Part shown: in pieces, positions 1 to 64,000 of the stretch | Layout: the number at the start of each line of letters is the position of its first letter | Numbering within the stretch: the stretch's first letter is position 1 | Notes under the pieces: generated by a model | Database searches by the model: none | The model's input: only the letters and a program-made list of their open reading frames with translations | Told to the model about the DNA's origin: nothing | Position numbers and translations under genes: made by a program | Assembly (NCBI RefSeq): GCF_011682175.1 | Contig: NZ_WHJG01000018.1 | Coordinates: 1-64,000 of the forward strand | Length of the DNA stretch: 64,000 nucleotides | Source: Massilia frigida | GTDB taxonomy: Bacteria > Pseudomonadota > Gammaproteobacteria > Burkholderiales > Burkholderiaceae_D | Direction of reading: 5' to 3'

Positions 1-106
1 CATCATCTGCCTTAAAATGGATTCCTTGCGCTCTGCGGGATAACGATTCACAACATGTCTTTACTCCGCCCCCGGTGCGGTTTTTATGAATTAAATCACG
101 CGACAT

Positions 107-400
107 CTATCCTGACACAGGGGGGTAGTAGCATTCAAACATATCGCGCCGGTCTTTATAAGGCCGCGCCTCGACGAGCGGCTGTCGCATGTGATTAAAC
201 GCTGACTTTTCACATGCAGTAACCGGGTCGGACGCATAATACTGCGGAAAAGGTTTCGAGCTGAAATACGTCCAGCCCCAAGTGCCCTCTGGCAGGCCGC
301 TTTCCGCGCGCGCACTGCCATGCACCAGGAGCAGCAGTATCAGAGCGCAACGTGTGAGATGAATAGGTGAGGGAAACAGGCTGGCGTTGAGCATGGGCAT
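107..400 (-). CDS. Short secreted protein, possibly the truncated 5' end of a longer gene
   Basis: This encodes a 97-residue protein. The start at 400 was chosen because it follows an AGGACAGGAA-type Shine-Dalgarno and opens a convincing signal peptide: a hydrophobic stretch ALILLLLVHG, then ARA as a cleavage site. The mature part is about 65 residues, rich in aromatics, with a Trp-Gly-Trp and two cysteines, and it ends abruptly in a Tyr-Tyr-Pro-Pro motif. The same frame is open again after the TAG stop, to the window edge. That fits a longer gene cut by a nonsense mutation, but a genuine small protein is equally possible. From memory the composition recalls N-termini of large secreted Rhs-like proteins; this is unverified. 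No function is assigned. Confidence 0.4.
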   Translation of the reverse strand: MPMLNASLFPSPIHLTRCALILLLLVHGSARAESGLPEGTWGWTYFSSKPFPQYYASDPVTACEKSAFNHMRQPLVEARPYKDRRDMFECYYPPVSG

Positions 401-763
401 GGTTTTCCTGTCCTTTAAGGGAGAAGCTGGCGGCAATGGCCAGCGTGAAAACCAACAATACTTACTTCAATAAGTACAACATTACCTCTTCGCAAATCCT
501 AATCTGCACCAATTTATTCCAGATCATGCCTGGCAGTACGAGCGCCCGTCGCAGCCGAGCTACTCATCGTCATAGCCGCCATCTTCCGGCGCATAGACGG
601 CTACCCACGCCTTGCGTTCCGTAGCAGCGGACGCGCGCGGCCAAAGGCGCAGATTGTGCAGTGCTGGCGATAACTGAATTACTCGCTCCATAATTTTGAA
701 CATTGATATATATCAAACCCTGCTCTTCTCCAGCCTTATGATTCGGAGAAACGTCAACCTCAG
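401..763. other. Intergenic stretch without a supported gene
   Basis: I see no supportable gene here. The small reading frames on both strands have low-quality composition and no credible Shine-Dalgarno. The first part presumably holds the promoter of the leftward secreted ORF. It contains a weak inverted repeat, ACTTA/TAAGT, near 451-470. The A+T content is higher than in the flanking core regions. Confidence 0.5.
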
Positions 764-1092
764 GTGAAGGTGGCAAAGGCGGCGGCAACAGTAGCATTGC
801 TGTGCTGGGCATTGATCACGAAGCGCCATAATTTCTTGAAGATCAAGAACCGTAATTTTTGACGCGACGTAGCCCTGATCGTACTGGTAGGGGGTATCGT
901 AGACGGCGCCGTTTGGGTGTTACTGCACGCCTACTACAGCGATTCGATGCCAGCCGTTGTTCAAGACTGGGCACCAGTTTTTTCTTTGTCATCACGACCT
1001 GGTTTCTGATTGCTCATCGCCTGGATTACCCTCCGGAACAGCTAGGGCAAGATTCTCCCGCCCCTACTGAGGACCAGGCGGCCCGCAATTAA
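764..1092 (+). pseudogene. Decayed small membrane-protein gene (nonsense codon plus frameshift)
   Basis: One frame from about 764 encodes a hydrophobic segment (ATVALLCWALI). It meets a TGA at 860-862, then resumes in the same frame with a second hydrophobic run (VALIVLVGGIVDG). At a run of six T near 972-977 it must gain one T to continue into a third membrane-like stretch (FFFVITTWFLIAH) and a polar C-terminus ending at 1092. Restoring both lesions gives about 108 residues with two or three membrane segments. This is reconstruction by eye. No start codon is convincing (GTG 764 or 770), and the family is unknown. Confidence 0.32.
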
Positions 1093-1094
1093 GC

Positions 1095-1289
1095 TCAGCG
1101 AAAATCTGGCCTGGCTGCCGCCTTGAGCGCGTCCAGCTCGGTCTCACAGCGCCGGTAGTGCGCCAGCAGGTCGGCGCTCGCCATCTGCTTGGGCGAGCGG
1201 TCCGGGCAGTCGATGCGGTGCCATTTTCCGCAGTGGATTAACGTAGCTATATTGCCTTCCATCCATAAAGATGCAAGCATAACTAACAT
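1095..1289 (-). CDS. Hypothetical small protein, possible gene remnant
   Basis: This encodes up to 64 residues; a second ATG lies three codons in. The C-terminal 40 residues look protein-like, with paired cysteines, a DCPDRSP motif and an amphipathic tail with Ala-Asp-Leu-Leu and Glu-Leu-Asp-Ala-Leu patterns. The general look (a short Cys-containing head and a helical tail) is weakly reminiscent of phage Rz1-like spanin subunits, but I cannot confirm that. It converges on the decayed membrane gene, with two bases between them. The Shine-Dalgarno is poor (GGAAAG touching the first ATG), so it may not be expressed. Confidence 0.25.
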   Translation of the reverse strand: MLVMLASLWMEGNIATLIHCGKWHRIDCPDRSPKQMASADLLAHYRRCETELDALKAAARPDFR

Positions 1290-1391
1290 CTTTCCGCAGC
1301 TCTTGGCCCATGATTTCCTGCATTGGAAGAGGAATTCATAGCATGGTGCGGCTCACGGCACAATTGAGGAAATCGGCCTCAGAAATGACAA

Positions 1392-1437
1392 ACCCACCGA
1401 AGTAGTTTTATCGATTCGATAAAATACAGTGGTGGGT
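1392..1437. repeat. Nested inverted repeat (two concentric palindromes)
   Basis: Outer arms ACCCACC (1392-1398) and GGTGGGT (1431-1437) enclose inner arms TTTTATCG (1406-1413) and CGATAAAA (1417-1424) around ATT. Both pairs are perfect. The element lies 37 bp beyond the 3' end of the tRNA gene. It has no T-tract and is not followed by a gene on either strand that would need a terminator. Confidence 0.7.
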
Positions 1438-1473
1438 ATACGTACAGCTTCTTACGTAAGTCATTGATTCTAT

Positions 1474-1550
1474 TGGTCGGGACGGAGTGATTCGAACACT
1501 CGACCCCTTGCACCCCATGCAAGTACGCTACCAGGCTGCGCTACGCCCCG
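1474..1550 (-). tRNA. tRNA-Pro, anticodon GGG
   Basis: A full 77-nt cloverleaf is visible on the minus strand. Acceptor CGGGGCG (5') pairs with CGTCCCG (3') with one G-T pair. The discriminator is A and the CCA is genome-encoded (1474-1476). The anticodon stem CTTGC/GCAAG encloses loop ATGGGGT, giving anticodon GGG, which reads CCC proline codons. The T-arm contains the expected GTTCGAATC. The 3' end points left, toward the gene-poor stretch with decayed ORFs. Confidence 0.97.
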
Positions 1551-1793
1551 ACGAGCTGCGAATTATATCAGAGCATCTTACGTTTTTGGCACACAAATCG
1601 TACCTGTCACGCGCTGCCACGTAGCGCTTTGCGCTAGCTCAAACGTCCCCTCAAAAAACCTCGTTGTCGCTCCGCAATTCAGCCGGTCGGGTGCTTCCGT
1701 ACAGAACTACCACCCCGATCGCATTCATGTACTATTTATCATACAGTGTTGCAATTATCTAAATTTACGATGAGAAAAACGGAGAATCCCTCC

Positions 1794-3296
1794 ATGGAAA
1801 AGCAGAACAGCGACACCAGTCGCTTTCTTTCAACGGGTGTTCCGGGACTGGACACCATCCTCGGCGGCGGCCTGACCAGTGACCGCCTGTTCCTGATCGA
1901 AGGCGAGCCCGGCACCGGCAAGACCACACTCGCCCTCCAGTTCCTGTACGAAGGCGTGCGCCGCGGCGAATCGGTCATCTATATCACCCTGGCCGAAACC
2001 CGCGTCGAACTCAAGGCGGTGGCGCAGTCGCACGGGTGGTCGATGGACGGCATCCACGTCGAGGACATCATCCCCAACGAAAACATCCTCCACCCCGACC
2101 ACCAGTTCACCATTTTCCACCCATCCGAAATCGAGATGGGCATGACCACCCAGCGCATTCTCGACACAATCGAAAAACACAAGCCGACCCGCGTGGTCCT
2201 CGATTCGCTGTCCGAGCTGCAGCTGCTGGCCGAAAGCCCGCTGCGCTACCGCCGCCAGGTACTCGCGCTCAAGCAGTACCTGTCCGGCAAAGGCTGCACC
2301 ACCCTGTTCCTCGACGACCGCACCGCCCTCTCGGGCGACCTGCAAGTGCGCAGCGTGGCGCACGGCGTCATCACGCTCGAACTGATCAACCAGGACTACG
2401 GCTCCGAACGGCGCCGCGTGCGCATCGTCAAATACCGCGGCATCGCCTTTCGCGGCGGCTCGCACGACTACAAGATCGTCACCGGCGGCCTGGTGGTGTT
2501 CCCGCGCCTGATCGCCGCCCACACGCGCGTGCTCACCGAACGCCAACAGCTCTCGAGCGGCATCGCGCAACTCGACGCGCTGACCGGCGGCGGCCTCGAT
2601 GAAGGCACCAGCACCCTGCTCTCCGGCCCTCCCGGCACTGGCAAATCCTCGCTGTGCGCGCAGTACGTCTACGCAGCCACCCAGCGCGGCCAGAAGGCGG
2701 CCATGTTCCTGTTCGAGGAAGCGACCAACAACCTGCTGCTGCGCTCCACCGGCCTCGGTATCGACCTCAAAGGGGCCATCGACAATGGCCTGCTCGTCGT
2801 CAAGCAGATCGACCCGGCCGAAATGGCGCCCGGTGAATTCATGCAGGCCGTGACCGATGCCGAAGCCGCTGGCGCGCGCGTCATCGTCATCGACAGCCTC
2901 AATGGCTACCTCAACGCCATGCCCGACGAGCGCTTCCTGGCTACCCACATGCACGAACTGCTTACCTACCTGGGCCAGCGCGGCGTGGTCACCATCCTGG
3001 TCGGCGTGCAGCCTGGCGTCATCGGCAGCAATATGACGACCACGGTCGACGCCAGCTACATCGCCGACAGCGTCATCATGCTGCGCTACTTCGAGGCACG
3101 CGGCAAGGTACGCCAGGCCATCTCCGTCTTCAAGAAACGCGTCGGCCTGCACGAGCGCACCATCCGCCTGTTCACGATGAGCGCCAAGGGCATCCAGGTG
3201 GGCGACGTACTGACCAATTTCCACGGCATCCTGACCGGGATACCCACCTTCGACGACAGCGACTGCCACCTGCTGTTCGGCGACGAAAACGGATAA
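1794..3296 (+). CDS. KaiC-like dual-domain RecA-superfamily ATPase
   Basis: A 500-residue protein with two tandem KaiC/RadA-type ATPase domains. The first Walker A is GEPGTGKT at about residues 37-44; the second is GPPGTGKS at about 278-285. Both domains keep acidic strands after the Walker motifs (VVLDSLSEL and VIVIDSLNG). The start at 1794 has GGAG nine bases upstream; a longer GTG start at 1746 lacks one. In cyanobacteria KaiC is an autokinase clock protein. In non-cyanobacteria such proteins usually sit beside histidine kinases, as here, and are thought to act in signalling. There is no kaiA or kaiB nearby. It is followed after 13 bp by a hybrid histidine kinase, almost certainly in one transcript. 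Confidence 0.92.
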   Translation: MEKQNSDTSRFLSTGVPGLDTILGGGLTSDRLFLIEGEPGTGKTTLALQFLYEGVRRGESVIYITLAETRVELKAVAQSHGWSMDGIHVEDIIPNENILHPDHQFTIFHPSEIEMGMTTQRILDTIEKHKPTRVVLDSLSELQLLAESPLRYRRQVLALKQYLSGKGCTTLFLDDRTALSGDLQVRSVAHGVITLELINQDYGSERRRVRIVKYRGIAFRGGSHDYKIVTGGLVVFPRLIAAHTRVLTERQQLSSGIAQLDALTGGGLDEGTSTLLSGPPGTGKSSLCAQYVYAATQRGQKAAMFLFEEATNNLLLRSTGLGIDLKGAIDNGLLVVKQIDPAEMAPGEFMQAVTDAEAAGARVIVIDSLNGYLNAMPDERFLATHMHELLTYLGQRGVVTILVGVQPGVIGSNMTTTVDASYIADSVIMLRYFEARGKVRQAISVFKKRVGLHERTIRLFTMSAKGIQVGDVLTNFHGILTGIPTFDDSDCHLLFGDENG

Positions 3297-3309
3297 GGGA
3301 TAACAGCCT

Positions 3310-4842
3310 ATGGAAAAGCGTGTCCTGATCTATGCCCCGACCGGGCAAGACGCGGTGCTGGCATCGAAAATGCTCTCGCTGGCGCAAGTCGACAACCTCG
3401 TCACCGAAACCATCCACAGGCTCTCCGAAGAGCTGCTGATCGGCGTCGGCGCCGTGCTCACGGTCGAAGAAGCGCTGTCGAACGGCGGCATGAAAGCGCT
3501 CGGCGAATTCGTCCAGCGCCAGCCCAACTGGTCGGACCTGCCGATCGTGCTGCTGACGCACCGCGGCCCCGACTCGCTCAGCGTGCGCCAGGCCATCAAC
3601 ACCCTCGGCAATGTCACCTTGCTCGAGCGCCCGGTACGCACCCTCACCCTCATCACCTCCCTGCAATCGGTCCTGCGCGCCCGCGAAAAGCAGTACCAGG
3701 TACGCGAAACCGACCGCCGCAAGGATGAATTCCTGGCCAGCCTCGGTCACGAACTGCGCAACCCGCTCGCTCCCATCCGCACCTCGATGAGCGTGTTGAA
3801 CCACCTGTACCCCGACCAGGCCCCGGTCAAGAAAGTCAGCGACGTGATCGAGCGCCAGGTGACGCACCTGACCCGCCTTGTCGACGACCTGCTCGATGTC
3901 GCCCGCATCAACAGCGGCAAGATCGAACTGCAGCGCGACTACACCACCTTCGCGCAAGTGATGGAGCACGTGACCGAACTGTGTTCGGCGGCGGCGGCCG
4001 CCAAACATATCAGGATCGATGTCGCCATGCCGCCCGATCCGGTCGTGCTGTACGCCGACTATGCGCGCGTGGTGCAGATCGTCGCCAACATCGTCTCGAA
4101 CGCGGTCAAGTTTACGCCGGTCGAAGGCTACATCAGCGTGCGCGCCCTGGTCGAATTCGGCGCCCTGAAAATCTGCATCAAGGACACCGGCATCGGCCTC
4201 GAACCGGCGGCCATCGGGCGCATTTTCTCGATGTTCGAGCAAAGCCGGCCGCCGTCCGGCCAGATCGCCAGCGGCCTCGGAATCGGCTTGAGCCTGTCGC
4301 GCCAGTTCGCAGAAATGCATGGCGGCAGCGTGCAGGCGAGCAGCGACGGCCTTGGCAAGGGCAGCGAATTCGTGGTCACGCTGCCGGTGGTGACGCAAGC
4401 GCGTCCAACCACCGACGTTCCCATGGCCGACATCATCGGCAGTGTCGACCAGCGCCCCAGGGTGCTGGTGGTGGACGATAACCGCGATGCCGCCGACTCG
4501 CTCCAGGCGCTGTTTGAAATGGAAAACTGCAACGTCGCCACCGCCTACGACGGCTACGAAGCGGTGCAGGCGGTGGAACAGGGCATGCCCGACATGATCG
4601 TGATGGACCTCGGCATGCCGAGCATGGACGGCTACGAGGCGGCGCGCCGCATCCGCCTCAAGCCCGGCTCGCAGTCGGTGCTGATGATCGCGCTGACCGG
4701 CTGGGGCCAGAGCGACGCGCGCCAGCGCACCCTCGACGCCGGCTTCGACCACCACCTGATCAAGCCCGTCAACTTCGATGAAATCAAGCGCCTTGCCGAT
4801 GGCCGCCTGGCCACGTCCCACGGCTCGCGCCTGATCCGCTAG
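3310..4842 (+). CDS. Hybrid histidine kinase without membrane segments, partner of the KaiC-like ATPase
   Basis: A 510-residue cytoplasmic protein. Residues 1-120 form a receiver-like fold without a clear phosphoacceptor motif. A HisKA domain follows (FLASLGHELRNP, phospho-His about 147), then a HATPase domain with DTGIGL and GLGIGL. The C-terminal receiver has VVDDNRDAAD and a likely phospho-Asp near 433 (VMDLGMPSMDG). No signal peptide or transmembrane segment is visible, so the input is probably intracellular, plausibly the state of the KaiC-like ATPase encoded 13 bp upstream. Its TAG stop overlaps the stop codon of the convergent kinase gene through a shared CTAG. Confidence 0.93.
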   Translation: MEKRVLIYAPTGQDAVLASKMLSLAQVDNLVTETIHRLSEELLIGVGAVLTVEEALSNGGMKALGEFVQRQPNWSDLPIVLLTHRGPDSLSVRQAINTLGNVTLLERPVRTLTLITSLQSVLRAREKQYQVRETDRRKDEFLASLGHELRNPLAPIRTSMSVLNHLYPDQAPVKKVSDVIERQVTHLTRLVDDLLDVARINSGKIELQRDYTTFAQVMEHVTELCSAAAAAKHIRIDVAMPPDPVVLYADYARVVQIVANIVSNAVKFTPVEGYISVRALVEFGALKICIKDTGIGLEPAAIGRIFSMFEQSRPPSGQIASGLGIGLSLSRQFAEMHGGSVQASSDGLGKGSEFVVTLPVVTQARPTTDVPMADIIGSVDQRPRVLVVDDNRDAADSLQALFEMENCNVATAYDGYEAVQAVEQGMPDMIVMDLGMPSMDGYEAARRIRLKPGSQSVLMIALTGWGQSDARQRTLDAGFDHHLIKPVNFDEIKRLADGRLATSHGSRLIR

Positions 4843-7070
4843 CGTGCCGTTCCCGCGAACCGCGGGAACGCCGCCGGTTCGCTCTCCAGCGCCGCCATCA
4901 AGCGCGCCATGTCCACCGGCTTGACCAGATGCGCATCGAAGCCCGCGTCAAGCGCGCGTTCGCGGTCGCTGTCCTGGCCATACCCGGTCAGCGCAATCAG
5001 GCGCACCATGCTCGTTGCCGGGTCGGCGCGCATGCGGCGTGCGACTTCATAGCCGTCGATGCCCGGCAGTCCGATATCGACCAGGGCAATGTCCGGGCGC
5101 GCCACGCCAGCCTTGCGCAGGCCGTCGAACCCGTCGACGGCCGTGTCGACCCGGTACTGCTGCGCCTCGAGCATCATGGCCATCATGTCGCGCCCATCTT
5201 CGTTATCTTCGATCAGCAGCACGCGCTGGCGCGACGATGGCGCCGGCGCCGGTACACTCGGCTCCGACTGCGGCGGCTCGATGCGCGGAAGGTGCAGCTC
5301 GAAACTGCTGCCCAGGCCCATGCCCGCGCTGCGCACATCCACTTGCCCGCCGTGCATCAGCGCCAGCTGGCGTACCAGTGCCAGTCCCACCCCCAGGCCG
5401 CCCTGGGCGCGGTCGAGCGGGCGCGCGCCCTGCACGAACAGGTCGAACACGTACGGCATCAGTTCCGGCGCAATCCCGATACCCGAATCGGATACGCACA
5501 GCACCGCGTCCTCGCCTTCGCTTTTCACACTCACCGAAATCGTGCCGCCGGCCGGCGTGTATTTAAGCGCGTTGTCGAGCAGGTTCGAGACAATCTGCTC
5601 AAGCCGGGTCGGATCGCCGTCCACCCACACCGGCGCCACATCGACGCGCAATTCGTGGCGCGCCGAGCGCTGCGACGCGCGCAGGGTGCTCACGTAGTTG
5701 TCGATCACCTGGTCGAGCCGCAGTGCGCGGCGCTCCAGCAAGATCTTCCCCGAGTGAACCCGCCCCATGTCGAGCAAGTCGTCCACGATGCGCGTCAGGT
5801 GCCCGCTCTGGCGCTTGATGATCTCTCGCGCGCGCTCGCCGGCCGCCGCCGGCATGCCCGGATGGGCCATCACGCTGGTCGCGTTCACGATCGCCGCCAG
5901 CGGATTACGCAGCTCGTGCCCCAGCATCGCCAGGAATTCATCCTTGGCCCGGTTCTGCTGTTCGGCCCTGGTGCGCGCCTCGTGTTCGCGCTCGAACAGG
6001 ATCTCGCGCTCGGTCTCGGCCGCATGGCGTGACTGCTTTTCCTGGTTCACCACCATCGCCGCAGCGGCGATCGCGGCCAGCACCTGGTCCACTTCCGCCA
6101 CGCCCGACACATCGGTGTGGCCCGGGTCCCCGCTGCCGCCCAGCGCATGCGCCGAACGCGCCACCTGGCCGATGGAGCGCGACAGCCGGCGCGCAAAGAA
6201 CACGGCGGCCAGCGCCGCGCAGCACACCGCCGCCGCCAGTCCCAGAATGGACACCGTCAGCGCGTGCCGCGCCGCCGATTCGATTTCGGCTTCCGGCACT
6301 CCCACGGCCACCGTCCATCCGGACAGCGCCGAGCGTTCCAGCACCGTGTACAGCTTCATATTGTCGTCGCTGGCGTTGCGGATCACGCCGGTGGTCTTGT
6401 TGCGGATCGCTTCGCGCAGGTCGGGACGGGTGTCGCCACGCCCGGTGGCCGCGCCGCCATGGGTCTGGGCGATGGTCATGCCGTTGCGGTCGTACACGCC
6501 GGCCAGCCAGGACGGCGGCGCGTTCACCTGGGTCAGCACGCCGTTGAAGTGATCGATCTTGAAGCCTTGCGCGATCACGTAGCGCATGCCCTCCGGCGTG
6601 GTCACCGGCACGTCCACCACCACCAGCAAGGCTTGCGTGACGACGCCGCGAATCAGGTTGGAGATTTGCGGGGTGCCGGCATCGAGCACCTGGGCCACGC
6701 GCCGGGCCGCGTCCGGGCCGGGCAACGGTGCGCCGAACGGCACCGCAGTATTGATCAGCTGCTGCCCGCGCTCGTCGAGCAGCGCGGTCCAGGTGGCGCC
6801 CACCTTGTCGGCAAAACGCGCCTGCTCGTAAAAGCCTGCCAGGTCGCCCTGCGCCAGATGCGGCGAGGTGGCCAGCATGCGTACCGCGCTCTGGGTGTTG
6901 GTCAGTTCGCGGTCGATGCTCACCAGCGAGATGCGGGCCGTTTCGCGCACGCCCTTGAGCGCCGCTTCGCGCTCGGACTTGAGCAGCATGTTCAGCGAAA
7001 TCGTCGAGAACAGAATGACCGGAATCAGGATCGCCGCGACCATCAGCGCGAGATAGGCGCGGATTTTCAT
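4839..7070 (-). CDS. Membrane-bound hybrid histidine kinase with periplasmic sensor
   Basis: 743 residues from ATG 7070; a longer frame exists, but its extra 22 residues do not look genuine. An N-terminal membrane helix (about residues 5-27) is followed by a roughly 240-residue Cache-like periplasmic domain. A second helix (ILGLAAAVCCAALAAVFF) leads into a HAMP-like linker and coiled coil. Then come HisKA (LGHELRNPL, His about 385), HATPase with DSGIGI and GLGVGLAL, and a C-terminal receiver (LLIEDNEDGRD, Asp about 664 in ALVDIGLPG). No DNA-binding output is fused. It converges on the KaiC-partner kinase and lies downstream of the transporter-acyltransferase gene with a 117-bp gap. That gap holds a TATAAT-like sequence on the minus strand (7152-7157). 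Confidence 0.92.
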   Translation of the reverse strand: MKIRAYLALMVAAILIPVILFSTISLNMLLKSEREAALKGVRETARISLVSIDRELTNTQSAVRMLATSPHLAQGDLAGFYEQARFADKVGATWTALLDERGQQLINTAVPFGAPLPGPDAARRVAQVLDAGTPQISNLIRGVVTQALLVVVDVPVTTPEGMRYVIAQGFKIDHFNGVLTQVNAPPSWLAGVYDRNGMTIAQTHGGAATGRGDTRPDLREAIRNKTTGVIRNASDDNMKLYTVLERSALSGWTVAVGVPEAEIESAARHALTVSILGLAAAVCCAALAAVFFARRLSRSIGQVARSAHALGGSGDPGHTDVSGVAEVDQVLAAIAAAAMVVNQEKQSRHAAETEREILFEREHEARTRAEQQNRAKDEFLAMLGHELRNPLAAIVNATSVMAHPGMPAAAGERAREIIKRQSGHLTRIVDDLLDMGRVHSGKILLERRALRLDQVIDNYVSTLRASQRSARHELRVDVAPVWVDGDPTRLEQIVSNLLDNALKYTPAGGTISVSVKSEGEDAVLCVSDSGIGIAPELMPYVFDLFVQGARPLDRAQGGLGVGLALVRQLALMHGGQVDVRSAGMGLGSSFELHLPRIEPPQSEPSVPAPAPSSRQRVLLIEDNEDGRDMMAMMLEAQQYRVDTAVDGFDGLRKAGVARPDIALVDIGLPGIDGYEVARRMRADPATSMVRLIALTGYGQDSDRERALDAGFDAHLVKPVDMARLMAALESEPAAFPRFAGTAR
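4848..4870. repeat. Perfect palindrome CGTTCCCGCG/CGCGGGAACG inside the 3' end of a kinase gene
   Basis: Arms of 10 bp (4848-4857 and 4861-4870) surround AAC. The element lies within the last codons of the leftward kinase gene, immediately beyond the stop of the rightward one. It resembles the arm of the intergenic repeat at 40438-40490. It could form an RNA hairpin ending the rightward transcript, although no T-tract follows. Confidence 0.7.
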
Positions 7071-7187
7071 GGCACCGGCGGCGAAAAACTGTTCATGGAG
7101 TGCTGCGGCCTTTGAAAAACGGGAGAAGCGGCACAATGCCGTACGGTTGTAATTATAACCATTTTCTCCCGCGATCCCGGGCCGCTT

Positions 7188-9074
7188 TTACTTCCAGTCG
7201 CCCCGCAAAGCCAGCACCTGCTTGTGCAGGTAGTCGGGCGTGGCATCCTGCGGCGCAACCGGCGTGCCGACCGCCAGCGCCAGGCGCGAACGCGGCCCGC
7301 GCGCGAAGGTGCGCTCGAACAGATTGCCCGGATCGCGCGTGAGCAGGCTGCCCCACAGGCCGCGCAGCGCCATCGGAATCACCGGCACCTTGCTGCGTTC
7401 GATAATCTTGGCGATCCCGCTGCGGAATTCGCCCATTTCGCCGGTCGAGGTCAGGCGCCCTTCCGGGAAGATGCATACCAGGTCGCCTTCATGCAGCGCC
7501 TGCGCGATGTCGATGTACGCCTTCTCCATCAGGAACTGGTCTTCCTTGGCCGGCGCGATCGGAATCGCGCGCGCAGTGCGGAACAGCCAGCCCATGAACG
7601 GCATCTTGAAGATCTTATGGTCCATCACGAAGCGGATCGGGCGCGGGCTGGCCGCCCCGATGACGATGGCGTCGACATAGCTGACGTGGTTGCACACCAG
7701 GACCGCCGGGCCATCCTCGGGAATCCGGTCCACGTCCACGGTCTTGACGCGGTGGATGGTATGAATCAGCATCCAGGCCAGGAAGCGCATCAGGAATTCC
7801 GGCACCAGCGAGAAGATATACAGCGCCACGACGGCATTCAGGATGGCGGTGGCAAGGAACATTTCAGGAATCGTGAAGCCCATCTTGATCATCACGATGG
7901 CCACGCCGGCCGCGCCGATCATGAACAGCGCGTTCAGGATATTCATGCCGCCGATGGTGCGCGACAGGTGGGCCGGTTCGCAGCGGGTCTGGATCAGCGC
8001 AAACAGCGGCACGATGAACAGGCCGCCGAACACGCCGATCATGGCGATATCGAACAGCACGCGCGTCACGCCAGCCTGCGCCAGCATGCCCATCATCTCC
8101 ACTTCGACCGGCGGGCGAACGTAACCCAGGCTGGCGAAATACAGGTCGATGCCGAACAGCGACAGACCGATCGAGCCAAACGGCACCAGCCCGATTTCGA
8201 CCTTGTGGCCCGACAGCTTCTCGCACAGCAGCGAGCCGACGCCCACGCCGACCGAAAACACCGTCAGCAGCATCACGAACACGCTGTAGTCGCCATGCAG
8301 GAACTGTTTGGCGTACAGGGGAAACTGCGACAGGATCATCGCGCCGTAAAACCAGAACCACGAGTTGCCCAGCATCGACAGGAACACGGTGCGGTTCTTG
8401 CGTGCGTGGCCGATATTGCGCACCGACTCGGCAAACGGATTCGGATTGATTTTCAGGTCGGGTGCGGGTGCCGGCGACAGCGGAATGCGGTAGCTGGCCA
8501 CCAGGCCAAGCACGGCGAAGAACATGGTGGCGCCGGCCACCAGCTGCAAGCCGTGGGGTTTAAGCACCAGCGCGGCGCCCAGGATCTGGCCCAGCAGGAT
8601 GCCGACAAAGGTGCCCATTTCAACCACGCCGTTACCGCCAACCAGTTCTTCCGATTTCAGATGCTGCGGCATGTAAGCGTATTTCACGGGCCCGAACAAG
8701 GTCGAATGCACGCCCATGCCGACCACGGAGGCGATCAGCAGCCATAAGGTGTGCGACAGCCAGCCGATGCCCGCAACGAGCATGATGGCGATTTCCAGCA
8801 TCTTGACGAAGCGCGCCAGGCGCCCCTTCTCGACCTTTTCGGCGATCTGCCCGGCGGTGGCCGAAAACAGTACGTACGGCAGGATGAACAGGCCCGGAAT
8901 CAGGCTGTTCAAGATGGCCGGATCAAGGCTGGTCCAGCTGACGGCATCGTAGGTGAGAATCACCAGCAAGGCAGTCTTGAAGACGTTGTCGTTGAACGCG
9001 CCGAGGAACTGGGTCCAGAAAAACGGCGCGAAGCGGCGTTGCTTTAAGAGGGAAAACTGGCTGGATTGACTCAT
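7188..9074 (-). CDS. MFS lysophospholipid transporter-like protein fused to a PlsC-type acyltransferase
   Basis: 628 residues from ATG 9074, preceded by a GAGAG Shine-Dalgarno. Residues about 1-420 are a major-facilitator transporter of the LplT kind, with FFWTQFLGAFNDNVFK at the N-terminus and about 12 membrane segments. Residues about 440-628 are a 1-acylglycerol-3-phosphate acyltransferase domain with the NHxxxxD signature (NHVSYVD, about 460) and the later FPEGRLT block. LplT flips lysophospholipids inward and Aas re-acylates them, so this fusion plausibly recycles lysophospholipids at the inner membrane. Family members often carry a third, AMP-ligase domain; here the protein stops after the acyltransferase. 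The regulator gene at 9138 lies 63 bp upstream on the same strand. Confidence 0.9.
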   Translation of the reverse strand: MSQSSQFSLLKQRRFAPFFWTQFLGAFNDNVFKTALLVILTYDAVSWTSLDPAILNSLIPGLFILPYVLFSATAGQIAEKVEKGRLARFVKMLEIAIMLVAGIGWLSHTLWLLIASVVGMGVHSTLFGPVKYAYMPQHLKSEELVGGNGVVEMGTFVGILLGQILGAALVLKPHGLQLVAGATMFFAVLGLVASYRIPLSPAPAPDLKINPNPFAESVRNIGHARKNRTVFLSMLGNSWFWFYGAMILSQFPLYAKQFLHGDYSVFVMLLTVFSVGVGVGSLLCEKLSGHKVEIGLVPFGSIGLSLFGIDLYFASLGYVRPPVEVEMMGMLAQAGVTRVLFDIAMIGVFGGLFIVPLFALIQTRCEPAHLSRTIGGMNILNALFMIGAAGVAIVMIKMGFTIPEMFLATAILNAVVALYIFSLVPEFLMRFLAWMLIHTIHRVKTVDVDRIPEDGPAVLVCNHVSYVDAIVIGAASPRPIRFVMDHKIFKMPFMGWLFRTARAIPIAPAKEDQFLMEKAYIDIAQALHEGDLVCIFPEGRLTSTGEMGEFRSGIAKIIERSKVPVIPMALRGLWGSLLTRDPGNLFERTFARGPRSRLALAVGTPVAPQDATPDYLHKQVLALRGDWK

Positions 9075-9137
9075 GCTGATGGATCTCTCAAGGTCTCGAT
9101 GTGGCAAAAAGGTCGGGGGTGCATCGTCAGGGTACCA

Positions 9138-9872
9138 TCAGCCCTGGCGCAACAGGGCCTTGAATGCCTGCGGCACCCAGGGCCGCGCGGCCACGATGAA
9201 GCTGATCGCGTGGCGCTGGTCGAGCGGCAGGCGCGTTTCGTGCTGGTGCTGCTGCGCGAATTCGGCCGCCACCTGCTTCAGGCGTTCCAGCAGCGCGGCG
9301 CCGGACTGCTTCGACAGCATCACATTCACCAGCCGCATGACTTCATCCTCGCCATCGAAGCGCGAGTTCAGATAGTCGGCCGCCGCCTCGTGCCGGAAGT
9401 AGCCCTGGATCGGCCCATTCGCAATCCAGCCGAAAGTGCGCGCGATCAGCAGCTTGACCCGGTTATTCGGCAGCAGCTCCAGGAAGCCGATGCGGTCCAG
9501 CCGCAGCAGGTACTTGGTCACTTCCGCTTCCGTCATGTCGTAAAAGCGCACGATATCGTCGAAGCCGATGTGGTTCATGGCCGACACGGCCACCACCAGC
9601 AGGCGCGGGTCGCCGATGATTTCGCGCTCCTGCGCCAGCGTCAGGTGCGAAATCAGGGTCGGCGCCGACTGCGCCGCACTGAGTTCGTCGAACTCGATGC
9701 CGGTGGCGGTGAGGATCTCGTCCAGCCGCTGCAAGGTAAAATTCTTCTGTGAAAACATGCGCTTGACACTCGCTTCCGACATTCCTATCCGTCCGGCAAG
9801 GTCGCCGTAGGTAATTCCCCGCCCCTTCAGGAGGCGCTTCAAGGTGTCGACAAGTGTAATTGCGTGCGGCAT
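9138..9872 (-). CDS. XRE-family (Cro/CI-type HTH) transcriptional regulator
   Basis: 244 residues. The N-terminal 60 residues carry a helix-turn-helix (TYGDLAGRIGMSEASVKRMF) followed by LDEILTATGI, typical of the XRE fold. The C-terminal 180 residues form an all-helical domain of unknown role, seen in other long XRE regulators of Burkholderiales. It is co-directional with, and 63 bp upstream of, the LplT-acyltransferase gene, so it may control lipid remodelling or simply share its promoter. The AT-rich 9873-10013 spacer separates it from a divergent exported-protein gene and probably holds promoters for both. Confidence 0.88.
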   Translation of the reverse strand: MPHAITLVDTLKRLLKGRGITYGDLAGRIGMSEASVKRMFSQKNFTLQRLDEILTATGIEFDELSAAQSAPTLISHLTLAQEREIIGDPRLLVVAVSAMNHIGFDDIVRFYDMTEAEVTKYLLRLDRIGFLELLPNNRVKLLIARTFGWIANGPIQGYFRHEAAADYLNSRFDGEDEVMRLVNVMLSKQSGAALLERLKQVAAEFAQQHQHETRLPLDQRHAISFIVAARPWVPQAFKALLRQG

Positions 9873-10013
9873 TTCTGTATCCCTTCGAATTCTGGTAGCA
9901 AATATTAATACTTATTCAGAATAAAAGCGATACGGACTATCATTTCATTTAGTTAAGTCGATTCTTGCGTAAGATGTGTCTGCCAACCCGGCTAAGCTGA
10001 AGAGAGAAACCGC

Positions 10014-10445
10014 ATGAAAACCAACCTGATGGCCATCGCAATCGCTTGTGCACTGTTCGGCGCCAATCCCGCCGCGCTGGCCGAGGCCCACCACAAAAAC
10101 CTGGGCTCGAACCTGTCGAGCACCCCGAGCGGCGTGTCCGGCGCGGTGGTGCTTGGAAGTTTGCTGGTAGTGGCCGTGGGGGGCAGCGTGGTGGCGCAAA
10201 GCGTCGAAACCGTCGCCGACGGCACCATGGTGGTGCTCAAGAACGTGGCCGACGGTTCCACCGCCACCGTCAAATTCAGCGGCGATGGCGCCAAGGGCTT
10301 CTCCAAGCTGGTCGGCCAGGCCGTCACGGTGACCGCCACCGCCAGCGGCCATGTGCTCATCGCCGCCGGCAAGGTGATCGCATTCATCCCGACAGAAGCG
10401 GGCAAAAGCCTGCTGCACCATTCGCAGAACGGCTCGAAAGGCTAA
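10014..10445 (+). CDS. Small exported protein of unknown function (STM0539-like)
   Basis: 143 residues with a clear signal peptide (MKTNLMAIAIACALFGANPA, cleavage after ALA). A Gly/Val-rich hydrophobic segment follows (GAVVLGSLLVVAVGGSVV), then a small beta-rich domain of about 70 residues with repeated Val-Thr-Ala patterns. The family assignment is from memory and tentative. AGAGAG lies upstream of the ATG. It is translationally linked to the next gene (2-bp gap), so both probably act in the envelope. Confidence 0.7.
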   Translation: MKTNLMAIAIACALFGANPAALAEAHHKNLGSNLSSTPSGVSGAVVLGSLLVVAVGGSVVAQSVETVADGTMVVLKNVADGSTATVKFSGDGAKGFSKLVGQAVTVTATASGHVLIAAGKVIAFIPTEAGKSLLHHSQNGSKG

Positions 10446-10447
10446 GC

Positions 10448-11242
10448 ATGATCCGCATCGGACAACGTTTGCTCCTGCTGCTGATGCTGGCCATGCCGCT
10501 GCATGGCGCGCACGCCGGCACCGCCTGCGAAGAAGTCGCGCAGGACGCCACCGCCTTCGTCAAGGCCGTCAAGCTGGCCGAAAACACCAGCGCCGCCCTC
10601 GAAGCCTCCGGGGCCGAGGTGGCGCTGATCGCCCGCGTCGGCCAGGACCTGTCCAAGTACGACTTGCGCTATTCGCACATGGCCTACGCCTGGCGCGACC
10701 ATCCCAAGGGACGCTGGACCGTCGTGCACCTGCTGAACCAGTGCGGCACCGCGACCTCCAAATTGTTCGACCAGGGCCTGGCCAATTTTTTTCTCGATGA
10801 TTTGTTCGCCTACGAGAGCCAGATCGTGATCCCGGGCGCGCAAAGCCAGAAGCGCATCGCCGCCATGCTGTCCTCCAAGGCGCCGGCGCGCCTGCACGGT
10901 GAGCACTACAACATGCTGGCCTTTCCCTTCTCGACCAAATACCAGAATTCCAACCAGTGGGTACTCGAAACCTACGCCGCCAGCGCCAGCGACAGCGCCA
11001 TCGACGATCGCGGCGCCGCCCAGTCCTGGCTCAAGCAGGCGGGCTACAAGCCCAACACGATCTGGGTGCCCTCGGTCAAGCGCCTGGGCGCACGCGTGTT
11101 CCGCGCCAACGTGGCCTTCGACGACCACCCGATGGGGCGCCGCATCGCCGGCCAGATCGACATCGTCACGGTCGAATCGGTGGTGCGCTTCGTGAAGCTG
11201 CGCGACCCCGCCACCACCGAGTCGGTGGTGGGGATTCAATAA
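10448..11242 (+). CDS. DUF2145 family exported protein
   Basis: 264 residues with a signal peptide (LLLLLMLAMPLHGAHA) and a mature domain matching my recollection of DUF2145: an early CEEVA, then YSHMAYAWRDHP, LLNQCGT, the aromatic block FPFSTKYQNSNQW, and a C-terminal VESVVRF. The conserved His, Tyr and Cys residues suggest a folded, perhaps enzymatic periplasmic protein, but no function is established that I know of. The ATG is 2 bp after the stop of the upstream gene. The 3' end converges on the ABC-transporter ATPase gene with only 3 bp between, leaving no space for a terminator. Confidence 0.85.
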   Translation: MIRIGQRLLLLLMLAMPLHGAHAGTACEEVAQDATAFVKAVKLAENTSAALEASGAEVALIARVGQDLSKYDLRYSHMAYAWRDHPKGRWTVVHLLNQCGTATSKLFDQGLANFFLDDLFAYESQIVIPGAQSQKRIAAMLSSKAPARLHGEHYNMLAFPFSTKYQNSNQWVLETYAASASDSAIDDRGAAQSWLKQAGYKPNTIWVPSVKRLGARVFRANVAFDDHPMGRRIAGQIDIVTVESVVRFVKLRDPATTESVVGIQ

Positions 11243-11245
11243 GCG

Positions 11246-12310
11246 TCAGAACACCCACAGCTTCTCGGCCGGCATGTGCAGCCAGTAGCTGCCCGCCTCC
11301 AGCCGGTACTTCGAATACGCGCGCAGGCTCAGGCCTTCGCGCGTAAACAGGCACTCCCAGCGGTCGCCCAGGTACATGCAGGTCAACAGCGGCATTTCGA
11401 GCGCATTGTCGACCTGCTGCGCACTGATCTTCACATCCTCGACCCGGATCAGCGGCGTGGCCTCGCCGCCCGTACGCGCGCCACGCGCCGTGCCCTGCAT
11501 GCTCACGCCGGCCACCATCAGCGCCACCTTGCCATTGGTGCTGGCCACCACCTGGCCCGGCAAGCGGTTGTTACTGCCCATGAATTCAGCGGTAAACAAG
11601 GTGTCCGGCGTTTCGTACATGCTTTGCGGCGAGCCTTGCTGCTCGATCTTGCCGTTATTGAGCAGCAGGATGCGGTCCGAAATCGCCATCGCCTCGCCCT
11701 GGTCGTGCGTGACCATCAGGGCCGACAGGCCAAGGCGCACGATCAGCTCGCGCAGGAAGGCGCGCGCCTCCTCGCGCAGCTTGGCGTCCAGGTTCGAGAG
11801 CGGCTCGTCGAGCAAGATCACGGGCGGGTTGTACACCAGCGCGCGCGCAATCGCCACCCGCTGCTGCTGGCCGCCGGAGAGCTGGTGCGGAAAGCGCTCG
11901 CCCAGGTGGCCCAGCCCCAGTTGGCCCAGCACTTCCTTGACCTTGGCCTCGATCTCGCTCTTGCCCATCTTGCGCAAGGTCAGGCCATACGCCACGTTGT
12001 CGAACACGGTCTTGTGCGGCCACAGCGCGTACGACTGGAACACCAGTCCCAGGCTGCGGTGTTCGGCCGCCATCTCGAAATTGCGCGCGCCGTCGAACAC
12101 ACGGCGCTCGCCAATGTCGATGGTGCCGCTCTTGGGGCTTTCCAGCCCGGCCACGGCGCGCAGCAAGGTGGTCTTGCCGCTGCCCGAAGGGCCCAGCAGG
12201 GCCACCACTTCGCCGCGTTGCAGGTGCATCGATACGCCCTTGAGGATCTGGTTGGCGTGTGCGCCGGTGCCATAATCGAGGTGCAGGTCGTTGACGGTCA
12301 GTTCATTCAT
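11246..12310 (-). CDS. ABC importer ATP-binding subunit (Fe3+/organophosphate/polyamine class)
   Basis: About 354 residues. The ABC domain has Walker A GPSGSGKT, the Q-loop FQSYALWPH, signature LSGGQQQRVAIARAL, Walker B VILLDEPLSNLD and the switch His (VTHDQGEA). A C-terminal TOBE-like regulatory domain covers about residues 240-354. The ATG at 12310 is preferred over the one at 12316, because GGGA sits at normal spacing only for 12310. It is the last gene of the operon binding protein, permease, ATPase. The CUT/FbpC-like family transports ferric iron, spermidine, sugar phosphates or phosphonates; the sequence alone does not decide which. Confidence 0.92.
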   Translation of the reverse strand: MNELTVNDLHLDYGTGAHANQILKGVSMHLQRGEVVALLGPSGSGKTTLLRAVAGLESPKSGTIDIGERRVFDGARNFEMAAEHRSLGLVFQSYALWPHKTVFDNVAYGLTLRKMGKSEIEAKVKEVLGQLGLGHLGERFPHQLSGGQQQRVAIARALVYNPPVILLDEPLSNLDAKLREEARAFLRELIVRLGLSALMVTHDQGEAMAISDRILLLNNGKIEQQGSPQSMYETPDTLFTAEFMGSNNRLPGQVVASTNGKVALMVAGVSMQGTARGARTGGEATPLIRVEDVKISAQQVDNALEMPLLTCMYLGDRWECLFTREGLSLRAYSKYRLEAGSYWLHMPAEKLWVF

Positions 12311-12334
12311 GGTCATTCCCGGTGTAGGTAGTGT

Positions 12335-14101
12335 TTATTGGTGCAGCTTGACGCCGAAGCGCAGCGCAATGCCGAGGCCAATGGCCACCAGCGTGATATT
12401 GATGAACGACAGCGCCGCCACCAGGTCGGTCGAGCCGCCGGCCCACAGCGACACCAGCATCGCCCCGATGACTTCCGTACCTGGCGTGAGCAGGTACACG
12501 CCGGTCGAATATTCGCGCTCGAAGATCAGGAACACCATCAGCCAGGCGCCCAGCATGCCGAATTTGATGAGCGGCAGCGTCACGTCGCGCGTGACCTGGC
12601 CGCGGCTGGCGCCCACCGAGCGCGCCGCCTCTTCCAGTTCCGGCCCCACCTGCAGCAGCGCGGTCGAGATCAGGCGCATGCCGTAAGCCAGCCACACCAC
12701 CGAATACGCCAGCCACAGGGCGAAGATGGTCGAGCGCACTTCGCGCAGCAGCGGAATCGCATGCTCGCTGAGCCACAGCGCCGGCCCGAACCCGGTCGCC
12801 TTGAGCATCCCATCGAGCCAGCTTGGCACGAACAGGAACACCCACAGGAACGACAGGCCGGCCAGCAGGCCCGGCACGGCGCGCGGCACCAGCACGCTGT
12901 AATCGAGCAGGCGCGTGATGCCATCGGGCTTGCGATGCATGGCCAGCGCGATGGCCGTGTAGCACACCACCGCCAGCGCCCCGCCGATCACGCCGATCAG
13001 CACCGTGTTGATAATCCCGCGCACCAGCGAATGCTGTTCCAGGATGTCGCGGAAGTGCTGCAAGGTCAGTACATCCCACAGCACCACGCCCTCGCCCCAG
13101 TTCTGCACGAAGGAGCGCAGCACGATGCCCGACAGCGGCAGGATGATCGTCACCAGCAGCCAGCCGGCCAGCAGCGCGAACGCCAGCCATTTCCAGCGGC
13201 CCAGCGGCATCGCCTTCTGGCGCGCGCCCTTGCCCTTGATCGACACATACTTGTTGGCCGACTTGAGCAGCCAGCGCTGCAGCATCACCAGCGGCATGGT
13301 CACCATCACCAGGCACACCGCCACCGCCGCCATCAGGTGGTACGAGGGCGTGCCCATCTTGTTGGTCAGCTTGTACAGATAGGTGGCCAGCACCAGGTGA
13401 CCTTCCGGATCGCCCAGCACCAGCACCAGGCCGAACACCTCGAAGCCAAGGAAGAACACCAGCACGCCAGCGTACGCCAGCGCCGGCATGATCATCGGCA
13501 GCGACACGTTCATCATCACCCGCAGCGGCGAGGCGCCGGCCACGCGGGCCGCTTCCTCGACGTCGGAACCGAGGCTCCTCAAAGCCGACGATGCGTACAG
13601 GTACACGTGCGGCACGTGGGTCAGGCCGGCGATGATGACGATGCTGGTGAACGAATAGATATTCCAGGGGACGAAGCCGAGCAGCTGCTTGGCCCACACT
13701 GAATAAAAGCCCACGGGACCCATCGACACCACGTAGCCGAAGCCCATTACCATGGGCGAGACGAAAATTGGCACCAGCAGCAGCGGCGCGATCCAGCCGC
13801 GGCCCGGCAGGTCGGTGCGCACCATCAGGAAGGCCAGCATGCCGCCCAGCGGCACCGCGATGGCGGCCAGCCCGGTGGCGAGGATCATGCCATTCTTGAA
13901 CGCCTGGGTGAAATCGGGGTCCTCGAAAATGAAGGCATAGGCTTCGAGGCCGAAGGTTTTATCGGGCATGAAGAACGGCGCCGACAGGAAGCTTTGGTAA
14001 AAAATCAAAAACAGCGGTAAAAAGATGGCGACGCAGGCGAGCGTCACCACCAGGCCGCGCGGCCAGTTAAGCCGCGTGGCCCGCAATGATAAGGTGGTCA
14101 T
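12335..14101 (-). CDS. ABC importer permease with two fused transmembrane domains
   Basis: 588 residues with about 12 membrane segments in two homologous halves, as in FbpB/SfuB-type permeases. Each half carries an EAA-type loop: EEAARVAGASPLRV in the first and EEAARSVGASRGQV in the second. These loops dock on the ATPase encoded 24 bp downstream. The GGACC upstream of ATG 14101 is a weak Shine-Dalgarno. A G+C-rich hairpin (14126-14146) lies between this gene and the binding-protein gene, probably lowering permease expression relative to the binding protein. Confidence 0.92.
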   Translation of the reverse strand: MTTLSLRATRLNWPRGLVVTLACVAIFLPLFLIFYQSFLSAPFFMPDKTFGLEAYAFIFEDPDFTQAFKNGMILATGLAAIAVPLGGMLAFLMVRTDLPGRGWIAPLLLVPIFVSPMVMGFGYVVSMGPVGFYSVWAKQLLGFVPWNIYSFTSIVIIAGLTHVPHVYLYASSALRSLGSDVEEAARVAGASPLRVMMNVSLPMIMPALAYAGVLVFFLGFEVFGLVLVLGDPEGHLVLATYLYKLTNKMGTPSYHLMAAVAVCLVMVTMPLVMLQRWLLKSANKYVSIKGKGARQKAMPLGRWKWLAFALLAGWLLVTIILPLSGIVLRSFVQNWGEGVVLWDVLTLQHFRDILEQHSLVRGIINTVLIGVIGGALAVVCYTAIALAMHRKPDGITRLLDYSVLVPRAVPGLLAGLSFLWVFLFVPSWLDGMLKATGFGPALWLSEHAIPLLREVRSTIFALWLAYSVVWLAYGMRLISTALLQVGPELEEAARSVGASRGQVTRDVTLPLIKFGMLGAWLMVFLIFEREYSTGVYLLTPGTEVIGAMLVSLWAGGSTDLVAALSFINITLVAIGLGIALRFGVKLHQ

Positions 14102-14125
14102 GTGAGGTCCGATCTTGGGATGAGG

Positions 14126-14146
14126 GGGTGGGCGGGGCGCCCACCC
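14126..14146 (-). terminator. Intra-operon hairpin between binding-protein and permease genes
   Basis: Perfect arms GGGTGGGC (14126-14133) and GCCCACCC (14139-14146) flank a 5-nt loop, with no T-tract. Such hairpins after the binding-protein gene usually protect its mRNA or cause partial termination. Confidence 0.55.
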
Positions 14147-14165
14147 TGCGCGCGTTTGTTCGCCT

Positions 14166-15257
14166 TTACTTCTTGCCCGCGGTTTCTTTCCACTGCTTGA
14201 GGAAGGCCATGCGCTTGGCCGGTCCCAGGAACTGCAGCACGATCGGATGCACCGGAATCGGCTTGACGTTCTTCTCGCCGATGATCTTGATCAGTTCCGC
14301 CGACGTGGTCTCGCCCTTGACGTCGGAACGGATCGCAAACAGCTTCGAGTCGTTGGCGATGATGGTCTGGCCGCGCACCGACAACAGGTAATCCATCCAC
14401 AGCTTGGCCGCATTCGGATGCTTGGCGCTCTTGTTGATGAACTGTACGCGCGACAGGATCAGCGTGTAATCGGCCGGCAGCACCACGCCCAGCGAAGGGT
14501 CGGTCTTGGCGCGCACCAGCGCGTACGAACCGAGCACGTTGTAGCCGATCAGGTTCTCGCCCGACGAAATCCGTTCCAGCATGGTGCCGGTGGATGACTG
14601 CACCCGCACCTTGGCCGTGCCGAACGCATTTTCCAGCTCCAGGAACTGCGGATTTTCGCGCGCATCCTGGGTCATGAACATGAAGCCGACCCCGGATTTT
14701 TCGATGTCGTAGGTGGTGACCTTATCGCGGAATTTTTCCGTCTTGATCAGGGTGGCGAAAGCGGCATGGGTCTTCGGCACTTCGCTGGTGGTCAGCAAGC
14801 GCTTGTTGTACACGATGGCGGCCGGCTCGAAGGTGGTGCCATAGGCGCTGTCGTTCCACATGGCCCATGCCGGCAGCTTGGCCGCTTCCTGCGACTTGTA
14901 CTGCAGCGCGTGGCCGTCCGACGCGAGGCGCATCTGCAAGTCCATCGCCGACGACCACAGCACGTCGGCCGTATTGCCGCCGGCCGCCGCCTCCGAAATG
15001 AAGCGGTTGTACACTTCGGTCGAATTCATGTCGTTGTATTCGACCGTCACGCCGGGATACAGGGCATTGAAGTCCTTGATCAGCGGCTGCGCGGCCTTGC
15101 TGTCGGTAGCCGAGTAGATCACCAGCTTGGCCTCTTTCTTGGCGCCGTCGATGATCTTCTGGTAGTCGGCCGGGTAGCCCGCCGGAACCTGCGCGAAGGC
15201 GCTGCCGGCGAAGGTGGCCGCAATGGCGGCGCCGATAAGGGTACGCTTGATAGTCAT
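14166..15257 (-). CDS. Periplasmic substrate-binding protein of the ABC importer
   Basis: 363 residues with a signal peptide (LIGAAIAATFAGSAFA) and a type II periplasmic binding fold of the FbpA/AfuA class (LVIYSATDSKAAQPL, DVLWSSAMDLQ, GYNVLGSYALVRAK). I do not see the adjacent tyrosine pair that binds iron in classical FbpA. An organic anion, such as a sugar phosphate, phosphonate or carboxylate, is therefore at least as likely as ferric iron. GGAG lies seven bases upstream of the ATG. It is the first gene of the importer trio and lies 25 bp downstream of the TctC-like gene. Confidence 0.9.
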   Translation of the reverse strand: MTIKRTLIGAAIAATFAGSAFAQVPAGYPADYQKIIDGAKKEAKLVIYSATDSKAAQPLIKDFNALYPGVTVEYNDMNSTEVYNRFISEAAAGGNTADVLWSSAMDLQMRLASDGHALQYKSQEAAKLPAWAMWNDSAYGTTFEPAAIVYNKRLLTTSEVPKTHAAFATLIKTEKFRDKVTTYDIEKSGVGFMFMTQDARENPQFLELENAFGTAKVRVQSSTGTMLERISSGENLIGYNVLGSYALVRAKTDPSLGVVLPADYTLILSRVQFINKSAKHPNAAKLWMDYLLSVRGQTIIANDSKLFAIRSDVKGETTSAELIKIIGEKNVKPIPVHPIVLQFLGPAKRMAFLKQWKETAGKK

Positions 15258-15282
15258 ATTGTCTCCAGATTGTTGTTTTGTT

Positions 15283-16233
15283 TTAGCGAATCAGCTTGAA
15301 TTGCCTGGCCTGCCGGTTGTAGTCGGCGACAGCCTTGTGGATGTAATCGGTCAATGCCTGTCCGGTCAGCGTGAATGGATACAGCCCGTGCGCCGCCCGC
15401 AAGCGGGCAAAATCGGAGCTGGACGTCATGCGGTCGAAACTCCCCACCCAGCGCTGGTACTCGGCGTCCTCCACCTTGGGTCCCATCCACACGCCGCGGA
15501 TGATCGGCCACACCACGTCCACGCCCTGCTCGCGCGCGGTCGGCGCTTGCGACAGCACGCCCGGCAAACGCTGCTCCGACAGCACTGCCAGCACCCGCAC
15601 CCTGCCGGCGCCAGCGCCCGCGTACAGGGTCGCTTCCGAGGCATCGCCCGACACCACCTGCACATGGTTCGCGTGCATCGCGGTGAAGGCCTCGCCGCCG
15701 CCTTCCAGCGCGACGAAGCGCAGCACCTTGGGGTCGATCCCGGCACTGCGCGCCAGCAGCGCCATCTTCATCCAGTCCTGGCTGCCGATGGTGCCGGACA
15801 CGCCGATCAGCACCTTCTCCGGCTCGCGCCGCAGAGCGTCGATCAGACCGGCCAGGTTGCGGAACGCCGAGTCGGAACGCACCGCGATCATGCCGTAGTC
15901 GGCGCCCAGGGCCGCGACCCAGCGTACGTCGCTGGCGCTGGCCTTGCCGAACTTGCCCTGCGCCAGATTGAGCAGCGAACCGCCCGAAAAGGCCACCAGC
16001 GTATCCTTCTCGCTACCGCGCTGGGCCGCCATGGTGTGCCAGGCGACCGCGCCGATCCCGCCCGGCAGGTACGACAAGCGTAGCGCCGGCGCGTCAGTCT
16101 CGCTCTTGAGTCCTTCGCGCGCCAGCTTGCAGGTCAGGTCCATCGCGCCGCCCGGCTTGGACGGCACGATGCATTCGGCGGCTGCGGCGTGCAATGCGGC
16201 GCAGGCGGCCAGGATGGAAAACAGGGTTTTCAT
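15283..16233 (-). CDS. TctC/Bug-family periplasmic binding protein (orphan)
   Basis: 316 residues with a signal peptide (ILAACAALHAAA) and the Bug/TctC fold: VPSKPGGAMDLTCKLA near the N-terminus, LRLSYLPGGIGAVAW, the VLIGVSGTIGS block, and RVRVLAVLSEQRLPGV. TctC normally delivers tricarboxylates to the TctA/TctB membrane subunits. No tctA or tctB is present in this window; instead an ABC importer follows 25 bp downstream and a porin precedes it. Bug proteins lacking a transporter often serve as extracytoplasmic sensors, so a sensor role for the nearby TctE-like kinase is plausible but inferred. Confidence 0.88.
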   Translation of the reverse strand: MKTLFSILAACAALHAAAAECIVPSKPGGAMDLTCKLAREGLKSETDAPALRLSYLPGGIGAVAWHTMAAQRGSEKDTLVAFSGGSLLNLAQGKFGKASASDVRWVAALGADYGMIAVRSDSAFRNLAGLIDALRREPEKVLIGVSGTIGSQDWMKMALLARSAGIDPKVLRFVALEGGGEAFTAMHANHVQVVSGDASEATLYAGAGAGRVRVLAVLSEQRLPGVLSQAPTAREQGVDVVWPIIRGVWMGPKVEDAEYQRWVGSFDRMTSSSDFARLRAAHGLYPFTLTGQALTDYIHKAVADYNRQARQFKLIR

Positions 16234-16294
16234 GGCGCTAGCCTTTCGGGATGGGCAGGGAAAATCGCTCCGCCCACCCATGCCCAACAGCGCA

Positions 16295-17359
16295 TCAGAA
16301 ACGATGCTGGATGCCGGCCGTGAGCCCTTTTTGCGTGTTGCCGAAGCCCGCATCGTCGCGCGACAGCCCCACCAGCTTGCCGTTGTCGGCCTTGGCGTAG
16401 GCAGCGGCCAGATACAGGTCGGTGCGCTTGGACAGCGCATACATCCCGCGCGCCACGTACATGATCGGATCGGCATCCGTGTTGGCGGCCACGTTCTTGA
16501 CGTTGACGTAGTAGGCGGCGCCGGTCAGGGTGACCGCCGGCGTGGCGAAATAGCTGGCGCCGGCCCACCAGGTGGTGGCGCGCACGTCCGGCGTGGCGGC
16601 CTTGGCTGCTTCCAGCTTGTAATCGCGCATGCCGCCGGTCAGGCGTACCACCGCGTTCTTGAAATCGACCGCCGCGTGAAAGGCCTTGGTTTCGTCGCGC
16701 CGGCCGGTGCCGGCCAGGGTGTTGGCGTTGATCTGCTCGAAGGCGCCCATGGCCGAGAAGCCGCCGCGGCTCCAGGAACCGGCTACCGAATATTTACGGC
16801 TGTCGGCGCTGCTGCCCGCCTGTTCGCCCAGGCCGATGGTGGCGCCGTATTTGAAGTCGCCGGTTTTTCCCGAGTATTTGATCAGGTTATCGAAGGCGGT
16901 CGTCATGCCGTACTTGGACGAGCCGGTGGCATTCGACGAGGTAGCCCACGAATAGTTCGGCGCGTAGCCGAGCGGGTCGAACAGGATCACGAAATCGTAG
17001 GTGGTGGTGAACGAACGCCCCAGCACCACGCGCCCGAAGCCGCCGTCCAGGCCCACGAAGGCCTGGCGCTTGAACAGCGCGCCGTCGGCCGCGCCGGTAT
17101 CCATCAGGATTCCACCTTCCAGGCCGAAAACGGCTTTCAGGCCGCCGCCCAGGTCTTCCGCGCCGCGCAAGCCCCAGCGCGAGGTGTTTTTGCCGCCCGA
17201 GATCACGCGCGTGGCATTGTCGCCGGCGGCATTGGTATTCGTGGTGTAATCGACGCCCGCGTCGATCAGGCCATAGATCTGCACACTGGATTGGGCCTGG
17301 GCGCTACCGGCGGCCGAAAAGGCGGCCGCCAGCGCGAGCGTAAGCACGGATGGTTTCAT
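16295..17359 (-). CDS. Gram-negative trimeric porin (betaproteobacterial OmpC-like family)
   Basis: 354 residues with a signal peptide (LTLALAAAFSAAGSAQA). The mature start SSVQIYGLIDAGV is typical, as is the SRWGLRGAEDLGGGL motif of Burkholderiales porins. The alternating beta-strand pattern ends in the sorting signature with terminal Phe (GIQHRF). It should form a 16-strand outer-membrane channel for small anionic or neutral solutes. It heads the leftward uptake gene set, with AGGAGA before the ATG, and is divergent from the tctD-like gene, whose product may act in the shared 161-bp spacer. Confidence 0.93.
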   Translation of the reverse strand: MKPSVLTLALAAAFSAAGSAQAQSSVQIYGLIDAGVDYTTNTNAAGDNATRVISGGKNTSRWGLRGAEDLGGGLKAVFGLEGGILMDTGAADGALFKRQAFVGLDGGFGRVVLGRSFTTTYDFVILFDPLGYAPNYSWATSSNATGSSKYGMTTAFDNLIKYSGKTGDFKYGATIGLGEQAGSSADSRKYSVAGSWSRGGFSAMGAFEQINANTLAGTGRRDETKAFHAAVDFKNAVVRLTGGMRDYKLEAAKAATPDVRATTWWAGASYFATPAVTLTGAAYYVNVKNVAANTDADPIMYVARGMYALSKRTDLYLAAAYAKADNGKLVGLSRDDAGFGNTQKGLTAGIQHRF

Positions 17360-17378
17360 TCTTGTCTCCTGAGTTTTT

Positions 17379-17395
17379 GTGTTTATTGTGTTTAT
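17379..17395. promoter_or_regulatory. Tandem direct repeat GTGTTTAT in the porin leader
   Basis: Two exact copies of GTGTTTAT (17379-17386 and 17388-17395) with a 9-bp period lie 20-37 bp before the porin ATG, in the spacer shared with the tctD-like gene. Read leftward, the A+T-rich TATATAAACAC could also be a -10 region. A role as response-regulator half-sites is possible but unproven. Confidence 0.35.
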
Positions 17396-17520
17396 ATACT
17401 ACGGCGTTTCTGGGGCTAACTATATGGGCGCCATCCTTTCAATTGGCTTTCAGTGCGCGCCTGTACCGGTGATGCCACACTGTCCGGGCTTTTTGGCGCG
17501 CTTGGGGCTACACTGCCCCG

Positions 17521-18216
17521 ATGCGAATACTCCTGGTTGAAGACCACATCGAACTGTCGCACTGGCTCTCCAAAGCCCTGCGCGACGCCCACCTGACCGT
17601 CGAATGCGCCACCAATGGCGCCGACGCCGACGCCCTGCTGCACACGCAGGACTACGCGCTCGTCATCCTCGACCTGACCCTGCCCAAGATGGACGGCCTC
17701 GATGTGCTGCGCCGCCTGCGCGCACGCGGCGGCGCACGCGCCAAGACGCCGGTGATGATCCTGACCGCGCGCGGCGGCCTGGAAGAACGGGTCCAGGGCC
17801 TGAACCTGGGCGCGGACGATTATCTGGCCAAGCCGTTCGAGCTGACCGAACTCGAAGCGCGGGTCAAGGCGCTGCTGCGCCGCAGCCAGGGCAGCGAGGC
17901 ACTGGTGCACCAGTGCGGCGCGCTCAGTTTCGACACGGTGACACGCATGTTTGCGTATGGCGGCACGGCACTGGCCCTGACCCCGCGCGAACACGCGGTG
18001 CTCGAAGCCCTGATCACCCGGCCCGGGCGCGCGGTATCGAAGGAAAAGCTGTTCGACGAAGTCTTCGCGCTCGAAGACGACGCCAACCTCGACGCCATCG
18101 AGCTGTATATCCACCGCGTGCGCAAAAAGCTCGAGCGGGTCCAGGTTGGCGCCGCCGCCATCACCACCCTGCGCGGCATCGGCTACCTGTTGCAGCCGCG
18201 CGACACGCCAGGCTGA
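17521..18216 (+). CDS. tctD: TctD/QseB-like OmpR-family response regulator
   Basis: 231 residues. The receiver domain (1-120) has the acidic pocket (VEDH), phospho-Asp about 51 in VILDLTLPKMDG, Thr in MILTARG and Lys in LAKPFELTELEARV. The C-terminal winged helix ends in the classic IHRVRKKLE and TLRGIGYLL blocks. It is followed by a sensor kinase gene starting 1 bp after its stop. The divergent orientation toward the porin, TctC-like and ABC genes makes those its likely targets. The TctD name follows family resemblance and context; other OmpR-family names are possible. Confidence 0.9.
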   Translation: MRILLVEDHIELSHWLSKALRDAHLTVECATNGADADALLHTQDYALVILDLTLPKMDGLDVLRRLRARGGARAKTPVMILTARGGLEERVQGLNLGADDYLAKPFELTELEARVKALLRRSQGSEALVHQCGALSFDTVTRMFAYGGTALALTPREHAVLEALITRPGRAVSKEKLFDEVFALEDDANLDAIELYIHRVRKKLERVQVGAAAITTLRGIGYLLQPRDTPG

Positions 18217-18217
18217 C

Positions 18218-19666
18218 ATGGCCGCGCTGTACGCCACCGTGCGCGGCAAGATCGGCGCCGCCCCCCTGGGCAGCCTGCGCAACCAGCTGCTGCGCTGGCT
18301 CCTCATTCCCCTGGTGCTGCTGGTCGCCCTGAACGCGGTATCGGTGTACGACAACGCGCTCGACGCGGCCGACATGGCCTACGACCGCTCACTGCTGGCG
18401 TCCACCCGCGCGCTGGCCGAGCGGGTCGCCATCAAGGATGGCAAGGTGGTGGCCGACGTGCCCTACGTCGCCCTCGACAGCTTCGAGACCGATACCCTGG
18501 GCCGCATCTACTACAAAGTGAGCGGCATCGACGGCGAAACCGTATCCGGCTTCGACGACCTGCCGCCGGTGCCGGCCAACGTGCCGCGCTCGGAAGCCTA
18601 TCCGGCGCTGGTGCGCTTCTACCACGCCGACTACAACGGCGAGCCGGTACGCATCGCCGCCCTGCTGCAGCCGGTGTACGACGATTCGATGCGCGGCATC
18701 GCCCTGATCCAGGTCGGCGAAACGCTCGACGCGCGCCGCGGCCTGTCGCGCAAGATCCTGTTCGACACGCTCTTGCGCCAGGCCGTGATGGTGCTGGCGG
18801 TCGCCTCGCTGGTGTGGTTCGCGGTGCGCCTGGTGCTGCGGCCCCTGATGCGCCTGAAAATCGAAGTCGAAAACCGCGCCCTCGACGACCTCTCCGACGT
18901 CGACCAGGCGCTGGTGCACAAGGAAGTTCGCCCGCTGGTGGCCGCCATGAACGGCACCATGTCGCGCATGCACAACCTGATCGCCAGCCAGCGCCGCTTC
19001 ATCGCCGACGCCTCGCACCAGTTGCGCACCCCGCTCACCGTGCTCAAGACCCAGGCCGAGCTGGCGTTGCGCGAAAACGACCCTGCCGCCATGCGCGAGA
19101 TCGTGCGCTCGATCGCCGCCACCACCGACGCCACCGTCCACCTGGCCAATCGCCTGCTCACGCTGGCGCGCGTCGAACATGGCAGCGAGGCGGCCGGCAT
19201 GGCGCCGGTCTCGCTCACCGCCATCGCGCGCCAGGTCGGGCTGGAGATGGCGCTGCCCGCCGTGCACAAGCAGATCGACCTGTCGCTCGACGCCGCCGAC
19301 GCCGACCAGACAATGGTCGACGGCCAGGAACTCATGCTGCATGAACTGGTGACCAACCTGGTCGACAATGCCATCCGCTACACGCCGGCCGGCGGCAAGG
19401 TGGCGCTGCGGGTCAGGGTCGATGGCGCCAAGGTGCTGCTTGACGTCGAGGACAGCGGCTGCGGCATCGCCGACGACGAACGCGAAAAAGTCTTCACCCC
19501 GTTCTACCGCTCGTCGGGCGCGCTCGAAACCAACCCTGGCGGCACGGGCCTGGGCCTGGCCATCGTGCGCGAGGTCGCAGCCCAGCACCGCGCCGGCGTC
19601 ACCCTGGCCAGCGCCGGCTCGGGTACGGGCCTGAAGGTGGTCATTTGCTTCAATTCGGCCGCCTGA
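18218..19666 (+). CDS. tctE: TctE-like sensor histidine kinase
   Basis: 482 residues from ATG 18218, one base after the regulator's stop. An N-terminal membrane helix (LLRWLLIPLVLLVALNAVS) precedes a TctE_N-type periplasmic domain of about 130 residues with ALAERVAIKDGKV. A second helix follows near 190-210. HisKA has RFIADASHQLRTPL (His about 266), and HATPase has the N-box LVTNLVDNAIRY, DSGCGI and GTGLGLAI. In characterised TctDE systems the kinase responds to citrate or other tricarboxylates, sometimes through a binding protein. Here the nearby orphan TctC-like protein is an obvious candidate partner. Confidence 0.92.
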   Translation: MAALYATVRGKIGAAPLGSLRNQLLRWLLIPLVLLVALNAVSVYDNALDAADMAYDRSLLASTRALAERVAIKDGKVVADVPYVALDSFETDTLGRIYYKVSGIDGETVSGFDDLPPVPANVPRSEAYPALVRFYHADYNGEPVRIAALLQPVYDDSMRGIALIQVGETLDARRGLSRKILFDTLLRQAVMVLAVASLVWFAVRLVLRPLMRLKIEVENRALDDLSDVDQALVHKEVRPLVAAMNGTMSRMHNLIASQRRFIADASHQLRTPLTVLKTQAELALRENDPAAMREIVRSIAATTDATVHLANRLLTLARVEHGSEAAGMAPVSLTAIARQVGLEMALPAVHKQIDLSLDAADADQTMVDGQELMLHELVTNLVDNAIRYTPAGGKVALRVRVDGAKVLLDVEDSGCGIADDEREKVFTPFYRSSGALETNPGGTGLGLAIVREVAAQHRAGVTLASAGSGTGLKVVICFNSAA

Positions 19667-19734
19667 GGTTACGGATTAAATACAGACACACAAAAACTGC
19701 GCGCCAGCCTGCGCACCCGGTGCTAATGTTGAGA

Positions 19735-19752
19735 GTGCTGTATTTACAGCAC
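19735..19752. promoter_or_regulatory. Perfect palindrome GTGCTGTA-TT-TACAGCAC upstream of an exported-protein gene
   Basis: Arms of 8 bp (19735-19742 and 19745-19752) lie 32 bp before the ATG at 19785. The position suits an operator or 5'-UTR hairpin. It is not a standard LexA box, because the CTG and CAG triplets are only 6 bp apart. Confidence 0.6.
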
Positions 19753-19784
19753 ACCCTTCAACAACAGGAAAACGGAGAGCAGGC

Positions 19785-20969
19785 ATGCAGTTTATTCAAA
19801 GAGCATTACTCACCATCGCACTGGCGGGCGGCGCCAGCGCGCCGGTCATCGCGGCGGACCGCTTGAGCGCGGAATACTCGGAACCGCGCGGCAGCCAGAC
19901 CGCGCTGGTCGACCAGGCCAAGCGCTACAGCGCCTGGAACGTGGCGCGCATGCTGGACGATCCACAGTTCGTCAAAGCGCTGGACAAGCGTCTCGCCGGC
20001 GACGCCAAAGGCGTCATGCTGGGCACCCTGCTCGACGACGTGCGCCAGCCGAGCGCGCAGACCAAAGCCGGCGCCGACAAGCTGCGCTTTCTCGACCAGC
20101 GCGTGCGCGAACACAAGGCCATCGCGCGCGACACCAAGAACCTGCTCGAAGTGCGCCTGTACACGCCCCGCGATTCCGACGCGGCCGCGCGGCCCGACAT
20201 GAGCAAGCTGCTGGTCGCCTACGCGCCGGCCGGCAAGCGTTCCGAATGGAGCGACATCGAAGCCTTCGACCACCTGGGCCAGGTCCAGCTGCTCGACGCG
20301 CGCACGCCGCCCGCCATGCCGGTGCTGATCGTCGGCATCAACGCGCGCGAAGACATACGCGCCGGGCTGGCCTACGTCAACCGCAGCCTGCGCGCCGCCG
20401 GCCTGCAATCGGCCGCGCCCAAGCTCGCGTCCAGGAGCGCGTCCGGCCTCGCCGCCAGCGACATCGAGACCACCCGCCTGGACCGCGTCAGCCTGGCCAA
20501 CAGCCAGGAACCGTGGATCTCCGGCGCCGCCGAAATCTTCGCCGTCGTCTCGGGCGTCCAGCCCGACCAGGCCAAGGCTGAACTGAGCGTGGTCGACATG
20601 CCCTACCTCGACTACGCCAACACCGCCTACACGCCGAACCAGATCATGGTCTTCTGGAGCAGCTACCGCTACGGCGCGGCCAACATCCAGTTGTTCGAGC
20701 ATGACGACAACACCAACTACAAGGACCTGGCGGTGGCCCTGTCGGAAAGCGTGAGCGTGATCCTCGGCGTGTTTGCACCTTCGTATGCGGTGATCGGCCA
20801 GGTCGCCACGGCGATCCTGCAAGCCATGCCTGCCGGCTGGTTCAGCAACGACGACGACTACGTCGATTCGTTCTACACCATCGAACGCGGACGCAGCTAC
20901 GACAACCATCGCGGCGCCGCCAACAATGCCACGGTAACGCTCTCACCCTACCTGCTGCGCGCGCAGTAA
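19785..20969 (+). CDS. Exported protein, probably DUF3103 family
   Basis: 394 residues with a signal peptide (LLTIALAGGASAPVIA). The mature part begins with a helical region, then a beta-rich C-terminal half containing IEAFDHLGQVQLLDA, DYANTAYTPNQIMVFW and YVDSFYTIERGRSYDNHRGA, followed by NATVTLSPY. I recall this C-terminal pattern from DUF3103, a secreted family without a known activity; the match is tentative. GGAGAG lies just upstream of the ATG. The 3' end is 9 bp from the convergent propeller-kinase gene. Confidence 0.75.
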   Translation: MQFIQRALLTIALAGGASAPVIAADRLSAEYSEPRGSQTALVDQAKRYSAWNVARMLDDPQFVKALDKRLAGDAKGVMLGTLLDDVRQPSAQTKAGADKLRFLDQRVREHKAIARDTKNLLEVRLYTPRDSDAAARPDMSKLLVAYAPAGKRSEWSDIEAFDHLGQVQLLDARTPPAMPVLIVGINAREDIRAGLAYVNRSLRAAGLQSAAPKLASRSASGLAASDIETTRLDRVSLANSQEPWISGAAEIFAVVSGVQPDQAKAELSVVDMPYLDYANTAYTPNQIMVFWSSYRYGAANIQLFEHDDNTNYKDLAVALSESVSVILGVFAPSYAVIGQVATAILQAMPAGWFSNDDDYVDSFYTIERGRSYDNHRGAANNATVTLSPYLLRAQ

Positions 20970-20978
20970 GCGCGAGCA

Positions 20979-23900
20979 TCACGCGGGCAGCGGCAGCCTG
21001 GCCGTAAAGCGGCTGCCCTGTCCCGGCGTCGAACACACCGTCAGGCTGCCGCCATGGCGCTCCACGATGCCGAACGAAATCGACAAGCCAAGACCGGTGC
21101 CCTGCCCGGTCGGCTTGGTGGTAAAGAACGGCTCGTAGATATGGTCGATGACGGCCGGGTCGATGCCGCAGCCGCTGTCCTCGAAATCGACGTACAGCCA
21201 CGCGCCGTCGGCCCGGCTGCTGATGGCCAGCATCCCGGGCGTGAAGTCGCCGCTGCGCCGCTGCTTGTCCTCGATGGCGTGGCAGGCGTTGACGATCAGG
21301 TTCATGAACACCTGGTTCAGCTGCGCCGGCCAGCAGGCCAGCGGCGGGTCGGCCTCCAGCACGCAGCCGATATTGGCCACGCTGGCATACAGTGTGCGCA
21401 CCAGGTGCACCGTCGCCAGCAGATTGGGGCCGATGGGCGCCGTCGTCATCGCCCCTTCGTCGGGCCGCGCGAACGTGCCCAGGTCGCGCACCAGGTCGCG
21501 GATGCGCGAGGTGCCTTCCAGGATGGTCGCGCTCTGGCGAACCAGCGCATCGATGCGGCCGTTCAGGCTATCGATCACGGCGGCATCGGCATCGGTGCCG
21601 GCCAGCGCCACCAGGAACGCGCGGAAGCGCTCCAGTTCCGTGGCCAGCACCTGCGCGCCGGCGTGCGCGAAATTGCTGGGATTATTGATCTCGTGCGCGA
21701 TGCCCGCGCTCAGCGTGCCGAGCGACGCCATTTTTTCATGCAGCACCAGTCGCTGCTGCGCGTTCTGCAAACCTTCAAGCGAGGCGGCCACCTGGCGCGC
21801 CAGCTCGCGTTTTTGCCCGAGCAGCACGCGCACGCGGATGCGGTGCACCGCGTACACGCACGTCAGCGCGAACAAGCCGGCCGCGAGCCGGAACCACCAG
21901 GTTTTCCAGAACGGCGGCGTGATCGTGATCGCCAGCGCCACGCCGGTCTCGTTCCATACGCCGTCCTTGTTGCTGGCCTTGACCCGAAAAACGTAATTGC
22001 CCGGATCGAGATTGGTATAGGTGGCAAAGCGCTTGCCGGCGTCCGTCGCCACCCACGAGCGGTCCACGCCTTCGAGCTGGTAGGCATACTGGTTACGCTG
22101 CGGGTCGGCGAAATGCAGGGCCGCGAACTCGAACGAAAACACCGACTGCGTGTGCGACAGCACCACCTGGCGCGCGCGCTGGATCGGCGCGTCGAGCACG
22201 AAGCCGCTTGGTGCCGGGCCGCTGCGCACCGACTGGTTATAGATCTGGATATCGGTAATCACCACCGGCGGCGCGCGGTCGTTGCCGCGTACCTCGCGCG
22301 GGTCGAACATGGTGAAACCGCTATTGAAACTGCCGAAGAACATGGCGCCATCCGGCTGGCGCCAGGCCGCGCCGACGAAATAGTCGCCTTCGGCCATGCC
22401 GTCGCGGCTTGTGTAGTTGCGGAAGGTCTCCTTGCGCGGATCGAAGTCGGCGATGCCGCCATCGGTGCTGATCCACAGATGGCCATGGCCGTCTTCCAGG
22501 ATCCCGTCCACGGCCGGATTGGCCAACCCTTGTTGCAGCGCATAGGACTTGAATTGCAGCTTGCCGCCACGGTCCGCCACCAGCCGGCTCAGGCCACCGC
22601 CGGTGCCGACCCACAGCGCGCCGTTGGCCGCTTCGTGCAGGAAGGAGACGCGATCGTGAATCAGGCTGGCCGGATTGGCGCTCTCGTGGCGCGCATGGCG
22701 AAAGCGTCCGCTGGCCGGATCGAACAGGTCAAGTCCGTTCGATGTTCCCACCCACAGGCGCCCGCGCGTGTCTTCCAGGATCGCCCAGATGAAGTTATCC
22801 GACAGACTGGCCTCGCTGGCGGCGTCGTGGCGGAAGGTCGTGGCCTGGTTGGTGCGCGGGTCGAGCCGGTGCAGGCCGCCGCGCGAGGCGATCCACAGTA
22901 TGCCAGCGCGGTCCGGCACGATCGCCTGAATGAAGTCGCTCAAGGCGTCCCCGGTGGCGAACGGGCGCGGCGTAAAGCGCCCGCTGGCGGGATCGAAGCG
23001 GCTCAGGCCACCATTGCGGGTACCGACCCACAACTGGCCCTGCTGGTCACGTCCCAGCGCGGTGACCAGGTCGTCGTTCAGGCTGTGCGGCACACGCGCA
23101 TCGTGACGGTACACCGTGGTCTGGCCGCTTTGCAGATCGTAGCGGTCGATGCCGCCGCCGTAGGTTGCCAGCCATAGCGAGCGCGGACCGTCGCCGCGGA
23201 TGGCGCTGATCTTGTTGCCGCTCAAAGCGCCCGAGACCACATGGCGAAAGCCGCCGGCGTTCAGGTCGATACGGCTGGCGCCACCGAACCAGGTGCCGGC
23301 CCACAGGATGCCGGCGCGGTCTTCGAACAGGCTGGCGACATAGTTATCGGCCAGGCTGGCCGGGTTGCCGCCCTGGTGGACGAAGGAGGCAAAGCGCCCG
23401 GCGCCGGCGTCCCAGCGTTTCAGGCCATCGGTCTGGGTCCCTGCCCACAGGGTGCCGTGGCTATCCTGGAACAGGGCAGTGACGGCGCCCGGGTTGATGC
23501 CCTCGGCGCTGCCGAAGCGGCGCCGCGCGGCGGGGGCGCCGTCCGCGATGCGCCACGCTTCCAGTCCCAGTGCCGTGCCGACCCACAGCGTGCCGGCGCG
23601 GTCGATGGCCAGCGAGCGCACCGCGTTGCGCTTGAGTGCATCCGGCGCGCTGTCGTCGATGTGGTAATGGGTGAAGCGGCGCGTGCCCGGCGCCAGGTAA
23701 TCGACGCCTTGCTGGGTGCCGATCCACAGGCCGCCGGCGGCGTCGAAAGCCAGGCCCGTGGCATCGTCGGCGCCCAGCGAGTGCGGATTGGCCGGATCGT
23801 GACGCTCGGTCGCAAATTGGCCGCTGGCGCCGTCGAGGCGCACCAGGCCCGAACGCGTGGTGATCCACAGGATGCCCTTGGCATCGCTGGCGATGTTGCG

Positions 23901-24299
23901 TACGTCGAGATAATCGGCTTTGCCGTCGCGCGGCGGGTAGGCGCTGAAGTTTTCGCTGCGCGGATTGAAGCGCTGAAGGCCGTTGCGCGTGCCCACCCAC
24001 AGCTGGCCGGAGCGGTCCTCGTGCAGCGCCTGCACCGAATTGTCGGAGATGCTGGCCGGGTCGGTGGGGTCGTGGCGGAAGGTGAGGAAACGGTAGCCGT
24101 CGTAGCGGGTCAGGCCGCCCTGCCCCGCAAACCACATGAAGCCGTCGCGGTCCTGCAACATGGCGGTGACTGTCGATTGCGGCAAGCCGAGGGCGGGATT
24201 GAGCTGCTCGAAGCGCAGCTGGTCCGGTGCCGCCGCCCACGCGACGGGGCACGGAAGGCAAAGCAGGAAGGCTGCCAGCAACAAGCGCAACGAAGACAT
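20979..24299 (-). CDS. Two-component sensor kinase with a 14-repeat periplasmic beta-propeller
   Basis: 1106 residues from ATG 24299; the open frame extends much further upstream but only as antisense to the next gene. A signal peptide (LRLLLAAFLLCLPCPVAWA) is followed by 14 propeller repeats with the D-x-x-G-x-L-W-v-G-T pattern (about 30-680), enough for two seven-blade propellers. Then come a Y_Y_Y Ig-like domain, one membrane helix, a coiled coil, a HisKA-type H-box (SAGIAHEINNPSNF, about 869) and a HATPase (NACHAIED, DSGCGI, GTGLGLSI). Unlike the Bacteroides hybrid systems it has no fused receiver or DNA-binding domain. Such propellers bind oligosaccharides in those systems. It is divergent from a secreted-protein gene. 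Confidence 0.92.
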   Translation of the reverse strand: MSSLRLLLAAFLLCLPCPVAWAAAPDQLRFEQLNPALGLPQSTVTAMLQDRDGFMWFAGQGGLTRYDGYRFLTFRHDPTDPASISDNSVQALHEDRSGQLWVGTRNGLQRFNPRSENFSAYPPRDGKADYLDVRNIASDAKGILWITTRSGLVRLDGASGQFATERHDPANPHSLGADDATGLAFDAAGGLWIGTQQGVDYLAPGTRRFTHYHIDDSAPDALKRNAVRSLAIDRAGTLWVGTALGLEAWRIADGAPAARRRFGSAEGINPGAVTALFQDSHGTLWAGTQTDGLKRWDAGAGRFASFVHQGGNPASLADNYVASLFEDRAGILWAGTWFGGASRIDLNAGGFRHVVSGALSGNKISAIRGDGPRSLWLATYGGGIDRYDLQSGQTTVYRHDARVPHSLNDDLVTALGRDQQGQLWVGTRNGGLSRFDPASGRFTPRPFATGDALSDFIQAIVPDRAGILWIASRGGLHRLDPRTNQATTFRHDAASEASLSDNFIWAILEDTRGRLWVGTSNGLDLFDPASGRFRHARHESANPASLIHDRVSFLHEAANGALWVGTGGGLSRLVADRGGKLQFKSYALQQGLANPAVDGILEDGHGHLWISTDGGIADFDPRKETFRNYTSRDGMAEGDYFVGAAWRQPDGAMFFGSFNSGFTMFDPREVRGNDRAPPVVITDIQIYNQSVRSGPAPSGFVLDAPIQRARQVVLSHTQSVFSFEFAALHFADPQRNQYAYQLEGVDRSWVATDAGKRFATYTNLDPGNYVFRVKASNKDGVWNETGVALAITITPPFWKTWWFRLAAGLFALTCVYAVHRIRVRVLLGQKRELARQVAASLEGLQNAQQRLVLHEKMASLGTLSAGIAHEINNPSNFAHAGAQVLATELERFRAFLVALAGTDADAAVIDSLNGRIDALVRQSATILEGTSRIRDLVRDLGTFARPDEGAMTTAPIGPNLLATVHLVRTLYASVANIGCVLEADPPLACWPAQLNQVFMNLIVNACHAIEDKQRRSGDFTPGMLAISSRADGAWLYVDFEDSGCGIDPAVIDHIYEPFFTTKPTGQGTGLGLSISFGIVERHGGSLTVCSTPGQGSRFTARLPLPA

Positions 24300-24399
24300 A
24301 GACAAACCGGCGAGAGGGGCTAGCGCGCCAGTATCGCAGCCTTGCCCTGTTCTGTACAGGTAGTCAGGAGGCGTGCCAGAACAACAACGAAACGGGTAT

Positions 24400-24434
24400 C
24401 GGTAATCGATGCGTAATGGCGCCTGGACTATCGT
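24400..24434 (+). promoter_or_regulatory. PhoB/OmpR-like direct-repeat box and candidate -10 upstream of a secreted-protein gene
   Basis: CGGTAAT (24400-24406), spacer CGAT, then GCGTAAT (24411-24417) form a 7-4-7 direct repeat. Eleven bases later comes TATCGT (24429-24434), a plausible -10, 30 bp before the ATG. The same box with the same 11-bp gap occurs before two other genes (at 30514-30548 on the minus strand and 34627-34661). The box would overlap the -35 region, as is usual for OmpR-family activators. Confidence 0.7.
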
Positions 24435-24464
24435 GGGCGCCGTCACTTTACAACTGGAGAATCC

Positions 24465-25862
24465 ATGCAATTGACCCACACACTCGCCTGGGGCGGTCTT
24501 TGCAGCATGCTGCTGGCCGCACCCGGCTTCGCGTCCACGGTCACCATCGAGCACAATGGCAGCAACCCTTTTCCTCTCGGCGGCAAGGTCTGGTTCGTCG
24601 GCAAGTTCGATGGCGTCGGCAAGTCGATGGCCTTGTCGGTCAACGGCATCCCCGGCGGTAACGCGACAGTCGGCACCATCAACTCCCAGAACGGCGAATA
24701 CCTCGCCCCACTGGCAACGCCGCCGAACAACGCGGTGAGCGTCACGGCAACCTACCGCAGCGATCCACCGGCATCGGCGAGCACCATGCTGACCTTTCGC
24801 ACCGGTACCACGCCGACGCCGACACCAACCGGCGGCCCATCCATCGCCGGTTGCGACATGTTCCCGGCCAACGCCATCTTCAACACCCGCATCGACGATT
24901 TGGTGCGCTTCCCCGCCCACGCCAGCAGCAACGCCTGGATCCACAGCGTCGGCAACGCGCGTGCGCTGCACATGGACTTTGGCCGCAACGTCAACCAGGC
25001 CGACTATGCGTCCTACTACGGCATTCCGTACAACGTGGTCGACGCCAGCACCACCAGCTGGCCGCGCGTCTCTTTCGCCATCACCGATCCCAATTCCGGC
25101 AACGGTGACGGCGTGCCGGACGAAAGCGACTGCGCCGCGCCCGACGCCGCCCACACGCTCACGCGCGGATGCAGCACGCTGCCAGCCACGAGCCAGCGCT
25201 TCCCCTACCCGAACGATAACGTGCTCAAGGCCGAATACGGCAACTGCAACGATCCGCAGCAGTGCGGCGACCGCCATGTGCTGGCCGTCGAAAAGAACGC
25301 CTGCCGCCTGTGGGAAAGCTACTTCACCTACAAGGTCAACGGCCAGTGGCATGCCTATTCGACCGCCGCGTGGAACCTCAACTCGAACCAGATGCGCCCG
25401 AGAACCTGGACCTCGGCCGACGCCGCCGGCCTGCCGATCCTGCCGCTGCTGATGCGCGCCGATGAAGCTTCCGCCGGCGCCGTGCGCCACGCCTTGCGCA
25501 TCACCTTCGCCGACCGGGTGCTCGACCAGCGCTTCGTGTGGCCGGCCACACACGCTGCGGGTGGCGCGACCGGCAACGGCATCCCGTTCGGCGCCGTGCT
25601 GCGCCTGAAAAGCGACTTCCCGATCCCCGCCAACTGGACCACCCAGGCGCGCGCGCTGGCAACCGCCATGAAGCGCTACGGCGTGTATGTGGCCGATATC
25701 GGCAGCAACAGCTTCCTGACCGGCGAGCCAAGTGCGAGCTGGAATCCGGAGACGATCTCGCAGCTGCAGCGCATTCAAATGGGTTCGTTCGAGTTTGTCG
25801 ATACCCGCACCATCACCGGCAACCCGAAGTTCAACGCCAACTCCTTCCAGGCCAGCTGGTAA
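24465..25862 (+). CDS. Secreted two-domain protein of unknown function; N-terminal module shared with the DUF1800 protein
   Basis: 465 residues with a signal peptide ending near GFAS. Residues about 24-110 form a beta-rich module (GGKVWFVGKFDGVGKSM, SVNGIPGGNATVG, INSQNG). A Thr-Pro linker and a 340-residue C-terminal domain with eight cysteines follow (MFPANAIFNTRIDDL, AYSTAAWNLNSN, YVADIGSNSF). The N-terminal module is strikingly similar to that of the DUF1800 protein encoded at 28594-30441. The C-terminal domain resembles secreted proteins of polysaccharide-degrading bacteria in general look, but I do not recognise the family. It is divergent from the propeller kinase and preceded by the shared direct-repeat box and a GGAG Shine-Dalgarno. 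Confidence 0.85.
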   Translation: MQLTHTLAWGGLCSMLLAAPGFASTVTIEHNGSNPFPLGGKVWFVGKFDGVGKSMALSVNGIPGGNATVGTINSQNGEYLAPLATPPNNAVSVTATYRSDPPASASTMLTFRTGTTPTPTPTGGPSIAGCDMFPANAIFNTRIDDLVRFPAHASSNAWIHSVGNARALHMDFGRNVNQADYASYYGIPYNVVDASTTSWPRVSFAITDPNSGNGDGVPDESDCAAPDAAHTLTRGCSTLPATSQRFPYPNDNVLKAEYGNCNDPQQCGDRHVLAVEKNACRLWESYFTYKVNGQWHAYSTAAWNLNSNQMRPRTWTSADAAGLPILPLLMRADEASAGAVRHALRITFADRVLDQRFVWPATHAAGGATGNGIPFGAVLRLKSDFPIPANWTTQARALATAMKRYGVYVADIGSNSFLTGEPSASWNPETISQLQRIQMGSFEFVDTRTITGNPKFNANSFQASW

Positions 25863-25869
25863 GCATGCC

Positions 25870-25888
25870 GCCCCGGCCACGCCGGGGC
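25870..25888 (+). terminator. Hairpin after the secreted-protein gene
   Basis: Arms GCCCCGGC (25870-25877) and GCCGGGGC (25881-25888) around CAC begin 8 bp after the stop codon. Only a weak T-run follows (TGTTC), so termination efficiency is uncertain. Confidence 0.6.
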
Positions 25889-25908
25889 TGTTCATCGGCG
25901 CGCGGCGC

Positions 25909-26193
25909 TCAGGCGGCGCGCAGTTCCCGTATTCCCTTCCCCAAGCGCCGCCGTAGCAAGGTGCGCAAGGTTACGCCGTCGGCATAGCCGACCATCCCCG
26001 CAATCCGTTCGACACTGGTGCTGCTCGTCTTGAGCAAGTGCAGCGCGCTTTCGACGCGCAAGTCCTGGACATAGGCCACCGGGGTCTTGCCGAGCACCTC
26101 GTGCAGGCGACGCGCCAGCGTACGCTTGCTGGTGGCCAGATCGCCGGCCGCCTGCTCCAGGCTGAAGCGTTTATCGAGATTGGCGCGCGCCCA
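25909..26193 (-). pseudogene. Truncated AraC/GlxA-type regulator (only the DNA-binding domain remains)
   Basis: The frame encodes about 94 residues matching the C-terminal AraC domain of GlxA-type regulators: WARANLDKRFSLEQAA, TSKRTLARRLHEVLGKTP, QDLRVESALHLL, and a second HTH with ERIAGMVGYADGVTLRTLLRR. Immediately upstream is an in-frame TAG (26194-26196), and no DJ-1/PfpI-like sensor domain is found before it. The usual protein is over 300 residues, so the 5' two-thirds is lost. It lies divergent to a monooxygenase-like gene that an intact regulator might once have controlled. Confidence 0.75.
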
Positions 26194-26307
26194 CTATTCA
26201 TGGCAAGATCGATACTATAGATGTCAATGGAGCCAGTATCGTCGTGCAAACCCGGCCTGTAAAGTCGGTTCATCGCACTTCGCGACCAACCTGACCAAAG
26301 GAATTCC

Positions 26308-26622
26308 ATGATGATCAAGCACGCACTGCTGGCCCGCTTCGAAGCACGCCCGGGCAAGGAAGACGACGTCGCCCGGATTCTCGGCGCGGCCCTGGAGATG
26401 GCCAATCAGGAGGCCAGCACGCCGCTCTGGTTTGCCCTGAAATTGTCGGAGCGCGTGTTCGGCGTGTTCGACGCGTTCGAGACCGAAGCTGCGCGCCAGG
26501 CCCACCTGGACGGCCCCATTGCCAAGGCCCTGATGGCGAGCGCCGACGCGCTGTTCGTACGCCAGCCGGAGATCGAGGCGGTCGAGGTGCTCGGCCTCAA
26601 AAACGCGGCGCTGGCAAGTTAG
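26308..26622 (+). CDS. Antibiotic-biosynthesis-monooxygenase-like (ABM) small protein
   Basis: 104 residues forming a compact alpha/beta ferredoxin-like dimeric barrel. ARFEARPGKEDDVARIL at the start and FGVFDAFETEAARQAHLDGP in the middle are typical of putative quinol monooxygenases (YgiN/ABM). The terminal IEAVEVLGLK strand fits the fold. The Shine-Dalgarno AAAGGAA precedes tandem ATGs at 26308 and 26311. Cofactor-free oxidation of quinones is the usual suggestion for such proteins; the substrate is unknown. A truncated AraC-type gene lies on the other side of the promoter region. Confidence 0.8.
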   Translation: MMIKHALLARFEARPGKEDDVARILGAALEMANQEASTPLWFALKLSERVFGVFDAFETEAARQAHLDGPIAKALMASADALFVRQPEIEAVEVLGLKNAALAS

Positions 26623-26630
26623 CCCAAGCA

Positions 26631-26650
26631 GGCCGGCCGCGCGGCCGGCC
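26631..26650. repeat. 20-bp perfect G+C palindrome between two small genes
   Basis: GGCCGGCCGC is directly followed by its reverse complement GCGGCCGGCC. Flanking CAG and CTG extend the dyad with one bulge. It starts 9 bp after the stop of the ABM-like gene and probably acts as a transcription-attenuating hairpin. Confidence 0.6.
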
Positions 26651-26681
26651 CTGGAATACAGACTCACACAAGGAGCATCGC

Positions 26682-27128
26682 ATGTACGAAAAAACGCTGG
26701 TCGCCGGATGGGGCGACATGGACTTCAACGCCCACATGCGCAACACGGCCTACCTGGACAAATCGGCCGATGTGCGCATGATGTGCTTCGCCGACCATGG
26801 TTTTCCCATGGCTGAATTCATGCGCCTGAAAATCGGCCCGGTGGTGATGAAGGACGAAGTCACCTACTTCCGCGAGTTTCACCTGCTCGACGAAGTTGGC
26901 GTGACGATGGCGCTGGCCGGCCTGTCCGAGGATGGCAGCCGCATGATCATCCGCAACGAGTTCTTTCGCAAAGGGACGCTGGCGGCGCGGGTCAACTCCA
27001 CGGTCGGCTGGCTCGACCTCACATCGCGCAAGCTGGTGCGCCCGCCCGAGGCGCTGTTGCAGGTGATGCAGGGCCTGTCCCGCTGCGACGATGTCATCGA
27101 CCTGCCCAACAGCCGTTCGCAGGGCTGA
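26682..27128 (+). CDS. 4HBT-type acyl-CoA thioesterase family protein
   Basis: 148 residues of the hot-dog fold. The N-terminal GWGDMDFNAHMRNTAYLD matches the D-x-(D/N)-x-x-x-H-x-x-N catalytic region of YbgC/FadM-type thioesterases, with Asp as the likely catalytic residue. The VTYFREFHLLDEVGV strand follows, and FFRKGTLAARV fits the later beta strands. It would hydrolyse acyl- or aryl-CoA thioesters; the substrate cannot be read from the sequence. AAGGAG precedes the ATG. It may be co-transcribed with the ABM-like gene across a 59-bp gap holding the palindrome. Confidence 0.85.
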   Translation: MYEKTLVAGWGDMDFNAHMRNTAYLDKSADVRMMCFADHGFPMAEFMRLKIGPVVMKDEVTYFREFHLLDEVGVTMALAGLSEDGSRMIIRNEFFRKGTLAARVNSTVGWLDLTSRKLVRPPEALLQVMQGLSRCDDVIDLPNSRSQG

Positions 27129-27136
27129 GCGGAACG

Positions 27137-27163
27137 AAAAAAACCGCGCGAACATCCGCGCGG
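27137..27163 (-). terminator. Rho-independent terminator of the DUF1800-DUF1501 operon
   Basis: On the minus strand, arms CCGCGCG and CGCGCGG flank a 6-nt loop and are followed by seven T (27143-27137). It lies 22 bp after the DUF1501 stop codon. Confidence 0.85.
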
Positions 27164-27185
27164 CAAAGACAGAGCCAGTCTGTCA

Positions 27186-28565
27186 TCAGCCCATGAACCC
27201 CAGATCGCTGGCCGCGAATTTCGCCAGCTCGTTCTTGAAGACCTGACTGGCGAGCATGTCCGGATCGGCCCCGAACCACCTGCCCAGCGTCGCGCCCACC
27301 TGCTGGTTCGAGAACTGCGGGATCCACACACCCCGTCCGGTCGCGTCATCCGGCCCGCCCAGGGTAAAGTCAGGGAACCGGCCATACACGCCGCCCTTGA
27401 CTGCCGCCCCGATCACCAGATGGTGGTTGCCCCACGCATGATCGGTGCCGCCCGAATTGGCCATCAGCGTGCGGCCGAAGTCCGACATCGTGAACGTCGT
27501 CACGCTGTGCTTGTGGCCGATCTCGGCGAGCGCCTGCTGGAACGCGGCCACCGACTGCGACACCTGGCGCAGCACATCCCACTGCTGGTACGCCTGTCCG
27601 CCGTGCGTATCGAAGCCGCCGATCGACACAAAGAACACTTGCCGCCCCGGCCCTTGCGCGGCGCGCTGGCGAATCAGCTGCGCCACCGTGTGCAGCTGCG
27701 TGGCCAGCGCAAAGCCAGGGAACACCGTGTTCAGCGGGGTGGCCGCATTCGCCTTGGACAGGTCGGCCACCAGGTCCATCCCTTGCAGCAGCGCCTTGTT
27801 GGCGGCATTGGCCATCAGGTTCGGATTCTCGCTGGCCAGGATCTGGCGCAAGGCATCGCGCCGCGTATCGGCCTGGGCCTGCGGCCAGAAGTTCATGCCG
27901 GCCAGGCTCAGTTCACCGGATTCCGGCAGGCGGTTGCCGTGCACGCTGGCGCCTTCCACGAACAGGCCGCCCGCGCCGACCGAGACCGCGTCGAGCCGGC
28001 CCGCGCCGCCCAGCACATCGAGCAGGCGCCCGCCCCAGCCCGTGCCGGCACCGACCGGCGTGCCGGCCTGGTTCTGCAAGGTCTGGTCGGGATGGGAAAA
28101 CAGCTGTGGCGGAATCGCCGTGCCGGCCACGTACTGCGCCTTGGTCAGCGGCTGGCGCACGCTGCCGACGTTGAGCACGGCCGCCACTTCACCCTGGCCG
28201 AACAGCGCGTCGATTTCCGGCATGCCGTAGTGAAAGCCGAACGCTTGCGCCACTGCATCCGGTACGGCCTGCAAGGTGGCCGTGCGCGGCGCCAGCAAGG
28301 TCTTGGCCGAGGTCGACAAGGCCAGCCCGGCCGCGCCGCGCGCAGCGGCATACTTGGCGTAGTGGGCCGCGTCGAGCGGCACGATCATATTGTTGCCGTC
28401 ATTGCCGCCGAACATGTACAGGCATACGAGGGCCTTGTAATCGGTGACGGCAGCCTGTGCCGGGGCCGCCGCGCCCAGCAAGCCCATGGTCGACAGGGTG
28501 CCCAGCAGGCTGGCCTGGGCGCTACCGCGCAGGAATCCCCGGCGCGAGGTCGAAACTGTATCCAT
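27186..28565 (-). CDS. DUF1501 family Tat-exported protein
   Basis: 459 residues. The N-terminus carries a twin-arginine motif (SRRGFLRGSA) and a hydrophobic stretch, so export in folded form is expected. The body is alkaline-phosphatase/sulfatase-superfamily-like as known for DUF1501: LVCLYMFGGNDGNNM near the start, GGFDTHGGQAYQQWDVL in the middle, and SDFGRTLMAN and TDHAWGNHHLVIG later. These supply conserved Asp, His and Gly residues suggestive of metal binding. DUF1501 and DUF1800 genes are commonly adjacent; here the gap is 28 bp, so they form an operon. Catalytic activity has not been established to my knowledge. Confidence 0.92.
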   Translation of the reverse strand: MDTVSTSRRGFLRGSAQASLLGTLSTMGLLGAAAPAQAAVTDYKALVCLYMFGGNDGNNMIVPLDAAHYAKYAAARGAAGLALSTSAKTLLAPRTATLQAVPDAVAQAFGFHYGMPEIDALFGQGEVAAVLNVGSVRQPLTKAQYVAGTAIPPQLFSHPDQTLQNQAGTPVGAGTGWGGRLLDVLGGAGRLDAVSVGAGGLFVEGASVHGNRLPESGELSLAGMNFWPQAQADTRRDALRQILASENPNLMANAANKALLQGMDLVADLSKANAATPLNTVFPGFALATQLHTVAQLIRQRAAQGPGRQVFFVSIGGFDTHGGQAYQQWDVLRQVSQSVAAFQQALAEIGHKHSVTTFTMSDFGRTLMANSGGTDHAWGNHHLVIGAAVKGGVYGRFPDFTLGGPDDATGRGVWIPQFSNQQVGATLGRWFGADPDMLASQVFKNELAKFAASDLGFMG

Positions 28566-28593
28566 CTTGAATCCTTTGTATGTGGAAGGCCGC

Positions 28594-30441
28594 TTACAGG
28601 TGCACGGCGAAATCGGAAACCGCGCTCAAATACAGCGCCGTGATCGCGCGCTGGCGTGGATCGCTGATGGCCTGGATCGTCAGGCCGAGCTGGGTGCGGG
28701 TCGCCGCACGCATGCGGCCGGACAGCAGGTTCGCATCCACCAGATTGATCAGCTTGGCCGGGTCGCCCGCCGCGTTGACGTAGGGGGTGATGTCGATCTT
28801 CACCATGCTGTTCAGGTTGCCGGCGATCAGGTCGTAGGCCAGGTTGGCGCGCAGTACCGCCAGGCTCGGCGCATAGATCTGGAATTCCGGTCCGTACAGG
28901 GTCGGCGAACCCGGCAGGCGCGTCATCGGCGAGTAGAAATTGAACACGCTTGGCGACTTGAGCAGTTCCTGGCTGACGCCGTGGTAACTCCAGAACAGAT
29001 TGGTCGGGTCCAGCACCTGCCCGTTGAGCGCGCGTATCAGGCCGAGCGTGTGCATGATCGGATCCTTGAGCTGGCCGTGGGCGGCGCCGGGCGTGGCCGG
29101 ACGCGCTTCGACGTCGCTCAGCACGGCGCGCAGGGTGGCGGCCAGGTCGCCGCGCCCGGCAGGGCCTTGGGCGAACACATCGGCCACGCGCTTGATGTAG
29201 GCCGGGCTTGGATTGCTCGTCACAAACGCGCGGATCAGGCGCGTGGCGATGAACGGCGGCAGGTTCGGGTGCTGGAACAGGTTCTGCATCACTGCGTCGT
29301 AATCCTGCACCGTGTTTTGCCCGGCCGCCAGTTGGGTACCGTTGAGCAAGGTCTTGGCACCCTTGTCGTGATAGGCGTCGCGCGGCTGCAAGGGGCCGCT
29401 GAAGTTTTCCCAGTTGATGCCAGTGGCGCTGGTGCCGGCGTAGGTCCAGCCGCTCAGCGCGCGTGAGAATTCGCCGATGTCGGCCTGGGTATAGGCCGCG
29501 ATGGTGTCACCGTTACGGTCGAGCTGGGCGCTGCCATCCTGGTTCAGCATGGTGGTGCCGATGGTGAACAGCTGCATCACTTCGCGCGCGTAGTTTTCGT
29601 TGGGCGATGGCATGACGCTGTTGCCCAGGTCGAGATACTTGCCCATGGCCGGGTTCAGCGTCATCTCGCGCAGCAGCTTGTTGAAGTTGCCGAAGGCGTG
29701 CTTCTGCAAGGTCATCAGCCAGGGTAGCATTTCGTTCGGGTAAGGATTCTTGTCGGACGAGACGACAAAGATTTGCGAGAGCGCGAAGATCATGCGCTGG
29801 CGCAGCTGGTCCTTTCCGCTTGCCATGTTGCGGTACCAGTTGGTGGCCAGTTGATTCAGGCTGGTGGCGACCGGCATCGGGCTGGCGGGCGTGGCAAACT
29901 GCTGGGTCAGCCATGCGTTTTGGCCGAGGGTTTGCAGTTGGGCGAGCTCGGCTGCGGTGGCACCGAAGCTGGCCTGTTCCAGGAAGCGTACCGCCGCGAC
30001 TTTGGCCGCATCCGGGACCGGGACCGGCGTTGGCGTCGGGGTTGGGGTTGGCGTCGGCGTCGGGGTTGGCGTCGGGGTTGGCGTTGGCGTCGGCGTTACA
30101 ACTGCGCTACGCAACGTCAGCACGACCGATCCGGACACGGGCGCTGTCCCGTACGTCTTTGCGGAAATAGTCACCGCGTTGTTGGCCGGCATCACCATCG
30201 GTGCCACATATTTGCCGTTCTGCGAATTGACCGTGCCCACTGCGGCGTTACCGCCCGGAACGCCGTTGACGGAAAACTCCATGCTGCGTCCCACGCCGTC
30301 GAGCTTGCCGAGCAGCCATACCGTGCTGCCCAGCGCAAACGGCGCCTTGCCGCTGTATTCGACCGTCACCGTCGCCGCAAACGCCGGCGCGGCCACCATC
30401 AGGCACACGGGCGCCCACATCCACACTCTGCTACCTTGCAT
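28594..30441 (-). CDS. DUF1800 family secreted protein with an added N-terminal beta module
   Basis: 615 residues from ATG 30441, with GGGAGG five bases upstream. The order is: signal peptide (APVCLMVAAPAFA); a beta-rich module (about 22-110: STVWLLGKLDGVGRSM, SVNGVPGGNAAVG, VNSQNGKY); a long Thr-Pro repeat linker; then the DUF1800 domain (about 145-615) with RFLEQASFGATAAEL, PNENYAREVMQLFTIG, YHDKGAKTLLNG and HPNLPPFIATRLIRAFV. The N-terminal module is shared with the secreted protein at 24465-25862. A 7-4-7 direct-repeat box lies about 90 bp upstream. DUF1800 function is unknown, though it travels with DUF1501. Confidence 0.92.
   Translation of the reverse strand: MQGSRVWMWAPVCLMVAAPAFAATVTVEYSGKAPFALGSTVWLLGKLDGVGRSMEFSVNGVPGGNAAVGTVNSQNGKYVAPMVMPANNAVTISAKTYGTAPVSGSVVLTLRSAVVTPTPTPTPTPTPTPTPTPTPTPTPVPVPDAAKVAAVRFLEQASFGATAAELAQLQTLGQNAWLTQQFATPASPMPVATSLNQLATNWYRNMASGKDQLRQRMIFALSQIFVVSSDKNPYPNEMLPWLMTLQKHAFGNFNKLLREMTLNPAMGKYLDLGNSVMPSPNENYAREVMQLFTIGTTMLNQDGSAQLDRNGDTIAAYTQADIGEFSRALSGWTYAGTSATGINWENFSGPLQPRDAYHDKGAKTLLNGTQLAAGQNTVQDYDAVMQNLFQHPNLPPFIATRLIRAFVTSNPSPAYIKRVADVFAQGPAGRGDLAATLRAVLSDVEARPATPGAAHGQLKDPIMHTLGLIRALNGQVLDPTNLFWSYHGVSQELLKSPSVFNFYSPMTRLPGSPTLYGPEFQIYAPSLAVLRANLAYDLIAGNLNSMVKIDITPYVNAAGDPAKLINLVDANLLSGRMRAATRTQLGLTIQAISDPRQRAITALYLSAVSDFAVHL
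30013..30099 (-). repeat. Hexanucleotide-based tandem repeat encoding a Thr-Pro linker
   Basis: Variants of GGCGTC, GGGGTT and GGCGTT alternate for about 85 bp and encode roughly 13 Thr-Pro pairs, then Val-Pro, between the N-terminal module and the DUF1800 domain. Slippage here would change linker length in steps of two residues without shifting the frame. Confidence 0.85.
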
Positions 30442-30513
30442 TTCAACCTCCCTGTTGTCGTTGTCGCATCCGCGCCATTGTCGAAGCGACAAAGACAGGC
30501 CGGAACAGCCAAC

Positions 30514-30548
30514 ATCATCAGGTAGAGCGCATTACAGATGGATTACAG
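30514..30548 (-). promoter_or_regulatory. PhoB/OmpR-like direct-repeat box and candidate -10 upstream of the DUF1800-DUF1501 operon
   Basis: Read on the minus strand: CTGTAAT (30548-30542), CCAT, CTGTAAT (30537-30531), an 11-bp gap, then GATGAT (30519-30514). Architecture and spacing match the boxes at 24400-24434 and 34627-34661. Both half-sites match the E. coli Pho-box half CTGTCAT except at the fifth base. The -10 is weak. Confidence 0.65.
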
Positions 30549-30591
30549 AAGACCAATTTCCTGTATTTTTGACAAGAATCACACAGCAACG

Positions 30592-30710
30592 TTTTTTAAC
30601 CGGGGTCTGACCTCTGATTAGAAACATTTCGAATCAGCACCCACACCAGAGTGCAGAAGCATCGACTGCAGGAAACATTTCTAATCAGAGCTCAGACCCC
30701 GGTTAAGAAA
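30592..30710. repeat. 119-bp inverted-repeat element (MITE/REP-like)
   Basis: Arms of about 39 bp (30592-30630 and the complement of 30672-30710) match with four differences. They share the cores TTAACCGGGGTCTGA and CTCTGATTAGAAA. About 40 bp of unrelated sequence lie between. The GGGGTCTGA motif recalls palindromic intergenic repeats common in betaproteobacteria. The element sits between the box upstream of the DUF1800 gene and the 3' end of the BTAD regulator gene. No transposase lies in the window. Confidence 0.75.
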
Positions 30711-30732
30711 GATCGACGACGCACAGTTATCT

Positions 30733-33700
30733 TTACCGGAGGCCGAGTGCGACGGCCAGCTTTTCGGTCTCGTACGAAGGCGATACGCCAAGCACGATCG
30801 AGAGGGTGTCGCGGCAGCGCCGGTAGGCGCCGAAGGCGGCCGCCGCGCCATCCTGCGCATGGGCGCAGCGCATCCAGCCGCGGTAGTTCGCTTCCGACAG
30901 CGGCTCGGCCGCCAGCGCGCGCTGGTACAGGCTCAGCGCGCAGCCCCATTCCTGCATCGCTTCGAGCAGCCGCCCGAGCTGGCCGACCGCGGCGAGGAAC
31001 AGGTTACGCGCGCGCTCGCGCACCGGCAGTATCCATGTGTCTTCGGCGCCGTCGCAAAACGGGCCGCGATACAGATCGAGCAGCGCCGCGCTGCAGCGCC
31101 CGACTTCCTCCACCGCGGCCTGCGCCGGCAGGCCGGCAATGGCCACGCACAGGTCGGCCAGCGCGCTCACGTCGGTCCAGACGCGCGCTTCGGCCAGGTG
31201 CGTCCTGCCGCCGGAAACGACCACCGCCTCGTCGCTCAGCAGCAGCTTGCGCAGGCGGTGCACCGTCACGTTCAACGCCGACTTGGCGACGTCGGTGCTG
31301 CCCCACAGCTGCGCGACCAGCGCCGCCTGGGCCTTGCCGCCCTCGCCCGCCGCCGCCAGGCTTCTGAGCAAAGCCAGTGGCCGCTGCTGCGCCTTGCCGG
31401 TGGCGACCACCGCCGCCCCGTGCAAGGTCAGTTCGAATTTGCCGAGCGTGCGTACCGCGACCGGCCATGGCCAGCCCTGCACGCAGCGGTTCGGCGCGGC
31501 CAGCCGCTGGCGCATGACGATGGCGCCGACATGGGCCGCGTCGATGCCGTTTTCCAGCGCCAGCGCCGCCACCCGCGCGGCCAGCACCGGCACCGCCGCA
31601 AACAGGGCGTTGGCCTGGCGCCGCCGGTGGCTCGCCATCGCCGCGTCCATCAGCGCAGCCGCGCGCGCGCCATCGCCACCCGCCGCGCTGGTGCAGGCGT
31701 CGATGAAGTCGCGTTCTTCGCCCAGCAGCACCGCTTGCACGCCGTACGCGCCAGCCACCGCCCGGCCATAGCACTCCAGCGCTTGCGGGTACGCACCGGC
31801 CCACGCATGGCAGGCACCGAGGAAGGCGTCGAAGCGGGCCCGCTCGCGCGCCGGCACGCCGGCGTCGAGCGCCAGGCGCAGCGTCTCCTGTGCGGCGTGC
31901 AGCGCGCCGGCCAGGTCGCCCGCCAGTGCCAGGCACTGCGCGTCGAGGGCATTGAGGTCGATCATTTGCAAGGTGCGCGACGCCGGCAGCGCCGCGCGCA
32001 TCTGGTCGAGCAGGCCGCGCGCCGCATCCACCGCGCCGGTACCGAGCAGGTGATGCACTTCGAGCGACTGGAACAGCAAAGGATCGAGGCCGGCGTCGAT
32101 GACGATGCTGCGGGCCACGCCCGTCAGGCGCTGCGCCTGCCCCAAGTCGCCCTCCTTGTTGTACCAGCGCGCCACGCGGCTGTACCAGCGCACGCGGTGC
32201 GCTGCGCCGACGGCGGCATCGTCGGCGCACGCGCCAAGCTGCGCCACCAGCACGTTGGCGCGGCCGGCGTTGTCCATCCAGTCGAAGTAGCGCAGCAGGC
32301 AGGCGCCCGCCTCCAGCCGCGCGAGCGGATCGTCGACCTGGTCGAGCGCCAGCCGCGCGCGCTGCACGCAGGCGGCCAGCAAGGGCGATTGCGGCGCCAC
32401 GTACAGCAGCGCGCTGGCCATGCGCGAATGCAGCCGCAGATCGAGCGCGGGATCGAGCGCCGCCAGGTCGAGCGTGCGCACGCCATCGGCCAGCACCGCC
32501 AGCCAGCGCGGCAAGGCGCTGAAATCGGCCCATTCGGCGTCGTAGGTGTCGATGATGGCGGTCACCGCATGCAGGCGCGCCGCCAGGTCGCCGGCCTGGT
32601 CGAAAGCGCGTTCGGCGCGCACCAGGATGCGGCGCGCGTGCAGCGGCTGCGCATCGGCCAGCGACACGCCGTGCCAGTAAGCGAGCCAGGGCTGCGCATC
32701 GGCCATGTCCGCCGGCAGGCAGCTCATCCAGAGGCGCCACGTCTGGCCACGGCCGCTGGCGAGCATGCCAGCGGCGCGGCGCAGCAGGAAGCCGGCCAGT
32801 CCCTGATGCGCCTGCGCCTCGATATACAGGCCTGCCGCTTCGTCGGTGCGGCCGTGCGCGTCGGCGATGGCGGCGGCCTGCGCGGCCAGCGCCAGGCGCT
32901 GCGCGGGATCGAGCAGTTCGCGCGCCTGCTGGCGCAAAAATGCGCCGAACAAGCCGTGGAACGCGTAGCTGTCGCCGCGCCGTTCGACGAACAGGCGGCG
33001 CCGGTACAGGCGTTCAAGCAGCAGCGGCGCGCCGGGGTCGCCCGTGAGCGCCTGCGCGTCCGCACCGGACATGGCCGGCCAACAGGCCAGCATCAGCAAC
33101 AGGTGCCGGGATTGGGCGGGCAGGCGTCCGACGATCTCGCCGGCGAAATAGCGGAACAGCGCTTCGCGCCCCTCCGCCAGGCCGGTGCGCGGCTGGCCAC
33201 GGACGCTGCGCAGCAGCGCCACGCCCGCCGCCCAGCCATCGACCTGGTCGAGCCATTCGGTCACCTCGGGATCGGCCGGGTCGCCGGCCTGCGCCAGCGC
33301 ACGCACTTCGGACGGGTCGAGGCGCAGCGCGTCCCAACCGAGCGTGCCCAGTCGCCCGTCCAGCTCCATGCGCGCGAGGCACGGCGGCAGCGCTTCGCGG
33401 CTCACGGCCACCAGCGTCACCCCGGCCGGCACTTCCGCGCATGCCGCTTCGAGCAGGTTGCCGGCGCTATCCCAGTCGACGTCGTGCGCGTTATCAAACA
33501 CCACCAGGGCGCCTTGCGGCAGGTGGGCATACAACTGGCGGAAGAACAGGCGCGCGTGTTGGGCCGCGTCGCCGGCCACCTGCGGCGCGTGCCAGGGCAA
33601 GGCGCCGTCGAGGGTGCGCAGCGCCTCGGCAAGGAAGAACGACAGCGTGGCCGGATCGGCATCGCCCTGATCGAGCTGGCACCACAGTACAGGCGCCCCG

Positions 33701-33915
33701 CACTGATGCGCATAGCTGGCGGCCAGCGTGGTCTTGCCGGCGCCGGGAGGAGAAGAGATCCACAGCACCGCATGGCGGCCGCGCAAGCGGTCGATCAGCG
33801 CGAACAGGCGCGTACGCTGGAGCGGCTCGAACAGGCGGGGAAGCGTCAGCTTGGCGTAGGCCTGGACAGCGTGCGGCCGTGGGGGAGTGCGTGTTCTGAT
33901 TGCGCGTGTAGCCAT
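30733..33915 (-). CDS. Large STAND-ATPase transcriptional regulator with C-terminal BTAD domain
   Basis: 1060 residues from ATG 33915 (GAGAG upstream). A MalT-like P-loop ATPase domain starts near residue 50: Walker A SSPPGAGKT at 55-63, then Walker B VVFDNAHD. A long helical TPR-like region follows (about 350-800). Near 800-870 begins a winged-helix segment (VRTLGKFELTLHG, LNVTVHRLRKLL), and the last 200 residues form a bacterial transcriptional activator domain (RGPFCDGAEDTWILP, LYQRALAAEPLSEANYRGWMR). This is the SARP/AfsR-like order reversed: ATPase first, DNA-binding last. STAND proteins switch on ligand binding. Neighbours suggest control of the nearby secreted-protein genes, but this is inference. 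Confidence 0.88.
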   Translation of the reverse strand: MATRAIRTRTPPRPHAVQAYAKLTLPRLFEPLQRTRLFALIDRLRGRHAVLWISSPPGAGKTTLAASYAHQCGAPVLWCQLDQGDADPATLSFFLAEALRTLDGALPWHAPQVAGDAAQHARLFFRQLYAHLPQGALVVFDNAHDVDWDSAGNLLEAACAEVPAGVTLVAVSREALPPCLARMELDGRLGTLGWDALRLDPSEVRALAQAGDPADPEVTEWLDQVDGWAAGVALLRSVRGQPRTGLAEGREALFRYFAGEIVGRLPAQSRHLLLMLACWPAMSGADAQALTGDPGAPLLLERLYRRRLFVERRGDSYAFHGLFGAFLRQQARELLDPAQRLALAAQAAAIADAHGRTDEAAGLYIEAQAHQGLAGFLLRRAAGMLASGRGQTWRLWMSCLPADMADAQPWLAYWHGVSLADAQPLHARRILVRAERAFDQAGDLAARLHAVTAIIDTYDAEWADFSALPRWLAVLADGVRTLDLAALDPALDLRLHSRMASALLYVAPQSPLLAACVQRARLALDQVDDPLARLEAGACLLRYFDWMDNAGRANVLVAQLGACADDAAVGAAHRVRWYSRVARWYNKEGDLGQAQRLTGVARSIVIDAGLDPLLFQSLEVHHLLGTGAVDAARGLLDQMRAALPASRTLQMIDLNALDAQCLALAGDLAGALHAAQETLRLALDAGVPARERARFDAFLGACHAWAGAYPQALECYGRAVAGAYGVQAVLLGEERDFIDACTSAAGGDGARAAALMDAAMASHRRRQANALFAAVPVLAARVAALALENGIDAAHVGAIVMRQRLAAPNRCVQGWPWPVAVRTLGKFELTLHGAAVVATGKAQQRPLALLRSLAAAGEGGKAQAALVAQLWGSTDVAKSALNVTVHRLRKLLLSDEAVVVSGGRTHLAEARVWTDVSALADLCVAIAGLPAQAAVEEVGRCSAALLDLYRGPFCDGAEDTWILPVRERARNLFLAAVGQLGRLLEAMQEWGCALSLYQRALAAEPLSEANYRGWMRCAHAQDGAAAAFGAYRRCRDTLSIVLGVSPSYETEKLAVALGLR

Positions 33916-34030
33916 GGTCTCTCTGTCGTTCAGGGCCCGAAGGCGTATACAATACACGAGCTCACAGCGCCATCGCCGTAGTTTTCCTTACCGCCCGGGG
34001 GCCGGAGCGGATCTCCATTCTCTCAAAACC

Positions 34031-34621
34031 ATGGCAATTTTCAAAACAGAAAACCTGGCCCTGCTCGATCGGCAGCACGCTTTGTCGGACCCGCGCCACA
34101 CCGTCATGCTGGTCGATGACATGGACGCCAACGTGTCGGTCATGGCGGCAATCCTGCGCCCGCACTTTCATTTGGTCGAAGCACGCGACGGCCAGGAAGC
34201 CCTGCGTCTGATCGGCGCGCTGCCGCCGTCGCAGGAACTGGCGTGCATCGTCAGCGATCACCGCATGCCGCGCATGAGCGGCGTGCAGCTGTTCGAGCGC
34301 ACCTCGGTCATGCTGCCCGATACCCTGCGCATCCTGGTGACGGCTTACCTCGACCTCGATGCTATCGTCGATGCGGTCAATGCCGGCCAAATTTATCGCT
34401 TCATCGCCAAGCCATTCGACGCCAGCGGATTCCTGCTGGCGGTGCGGTGCGCGGTGGCCACTTTCGAGCATCGCCGCCTGCTGGACGCGTATCACCGCAC
34501 GCTGCAAGACGCGTCGCCGGTCCTTCCGGCAGCGGCGACGGCACTGCGCGAGCAGGCCCTGGCGGCGCGCGCAAGCCTGGCCGCGCTGGAAGCGCAGGCG
34601 CGGGCCACGCTGCCCACATGA
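34031..34621 (+). CDS. Stand-alone response regulator receiver protein
   Basis: 196 residues. The receiver domain covers about 25-145: TVMLVDDMDANV supplies the acidic pair, the phospho-Asp is in CIVSDHRMPRMSG (about residue 77), and Thr and Lys are in ILVTAYLD and RFIAKPFD. The pattern is like RpfG-type receivers, but no HD-GYP or DNA-binding output follows, only a roughly 50-residue Ala-rich helical tail. The ATG at 34031 is chosen because residues before it look non-coding; the Shine-Dalgarno is weak. It lies 115 bp from the divergent BTAD regulator and 63 bp before the GH9 gene. It could relay phosphate from the orphan propeller kinase. Confidence 0.85.
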   Translation: MAIFKTENLALLDRQHALSDPRHTVMLVDDMDANVSVMAAILRPHFHLVEARDGQEALRLIGALPPSQELACIVSDHRMPRMSGVQLFERTSVMLPDTLRILVTAYLDLDAIVDAVNAGQIYRFIAKPFDASGFLLAVRCAVATFEHRRLLDAYHRTLQDASPVLPAAATALREQALAARASLAALEAQARATLPT

Positions 34622-34626
34622 CATAT

Positions 34627-34661
34627 CGGTAATCGATCGGTAATTCCCAGCGGCCTAGAAT
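34627..34661 (+). promoter_or_regulatory. PhoB/OmpR-like direct-repeat box and -10 upstream of the GH9 gene
   Basis: CGGTAAT (34627-34633), CGAT, CGGTAAT (34638-34644) form an exact 7-4-7 direct repeat. Eleven bases later is TAGAAT (34656-34661), a good -10, 24 bp before the ATG. The segment from TAT at 34624 through the first half-site and spacer is identical to that before the secreted-protein gene at 24465. Confidence 0.72.
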
Positions 34662-34684
34662 GCGCCGACAACAAGAGGAGACCG

Positions 34685-37183
34685 ATGAATACCATTACTT
34701 TGCAAATCGCGGCCGGCATTGGCGCGTCTGTCCTGGGGGCGTCCATCGCGCAGGCAGCTGACGCCATCGTCGGCGTGCACGCGGCAGCGCCGCAGGTGAT
34801 CGTGGTCGAACTGCAAACCGCCACCACCAACGAAGCCGGCGGCACGGCCACCAGGCCCGATGTACTCGACCTGGCCCTGTCCAAATGGACGGTCAACGGC
34901 CAGGCGGCGCTGGGGATCAGCCGCATGTCGACACCGTACGACGAGCAAAAGGCGCTGGCCACCACGAGTCCCAACCTGTTCCCGGTGACGGTGCGCCACA
35001 AGATCTATCTGCGGCTCGACAAACCGCTGGCCCAGGGCCAGCCGTACACCATCGCCACGCCGTACGGCGCGACGCGGCTGGCTTTCGACAGCCGCGTCAC
35101 CTACTGCGAATCGATCAAGGTCAACCAGACCGGGTACAGCAAGCTGGCCAGCTCGCGCTTCGCCAATTTTGGTACGTACCTGGGCGACGCCGGCTCGCTC
35201 AAGCTGCCCGCCGGGTCGCGCTACGAGGTGATCGATGAACCAAGCGGCAGGACGGTGCCGGGCGGCGAACCGCAATACATCAAGGACGATACCGCAATCG
35301 CCAGCGCCAGCTCCGGCGAGCATGTCTACCGACTGCGGCTCGACCAGTTGGCCGAGGGCGGCCCTTACTTCGTGTCGGTGCCCGGTTGCGGGCGTTCGCG
35401 CTCGTTCGCGGTCGGCGACGACGCCAGCCGCAAGATCGCCTATGTTTCGGCGCGCGGCCTGTATCACCAGCGTTGCGGCACGGCGCTCAAGCAGCCGTAC
35501 ACGCGCTACACGCGCGAAATGTGCCACGCCACCGTGGCCGATACACGCACGCCGTGGGTGTCGACGCCGGTGCTTTCGGTGCCGGACAACGCGCTCATGA
35601 AGCCGCTGATCGGCGGCCATCACGACGCCGGCGATTTTGACCGCCGCCCGATGCACACCATCATTCCGATCCTGATGCTGTCGTATTTCGACGCCTTCCC
35701 CACCCACTTCGTCGACCGCCAATACAACATTCCGGAGTCCGGTAACGGCATTCCCGATTTCGTCGATGAAGCCCTGTGGGCGGTGCTGTCGTGGGAAAAC
35801 CTGCAGGTGATGGACACCCACGATGCGCAGTTCGGCGGCGTTCGCGCCGGCACCGAAATGAACCGTCATCCGGCCTACGGCGTGCACAGCGCGGCCAGCG
35901 ATCCCGGGCGCTACGGCACCTGGGCGGTCAGCGAGGAAGTCACGGCGCTGTCGGCCGGGATCTTCGCCCACGCCGCCCGCGTGGTCCGCCCGCACGATGC
36001 CGCACGCGCCGACGCCCTCGTGCAACGCGCCCGGCTCGCCTGGAGATATCTGGAAAAGACCGCGGCACCGGGAGCTGCCAAGGCACGCTTCATGTATCCC
36101 GCGCTGCAGCTGTACCTGGCCACCGGCGAGGCACGCTATCACACCCTATTCAAGAACGCTGCGCAGGCCATCGTCGTCAGGGATGGCACCTGGCCCGAGC
36201 AGTATTTGCCCGGCAATGCCAGCGCCGCGGTGCAGAGCGCGCATTTCGTCAGCTACCTGACGGCGCATGGCCGCGCGCTCGATCCGGCATTGACGCAGGC
36301 GCTCAAGGACCGCATCGTCTACTTCGCAGATCGCGGCGGCTACGTCGGACCGGCACCGGAAAGCCAGGCCTACCCGCAGGGCGCCACCAAGTTCCTGTCA
36401 TGGGGTGCCACCACGACGCAGGGAAAATATGCCGACGTGTACGCGTTCGCGTCCCTGTTTGCGGCGAATGACGCCAGGAAGCAGGCCTACATCAATGCGG
36501 TCAGCCAGTATGCCGACTTCTCGCTGGGGCTCAATCCCTTGGGACGCTCGTTCGTGACCGGGCTGGGAACGGACACGCCGCAAAGTCCGGCGCATCTCGA
36601 TTCGTACTTCACCAAGTACGGACTGGCTGATGGCGCCGGCGCCGATCCGCACCTCAAGGCGATCGGCAACGTGCCGGGGATCGTGGTGTACGGGCCGGCC
36701 GAGGGACGCAGCGGCGCGGCGTATCAGACGGCGGTAAGCAACAAGCTGTATCCGTCGTGGGACCGGTTGCCAGTCCTGCGGCGCTGGGGCGACGGCTGGT
36801 CACTCATTAACAGCAATGAGTTCAGTACCTGGGAGACCATGGTGTGGAATGCGGCGATGCACGGCTTCCTGTACAACGCCAGCCAGGACCCGAAGGCGAC
36901 CAGCACGCCGGCCGAATGCGATGGCGCGACGTGTGCGCAGACAAAACCGAACGCCTGCGTGATCGAACCGGCAACGGGCGCGCTGGCGTTGAGCGCACTG
37001 GCGAACAATATCGTGTGCGTGCAGCGTACCGATAACTGGGCGCAGCAGCATGTGGTCAACGGGAAGGCGAGGTTTGCCACGCCACGGGCTGCGCCGGGCA
37101 CGCGCGTGTATGGGTTCAGCGGTATGAACAGCTATGGAGCGTGCACCACCAAAGTGGCGCAGCTGACTTGCGAGATGCCGTAA
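34685..37183 (+). CDS. Secreted glycoside hydrolase family 9 protein
   Basis: 832 residues with a signal peptide (AAGIGASVLGASIAQA). An N-terminal Ig-like region (about 25-250) ends in the CelD_N-type strand ESIKVNQTGYSKLA. The (alpha/alpha)6 catalytic domain follows, with GGHHDAGDFDRRP near residue 315 providing the catalytic aspartates. WAVSEEVTALSAGIFAHAARV, DFSLGLNPLGRSF and NEFSTWETMVWNAAMHGFL carry the expected C-terminal glutamate. GH9 enzymes cleave beta-1,4 or related glucans, but the substrate here is unknown. A C-terminal tail of about 90 residues with six or more cysteines is unusual. GAGGAG lies before the ATG, and the shared direct-repeat box lies upstream. Confidence 0.88.
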   Translation: MNTITLQIAAGIGASVLGASIAQAADAIVGVHAAAPQVIVVELQTATTNEAGGTATRPDVLDLALSKWTVNGQAALGISRMSTPYDEQKALATTSPNLFPVTVRHKIYLRLDKPLAQGQPYTIATPYGATRLAFDSRVTYCESIKVNQTGYSKLASSRFANFGTYLGDAGSLKLPAGSRYEVIDEPSGRTVPGGEPQYIKDDTAIASASSGEHVYRLRLDQLAEGGPYFVSVPGCGRSRSFAVGDDASRKIAYVSARGLYHQRCGTALKQPYTRYTREMCHATVADTRTPWVSTPVLSVPDNALMKPLIGGHHDAGDFDRRPMHTIIPILMLSYFDAFPTHFVDRQYNIPESGNGIPDFVDEALWAVLSWENLQVMDTHDAQFGGVRAGTEMNRHPAYGVHSAASDPGRYGTWAVSEEVTALSAGIFAHAARVVRPHDAARADALVQRARLAWRYLEKTAAPGAAKARFMYPALQLYLATGEARYHTLFKNAAQAIVVRDGTWPEQYLPGNASAAVQSAHFVSYLTAHGRALDPALTQALKDRIVYFADRGGYVGPAPESQAYPQGATKFLSWGATTTQGKYADVYAFASLFAANDARKQAYINAVSQYADFSLGLNPLGRSFVTGLGTDTPQSPAHLDSYFTKYGLADGAGADPHLKAIGNVPGIVVYGPAEGRSGAAYQTAVSNKLYPSWDRLPVLRRWGDGWSLINSNEFSTWETMVWNAAMHGFLYNASQDPKATSTPAECDGATCAQTKPNACVIEPATGALALSALANNIVCVQRTDNWAQQHVVNGKARFATPRAAPGTRVYGFSGMNSYGACTTKVAQLTCEMP

Positions 37184-37185
37184 TA

Positions 37186-37224
37186 CCTGCCGCCCCCGCG
37201 CCAGGGCGGCGCGGGGGCGGCAGG
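37186..37224. terminator. Bidirectional hairpin between convergent GH9 and homoserine dehydrogenase genes
   Basis: Perfect 17-bp G+C-rich arms (37186-37202 and 37208-37224) around AGGGC fill the 44-bp gap between the two stops. No T-tract is present, but the stem is long and stable. Confidence 0.75.
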
Positions 37225-37227
37225 GGA

Positions 37228-38550
37228 CTAACTCAGGTTTTCGAGGCGGATCTTGACCACCTTGCCCACCACCGTACCGAGTGCTTCGATCTTGCCAATC
37301 GCCGCATCGATGTTCTTTTCCTGCGTCTGGTGCGTCAGCATGATGATGTCGGTGCGCGTTTCGCCTTCGCCCGGTTCCTTCTGCAGCACCGCATCGATCG
37401 AAATCTTGGCGTCGGCCAGGATACGCGTCAGGTCGGCCATCACACCGAGTTGGTCCTTCACATACACCCGCAGGTAGTAGCTGGTGGTGATCTCGGACAT
37501 CGGCAGGATCGCCACGTTGGTCATCTGGTTCGGCTGGAACGCCAGATGTGGCACGCGGTATTCCGGATCGGCCGTGGCCAGGCGGGTGATATCGACCAGG
37601 TCGGCGATCACCGACGACGCCGTCGGCTCGGCGCCCGCGCCCTTGCCGTAGTAAAGCGTGGCGCCAACCGCGTCGGCCTGCACCAGCACCGCGTTCATCG
37701 CTCCTTCCACGTTGGCGATCAGGCGCTTGGCGGGAATCAGGGTCGGATGCACGCGCAGTTCGATGCCTTCCACGCCGTCGACCAGGGTGCGCTTGGTGAT
37801 GCCCAGCAGCTTGATACGGTAGCCCAGCTGCTCGGCGTAGCGGATATCGACCGCCTGCAGGCTGCTGATGCCTTCCACGTGCGCCTTGTCGAACTGCACC
37901 GGAATGCCGAACGCGATCGACGCGATGATGGTCGCCTTGTGCGCGGCATCCACGCCTTCGATGTCGAAGGTCGGATCGGCTTCGGCGTAGCCCAGTTCCT
38001 GCGCCTGTTTCAGCACGGTGGCGAAGTCCAGCCCTTTGTCGCGCATCTCGGACAAGATGAAGTTGGTGGTGCCGTTGATGATGCCGGCCACCGATTCGAT
38101 GCGGTTTGCGGTGAGGCCTTCGCGCAGCGCCTTGATGATCGGGATGCCGCCGGCGACCGCCGCCTCGAACGCCACCATCACGCCCTTGGCCTGGGCCGCC
38201 GCAAAAATCTCGTTGCCGTGCAGCGCCAGCAGCGCCTTGTTGGCGGTGACCACATGCTTGCCGTTGTTGATCGCCTTGAGCACCAGGCTCTTGGCGATGC
38301 CGGAGCCGCCAACCAGTTCGACCACGATGTCGATGTCGGGATGGTTGACCACCAGTTCAGGGTCGTTCACCACCTCGCAGTCGGTGCCGACGATGCCGCG
38401 CGCGCGCTCCAGATTGCGCACCGCGACCATCGCAATCTCGATGCCGCGGCCGGCGCGGCGCCGGATTTCTTCCTGGTTGCGTTTGAGGACGTTAAAGGTG
38501 CCGGCACCAACTACGCCGAGGCCGATCAGGCCGATTTTGATGGGTTTCAT
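37228..38550 (-). CDS. hom: Homoserine dehydrogenase
   Basis: 440 residues. The NAD(P)-binding Rossmann domain opens with IGLIGLGVVGAGTFNVL. The catalytic domain has GIINGTTNFIL, the LGYAEADPTFDIEGVDAAHK signature and the conserved lysines. A C-terminal ACT domain (about 350-440: YYLRVYVKDQLGVMADLTRIL) provides threonine feedback. It reduces aspartate semialdehyde to homoserine on the path to threonine and methionine. An aminotransferase gene ends 21 bp upstream on the same strand, so the two are probably co-transcribed; in betaproteobacteria thrC often follows, but here GH9 intervenes. Confidence 0.97.
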   Translation of the reverse strand: MKPIKIGLIGLGVVGAGTFNVLKRNQEEIRRRAGRGIEIAMVAVRNLERARGIVGTDCEVVNDPELVVNHPDIDIVVELVGGSGIAKSLVLKAINNGKHVVTANKALLALHGNEIFAAAQAKGVMVAFEAAVAGGIPIIKALREGLTANRIESVAGIINGTTNFILSEMRDKGLDFATVLKQAQELGYAEADPTFDIEGVDAAHKATIIASIAFGIPVQFDKAHVEGISSLQAVDIRYAEQLGYRIKLLGITKRTLVDGVEGIELRVHPTLIPAKRLIANVEGAMNAVLVQADAVGATLYYGKGAGAEPTASSVIADLVDITRLATADPEYRVPHLAFQPNQMTNVAILPMSEITTSYYLRVYVKDQLGVMADLTRILADAKISIDAVLQKEPGEGETRTDIIMLTHQTQEKNIDAAIGKIEALGTVVGKVVKIRLENLS

Positions 38551-38571
38551 AGTCTTTATCTGGAAGAGGTA

Positions 38572-39801
38572 TCAGCCGCGCCCGTGGCGGCGTCGGTAGC
38601 CGTCAAGGAAGCGCGCAATGCGGCCGCAAGCGTCGGTCAGGTCGTCGGAATTGGGCAGGAATACGAGACGGAAGTGATCCGGCGCGATCCAGTTGAAGCC
38701 CGTTCCCTGGACCACCAGGACTTTTTCTTCGGCCAGCAGGTCGTAGGCAAACTGCTGATCATCCGCGATCGGGTACATCACGGGGTCGAGGCGCGGGAAC
38801 ATGTACAGCGCAGCTTTTGGCTTTACGCAGGTCACGCCCGGAATATCGGTTAAGAGTTTGTGCGCCATGTCGCGCTGGCGCAGCAGGCGTCCGCCGGGAC
38901 CTACCAGGTCGTTGATGCTCTGGTAGCCGCCCAGCGCGGTCTGGATCGCGAACTGGCCCGGCGCGTTGGCGCACAGGCGCATCGATGCCAGCATGTTGAG
39001 ACCATCGATGTAATCCTTGGCGTGGCGTTTTTCGCCCGACACCACCATCCAGCCGGCGCGGTAGCCGCAGGAACGGTAGTTTTTCGACAGCCCGTTCAGG
39101 GTGATGAACAGCACATCGTCGGCCAGCGCGGCGATCGAGTCGTGCTGCTCGCCGTCGTACAGGACCTTGTCGTAGATTTCGTCGGCCAGGATGATCAGCT
39201 GGTGCTGGCGTGCCAGCTCGATGATCTCCAGCAGGATTTCGCGCGGATACAGCGCGCCGGTCGGGTTGTTCGGGTTGATCACCACGATCGCCTTGGTGTT
39301 GCTGGTGATCTTGCGGCGCATGTCGTCGATGTCGGGGAACCAGCCGGCCTGCTCGTCGCAGATATAGTGCACCGGGTTCCCGCCCGACAGGCTCACGGCC
39401 GCGGTCCACAGCGGGTAATCCGGGGCCGGGACCAGCACTTCGTCGCCGTTATTGAGCAAGCCGTTCATGGCCATGACGATCAGTTCCGACGCGCCATTGC
39501 CAAGGTAAATGTCTTCGATGGTCACGCCGCTGATGTGCTTGCTCTGCGTATAGTGCATGACCGCCTTGCGCGGCGCGAACATGCCTTTCGAGTCGGTGTA
39601 GCCGGCGGCGCCGTGCATATTGAGGATCATGTCTTGCACGATCTCGTCAGGCGGGTCGAAACCGAACACGGCCAGGTTGCCGATGTTGAGCTTGATGATC
39701 TTGTGGCCTTCTTCCTCCATCTGCTTGGATTTCTCCAGCGCGGGGCCGCGGATTTCGTAGCAGACGTCGTCGAGTTTGTTCGATTTCAGAATCGGTCGCA
39801 A
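38572..39801 (-). CDS. Alanine-synthesising aminotransferase (AlaA/AlaC-like, PLP-dependent class I/II)
   Basis: 409 residues. The start is TTG at 39801, supported by GGGAAA upstream and by the N-terminal RPILKSNKLDDVCYEIRGP, which aligns with AlaA-like starts. PLP-binding features include VVINPNNPTGALY, ILADEIYDKV and the Schiff-base lysine in LNGLSKNYRSCGYRAGW. AlaA/AlaC transfer the amino group of glutamate to pyruvate. Pairing with homoserine dehydrogenase is a common betaproteobacterial arrangement. Gene-symbol choice between alaA and alaC would need a tree. Confidence 0.93.
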   Translation of the reverse strand: MRPILKSNKLDDVCYEIRGPALEKSKQMEEEGHKIIKLNIGNLAVFGFDPPDEIVQDMILNMHGAAGYTDSKGMFAPRKAVMHYTQSKHISGVTIEDIYLGNGASELIVMAMNGLLNNGDEVLVPAPDYPLWTAAVSLSGGNPVHYICDEQAGWFPDIDDMRRKITSNTKAIVVINPNNPTGALYPREILLEIIELARQHQLIILADEIYDKVLYDGEQHDSIAALADDVLFITLNGLSKNYRSCGYRAGWMVVSGEKRHAKDYIDGLNMLASMRLCANAPGQFAIQTALGGYQSINDLVGPGGRLLRQRDMAHKLLTDIPGVTCVKPKAALYMFPRLDPVMYPIADDQQFAYDLLAEEKVLVVQGTGFNWIAPDHFRLVFLPNSDDLTDACGRIARFLDGYRRRHGRG

Positions 39802-40029
39802 AATATTTCCCTGTTCAGTGGCGCTTTGTTGCAGTGCGAAAAATACCCATTCTGCCGAAAGGAGGCGATTTAATCAACCTGAGGTTGGCGGCAAAGTGGG
39901 CAAAAACCCGTGAAATGGTGTCGCTTTGGCGTATGTTTCGTGAAAATTCGCGGTTTACTGGACTTTGTGGCATGCTAACGCCACGCGCAGCGCCCAAGTG
40001 CCCTGCATCACCTTTTCAGTGCCCATGCC

Positions 40030-40410
40030 ATGAAGCTCCATTCCAGCACCACCCAACAATACCAGACCGTGACCGGTTACGACCAAACCGGGGTCGAAAT
40101 CAACGCCCAGCGCTTCGATTACAGCCTGCTGGTGATGCCCGAGACGCCGCCGCGCGCCTGGGACGTTCCCGATTTCGAGGCGCTCACGGCCGAACATTTC
40201 GAGAAAATCGAACAGGACAAGCCGGACGTGGTCATTCTCGGCACCGGCGCGCGCCAGCGCTTCGTGCATCCGAAGCTGATCGCCGCGCTGCTGGAGCGGC
40301 GCATTGGCTGCGAGTGCATGGATAACAAGGCGGCCTGCCGGACCTATAACATTTTGATGGGCGAGGGGCGCAAGGTGACGCTGGCGCTGATTCTGGGCGC
40401 GGCACGATAG
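40030..40410 (+). CDS. Mth938-like (DUF498/NDUFAF3-type) protein
   Basis: 126 residues, single domain. SLLVMPETPPRAWDV, DVVILGTGARQRFVHPKL and RIGCECMDNKAACRTYNILMGEGRKV are the conserved blocks of the Mth938 fold. The mitochondrial homologue NDUFAF3 helps assemble complex I; the bacterial role is not settled. It is divergent from the aminotransferase gene across about 230 bp that hold no other gene. Confidence 0.9.
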   Translation: MKLHSSTTQQYQTVTGYDQTGVEINAQRFDYSLLVMPETPPRAWDVPDFEALTAEHFEKIEQDKPDVVILGTGARQRFVHPKLIAALLERRIGCECMDNKAACRTYNILMGEGRKVTLALILGAAR

Positions 40411-40437
40411 CATTCGCAAGACCGCTACCGCCCACTC

Positions 40438-40490
40438 CGTCGTTCCCGCGCCAAGGCGGGAAGTCGTTTCTGGCAGTGCCAGGAACGACG
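40438..40490. repeat. Composite inverted repeat with two internal hairpins
   Basis: Outer arms CGTCGTTCC (40438-40446) and GGAACGACG (40482-40490) enclose two smaller dyads: CCCGC/GCGGG and CTGGCA/TGCCAG. The CGTTCCCGCG arm repeats the palindrome at 4848-4870. The whole would fold as a three-way junction in DNA or RNA, downstream of the Mth938-like gene. Confidence 0.65.
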
Positions 40491-40640
40491 AATCGCAGGC
40501 TAGCGGCAGCGGCGATGATTGATCAGTTCTTGCAATCGGACACCCCGCCCCCATATATTGTCCGCCCAAACACGTTTCCCCCTCCCCTGTTGCGCTGCGG
40601 GGTATAAAATCAGCGCTGACTCACCTTCAGGAGAGAACCT

Positions 40641-41111
40641 GTGGCTGATAGCCAAACTGCAGCACCTTATACCGATTTCTCCGCCGTCATGACGGGCGAC
40701 AAGCCGTTCCAGCTGTCCGGCCGCCCTGCCCGTTACACCGTGCTGTACTTTTACCCAAAAGACAATACGCCCGGCTGCACCACCGAAAGCATCGCTTTCC
40801 GCGAGCTGCACGCGCAGTTCCAGCAAGCCGCTGCCGAAATCTACGGCATCAGCCGCGATTCGCTGCGCTCGCACGATGGCTTCAAATCCAAGCTCGGCCT
40901 GCCGTTCGAGCTCATTTCCGACCCCGAGGAAGCCGTGTGCCTCCAGTTCGGTGTGATGAAAATGAAGAATATGTACGGTAAGCAAGTGCGCGGCATCGAA
41001 CGCAGCACGTTTGTAATTGACGCTGATGGTAAATTAATGAAAGAATGGAGAGGCGTGAAAGTCCCTAATCACGCCGAGGACGTGCTTGAATTTATCAAGA
41101 GCCAAGCTTGA
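40641..41111 (+). CDS. bcp: Peroxiredoxin of the Bcp/PrxQ family
   Basis: 156 residues, GTG start at 40641 with AGGAGAG upstream. The thioredoxin-like fold has the peroxidatic motif YPKDNTPGCTTESIAF. Five residues after the peroxidatic Cys, where many Bcp proteins have their resolving Cys, there is Ala. Another Cys lies in EEAVCLQF, a position used in some atypical members, or the protein may act as a 1-Cys enzyme. It reduces hydroperoxides in the cytoplasm using thioredoxin or a thiol partner. The next gene, PIN-PhoH, is separated by 249 bp containing a hairpin. Confidence 0.93.
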   Translation: MADSQTAAPYTDFSAVMTGDKPFQLSGRPARYTVLYFYPKDNTPGCTTESIAFRELHAQFQQAAAEIYGISRDSLRSHDGFKSKLGLPFELISDPEEAVCLQFGVMKMKNMYGKQVRGIERSTFVIDADGKLMKEWRGVKVPNHAEDVLEFIKSQA

Positions 41112-41228
41112 CAAGGACGGCTCGCATCCAGGGAACCCTGTCGATCAACCCGCAGCAGAACCCGATTACACCAGACATTTTGAGTCACACCTGCCGTTTT
41201 CCGCATCATCCCAATCTGGCGGCCTGCC

Positions 41229-41250
41229 GGCCCGGCCACTATGCCGGGCC
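41229..41250. repeat. Hairpin between peroxiredoxin and PhoH genes
   Basis: Perfect arms GGCCCGGC (41229-41236) and GCCGGGCC (41243-41250) surround CACTAT. It lies about 120 bp after the peroxiredoxin stop. The rest of the 249-bp gap holds no supported gene. Confidence 0.5.
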
Positions 41251-41360
41251 CGACCACCACCCCCTTAGTTCGCACAGCCGCATCGAGCCCGCCGCCACCA
41301 GCGCCGCCTGCGCCGACGCCTCCGGGCTATCCTCCTGCACCTTTTTAGATTGAGACCCTG

Positions 41361-43151
41361 ATGCCACTGCCAAAAATCCCCACCAAGCCAGCCACCCTGC
41401 TGCTGGCCGAAGACTATCCAAAAGCCGACCGCAGCAAGCCCGCCGCCGTGCAGGCCGCCAAGCCGAAACTGAGCGCGGTCGCCGAGATCGCCGCCGAGCC
41501 GGTTGCCAAGGCGCCTGCGAAAACCACGCGCGCCAAGGCACCGGCCAAGCAAGCCGCCCTGGTCGCTCCGCCGCCGGCGCCACTGGTTTCCTCGCCGCTG
41601 GTGATGGAAACCCCGGTCGCCAAACCAGCCAGCCGCGGCAAGGAAAAGCAGCCGCTCGACCTGGAAGCGCCGCACCCGGCCAAGCACAAGGCGGTCGAGA
41701 TGACGGTCAAGTCGTCCACCAGCCGCAATGCCGACCAGACTGGCAAGACCAAGATGTTCGTGCTCGACACCAACGTGCTGATGCACGACCCATCGTCGCT
41801 GTTCCGCTTCGAAGAGCACGATGTCTACCTGCCGATGATGACCCTGGAAGAGCTCGACGACCACAAGAAGGGCATGTCCGAAGTGGCGCGCAATGCACGC
41901 CAGGTCTCGCGCACGCTCGACGCGCTGGTCGGCAGCATCGACGATGGCGCCATCGAAAACGGCATTCCGCTGGCCAAGCTGGGCAACAAGGATGCCAAAG
42001 GCCGCCTGTTCTTCCAGACGCGCCTGCAAAACGGCCCAACCCTGCCGGAAGGCCTGCCAGTCGGCAAAGCCGACAACCAGATCCTGGGCGTGGTGCGCAA
42101 CCTGGAAGCGGAGCAGCCGGGCCGCGCCATCGTGCTGGTGTCGAAAGACATCAACATGCGCATCAAGGCGCGCGCGCTGGGCTTGCCCGCCGAAGACTAC
42201 TTCAACGACCACGTGCTGGAAGACAGCGACCTGCTGTACTCGGGCATCGTGCAGTTGCCGGACGACTTCTGGAACAAGAACGGCAAGGACATGGAATCCT
42301 GGCAGGAGAACAAGAACGGCGTCTCCTCGACCTTCTACCGCGTCACCGGCCCGACCATGCTGACCTTGCTGGTGAACCAGTTCGTCTACCTGGAACCGAA
42401 GAATGGCGAAGCGCCGTTCTACGGCCAGGTCAAGCAGCTCAATGGCAAGACCGCCGTGATCCAGACCTTGCGCGACTTCAGCCACAACAAGAACAACGTG
42501 TGGGGCGTCACCGCGCGCAACCGCGAGCAGAACTTTGCGCTGAACCTGCTGATGAATCCGGAATGCGACTTCGTCACCCTGCTCGGCCAGGCCGGTACCG
42601 GCAAGACCTTGCTGGCCCTGGCGGCCGGCCTGGCGCAGGTACTCGAAACCAAGCTGTACAACGAAATCATCGTCACCCGCGTCACGGTGCCGGTGGGCGA
42701 AGACATCGGCTTCCTGCCGGGTACCGAGGAAGAGAAGATGGGGCCGTGGATGGGCGCCTTTGACGACAACCTCGAAGTGCTCAACAAGTCCGATTCGGAT
42801 GGCGGCGAGTGGGGTCGCGCGGCAACGCAAGACCTGATCCGCTCGCGCATCAAGATCAAGTCGCTCAACTTCATGCGCGGCCGCACCTTCGTGAACAAGT
42901 TCCTGATCATCGATGAAGCGCAGAACCTGACGCCGAAACAGATCAAGACCCTGGTCACGCGCGCCGGTCCCGGCACCAAGATTCTGTGCCTCGGCAATAT
43001 CGCGCAGATCGACACGCCTTACCTGACCGAAGGTTCGAGCGGCCTGACCTACGTGGTGGACCGCTTCAAGGGCTGGTCGCACAGCGGCCACGTGACCCTG
43101 GCGCGCGGCGAACGTTCGCGCCTGGCCGACCACGCGAGCGAAGTGCTGTAA
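41361..43151 (+). CDS. PIN domain-PhoH ATPase fusion
   Basis: 596 residues. The first 120 are Ala/Lys/Pro-rich and probably disordered. A PIN nuclease domain follows (about 130-290) with acidic residues in FVLDTNVLMHDP, LEELDDHKKG and VLVSKDINMRIKA. The C-terminal PhoH domain (about 350-596) has Walker A GQAGTGKTLLAL and Walker B FLIIDEAQNLTP. PIN-PhoH proteins act as RNA helicase-nucleases in the cases studied. The gene is monocistronic, ending in a strong hairpin. The lengthy disordered N-terminus is longer than in most relatives I recall. Confidence 0.93.
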   Translation: MPLPKIPTKPATLLLAEDYPKADRSKPAAVQAAKPKLSAVAEIAAEPVAKAPAKTTRAKAPAKQAALVAPPPAPLVSSPLVMETPVAKPASRGKEKQPLDLEAPHPAKHKAVEMTVKSSTSRNADQTGKTKMFVLDTNVLMHDPSSLFRFEEHDVYLPMMTLEELDDHKKGMSEVARNARQVSRTLDALVGSIDDGAIENGIPLAKLGNKDAKGRLFFQTRLQNGPTLPEGLPVGKADNQILGVVRNLEAEQPGRAIVLVSKDINMRIKARALGLPAEDYFNDHVLEDSDLLYSGIVQLPDDFWNKNGKDMESWQENKNGVSSTFYRVTGPTMLTLLVNQFVYLEPKNGEAPFYGQVKQLNGKTAVIQTLRDFSHNKNNVWGVTARNREQNFALNLLMNPECDFVTLLGQAGTGKTLLALAAGLAQVLETKLYNEIIVTRVTVPVGEDIGFLPGTEEEKMGPWMGAFDDNLEVLNKSDSDGGEWGRAATQDLIRSRIKIKSLNFMRGRTFVNKFLIIDEAQNLTPKQIKTLVTRAGPGTKILCLGNIAQIDTPYLTEGSSGLTYVVDRFKGWSHSGHVTLARGERSRLADHASEVL

Positions 43152-43181
43152 CACGCCGCGTTCCGACCAGCCGCACCCTTC

Positions 43182-43221
43182 AAAACGGCCCCTGTCCAGT
43201 CATCTGGACAGGGGCCGTTTT
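43182..43221. terminator. Bidirectional rho-independent terminator
   Basis: Perfect 18-bp arms (43182-43199 and 43204-43221) with loop TCAT begin and end in AAAA/TTTT. It serves both the PIN-PhoH gene (+) and the FecR-domain gene (-). Confidence 0.93.
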
Positions 43222-43234
43222 CTTTTGGCGCGCG

Positions 43235-44005
43235 CTACCTCACTTCGCAATCGACCGCTGCCGCCTTGCCCGGCACGCTGGCGTTTTGCGCACCCGGCGC
43301 CAATTGCGTGCTGAACGTCGGCGGCGGCGTGAACTTGATGCCCGGATTGACGGGCATCATGACCGGCGGCTTGAGCGGACTGGCGGTATAGCCAAACTGC
43401 CCGGCCGAAAAATTCATGCTGCCGCCGGTATTCGACATCGAAATCGCCCCATCGATCACCGACACATACAAACCAGGGGGCAGCCCCGCCGGCATGCGCA
43501 CTGCCGATGGCGCGCCCGACGCAGTCATGCCAACCGTGCTTGCCGGCACATACTGCGCAGTGAAGGTGGTGCCGCGAATGCCGATGGTGGCGCTGGGCGT
43601 CTTGAGCGAAAACTTTTCCTTGTTGCGCTTGCCCAGCAAGCCGGTCAGCGAGCGCAGCCCGCCCTTGATCAGGCTGAAGCTGGCGCTGTCGGCGTCCGGC
43701 TTGCCGGCCTCGTAAGCGAAGGCTTCCACCTTGAACGTGGTCCCCGGCTGCAAGGTGATTTCGCTGTTGTCGATGAAGCGGATCTGGGCGTAGGTGTTCT
43801 TTTCGGACACCAGGGTATCGCCCTGCTCCACTTCCGACTTCAAGCCCAGCACCTTGACGCTGCCATCGGCCTTCTTGACCATCAGCGGACCGCTCAGGTT
43901 GACGATGGTACCGGCCACCTGCGCCGCCCACGCCAGTCCAAAGGAGGTCGCCAGCCAGACACCCGCGAGCGCCTTAGTTGCAATACGTCTTTTTGCGCAG
44001 TTCAC
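43235..44005 (-). CDS. Exported FecR-domain protein
   Basis: 256 residues, GTG start at 44005 within the end of the TpsA gene (32-bp overlap), with AAAGGAG at good spacing. A signal peptide (LAGVWLATSFGLAWA) is followed by a FecR domain: VEQGDTLVSEKNTYAQIRFIDN, SEITLQPGTTFKVEAF, and the KTPSATIGIRGTTF block. The C-terminal 80 residues are Pro/Gly-rich and probably unstructured. It lacks the N-terminal membrane and anti-sigma part of classical FecR, so it is a periplasmic or surface FecR-like protein. FecR proteins beside two-partner secretion and CHASE2 cyclase genes are a recurring betaproteobacterial arrangement; the role is unknown. Confidence 0.9.
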   Translation of the reverse strand: MNCAKRRIATKALAGVWLATSFGLAWAAQVAGTIVNLSGPLMVKKADGSVKVLGLKSEVEQGDTLVSEKNTYAQIRFIDNSEITLQPGTTFKVEAFAYEAGKPDADSASFSLIKGGLRSLTGLLGKRNKEKFSLKTPSATIGIRGTTFTAQYVPASTVGMTASGAPSAVRMPAGLPPGLYVSVIDGAISMSNTGGSMNFSAGQFGYTASPLKPPVMMPVNPGIKFTPPPTFSTQLAPGAQNASVPGKAAAVDCEVR

Positions 44006-47000
44006 TCGCGTCTCCTTTAATCGTGCTCGTATCGGCGATTTTGGCGCCGGCTTCCTTGCTGCCTGTCTTTTCCGGCGCCTTGCTGTCGGCGGACGGCGTC
44101 ACGCTGTTGATGACGTTAATCGTATTGACGATGACTTCCTTGACCACGCCGTCGGCGAGCTGCTGCGGCGGCGCCACCACCGTGCATCCGGCCAGCGCCG
44201 GATTGTCCACGCAGCTGTTCACCGGCGGCAGCACCACGCTGCAGCCTTGCAGGCCGGGACTGCCCACGCATTGGGCCAGGGTCGGCAGCACCACGCTGCA
44301 ACCGGCTGCGGCCGGGGTGGCCACGCACTGGCCCAGGCCCGGCAGCACCAGCGCGCAGCCGGGCGCCGATGGCGTGGCGACGCACTGCGCAAGCGGCGGC
44401 AAGACCGCCACGCAACCGGCCAGGCCAGGCGCCGCCGCGCACTGCGCCACGGTCGGCAAGACCACGTTGCAGGCCGCCAGCGATGGCGTGACCGTGCATT
44501 GCGCCAGGGTCGGCAACACCACCGAACAACCGGGCGCGCCCGGATTGGCGACGCAGCTCTGCAAGCTCGGCAAGACTGCGCCACAACCCGGCAAGCCGGC
44601 ATTGCCGACGCACTGGTTCAGGGTCGGCAACACCACGTTACAACCCGGCACGGCCGGATTTGTTGCGCACTGTGCCAGGGTCGGCAGCACCACCGGGCAG
44701 CCGCTGGCGCCCGGATTGGCCACGCACTGGCTCAGCGAGGGCAGCACCACCGCGCAGCCCGGGGTGGCCGGATTGGCCACGCAGCGCGACAGCGACGGCA
44801 GCACCACGCTGCAACCGGGCAGGCTGGTCGCGGAAATGCATTGGGCCAGGGTCGGCAGCACCGCCGCGCACCCGACCTGGGTCGGCGCGGCCACGCACTG
44901 GGCCACGCTCGGCAGCACCACCGAGCAGCCGGGCAGGCCGGGACTGGCGCTGCACGCCGCCAGCGATGGCAGCACCACGCTGCAGCCGGCCTGGGTCGGG
45001 CTGGCGACGCAGGCGGCCAGGGTCGGCAAGACCGCCACGCAACCGGCGCGCGAGGGTGTCGCCAGGCAGGCGGCGAGGGTCGGCAGCACCGCCGTGCAGC
45101 CGTTGGTGGCGGGCGCGGCGATACAGGTAGTCAAACTCGGCAGCACTTGCGCGCAGCCGGGCTGGGTCGGATTGACGACGCACTGGGCCAGGGTCGGCAG
45201 CACCACGCTGCAGCCCGGGGTCGATGGCGCGCTGGTGCACACGGCCAGGGTCGGCAGCACCACGCTGCAACCGGCGGCAGTTGGCGTGGCGATACATACC
45301 TTGAGCGAGGGCAGCACCACGCTGCAACCGGTCGCAGCGGGGGTGGCGATGCAAGCGCTGAGCGATGGCAGCACCACGCTGCAACCGGGGGCCGTGGGCG
45401 TCGCCACGCACTGGCTCAGGGTCGGCAACACCACGCTGCAGCCGGGCATGGCCGGATTGGCGGTACAGGCGTCGACGCTGGGCAGCACGGCGGCGCAGTA
45501 GGACAGCGTTGGATTGGCGCTACAGGCGCTCACCGCGTCGGCCAGCACCGTGCTGCAGCCGGCCAGGGTGGGGGTGGCGATGCAAGCGTCGAGCGTCGGC
45601 ACTTTCCCCGGCACACCCGACACCGCGCCGCTGGTGCTGGCAATGGTGCCGGTGCCGCTGAGCGAGGCGGCGCTCACCGAAATATTGCCGGACGTGGCGC
45701 TGACGCTGCCATCGTTGACGATCGCGCCGGCCACCATCGAAATATTGCCTGCGCCGGAGGCCACGCTACCGCTGGTGCCGATGGTCAGCATGCCGCCATT
45801 ACCGGCTTGCAAGCCGATCGCGCCGCCATTCGAGGCCACGCTGCCATTGATGGTCAGCGGGCTCTCGGTCGAGAGTTTGATCGGGCCGCCGAGGCTGCTG
45901 ATGATGACCGGACTGGTCGATACTGGTTCGTCCTTGAGCACGGTCATGCCGCCCTTGTTGGCGATCATGATCGCGCCCATGTTGTTGGCGCCGTTCTGGG
46001 TGACGCTGCCGAGGTTGAGCGTGCCGGTATTGCTGATATTGATCGGCCCGGTGCTGCTCTCGATGGCGTTATTGGCCGTCAGGAAGGCCGTCTGGGTGTA
46101 AAACGGCGTCGACGCGGAGCCGGCCTGCTGCCGGGTCTGGATCCCGATCGCCGCGGCGCGCGCCGGCGCCGTGGCGCTGTTGCTGACGCTCTTACCGGAC
46201 AGCACCAAGGCGCCCGGCGTGATGATCGGATCGAGCAGGTTGATGGCGCCGTCGCCGGCCTTGATCGCCAGCTTGCTGGTCGGTGCCAGGCTGGTCGACA
46301 GGTCGAGCGCGCCATTGATGTCGACCGCGCCGGTCTGCGCCAGTTCGCCGCCGATGGTCAGCTGGCGCGCGAAGATCTTGTTCAGCTCGCTTGTGTTCAG
46401 CCCCAGGCGCGCGCTCGCATCGAGCGCGTTGTTGCCGAGGTGAATATTGGTAGTGGGATTGCCCGGGCTGAGCACCACCAGGCCGCCGTTGCTGCCGGTG
46501 CCGGTGATGTTGGCACCGATGTTGATGTTATCCGACGCCAGCAGCACATGGTCGGCGCCGAGGGTGGCGCTGGAAGCGGTGTTGATCAGCCCGGCCCCGG
46601 CGCCGAAGCGTTCCAGCGCCAGCTTGCTGCCGGTGCCGGGTAACAGGGTGATGGGCGCGTTGAGGTCGATGTTGCCGCTGGTGCTCAGGCGCAGCAAGCG
46701 CGTTTCGGCCGGGGTGAACTGGCCGCCCAGCGCCGCGTAGACGCCGATCTTGCCGCCGTATCCGGCGCCGCCGATGGTCAGTTCCTGCGAATGAATCGGA
46801 TTCAGGTCGAATGGCGACAGTTGCAGCACGCCGTTCATCGGCGCGCCGCTGGCGATGGCGATGTCGCGGCTGGCGGTGTACGGGCTGATGCTCACCGTTG
46901 GACGCTGCGCCAGCGCCGGCCCGATCATGCCGCCGGGCATGGTGACATTGTCGGCCACGATGGCGATATCGCCGCCGCCCTGCACGCTCCCGTTCGCCGC

Positions 47001-48674
47001 GAGCTGGAAGGTATCGACCGCAGTGACGGTCATGAAACCATCGCCGACGTTGACCACGGCGCCGCCAGTGTTGCCAATCCTGACATTCTGGCCGCTGAGC
47101 AACAGGTTGCCGCCGCCAGTGCTGAGCGCACCATTGATGGCCACGGTGCCGGTGCCGCTCGCGTACGGCGCGACATTGGCGCTCAAGGTCAGCGCCCCGC
47201 CCGAAGTCGTGATGCCGGCATCGACGGCAATGTGATTGCCCGCTTCGACAGACAGTTTGCCCGTCGTGGTGCCTGGCCGCGTGATGGCGCCGTTGATCAG
47301 CACATCGTGGCGGGCCTGGATCGTGATATCGGTCGCGGGCGCTGCCGAGTTGAGCATGGCCGAATCGATCAAGGTCATCGTGTCGGCCGGGGTATCGACA
47401 AATTCATCGACCGTGTCGAGCAGGTCGGTGCTGCCATTGGCGCCGATGGTCACGTCGTACGGGTCGAGCAGCCAGGTGCCGTGCACGCCGGTCTTGACGC
47501 GGATGCCGTTCACGTCCAGGTAGTGGCCCGAGGTTTCCACCCGGCCGCCCTTGCCGCCCGCAGCCGAAATGCTGCCGAAGGCGCGCGTGGCCCCATCCGA
47601 CCACAGCACCACGGTGCCGCCGTCGCCGCTGCCGGTGGCGTCGGCCCGGATCGAGGCCGCCTTGCCCATCACCGTCTGCTGCGCATTGCGCACCAGTGCG
47701 TTCTTGCCCTGGTAGCCGCCGCCGACCAGCACGCTGCCGCCGCCGGCCGCGCCGCTGGCATCGATGCGGGCGTCGCCGGTCAGGCCGACCCGCTCGCCCT
47801 GCACGCTGATCTCGCCGCCTTTGCCGGCCCCGGTGGCGCTGGTGACGCTGCCCGCTTCCAGCAGCGCATCGGCGCTCGCCTTGAACACGATCTTGCCGTT
47901 GGCGCCGATCTGGGCGCTGTTGGCGCTGACCAGTCCGCGCTGCCTGACGAGCGCGCCGTAGATGCCGATCTTGCCGCCTTGGGCGATCACCTGCCCCAGG
48001 TTGAGCGCGGCGCTGGCCGGGCTTGATACCACCACATGCAGGTCGGGATTGCTGGAATCGACCAGTTGCACGCTGTGGCCGGCCGCCAGTACCACCTCGC
48101 CCTGCGGCGAGGTGATGATGCCGCTGTTCTCGACATTCGGCGCGATCAGGAATACCTTGCCGCCGCCGGGCGTGGTGATCGCGCCCTGGTTGACGATGGC
48201 GCCGGCCGCCGGCGTTCCGTTGAAGTTGCGCTTACCGGCCAGGAAGTCGGCATTCGAGAGATTCAGGGTCGAGGCGGCCAGGCCGCCCACATCGATGCGC
48301 GCGTCGCGCCCGAACAGGATGCCGTTCGGATTGATCAGGAATACCTGGCCGTTCGATTGCAGCGCGCCGAGGATGCGGCTGGGGTCCTGCCCGGTGATGC
48401 GGTTGAGCACGGCGCTATTGGCATCTTGCTGGATAAAGCGCGTGATGTCGCCGGCCGCCACTGAAAAGCTCTGCCAGTTGATGATCGTGTTGGGCGTATT
48501 GGTAATCGAAAAGACATTACCCTGCTGCCCGAAGGTCGCCTGGCCGGCGACCACCTGCGGCGAGCCTGGCGCGGCGTGGGACGCGGGAACGCCGCCGAAG
48601 GCCAGCAGCAGCGGCAGCGACAAGGCCAGACAAGGACGCTTCAACAAGCGCGGAAGAGGGTTCTGGATCATCAT
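43974..48674 (-). CDS. TpsA exoprotein (filamentous-haemagglutinin type) with a Cys-rich C-terminal repeat array
   Basis: About 1566 residues from ATG 48674; a GTG at 48683 is possible but too close to its Shine-Dalgarno. A signal peptide (LALSLPLLLAFGGVPASHA) is followed by the TPS domain (about 40-280): INWQSFSVAAGDITRF, VLNRITGQDPSRILG, and the VFLINPNGILFG hallmark. A beta-helix region with Gly/Asn/Ser-rich strands runs to about 1030. Then come 25 tandem 19-residue repeats, each C-x8-C, and a short tail (VVKEVIVNTINVINS). The upstream gene encodes its TpsB transporter. Cysteine-rich repeats are unusual in TpsA proteins, which are normally cysteine-poor. Confidence 0.93.
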   Translation of the reverse strand: MMIQNPLPRLLKRPCLALSLPLLLAFGGVPASHAAPGSPQVVAGQATFGQQGNVFSITNTPNTIINWQSFSVAAGDITRFIQQDANSAVLNRITGQDPSRILGALQSNGQVFLINPNGILFGRDARIDVGGLAASTLNLSNADFLAGKRNFNGTPAAGAIVNQGAITTPGGGKVFLIAPNVENSGIITSPQGEVVLAAGHSVQLVDSSNPDLHVVVSSPASAALNLGQVIAQGGKIGIYGALVRQRGLVSANSAQIGANGKIVFKASADALLEAGSVTSATGAGKGGEISVQGERVGLTGDARIDASGAAGGGSVLVGGGYQGKNALVRNAQQTVMGKAASIRADATGSGDGGTVVLWSDGATRAFGSISAAGGKGGRVETSGHYLDVNGIRVKTGVHGTWLLDPYDVTIGANGSTDLLDTVDEFVDTPADTMTLIDSAMLNSAAPATDITIQARHDVLINGAITRPGTTTGKLSVEAGNHIAVDAGITTSGGALTLSANVAPYASGTGTVAINGALSTGGGNLLLSGQNVRIGNTGGAVVNVGDGFMTVTAVDTFQLAANGSVQGGGDIAIVADNVTMPGGMIGPALAQRPTVSISPYTASRDIAIASGAPMNGVLQLSPFDLNPIHSQELTIGGAGYGGKIGVYAALGGQFTPAETRLLRLSTSGNIDLNAPITLLPGTGSKLALERFGAGAGLINTASSATLGADHVLLASDNINIGANITGTGSNGGLVVLSPGNPTTNIHLGNNALDASARLGLNTSELNKIFARQLTIGGELAQTGAVDINGALDLSTSLAPTSKLAIKAGDGAINLLDPIITPGALVLSGKSVSNSATAPARAAAIGIQTRQQAGSASTPFYTQTAFLTANNAIESSTGPINISNTGTLNLGSVTQNGANNMGAIMIANKGGMTVLKDEPVSTSPVIISSLGGPIKLSTESPLTINGSVASNGGAIGLQAGNGGMLTIGTSGSVASGAGNISMVAGAIVNDGSVSATSGNISVSAASLSGTGTIASTSGAVSGVPGKVPTLDACIATPTLAGCSTVLADAVSACSANPTLSYCAAVLPSVDACTANPAMPGCSVVLPTLSQCVATPTAPGCSVVLPSLSACIATPAATGCSVVLPSLKVCIATPTAAGCSVVLPTLAVCTSAPSTPGCSVVLPTLAQCVVNPTQPGCAQVLPSLTTCIAAPATNGCTAVLPTLAACLATPSRAGCVAVLPTLAACVASPTQAGCSVVLPSLAACSASPGLPGCSVVLPSVAQCVAAPTQVGCAAVLPTLAQCISATSLPGCSVVLPSLSRCVANPATPGCAVVLPSLSQCVANPGASGCPVVLPTLAQCATNPAVPGCNVVLPTLNQCVGNAGLPGCGAVLPSLQSCVANPGAPGCSVVLPTLAQCTVTPSLAACNVVLPTVAQCAAAPGLAGCVAVLPPLAQCVATPSAPGCALVLPGLGQCVATPAAAGCSVVLPTLAQCVGSPGLQGCSVVLPPVNSCVDNPALAGCTVVAPPQQLADGVVKEVIVNTINVINSVTPSADSKAPEKTGSKEAGAKIADTSTIKGDASELRKKTYCN
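44169..45596 (-). repeat. 25 tandem 57-bp coding repeats (19 residues each)
   Basis: The array encodes 476 residues: 24 units of 19 and one of 20. The consensus is T-L-A-Q-C-V-A-T-P-x-x-x-G-C-S-V-V-L-P. All 25 units keep both cysteines, eight residues apart, giving 50 cysteines. The units have diverged in sequence but not in length, which suggests strong structural constraint rather than recent slippage. Confidence 0.97.
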
Positions 48675-48685
48675 TTGGTTCACCT

Positions 48686-50269
48686 TTAGTAGGCCAGGCC
48701 TACGCGCACATGTACTTTGTTCTTGTCGCTCACGCCGGCATCGCGGCGCAGCACGTGGCCGTAATCGATCTGCATATTGAGCGAATTGCCCATCGAAAAA
48801 CGCCAGCCCAGGCCGACGCTGGACACCGTGGCGCGCGCCGCTTCGCCCGGCAGCGCCTCATTGCGGCGGCCATGGGCGGCGTCGACAAAGCCCAGCACCC
48901 GGCACTGCCAGCGCTGGCGCGCGGCGCAGAAGTTGGGGCTGTAGACTTCCAGGTTGGCCAGCAAGCCCGAATCGGTGGACACGGCGCGCTCGTCAAACCC
49001 GCGCACCGAGGACGCGCCGCCGGCGCCGAACTGCTCGCCCGGAACCAGCGCGTCGCCCGTGAGCTGGCCGTTAAGCAGCGCGCGCAGTTGCCAGTCGGCG
49101 CCGAAAGCGCGGTTCAAGCCGGCTGCAAAGCGCGCCACGGTGTAGCCCGCCTTGGCGCCGGAACGGGTGCGCGCGAAATCGGCGCTGCCGCCACGGCTGC
49201 CGCCCGGCACATTGCGCACCAGTCCGACCGAGAAATTGACTTCCCCGCCGGCCAGCGGCGTGCTGGCCAGATAGGTCACGCTGAGCGGATGGACGGTGAT
49301 GTCGTTGCCAAAATTCTGGCCCGCGAGCAGCACGCTGTTCTTGTACGCCTTGTGGTCCACGCCGTACACCAGGCGCGGATCGAGGCTGCCGCGCCGCGCC
49401 AGGGTCTGGTTGTAGCGCAGCCCGGCCACCGTGCCCTTGCCGCTGACGGCCAGGTTGAAGATGCCGGCCGTGACCGCGCCCGAGTCGATGTCCGAATAGC
49501 TGGCGTACAGGTCGAGCGAATCGCCCAGCTCGTAGAACGGCATGTGGTAGCCCGCGCCGTACACGCTGACCTTGCCCGGTTCCTCGACCGTGGTGGTGTA
49601 CTGCACGCTGCCTACGTGGTCGCGTCCCCACAGGTTGGCGTGCTGAAGCACCACGCCGGCGTGGGTCTTGCCGGTTTGCCCGGTGCCGCTATTGTCGAGG
49701 TTGAGCATGGCGCTCCACGGCTTGTCGTCCACCACCGCCAGGCGGGCATCGAGTTCATCGTCCGCGTTGCCGTTCTGCAAGTTCAGGCTGATCTTGCGGG
49801 CCGGATTGTCGTTGGCCATGCGCAGATTGGCCGACACGCGGTCCAGCTTGGGCGTCTGGCCCGGCCGCAGGGCCGGCAGGGCGCGCCGCACGTTGGCTTG
49901 GTCGACCACCTTGTTGCCGCTGACCAGGATGCGGCCGATTTTGGTTTGCACCACGTCCAGCCGCACCACGCCGCGATTGAGTTCCTGCTCCGGCAGGCGG
50001 ACCGTGACAAGCTGGTAGCCGCGCGCGTGGTACAGCGCTTCGAGCGCTTCGAGCGCGCGCTGGACATCGCCGAAATCGCGCCCGCTGCCGGCGAACGGTT
50101 GCAGCGCGGCATCGATCTCGGCGGCGGCGAGCAAGGTATTGCCGGCCACCTCGAAGCGGCTGATATCGAAGCGGATAGGATCGGTCGCGGCGGGTTCACT
50201 CCCCCAGGCCGCGCCCACGGCGGCAGCCAGCAAGGCGCCGGCGGCGAGACGAGAAAAAGGTCGGTTCAT
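48686..50269 (-). CDS. TpsB outer-membrane transporter (FhaC/ShlB/HecB family)
   Basis: 527 residues with a signal peptide (ALLAAAVGAAWG). POTRA domains follow at about 30-190 (FDISRFEVAGNTLL, LVTVRLPEQELNRGVVRLDVV, ISGNKVV-like strand). A 16-strand Omp85-type barrel has the conserved loop-6 motif SSVRGFDER near residue 430, and it ends in an aromatic (VGLAY). It would export the TpsA exoprotein encoded 11 bp downstream. The 220-bp spacer upstream (50270-50490) is AT-richer than its surroundings and probably holds the operon promoter; I see no gene in it. Confidence 0.95.
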   Translation of the reverse strand: MNRPFSRLAAGALLAAAVGAAWGSEPAATDPIRFDISRFEVAGNTLLAAAEIDAALQPFAGSGRDFGDVQRALEALEALYHARGYQLVTVRLPEQELNRGVVRLDVVQTKIGRILVSGNKVVDQANVRRALPALRPGQTPKLDRVSANLRMANDNPARKISLNLQNGNADDELDARLAVVDDKPWSAMLNLDNSGTGQTGKTHAGVVLQHANLWGRDHVGSVQYTTTVEEPGKVSVYGAGYHMPFYELGDSLDLYASYSDIDSGAVTAGIFNLAVSGKGTVAGLRYNQTLARRGSLDPRLVYGVDHKAYKNSVLLAGQNFGNDITVHPLSVTYLASTPLAGGEVNFSVGLVRNVPGGSRGGSADFARTRSGAKAGYTVARFAAGLNRAFGADWQLRALLNGQLTGDALVPGEQFGAGGASSVRGFDERAVSTDSGLLANLEVYSPNFCAARQRWQCRVLGFVDAAHGRRNEALPGEAARATVSSVGLGWRFSMGNSLNMQIDYGHVLRRDAGVSDKNKVHVRVGLAY

Positions 50270-50490
50270 GAATGAGCTCTACGGTGTGTTTTTATCGTTG
50301 GCATAGGTTCAACCCCGGAAAAAAGCAGTGGCAACGCGGCTTGCACTTGTCTGTCGAGTGTAATCGCGCTGTCTCGCGCGGGTGAGAAATTCACGCCAGA
50401 TCCGGCGGATTTCTGCGAAGCGTTGTATGGCGGAGTCAACAGACGTTGAGAGAATGACAAATGCGAGCCAAACCGATCACATGCGGCGCG

Positions 50491-52755
50491 CTATTTCGTG
50501 TCGAAAGTGGTAACACCATCCCAGCCCGGGGCCGGCGGCTTGGCGCGGTAAAAGCCGATGCGGTCGAGGTAAAGCCGGTACAGGATGCAAGCAGGCTCGT
50601 CAGCAAGAAGCTGGTTGAGGATGACCTCGGCGGCGTCCCACTGCTGCGCGCGCACCAGCGCCAGTGCGCTGTGCCAGGTGGCCAGGCGCGCGCTGCCCGC
50701 GTCGTCCAGCGAGCCTGCCGGCCCGAGCGGCTCGAAGATGGCGACCGGTTCGTGCTTGCCCTTGACCCGCACCAGGTCCAGTTCGCGCCAGGCGAATTGC
50801 GGCGCGGCGTGGCGGCTCGCCTCGCCCGCCGCGATGCCCACGCCGTACACCTTGGTGATGCCTTCCAGGCGCGCGCCGAGGTTGACGGCGTCGCCCATCA
50901 CTGTATAGGCGCGGCGGATTTTCGACCCCATGTCGCCCACGTGCATCAAGCCGCTGTTGATGCCGATCCCCACCTTCAGGGGCGGCCAGCCGCGCGCCTG
51001 GAACGCGAGGTCGAGGCGCCCGGCGCCGGCCTGCATCAGGAGCGCCGTGGCCACCGCGCGCCGGGCATGGTCGGCAAAGGCCACCGGCGCGCCCCAGAAG
51101 GCCATGACGGCGTCGCCGATGTATTTATCGAGCGTGCCGCAGTGGCTGTCGCGGATATCTTCCGACATGGCGGTCAGGTACAGATTGATATATTCGCGCA
51201 GGACCTTGGGCGTGAGCTGCTCCGAGATGGTGGTAAAGCCGCGCACGTCGATGAACAGCACGGTCAGTTCGCGGCTTTCGCCATCCATGGTGTACTGCTC
51301 GGGATTTTCGGCCATCTCGGCCACCAGTTCGGGCGCGACGTACTCGCGAAAGCGCGACACCAGCGCCTGGCTCTTGCGCACCTCGACAAAGTAGCCGAAG
51401 CCGAGATTGAGCACGAACAGCGCCAGGATCAGCAGCACCAGCACGGCGGCGTTGAGCACCATGTCGGATTCATAATACAGGTAGAAATTGATGCCGATGG
51501 CCGCCGCCAGCGCCGCCGCCGTCAGCAGCACCGCACGCAGGGGCGTCAGCAGCGCCGGCACCAGCGCCAGCGCCAGGCCGAAGAGCAGCACTTGCAGGCA
51601 CTCGAACAGGTAGGCCTCGGACGGACGCGCCTTGAAGTCGTTGTCGAGGATCGACTTGAGCAGGTTGGCGTGCACCTCCACGCCCGGGTATTCGGGGTTG
51701 ACGGGCGTGACGCGCAGGTCGTTGATGCCGGGTGCGGTGGAGCCGACCAGCACCAGCGCGCCCTTTAACTGCGCGGGCGGCACCGCGCCGGTGAGCACGT
51801 CGGCCGCCGACACGTAGCGGAACGCGCCGCCACCCGGCCCGCCGCGCCCGCGAAACTGTATATAGGTGGTCAGTCCCTCGCCCACCGGAATGCGCAGCTG
51901 GCCGCGCGCCAGGAACAGCGAGATGAAGGCGGCGCTGCCGCTATCCTTTTGGGCATCCGACAGTTGCTCCACGGTGGTGTCGAAATACGGCGCGATGGCG
52001 CGCGCCTTGAGGTACACGGCCGCCGTGGCCAGCGACAGCGAGGGATAGTAGGCGTCGCCGATGCGCTGCAGCAGGATGGAGGAGCGGATCACGCCATCGG
52101 CATCGGTCGAGGCAGTAAAGATGCCGGCGCCGGCGGCGGCCTGCTGCAGGCGCGCGATATTGGCCTCGTAACCGTCCGAGGTGTAGGCCAGCAGCTCGCG
52201 CCCGTTCAGGCTCTCCAGGGTGAACGCGGGGGCCGGCAGCACGCCCTTGCGCAGCTTGTCCGATACGTTGTAGCCGAGGACCACGTTCTGGCCGCGCAGG
52301 GCCTCGGCCAGCAAGCCGTCGTAATCCATGCCGGCTTTCAGGCCGGCCAGCTGCGCCTTCAAGCCCGCCACCCCGGCCAGTTCATCGTTGGCCAGGCGTT
52401 CGAGCACGGCGTAGCCGGACGAGGTATCCGGCTCGGGAAAGGAAATGTCGAAACCGACCGCGCCCGCCCCATAGTGGCGCGTGAGCTGCGTCACCAGGTT
52501 GGCCTGGATATCGCGGCTCCACGGAAAGCGCCCGATCGCGGCCAGGCTTTTTTCATCGATATCGACGATCACCACGCGCGCATCGAGCACGGGCGCCTCG
52601 ATGCGCATGCGCAGGCCGGCCACGAAACCGTCCATGCGCTCGATCGAATCGCTGTGAAAAAAGCCCAGCGTGGACAGCGCCGCCGCCACGGTCAGGGCCA
52701 GCCCGAGCAGCCAGCGCGGACCGTACTTGCGCAGCATGCGCGCACGTTTTGTCAT
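50491..52755 (-). CDS. CHASE2-domain adenylate/guanylate cyclase
   Basis: 754 residues. One N-terminal membrane helix (WLLGLALTVAAALSTLGFF) is followed by a periplasmic CHASE2 domain (about 40-380: VVIVDIDEKSLAAIGRFPW, GFDISFPEPD, GALVLVGSTAPGINDL). Three closely spaced membrane helices follow (about 380-450). The class III cyclase domain starts near 490 with ELTVLFIDVRGFTTISEQ, carrying metal-binding Asp residues, then KYIGDAVMAFWG and VMGDAVNLGARLE. A short C-terminal region resembles a TPR helix pair. It makes cAMP or cGMP; the choice cannot be read safely. It lies directly upstream of the TpsB-TpsA-FecR genes on the same strand. Confidence 0.93.
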   Translation of the reverse strand: MTKRARMLRKYGPRWLLGLALTVAAALSTLGFFHSDSIERMDGFVAGLRMRIEAPVLDARVVIVDIDEKSLAAIGRFPWSRDIQANLVTQLTRHYGAGAVGFDISFPEPDTSSGYAVLERLANDELAGVAGLKAQLAGLKAGMDYDGLLAEALRGQNVVLGYNVSDKLRKGVLPAPAFTLESLNGRELLAYTSDGYEANIARLQQAAAGAGIFTASTDADGVIRSSILLQRIGDAYYPSLSLATAAVYLKARAIAPYFDTTVEQLSDAQKDSGSAAFISLFLARGQLRIPVGEGLTTYIQFRGRGGPGGGAFRYVSAADVLTGAVPPAQLKGALVLVGSTAPGINDLRVTPVNPEYPGVEVHANLLKSILDNDFKARPSEAYLFECLQVLLFGLALALVPALLTPLRAVLLTAAALAAAIGINFYLYYESDMVLNAAVLVLLILALFVLNLGFGYFVEVRKSQALVSRFREYVAPELVAEMAENPEQYTMDGESRELTVLFIDVRGFTTISEQLTPKVLREYINLYLTAMSEDIRDSHCGTLDKYIGDAVMAFWGAPVAFADHARRAVATALLMQAGAGRLDLAFQARGWPPLKVGIGINSGLMHVGDMGSKIRRAYTVMGDAVNLGARLEGITKVYGVGIAAGEASRHAAPQFAWRELDLVRVKGKHEPVAIFEPLGPAGSLDDAGSARLATWHSALALVRAQQWDAAEVILNQLLADEPACILYRLYLDRIGFYRAKPPAPGWDGVTTFDTK

Positions 52756-53000
52756 CGGTAAGAAGCTTGCATGAAGATCTACCCGCCCATCTCAGGATGC
52801 CGCCGAACCATTACTTGGCGGTAATTCGAGTGTAGCGCCCCCCGCCAGCCCTGTACACCGCCGCACGAAAAGCGTGGGCAAAAGGGCACGAAAGCGGGCG
52901 CGTCCGATTCCGCAGATAAATTGTGCAGCCATGCGCAGGCAAAACCGCTATGATCGACCGTAATTGCAACATCGACGATTTCGGCCATGAGAGTGACAAC

Positions 53001-53891
53001 ATGAAATTGCGCTTCTGGGGCGTGCGCGGCTCGATTCCTTCGCCGGGACCGCGCACCGCCCGCTATGGCGGCAACACCACCTGCATCGAAGTCGGCACCG
53101 ACGACGGCACCCTGATCATCCTCGATGGCGGCACCGGCATTTTCGCGCTGGCCCAGGACTTGCTCACGCGCTTGCCGGTGAACGCGAACATTTTCATCAC
53201 CCACAGCCACTGGGACCATATCCACGGCCTGCCCTTCTTCACGCCGCTGTTCATTCCCACCAGCCGGGTGTGCCTGCACGGGGCGCGCGACGAGGCCACC
53301 GGCCAGGGCATCGAACACATCATGGGCGTGCAGCTCCAGAACAGCTATTTTCCCGTCGGCGAAGCGCAGATGGCGGCCACCATCGAATACCGCACGCTCG
53401 AAGTCGGCGTGGCCGTCGCGGTCGGCGACGCGCTGGTCGGCAACGTGCTCATGAACCATCCGGTGACCAATCTGGGCTACCGCATCAGCTGCAACGGCAA
53501 GTCGCTGTTTTTCACCGGCGACCATGAACCCTTCTACAACCTGTATGCGCAGGACGACGCGCGCCATGCGCCCTACCAGCTGGAGATGGAACAGCGCCAG
53601 CGCGACATCGACCGCGCCATGCAGGGCGTCGACGCGCTCATCTACGATTGCTCGTACACGCGCGACGAATACCCGTCCAAGCGCGGCTGGGGGCACGGCA
53701 CCTTCGACGCCGCGCTGGAAGCCGCGGTGCGGGTCGGGGCGCGTACCCTGTACTGTACCCACCATGAACCGACCCGGGGCGACGACGAACTCGAAGCCGT
53801 CTTCGCCGACGCGCTCTTGCGCCACGGGCCGCTGCCCGCCGGCCTGCGCGTGGTGCTGGCCTACGAAGGCCTGGAAGTCGCATTGAACTGA
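53001..53891 (+). CDS. MBL-fold metallo-hydrolase (RNase Z/PhnP-like class)
   Basis: 296 residues from ATG 53001; an upstream frame is open but poor, and GAGAG precedes this ATG. The N-terminus KLRFWGVRGSIPSPGP is typical of this subgroup. The metal-binding motif is ITHSHWDHIHGLPFF (HxHxDH), with further ligands likely in FTGDHEP and TLYCTHHEP. Relatives include phosphodiesterases, some with cyclic-nucleotide activity. The GAF-bearing ATPase gene follows after 32 bp, so the two probably form an operon. The gene is divergent from the cyclase gene across 245 bp that contain an inverted repeat, ATTAC-N6-GTAAT (52811-52826). Confidence 0.9.
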   Translation: MKLRFWGVRGSIPSPGPRTARYGGNTTCIEVGTDDGTLIILDGGTGIFALAQDLLTRLPVNANIFITHSHWDHIHGLPFFTPLFIPTSRVCLHGARDEATGQGIEHIMGVQLQNSYFPVGEAQMAATIEYRTLEVGVAVAVGDALVGNVLMNHPVTNLGYRISCNGKSLFFTGDHEPFYNLYAQDDARHAPYQLEMEQRQRDIDRAMQGVDALIYDCSYTRDEYPSKRGWGHGTFDAALEAAVRVGARTLYCTHHEPTRGDDELEAVFADALLRHGPLPAGLRVVLAYEGLEVALN

Positions 53892-53923
53892 ACCTGGCTC
53901 TCCTGTCGAAAGCGAAAACACCC

Positions 53924-56293
53924 ATGAACGAAGCGGCAAGCGGCAAGCAAGGTGGTCACGACGAAGACACGGGCGCGCGCCTGGACTTCTCCAGGAGGCT
54001 GCAGGCGGTCACGAACAAGATTCATGCGACCGCCAATCTCGATGAAATCATGCTCGACCTGGGCATGGATTTTTGCGACCTGTTCGACTGCGACCGCTTC
54101 ACCCTGTACGCGGTCACGCCCGAAAAAGACCATATCGTCTCCAAGGTCAAGACTGGCCTGACCACCTTCCGCGAGCTGCGCCTGTCGATTTCGCCGAGCT
54201 CCATCGCCGGCTTCGTGGCCATGAGCCGCAAGCCCCTGAACATCCGCGACGCCTACGACGAGGAAGAACTGCAGCGCCTCGCGCCCGGCCTGCACTTCCA
54301 GAGCGGGGTGGACCAGCGCACCGGCTACCGCACGCGCGAGATGCTGGTGGCGCCGCTGCTGACGGTGCAGTCGCACGAACTGCTAGGCGTGATCCAGTTC
54401 ATCAACAACCGCAAGGGCGGACCGTTCTCCCGGGTGTGCGAGGAAGGCATGCGCGATCTGTGCGAAACCTTGTCGGTGGCCTTCAGCCAGCGCCTTAAAC
54501 CGCCGCAAACGGTGCGCACCAAATACGCAGGGCTGGTGCACGAAGCGGTGCTGTCGGCGCCCGAGCTGGAACTGGCCACGCGCTCGGCGCGCAAGAAGAA
54601 CCTCGATATCGAAGAAGTGCTGATCCGCGAGTTCCAGGTGCGCGCGCAGGCGATCGGTGAATCGCTGGCGAAGTTCTTCGGCACGCCGTATGAGCCGTAC
54701 AAGCCGGACCGGCTCAAGCCGGGCGAGCTGCTGCGCAACCTCAAGGCGCAGTATGTCGAAGAAAACCAGTGGCTGCCGCTCGAAGAAACCACCGAGGGCC
54801 TGGTGGTGATGGCGCTCGACCCGGAGCACATCAACACCAGCAAGATCGTCAACCAGATCTTCCCCAAGGCGAAATTGGTCTACCGCGTGACCACGCGCGA
54901 GGAATTCCGGCGCACCGCCGAACAGTTCTTCGGCGCCGCCGTCGATGCCGAAGGCGGCTCGGTGGGCGAGCTGCTGTCCGGGATGGACCAGGACGACATC
55001 GATGGCGAAGGCACGCTCGAGGTCTCGGCCGCCGTTGAAAATGAACTGGTCAAGCTGCTCAACAAGGTGATCACGGATGCCTACCGCCAGGGCGTGTCGG
55101 ACATCCACATCGAGCCGCTGCCGGGCAAGGGCAAGACCGGCATCCGCTTTCGCAAGGATGGCTCGCTGGTGCCCTACATTGAAATCCCGGCCAGCTACCG
55201 CAATGCGCTGGTCGCCCGCGTGAAGATCATGTGCGACCTCGATATTTCGGAGCGGCGCAAACCGCAGGACGGCAAGATCAAGTTCAAGAAATACGGCCCG
55301 CTCGACATCGAACTGCGCGTGGCGACCATTCCCTCGTCGGGCGGGGTGGAAGACATCGTGATGCGGATCCTGGCCGCCGGCGAGCCGATCCCGCTCGACA
55401 AGCTGGGCGTGCTGCCGTTTAACCTGGAGCGCCTGCGCGCGGCCATCGAAAAACCGTATGGCCTGTTTTTCGTGTGCGGGCCGACCGGCTCGGGCAAGAC
55501 TACCACCCTGCACTCGGTGCTCAGCCACCTCAATACGCCCGATACCAAGATCTGGACCGCCGAAGACCCGGTCGAGATCACGCAGAAGGGGCTGCGCCAG
55601 GTGCAGGTCAACCGCAAGGCGGGGCTCGATTTTGCGACCGTGATGCGGGCGTTCCTGCGGGCCGACCCGGACGTGATCATGGTCGGCGAAATGCGCGACA
55701 AGGAAACCGTCAGCATGGGCATCGAAGCCTCGCTCACCGGCCACCTGGTGCTGGCGACCCTGCACACCAACAGCGCGCCGGAATCGATCGTGCGCCTGCT
55801 CGACATGGGCATGGACCCGTTCAACTTTGCCGATGCATTGCTCGGCATCCTGGCGCAGCGCCTGGCCAAGCGCCTGTGCTCGTCGTGCAAGGTGGCCTAC
55901 CATCCCGACGCGGCCGAGGTGGAGCTGATGCTCACCGAATTTTGCACCGAACTGCTCACGACCGAGGCCTTCATCGCCGACCCGGACGCGGGACGCGCGC
56001 AGGTGCTGGCCGGGTGGCGCCAGCGCTATGCCAACTCAGACGGTCAATTCACCTTGTACCGCGCGGTCGGCTGCGCCGAGTGCAACAAGGGCTATCGCGG
56101 GCGGGTCGGCCTGCACGAACTGATGATCGGCACCGACAAGGTCAAGAAGCTGCTGCAGGAGCACAGCCGCGTGGCCGCCCTGCTCGCGGCGGCGCTGGAA
56201 GACGGCATGATGACGCTGAAAATGGACGGCATCGAGAAGGTGCTGTCGGGGATCACCGATATCAAGATGGTGCGCCAGGTGTGCATCAAATAA
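53924..56293 (+). CDS. GspE/PilB-like secretion ATPase with N-terminal GAF domain
   Basis: 789 residues. A GAF domain spans about 20-190 (CDLFDCDRFTLYAVTPE, ILGVIQFINNRKGG-like strand). A GspE_N-type domain (about 200-350: LDIEEVLIREFQVRAQAIGESLAKFF) leads into the ATPase with Walker A GPTGSGKTTTLH near 520, the Asp box SDIHIEPL, Walker B and the LATLHTNSAPESIVRL His box. A zinc-binding Cys4 (CSSCK and CAECNKGYRGRVG) lies in the C-terminal part. Such ATPases drive type II secretion or type IV pili, but no other subunit genes are nearby. The GAF domain suggests regulation by a small ligand, perhaps a cyclic nucleotide. A paralogue lies at 58354. Confidence 0.93.
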   Translation: MNEAASGKQGGHDEDTGARLDFSRRLQAVTNKIHATANLDEIMLDLGMDFCDLFDCDRFTLYAVTPEKDHIVSKVKTGLTTFRELRLSISPSSIAGFVAMSRKPLNIRDAYDEEELQRLAPGLHFQSGVDQRTGYRTREMLVAPLLTVQSHELLGVIQFINNRKGGPFSRVCEEGMRDLCETLSVAFSQRLKPPQTVRTKYAGLVHEAVLSAPELELATRSARKKNLDIEEVLIREFQVRAQAIGESLAKFFGTPYEPYKPDRLKPGELLRNLKAQYVEENQWLPLEETTEGLVVMALDPEHINTSKIVNQIFPKAKLVYRVTTREEFRRTAEQFFGAAVDAEGGSVGELLSGMDQDDIDGEGTLEVSAAVENELVKLLNKVITDAYRQGVSDIHIEPLPGKGKTGIRFRKDGSLVPYIEIPASYRNALVARVKIMCDLDISERRKPQDGKIKFKKYGPLDIELRVATIPSSGGVEDIVMRILAAGEPIPLDKLGVLPFNLERLRAAIEKPYGLFFVCGPTGSGKTTTLHSVLSHLNTPDTKIWTAEDPVEITQKGLRQVQVNRKAGLDFATVMRAFLRADPDVIMVGEMRDKETVSMGIEASLTGHLVLATLHTNSAPESIVRLLDMGMDPFNFADALLGILAQRLAKRLCSSCKVAYHPDAAEVELMLTEFCTELLTTEAFIADPDAGRAQVLAGWRQRYANSDGQFTLYRAVGCAECNKGYRGRVGLHELMIGTDKVKKLLQEHSRVAALLAAALEDGMMTLKMDGIEKVLSGITDIKMVRQVCIK

Positions 56294-56303
56294 GGGCCGC
56301 GCC

Positions 56304-57224
56304 TTACTGCATGATACGCACCACTTTGCCGACCACCTGGTTGGCGCGCACGAAGCCCCAATAGCGGCTGTCGTAACTGTTATCGCGATTGTCGCCCATG
56401 ACGAAGTAGTGACCGGGCGGGATCTCGCATTGCATCGCGATGGGGTCGTGCACGCAGTTTTCTTTCAACGCGAAATTGTCAGGCTCCTTGGCGCTGCGGG
56501 CATCGCCCGTGCGCAGCAAGGTTTGAAAGCGCACGTTGCCGAGTTGCTCTTCCATGCGCTGGAAGGCCACCAGCTGTTCCGGGTCCAGATAGGCATCGAG
56601 CTCGCGCACCCGGGTGGCGGCGCCGTTGACGAAGAGCTGGCGGTCGCGGTACGCGACCTTATCGCCCGGCAGCCCCACCAGGCGCTTGATGTATTGCTGG
56701 CTCGGATCACGTGGAAAATCGAACACGATCAGATCACCCCGCATCATTGGCGCGGAAATCGGACGCGATGCAAAGGTAAGCCCGAAGGTGCCGACATGCC
56801 CGTAGCCCCATTTCTGCACGATCAGATGGGCGCCCGATTGTATGGTTGGCGCCATCGACGTGGACGGCGCGCGAAAGGTCTCGTAAAAGCAGGCGCGCAC
56901 GCCGACAACGATGGTGAAATACGCCATCACGAGCGCCAGCAGGACATACCAGCGGGTGGACGCGGGCCTCGCCGCACGCAGCGGCGCGCGCGCGGCAATC
57001 CGGTAGGCCGCTATCATGCACGCCACCGCCAGCGCCACCTGGACCGCCACCATGATGGACGCGGAGCGGCGCCCGGGCAGCAGGAAAAAGATGGCGCACA
57101 ACAGCAGCACGATGCCGCCGAATACCAGCGCAGCCAGGCGCGGCGCGCCGGCGTAGACCAGACCGAGCGGGGAGAAAAAGATGTTCAGGCCAGTGGCGAT
57201 CCACTTGTTCGGCTTCCAGTTCAC
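56304..57224 (-). CDS. lepB: Signal peptidase I with an enlarged N-terminal membrane region
   Basis: 306 residues, GTG start at 57224 with GAAGGA upstream. The N-terminal 120 residues contain about four membrane segments, whereas the usual LepB has one or two. The serine-lysine dyad is present: Ser in APSTSMAPTIQSG and Lys in QYIKRLVGLPGDKV. The C-terminal GHYFVMGDNRDNSYDSR block is intact. It should cleave signal peptides on the outer face of the inner membrane. It converges on the GAF-ATPase gene with a 10-bp gap. Bacteria of this group usually have another lepB near lepA and rnc, so this is probably an extra copy. Confidence 0.9.
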   Translation of the reverse strand: MNWKPNKWIATGLNIFFSPLGLVYAGAPRLAALVFGGIVLLLCAIFFLLPGRRSASIMVAVQVALAVACMIAAYRIAARAPLRAARPASTRWYVLLALVMAYFTIVVGVRACFYETFRAPSTSMAPTIQSGAHLIVQKWGYGHVGTFGLTFASRPISAPMMRGDLIVFDFPRDPSQQYIKRLVGLPGDKVAYRDRQLFVNGAATRVRELDAYLDPEQLVAFQRMEEQLGNVRFQTLLRTGDARSAKEPDNFALKENCVHDPIAMQCEIPPGHYFVMGDNRDNSYDSRYWGFVRANQVVGKVVRIMQ

Positions 57225-57332
57225 GGCATTCCTTCACGATAATGTGCGGCATTCTCTCATGCAATTATGATCTGCCAGCAATATCGTTGCCCACGTGGCA
57301 CAATCGCGATTCACTCATCCACCATCAAGGCC

Positions 57333-57665
57333 ATGTACTCCTCTACTTTCATTTTCGGCACCAAGCATCTCGACGAAGAATTCCATCAGCTCGACAAAGT
57401 CATCGCCGACGCCGCCAAGGCGCTGCCCGGCTATCTGGGTGAAGAGGCGTGGGAAAATCGCACGACCGGCTTGTTCTCCAACGTGTATTACTGGGAGAGC
57501 CTGGAAGCGTTACAGGCGCTGATGCAGCACCCGGCACACCTGCAAGCCAAGGCGGCCCAGGCCAGATGGCTCGACGGCTATCACGTGGTGATTTCGGAGG
57601 TGGTGCGCACGTATGGGAATGCGGAGCTTGGACACCGCATGAACGTACCAGCCGTCAATCCTTGA
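57333..57665 (+). CDS. ABM-family dimeric alpha/beta-barrel protein
   Basis: 110 residues from ATG 57333, with AAGG just upstream; an earlier in-frame start lacks a Shine-Dalgarno. The pattern matches small monooxygenase-like proteins: a first strand SSTFIFGTK, a helix with HQLDKVIADAAKALPGYLG, VYYWESLEALQALMQHPAHLQAKA, then WLDGYHVVISEVVRTYG. The conserved His in QHPAH is common in the family. The function is unknown; oxidation of a phenolic substrate or haem handling are both possible. It is divergent from lepB across 108 bp. Confidence 0.8.
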   Translation: MYSSTFIFGTKHLDEEFHQLDKVIADAAKALPGYLGEEAWENRTTGLFSNVYYWESLEALQALMQHPAHLQAKAAQARWLDGYHVVISEVVRTYGNAELGHRMNVPAVNP

Positions 57666-57830
57666 ACGCATCAAATGAAGGGGAGATTGTTTCGTGCGGC
57701 TTTGTGACGTGCGATGGCAGCCCTGTCGACATACGCACCGGCTAAAGCGCCGAGCGCGGGCAGCGATTGACAGCGCCACCGCTGCGGCGCTACTCTGTGA
57801 TTCCGCCGCGCCCCACCGCTGCCGCGATTG

Positions 57831-58244
57831 ATGACGATGCTCCAGGCATTTCCCTTTCCGATCCGAACAGAATGCCCGCCAGGCGCCTGCGTGTGCCAGC
57901 GCGACGTCTTGCTCGCCGACGCCGACAGCGACACGCGCATCCTGCGCCTGACGCGCGAAGAAGAAAAGAAGCTGCTCGCGCACATCGACAATATCGCCAG
58001 CTACGACGAGCTGAACAAACTGGCCGAGCGCCTCAACAGCCAGCTCGGCGTGGTGCTGCGCATCACCCCGAGCAACAATGAAGTGCGCAGCGCGCGCGGC
58101 CTGAGCATCGTGCTGGCCGAGCGGCCGGGCCTGTGCCGCAAGACCCGCCAGGCGGTCCCCACCGCGATCCGGCGCTGCCTCGACAGGCATCCGGAAATCA
58201 TCTACGCCATCCTCGACGCGCACGACTTGCTCGGTCCCAACTGA
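57831..58244 (+). CDS. Conserved hypothetical protein upstream of the second GspE-like ATPase
   Basis: 137 residues from ATG 57831; a TTG at 57828 and an ATG at 57837 are alternatives. A Cys-rich start (CPPGACVCQRDVLLAD) is followed by a helical region RLTREEEKKLLAHIDNI and SYDELNKLAERL. A beta segment LGVVLRITPSNNEVRS precedes RPGLCRKTRQAVPTAIRRCLDRHPEI. The CVC-type motif with the later Cys might bind metal. I do not recognise a named family. It is co-directional with the ATPase gene and about 110 bp upstream of it. Confidence 0.7.
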   Translation: MTMLQAFPFPIRTECPPGACVCQRDVLLADADSDTRILRLTREEEKKLLAHIDNIASYDELNKLAERLNSQLGVVLRITPSNNEVRSARGLSIVLAERPGLCRKTRQAVPTAIRRCLDRHPEIIYAILDAHDLLGPN

Positions 58245-58353
58245 CACGGCGCCGGCCCGCCGGTTCGGCCCGCACGCGTGAGCGGGATCAAGCCAGCGTT
58301 GTCAAAAAATCTACATGCTAATGGTTTTCGCCGACCGCGATGACGGGAACCCC

Positions 58354-60120
58354 ATGCAATCGCCTACCAAATACGACGCACTGGTCGCGGACGACCTGCT
58401 GTCCGCCGCCGAGCTCGAACACGCGCGCCGCGCGGCACACGCCCAGCTGCTCGACATCGAAGAGGTGCTGGTCAAGGACTTTCAGGTGCCGCTGGAGGCC
58501 ATCGGCAAAGCGCTGGCACGCCACTTCAAGGTGCCGTACGAGCCGTTCCTGCCGGGCCGCATGAAGCCCGCGTACTTGCTCAGGAACCTCAAGGCCCAGT
58601 ACGTCGAAGAAAACCAGTGGCTCCCGCTCGACGAAAACAAGGACGGCCTGCTGGTCCTGGCGCTCGATCCGGAACGGGTGCGCGCCAGCCGCATCGTCAA
58701 CCAGGTCTTCCCCAAGTCCACCCCGGCCTGGTGCGTGACCACGGGCGCCGAATTCCGGCGCACGCTGGACCAGTTCTTCGGCACCACCGCGCGCAGCGAC
58801 GGCAGTTCGCTACGCGAGGTCCTGTCCGGCATGGCGCACGACGACAGCGACGGCGAAGCCGTGCAGCCGGTGTCGCAGGCGGTCGAGAATGAACTGGTCA
58901 AGCTGGTCAACAAGGTGATCATGGATGCCCGCCGCCAGGGCGTGTCCGACATCCATATCGAGCCGCTGCCGGGCAACGGACGCACGGCGATCCGCTTCCG
59001 CAAGGACGGCGCGCTGGTGCCCTACATCGACATCCCGGCCAGCTACCGCAACGCCCTGGTGGCGCGCGTAAAAATCATGTGCGACCTCGATACCTCCGAG
59101 CGGCGCAAACCGCAGGACGGCAAGATCATGTTCCGCAAATACGGGCCGCTCGACATCGAACTGCGCGTGGCCACCATTCCCTCGGCCGGCGGCGTGGAGG
59201 ATATCGTGATGCGCATCCTCCCGCACGGCGATGCCATGGCGCTCGACCAGCTCGGTGTCCTGCCGCACAACCTGGCGCGCCTGCGGGCGGCGGTCGACAA
59301 GCCGCACGGCCTGTTTTTCGTGTGCGGGCCGACCGGCTCGGGCAAGACCACCACCCTGCACTCCCTGCTGGCCTACCTGAACACGCCCGACACCAAGATC
59401 TGGACCGCCGAGGACCCGGTCGAGATCACCCAGAAAGGGCTGCGCCAGGTGCAGGTCAACCGCAAGGCGGGGCTCGATTTCGCGACCGTGATGCGGGCTT
59501 TCCTGCGGGCCGACCCGGACGTGATCATGGTCGGCGAAATGCGCGACCGCGAAACTGTCGGCATCGGCATCGAGGCCTCGCTGACCGGGCACCTGGTGCT
59601 GGCCACGCTGCACACCAACAGCGCGCCCGAATCGATCGTGCGCCTGCTCGACATGGGCATGGACCCGTTCAACTTCGCCGACGCGCTGCTTGGGGTACTG
59701 GCGCAGCGCCTGGCACGGCGCCTGTGCAACGCGTGCAAGGAGCCCTACCGCGCTGACGATGCCGAGATGGCGCAACTGCTCGCCGAATACTGCGCCGAGC
59801 TGCCCCACGCCAGCGCCGCCGGCAGCGCTGTGCTGGACGACTGGCGCGCGCGCCATGCCGGCAGCGACGGCCACTTCACCCTGTTTCGCGCGCGCGGCTG
59901 CGCCGCGTGCAACCGCGGCTACCTGGGCCGGGTCGGCCTGCACGAACTGATGATCGGCACCGACAATATCAAGCGCCTGCTGCAAGAGCGCGGCCGCGTC
60001 GCCAGCCTGCTCGCCGCCGCCCTGGACGACGGCATGCGCACCCTGAAAATGGATGGCATCGAAAAGGTCCTGCTGGGCATCACCGACCTGCGCACGGTGC
60101 GCCAGGTATGCATCCGCTAG
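58354..60120 (+). CDS. GspE/PilB-like secretion ATPase, paralogue without GAF domain
   Basis: 588 residues from ATG 58354 (GGGAA upstream); an ATG at 58315 would add 13 residues. The protein starts where the GAF domain of the paralogue at 53924 ends and is closely similar to it throughout: LLDIEEVLVKDFQVPLEAIG, YVEENQWLPLDE, SDIHIEPLPGNGRT, Walker A GPTGSGKTTTLH near 325, the LATLHTNSAPESIVRL His box and a Cys4 site (CNACK and CAACNRGYLGRVG). No pilin, inner-membrane platform or secretin gene is in the window. The two copies probably arose by local duplication, followed by gain or loss of the GAF domain. Confidence 0.93.
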   Translation: MQSPTKYDALVADDLLSAAELEHARRAAHAQLLDIEEVLVKDFQVPLEAIGKALARHFKVPYEPFLPGRMKPAYLLRNLKAQYVEENQWLPLDENKDGLLVLALDPERVRASRIVNQVFPKSTPAWCVTTGAEFRRTLDQFFGTTARSDGSSLREVLSGMAHDDSDGEAVQPVSQAVENELVKLVNKVIMDARRQGVSDIHIEPLPGNGRTAIRFRKDGALVPYIDIPASYRNALVARVKIMCDLDTSERRKPQDGKIMFRKYGPLDIELRVATIPSAGGVEDIVMRILPHGDAMALDQLGVLPHNLARLRAAVDKPHGLFFVCGPTGSGKTTTLHSLLAYLNTPDTKIWTAEDPVEITQKGLRQVQVNRKAGLDFATVMRAFLRADPDVIMVGEMRDRETVGIGIEASLTGHLVLATLHTNSAPESIVRLLDMGMDPFNFADALLGVLAQRLARRLCNACKEPYRADDAEMAQLLAEYCAELPHASAAGSAVLDDWRARHAGSDGHFTLFRARGCAACNRGYLGRVGLHELMIGTDNIKRLLQERGRVASLLAAALDDGMRTLKMDGIEKVLLGITDLRTVRQVCIR

Positions 60121-60140
60121 CGTGCCGCAGCGGCCGGACG

Positions 60141-60176
60141 AAAAAAAACCGCAGGTCGCAACCGGCGGTTTTTTTG
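60141..60176. terminator. Bidirectional terminator between GspE-like and Pit genes
   Basis: A-tract, a stem with ACCGC/GCGGT and inner GGT/ACC pairs, and T-tract (seven T ending at 60175) lie 20 bp after the ATPase stop and 18 bp before the Pit stop. The symmetry serves both strands. Confidence 0.88.
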
Positions 60177-60193
60177 TCAGGCGGGTGCCTGGC

Positions 60194-61204
<1,011 letters not shown>

Positions 61205-61215
61205 GTTCGTCCCGC

Positions 61216-61842
61216 TTACGCGTTTTCGACGATGATGCCTTCGATGATGTTGGCAACATCCTCGCAGCGGTCGGTGACGGTTTCCAGGATCTCGTAGATC
61301 GCTTTGAGCTTGATCAGGTTGCGCACGTCCGGTTCATCGCGGAACAGCTTCGACATGGCGGCGCGCATGACATGGTCGGCGTCCGATTCAAGGCGGTCGA
61401 TCTCTTCGCAGATGGCGACGATCTTTTGCGAGTTGTCCATGTTGTGCAGCAGGCCGACGGCTTGCTCGACTTTCTGGCAGCAGGCCAGGCACAGTTCGGC
61501 CAGGCGCTTCGCTTCCGGCGTCACCGCTTTCAGGTCGTACAGCGAAACCGTCTGCGCCGCGTCTTCCATCAGGTCCAGGATGTCGTCCATGCGCGTGATC
61601 AGCTTGTGGATGTCGTCGCGGTCGATCGGGGTGATGAAAGTCTTGTGCAGCATGTCGACCGTGGCGTAGGTGATCTTGTCGGCTTGCTTTTCGATGCTTT
61701 CGATCGCGTGGACGCGGTTTTCGAGGTCGTCGAAGTTGGTCATCAGGCCAACCATTTCATGCGCGCCCTTCACGCACAGTGCGGCGTGCTGGTTGAAGAG
61801 CTCAAAAAATTTGCCCTCGGTGGGCATCAGGCGTCCAAACAT
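61216..61842 (-). CDS. DUF47 (PhoU-like) Pit accessory protein
   Basis: 208 residues, all-helical. It opens with FGRLMPTEGKFFELFNQHA and has the PhoU-like acidic helix patterns (VHAIESIEKQADKITYATV, DRDDIHKLITRMDDILDLMEDAA). These E/D-rich helices bind metal clusters in related proteins. It is co-transcribed with pit, which starts 11 bp downstream, and probably regulates the transporter. Confidence 0.95.
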   Translation of the reverse strand: MFGRLMPTEGKFFELFNQHAALCVKGAHEMVGLMTNFDDLENRVHAIESIEKQADKITYATVDMLHKTFITPIDRDDIHKLITRMDDILDLMEDAAQTVSLYDLKAVTPEAKRLAELCLACCQKVEQAVGLLHNMDNSQKIVAICEEIDRLESDADHVMRAAMSKLFRDEPDVRNLIKLKAIYEILETVTDRCEDVANIIEGIIVENA

Positions 61843-61915
61843 GGTTTCTCCGTTAAAGCGTTAAAGCGTAATTGATACTGCAGAAGGCCCCCGCTCGTGG
61901 CGGCGGCATCGTGAT

Positions 61916-63301
61916 TTAGTCGCCCTGGTAGACTGCCAGGTTACCGCTGTAGTTACCGAACTTGGTGTACTGGCCGATCCAGGTCAGTCGTATCGAACCG
62001 ATCGGACCGTTACGCTGTTTGCCGATGATGATCTCCGCGGTGCCCTTGTCGGGCGAATCCGGGTTGTAGACCTCATCGCGATACAGGAAGATGATGACGT
62101 CGGCATCCTGCTCGATAGCGCCCGATTCGCGCAAGTCGGACATGATGGGGCGTTTGTTGGGGCGTTGTTCCAGCGAGCGGTTCAACTGCGACAGGGCGAT
62201 CACGGGACAGTGCAGCTCTTTCGCCAGGCCTTTCAGGCTACGCGAAATCTCGGAAATCTCCGAGGCGCGGTTGTCGCCCGGCTGGCTGCCCGTCATGAGC
62301 TGGATGTAGTCGATGATGATCAGGCCAAGCTTGCCGCACTGGCGCGACAGGCGGCGCGAGCGCGCGCGCAGCTCGATCGGATTCAATGCCGGGGTCTCGT
62401 CGATGTACAGCTGGGCGTCGTTCATTTTCTGGATCGCGTGCGTCAGGCGCGGCCAGTCTTCGTCGTTCAGGCGGCCGGTGCGCAGGCGGTGCTGATCGAG
62501 CTGGCCGACCGAACCGAGCATACGCATGGCCAGCTGGGTGCCGCCCATCTCCATCGAAAAGATCGCGACCGGCAGGCCGGCTTCGATCGCCACGTTCTCG
62601 CCGATGTTGACCGAGAACGCGGTCTTGCCCATCGATGGACGGCCGGCCACGATCACCAGGTCGCCCGGCTGCAGGCCGGAGGTCATGCGGTCAAGGTCGA
62701 TGAAGCCGGTCGGCACGCCCGTGATTTCGCTCTGGTTGTCGCGGCTGTACAGTTCATCGATGCGCTCGACCACCTGCGTGAGCAGCGGCTGCACCGCGAG
62801 CCAGCCTTGCGATCCGCGCGCGCCCTGTTCGGCGATGGCGAAGATCTTGGACTCGGCTTCGTCGAGCATCTGCTTGACTTCCTTGCCTTGCGGGTTGAAC
62901 GCATTGCCGGAAATTTCGTCGGCCACGGTGATCAGTTTGCGCAGCACGCCGCGGTCGCGCACGATCTCGGCGTAGCGCCGGATGTTGGCCGCCGACGGCG
63001 TGTTCTGCGCCATCGCGTTCAGGTACTGCAAGCCGCCCACGTCTTCGGCCTTGGCGATGTTGGAGAGCGCCTCGAACACGGTGATCACGTCGGCCGGTTT
63101 CGACTGGTTGATCAGCTTGACGATCTGCTCGAAGATGATGCGGTGATCGTAGCGGTAGAAGTCGTCCGCATGCATCATGTCGGCAATGCGGTCGAACGCG
63201 GCGTTATCGCGCAGCAAACCACCGATCACAGATTGTTCTGCTTCGATGGAATGGGGCGGGATGCGGAGAGCGTCTAGCTGCGGATCGGATGGTGCGTTCA
63301 T
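61916..63301 (-). CDS. dnaB: Replicative DNA helicase DnaB
   Basis: 461 residues. The N-terminal DnaB domain (HSIEAEQSVIGGLLRDNAAFD) is followed by the RecA-like helicase domain with Walker A AGRPSMGKTAFS near 217, Walker B LIIIDYIQLM and the later LSQLNRSLEQRPNKRP block. It unwinds DNA ahead of the replication fork as a hexamer. No intein is present. The gene follows rplI, separated by two hairpins (63364-63425). The N-terminus agrees with other betaproteobacterial DnaB starts. Confidence 0.98.
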   Translation of the reverse strand: MNAPSDPQLDALRIPPHSIEAEQSVIGGLLRDNAAFDRIADMMHADDFYRYDHRIIFEQIVKLINQSKPADVITVFEALSNIAKAEDVGGLQYLNAMAQNTPSAANIRRYAEIVRDRGVLRKLITVADEISGNAFNPQGKEVKQMLDEAESKIFAIAEQGARGSQGWLAVQPLLTQVVERIDELYSRDNQSEITGVPTGFIDLDRMTSGLQPGDLVIVAGRPSMGKTAFSVNIGENVAIEAGLPVAIFSMEMGGTQLAMRMLGSVGQLDQHRLRTGRLNDEDWPRLTHAIQKMNDAQLYIDETPALNPIELRARSRRLSRQCGKLGLIIIDYIQLMTGSQPGDNRASEISEISRSLKGLAKELHCPVIALSQLNRSLEQRPNKRPIMSDLRESGAIEQDADVIIFLYRDEVYNPDSPDKGTAEIIIGKQRNGPIGSIRLTWIGQYTKFGNYSGNLAVYQGD

Positions 63302-63363
63302 GGCGCGAATTATACCTGCTTCGGGTCAACTGGCTGACATAATTGGGGGATTTTGGGCGTAAA

Positions 63364-63387
63364 AAAAGCCGGGAAGACCCGGCTTTT
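63364..63387 (-). terminator. Rho-independent terminator between rplI and dnaB
   Basis: Arms AAAAGCCGGG and CCCGGCTTTT flank loop AAGA; on the minus strand seven T (63367-63361) follow. It would end or reduce the ribosomal-protein transcript before dnaB. Confidence 0.88.
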
Positions 63388-63392
63388 CTGTG

Positions 63393-63425
63393 GTTGCCTT
63401 GCAAGCATGATGCTTGCAAGGCAAC
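63393..63425. repeat. 33-bp near-continuous palindrome after rplI
   Basis: GTTGCCTTGCAAGCAT (63393-63408) and its exact complement (63410-63425) are separated by a single G. It begins 18 bp after the rplI stop and precedes the terminator by 5 bp. It has no T-tract, so it is not itself a simple terminator. Confidence 0.85.
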
Positions 63426-63443
63426 AATATGACTTGATGTCGC

Positions 63444-63896
63444 TTAGGCAGCTTCGCCAACAACAGCGATGGTGATCTCGACAACGACGTCGGTGTGCAG
63501 GGCGACTGCAACAGCGTGCTCGCCAGTCGTTTTCAGCGGGCCGGTAGGCATGCGTACTTGCGCTTTTTCTACAGCGAAACCAGCTTTCGTCAGCGCTTCG
63601 GCGATGTCGAAGTTGGTGACCGAACCGAACAGACGGCCATCGACGCCCGCTTTTTGAGCGATCGAGATGGTCATGCCGCCCAGCTTGTCGCCTTGGGCCT
63701 GGGAAGCGGCCAGCTTGGCAGCTGCTGCTTTTTCCAGTTCGGCGCGCTTGACTTCGAATTCAGCGACGGCCGATGCGGTAGCACGGCGAGCCATGCGTTG
63801 CGGGATCAGGAAGTTACGTGCGTAACCGTCTTTGACTTTAACAACATCGCCCAGGTTGCCGACGTTAACAACTTTTTCCAACAGAATGATTTGCAT
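63444..63896 (-). CDS. rplI: 50S ribosomal protein L9
   Basis: 150 residues. The N-terminal rRNA-binding domain starts with [32 protein letters not shown], shown here in parts: [13 protein letters not shown] and [10 protein letters not shown] long linker helix with [15 protein letters not shown] leads to the C-terminal domain ([17 protein letters not shown]). Length and order are standard. It lies 27 bp downstream of rpsR in the usual rpsR-rplI-dnaB order. Confidence 0.98.
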
Positions 63897-63923
63897 AGAG
63901 TTTCTCCAGTTTATCCGCAGCGA

Positions 63924-64000
63924 TTAAGCGTGGTGCAGATCGGTGTATGGCAGCAGCGCGAGGTAGCGGGCGCGCTTGATTGCGGTGTCAACCTGGCGCT
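63924..64000 (-). CDS. rpsR: 30S ribosomal protein S18, C-terminal part
   Basis: The last 24 codons are inside the window and encode RQVDTAIKRARYLALLPYTD followed by LHHA, the conserved S18 C-terminus, ending in TAA at 63926-63924. The rest of the gene lies beyond the right edge. Its position upstream of rplI confirms the ribosomal operon. Confidence 0.95.
   Translation of the reverse strand, partial: RQVDTAIKRARYLALLPYTDLHHA

Follow-up and report, generated by a model that had tools for sequence, protein, structure and literature searches.

Candidate operators of a SARP-domain regulator in a Massilia frigida cluster of exported-protein genes

Described SARP-type regulators and the Massilia locus

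SARPs bind repeats of 11-bp period near -35, and the consensus half-site of the Pho box is CTGTCAT, as against CyGTAAT in the boxes described here. In the AfsR/SARP family of Streptomyces (AfsR, ActII-ORF4, DnrI and PimR), a winged helix is joined to a BTAD, and heptamer direct repeats of 11-bp period lie near -35; the regulator proposed here has the same two domains and its putative boxes have the same arrangement. The CyGTAAk of our boxes resembles the heptamer of PimR, CGGCAAG, which is likewise set with 4-bp spacers (PMC5930380). Unlike Streptomyces SARPs, the present regulator has its SARP domain at the C terminus, behind an NTPase/TPR body, and it occurs in a Gram-negative host, where its proposed targets are exported proteins rather than an antibiotic cluster. 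EmbR shares the winged helix and BTAD fold but has an FHA domain at its C terminus (PMC10936776) in place of the N-terminal NTPase/TPR body. MalT, one of the LAL/STAND activators, is alike over about 400 residues of the N-terminal part (profile 8bob, E 3.3e-49), its LuxR-type helix-turn-helix being replaced by the SARP domain (no Pfam HTH match). PhoB differs in that the regulator has no Pfam match to a receiver domain.

Among the matches listed in our search of a literature lying largely outside subscription journals, no operator was described for a SARP or a MalT-BTAD hybrid of Gram-negative bacteria; a mention of BTAD in an eCIS paper (PMC8213781) concerns other loci. To a group of proteobacterial BTAD proteins for which the literature searched showed no operator, this locus offers a regulator and a testable candidate operator.

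We propose, with a probability of roughly 0.83, that three boxes at this locus are operators of the SARP-domain regulator encoded at 30733-33915 (-), which would activate three exported-product units in the manner of AfsR. The boxes most likely belong to this gene, which lies between them and encodes a Gram-negative cousin of the activators of antibiotic production in Streptomyces. The bases of the operator reading are sequence, predicted domain fold, co-occurrence and conserved geometry; we infer binding, activation rather than repression, and a ligand.

Three boxes and the genes they precede

The DNA analyzed, hereafter the window, is a stretch of 64,000 nt from Massilia frigida (GCF_011682175.1, contig NZ_WHJG01000018.1, positions 1 to 64,000). 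Box 1 (CGGTAAT-CGAT-GCGTAAT, 24400..24417, +) is the candidate operator of a two-domain exported protein, box 2 (CTGTAAT-CCAT-CTGTAAT, 30531..30548, -) that of a DUF1800-DUF1501 operon and box 3 (CGGTAAT-CGAT-CGGTAAT, 34627..34644, +) that of a GH9 gene. Exactly 11 bp past each box stands a -10-like hexamer: TATCGT (24429..24434, +), GATGAT (30514..30519, -) and TAGAAT (34656..34661, +), respectively. A sequence-only reading of this DNA had already placed the boxes at these coordinates and described their 7-4-7 layout, the hexamers and the 11-bp gap before them. All of this was borne out, as were the genes served and an OmpR/PhoB-type layout with the box in the -35 position. Its span of 13 kb was too long, since the first and last boxes are 10.2 kb apart.

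The boxes are rare. Exactly three matches to CKGTAATCNATNNGTAAT occur in the window even when up to two mismatches are allowed, all of them the boxes, and none was found in 100 dinucleotide shuffles of the window. In the whole genome of 7,792,306 bases, GTAATCNATNNGTAAT occurs three times, always within the cluster (reversed-pattern control, one), and the three boxes are the only strict matches in these 7.79 Mb. With one mismatch, GTAATNNATNNGTAAT has ten matches genome-wide, the three boxes and seven elsewhere; the control has six, and the matches elsewhere are therefore at chance level. When the -10 was included in the scoring, the seven elsewhere reached at most 16.0 and the boxes 33.8-36.6, although the boxes are part of the matrix.

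The hexamers located 17 bp ahead of the -10s agree with TTGACA at only two to three of six positions, so the promoters look activator-dependent. It could be speculated that the regulator binds the boxes as a repressor or anti-activator, as occupancy of the -35 region might block polymerase too; however, the poor -35 match and the activator role of the SARPs described in PMC10936776 and PMC10972967 make this quite improbable. In AfsR-like activation, two SARP C-terminal domains would sit side by side on the same helix face, one per half-site, overlapping the site of the missing -35, and RNA polymerase would be brought to the -10 located 11 bp downstream. The switch would be the N-terminal body of MalT-like NTPase and TPR, which ATP together with a small ligand or a partner protein would make competent. 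Three exported products would form the regulon: the two-domain protein, the DUF1800-DUF1501 pair and the GH9 enzyme.

The two-domain protein (24465..25862, +) has an N-terminal domain common to the DUF1800 protein (about 55% identity between the two), a TP-rich linker and a C-terminal domain. It had no Pfam match at E<=0.001, its export is a prediction from an N-terminus judged by eye, and its AF2 model was unusable (mean pLDDT 44.1). The operon consists of the exported DUF1800 protein as first gene (28594..30441, -; PF08811, 2.7e-88) and the DUF1501 protein as second (27186..28565, -; PF07394, 4.3e-36); co-transfer of a DUF1800-DUF1501 pair with bacterial chitin synthase is noted in PMC5122149. 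The third unit encodes an exported GH9 glycoside hydrolase with a CelD_N domain (34685..37183, +; PF00759, 7.5e-25; PF02927, 1.9e-6). A common regulator would tie the DUF1800-DUF1501 pair both to the GH9 enzyme and to the N-terminal domain, which is exported and occurs on three kinds of protein.

The candidate regulator and its neighbors

The sequence-only reading did not identify the regulator; our evidence favors the protein at 30733..33915 (-), which it did not mention. In this protein a MalT-like NTPase and TPR region precedes a SARP domain, made up of winged helix and BTAD, at the C terminus; the MalT-like part is at profile positions 9-403 and the SARP part at 831-1044. The SARP domain comprises the last 262 residues (30736..31521, -), and its proposed recognition helix lies within ...ALNVTVHRLRKLL.... 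An OmpR-like winged helix followed by a BTAD, the classical SARP layout, is present: the BTAD matches PF03704 (2.6e-17), and the winged helix, for which there was no match to PF00486, was found by the AfsR (8hvr, 8.5e-7) and EmbR (2fez, 3.5e-4) profiles and by the model. The closest solved folds of the domain are AfsR and EmbR. Judged from the DNA sequence, the boxes have the layout expected of SARP promoters: direct repeats whose period is 11 bp, near -35 and close to the -10. Classical SARPs, on the other hand, have the SARP domain at the N terminus and additional domains behind it; as this order is reversed, we file the protein as a SARP-domain hybrid, not a classical large SARP. The 8bob match identifies a MalT-like STAND NTPase, while the score with the NCBIfam MalT model, 103 bits, stayed under that model's cut-off (537). 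No GerE match indicative of a C-terminal LuxR-type HTH was found in Pfam at E<=0.001, and the C terminus folds as a SARP domain.

Adjoining the regulator gene is one for a REC-only response-regulator receiver protein (34031..34621, +; PF00072, 1.5e-14), in which a search for an output domain detected none. Between these divergent genes lies GTGTATTGTATAC (33945..33957), kept in the window and at L061, L062 and L064; it is probably the core of a promoter common to both. A sensor histidine kinase with two-component-regulator propeller, Y_Y_Y and HATPase domains (20979..24299, -) is divergent from the two-domain protein gene. This kinase and the REC-only protein may also have a role. Within the window no box lies upstream of the regulator, REC or kinase genes, and autoregulation in the present clade was rejected because the regulator gene has no upstream box.

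The 7-4-7 layout ahead of a -10 is also that of Pho boxes, and at afsS of Streptomyces the sites of AfsR overlap those of PhoP (PMC10972967), which would suit PhoB switching on the three units in phosphate limitation. The boxes do not follow the distribution of PhoB, however. PhoB-model matches at E<=1e-80 occur in 15 of 17 genus genomes, including 11 of the 13 that lack both the regulator and a strict box, and the Massilia frigida genome has no further strict boxes beyond the three. Only 2 of the 17 genomes reach the curated cut-off, so true PhoB assignments are uncertain and the distribution test is imperfect. We regard Pho boxes as very unlikely; of the earlier proposal, one small local regulon is supported and the PhoB reading is not.

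Another OmpR-type protein might bind the boxes, either the OmpR-family response regulator of the window (17521-18216, +) or one elsewhere in the genome. Trans_reg_C matches number 24 genome-wide, including one within the window at some 6 kb from box 1, and at L071 a box lies ahead of the gene for an OmpR-type DNA-binding protein that adjoins the regulators, so a different binder is possible at L071. Genes for a TctE-type kinase, a TctC-type receptor and a porin accompany the window gene and suggest another role for it, and in G094 the adjoining stretches L165 and L064 have no match to it (E<=1e-8) while diverged boxes are still there. We see little likelihood for this TctD-like regulator or for another of the genome's OmpR-type regulators.

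Occurrence of box and regulator across genomes

The SARP-domain regulator is present in 4 of 17 genus genomes, and in all four a box lies ahead of all three target genes, whether strict, one mismatch off, diverged or separated from the GH9 gene by a transposon. Box 1 is kept at L061 and L062 and diverged at L064. None of the 13 genus genomes without the regulator has a strict box, and the box is also missing at six DUF1800 orthologues for which no linked regulator was detected. The sole strict off-locus box of G148 precedes another exported protein bearing the common N-terminal domain. Two genomes count against the reading: G067 has a 42% regulator elsewhere in the genome and a DUF1800 operon without a box, and in G125, where no regulator was detected, a DUF1800 orthologue of 69% identity lies at the edge of a contig. 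The contigs of named relatives that were searched comprise 16 loci, several of them fragments.

At the family level, 16 genomes without a detected regulator had one strict match each, as compared to 7 control matches in all 245. A looser pattern was not enriched overall in 18 genomes (59 matches versus 157 for the reversed control). Its matches fell inside the fetched regulator stretch in 4 of 7 cases in G100, G031 and G219 and in 0 of 34 in 11 more distant genomes.

A matrix from six sites was applied to 26 other regulator loci, and in 12 the top match lay <=600 bp from the regulator gene (1.65 expected by chance; maximum of 8 among 300 permuted matrices). The remaining 14, including the locus of a 54%-identical paralogue (L063, in the genome of a training locus), had no top match beside the regulator. 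With the 18-bp box alone, 7 of 26 loci fit (P 9e-4). Only 3 of the 12 fitting loci outscore the best of 20 control loci (20.0), so the other fits rest on position and some, such as L079 (7.3), may be chance. L073 and L078 come from one genome. The 26 loci exclude L104 (match reaches the contig end), L114-L116 (short contigs), L118 (Streptomyces, weak match), L113 (from L075's genome) and what matched the regulator in G037, G050 and G074. The six-site matrix constitutes the test; the 12-site and 18-site matrices are descriptive because their sites were picked for similarity.

The half-site code could be used for predicting the targets of orthologues, genome by genome. More tentatively, as something possible rather than probable, a MalT-type switch with a C-terminal SARP domain may define a little-described family of Gram-negative activators that in both Beta- and Gammaproteobacteria read one conserved code in promoters, CyGTAAk-CnAT-CyGTAAk-N11-TAnnnT, here perhaps with two-component input from propeller histidine kinase through output-less receiver to SARP.

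At L072 and L075, the box stands ahead of the regulator gene itself.

Three direct-repeat boxes and their genes

The sequence-only reading had placed a 7-4-7 direct repeat before each of three transcription units, and each was read in the sequence where it had been put: box 1 before the two-domain protein gene (CGGTAAT-CGAT-GCGTAAT, 24400-24417, + strand), box 2 before the DUF1800-DUF1501 operon (CTGTAAT-CCAT-CTGTAAT, 30548-30531, - strand) and box 3 before the GH9 gene (CGGTAAT-CGAT-CGGTAAT, 34627-34644, + strand). The 11-bp gap that it described to the -10 elements (TATCGT, GATGAT and TAGAAT, respectively) is exact in all three. No further match was found in the window with two mismatches allowed, and 100 shuffles of the window sequence gave no box matches. 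The strict pattern GTAATCNATNNGTAAT occurs three times in the 7,792,306-base genome, always at this locus, compared to one match for the reversed control pattern. A looser pattern with one mismatch allowed gave seven matches outside the window (control, six). With a box plus -10 matrix these scored at most 16.0, versus 33.8 to 36.6 for the three boxes, which are themselves part of that matrix.

Pfam assigned DUF1800 and DUF1501 domains to the two genes of the box 2 operon, GH9 and CelD_N domains to the enzyme downstream of box 3, a receiver domain only to the protein encoded just before GH9 (REC), and propeller, Y_Y_Y and HATPase domains to the kinase divergent from box 1. The two-domain protein had no Pfam match at E<=0.001; its N-terminal domain and that of the DUF1800 protein share ~55% identity. 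A large gene between the boxes (30733-33957, - strand) encodes a BTAD domain. We took its start as the ATG at 33915 rather than the GTG at 33957; the GTG falls inside GTGTATTGTATAC, and the same stretch occurs upstream of the regulator in G094, another genome of the genus. We consider it probable (about 0.83) that the boxes are operators of this MalT-SARP regulator (30733-33915, - strand). Between its end and box 2 (30600-30700) lies an inverted repeat from GGTCAGACCCCGGTT and GAAATGTTTC, which varies among relatives and resembles a REP-type element.

Co-occurrence of regulator, box and target genes

Of 245 family genomes, 21 have a match to the regulator (E<=1e-30); within the genus it was detected in four of 17, namely the window's own, G192, G148 and G094. 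The strict box was found in 19 of the 245. The window's genome and G192 each have three sites, all at the locus, while G148 has two at the locus and one elsewhere. The site upstream of its GH9 gene, the third at that locus, has a GTAAC ending. No strict box was found in the 13 genus genomes that lack the regulator. The strict box also has one match in each of 16 further family genomes (L039-L052, L055 and L056), in none of which the regulator was detected; these 16 matches compare to seven for the control across the 245 genomes. Within the genus, only the four regulator-bearing genomes have GH9 matches (E<=1e-30) or the full-length two-domain protein. DUF1800 homologues occur in 14 of 17 genus genomes, and close ones (>=69%) only in those four and in G125, where the gene is at a contig edge.

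Six family genomes, and an off-locus site in G148, provide natural controls. The six carry DUF1800-DUF1501 operons with the shared N-terminal domain (DUF1800 59-68% identical). No regulator match was present in the stretches read around them (one contig is only 3.9 kb), and the box matrix scored at most 4.4 in the upstream 320 bp. G067, which is among these six, carries a 42% regulator at a different place in its genome. At L147:3998-6051 in G148, the sole off-locus strict box lies 147 bp before the gene for a 630-residue exported protein. This protein begins with the shared N-terminal domain, 57-66% identical to its counterparts in the two-domain and DUF1800 proteins, and continues with a TP-rich linker and a C-terminal region that has no Pfam match. 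A 1667-bp insertion in G192 (L061:13216-14882), accompanied by a CTAG duplication, carries a 478-codon DDE transposase frame (PF13701, 2.8e-143). It interrupts the GH9 promoter within the -10, which is parted from the box; GH9 may therefore be uncoupled there.

The same genomes bear on whether these are instead Pho boxes at which PhoB acts on the three units. PhoB-model matches (E<=1e-80) occur in 15 of 17 genus genomes, including 11 of the 13 that lack both regulator and strict box, which speaks against PhoB; the model's curated cut-off is passed in only two of the 17. At another regulator locus, a box (L071:6209, - strand) lies beside a tandem regulator pair, and the next gene (L071:5153-6031, - strand) encodes an OmpR-type DNA-binding protein (PF00486, 1e-7). 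Because so few genomes pass the cut-off, and because of this neighbor, we rate PhoB slightly higher as a binder, though still as very improbable, and the SARP-type regulator slightly lower, at the probability stated.

Boxes at diverged and held-out loci

The G094 regulator is 55% identical to that of the window, and gene order is kept (kinase, two-domain protein, DUF1501, DUF1800, regulator, REC, GH9), with GH9 on the opposite strand compared to the window. A diverged box stands at each of the three target genes (CCGTATG-TCAG-ATGTAAT, TTGTAAG-GCAT-CCGTAAC and CTGAAAT-CAAT-CTGTAAC), the 4-bp spacer and 11-bp gap being unchanged. These boxes were initially spotted by eye in upstream regions and then matrix-scored; a matrix of the window sites alone picks the same three (11.4, 19.1 and 23.6), with no score above 0.5 upstream of REC, kinase and DUF1501. 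In the other direction, a matrix of the G094 sites scored 22.2, 28.1 and 20.8 for the three targets in the window, and no more than 4.8 upstream of five further genes. The window also holds a TctD/TctE-like two-component pair adjoining a TctC-type receptor and porin (15283-19666); the pair was not found in two G094 stretches, L165 and L064.

Using only the six window and G094 sites, we scanned 26 further regulator loci (16 from family genomes, 10 named), which are not fully independent since some come from related genomes and L063 from a training genome. In 12 of the 26, the top match of the box plus -10 matrix lay outside the regulator gene but no more than 600 bp from it, as compared to 1.65 expected from random placement (P = 1.7e-8); two of 20 control loci had it at the equivalent place. 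The 18-bp box alone gave seven of 26 (P = 9e-4). As promoter regions are AT-rich, matrix columns were also permuted: none of 300 permuted matrices reached 12 (mean 2.67, maximum 8). When the gap was varied from 6 to 17 bp, 11 bp was best (12 matches versus 5 to 10; mean score 15.3, next 13.6), and among half-site spacers of 1-8 bp, compared with spacer columns omitted from the matrix, 4 bp was best (seven matches, next five; mean score 13.6, next 13.0). Three fitting loci (L066, L071 and L070) also exceed the highest score among the 20 control loci (20.0). The remaining nine (7.3 to 19.3) are supported by position, and some may be chance. Fourteen loci do not fit (L063, L065, L067, L069, L073, L074, L076, L078, L103, L106, L107, L108, L109 and L117). 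Across 18 whole genomes a looser pattern showed no overall enrichment (59 matches versus 157 for the control); four of seven matches in G100, G031 and G219 lie inside the 20-kb stretch around the regulator, and none of 34 in 11 other genomes does.

In the loci read from relatives, with export signals judged by eye, the genes that follow boxes include those for a di-haem cytochrome c peroxidase in L065, for a protein whose start is twin-arginine-like in L066 and for a lipoprotein-like protein in L112. In L074 they include one for a vanadium chloroperoxidase/PAP2-like protein and another for a protein with a Tle1-like phospholipase domain; the box before the Tle1-like catalytic domain protein (L074:11300-13087) is weaker (L074:13205, - strand). 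Box-like sites in two betaproteobacterial MAGs (L109:7153 and L117:7109, both + strand), ~0.9 kb from the regulator gene, precede two similar-looking small exported-looking proteins. The box is upstream of the regulator gene itself in L072 and L075 and of a second BTAD regulator in tandem in L110, which suggests autoregulation there.

Candidate mode of action

The regulator resembles SARPs in its SARP domain and proposed mode of working, and MalT in its body. Since its SARP domain is not N-terminal, unlike that of classical SARPs, and no LuxR-type HTH was found, unlike in MalT, we call it, from its domain arrangement, a MalT-SARP hybrid with a candidate operator. In a literature search of incomplete coverage, no account of this kind of operator in a Gram-negative bacterium stood among the entries listed.

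According to PMC10936776, the AfsR box comprises two 11-bp repeats at -40 to -19, bound by a side-by-side dimer that also contacts sigma region 4. If the -10 occupies -12 to -7, the two repeats here would by analogy span -41 to -20. Hexamers at 17-bp spacing match TTGACA at two to three of six positions, as would be expected of activator-dependent promoters. MalT-like bodies are switched on by ATP plus ligand. A sugar set free by GH9 might, speculatively, be the ligand here. The regulator is accompanied by both the propeller kinase and the REC-only protein in the window and in L061, L062, L063, L064 and L067, whereas L065 has REC matches but no kinase; given this co-location, a phosphorylation input to the regulator is possible.
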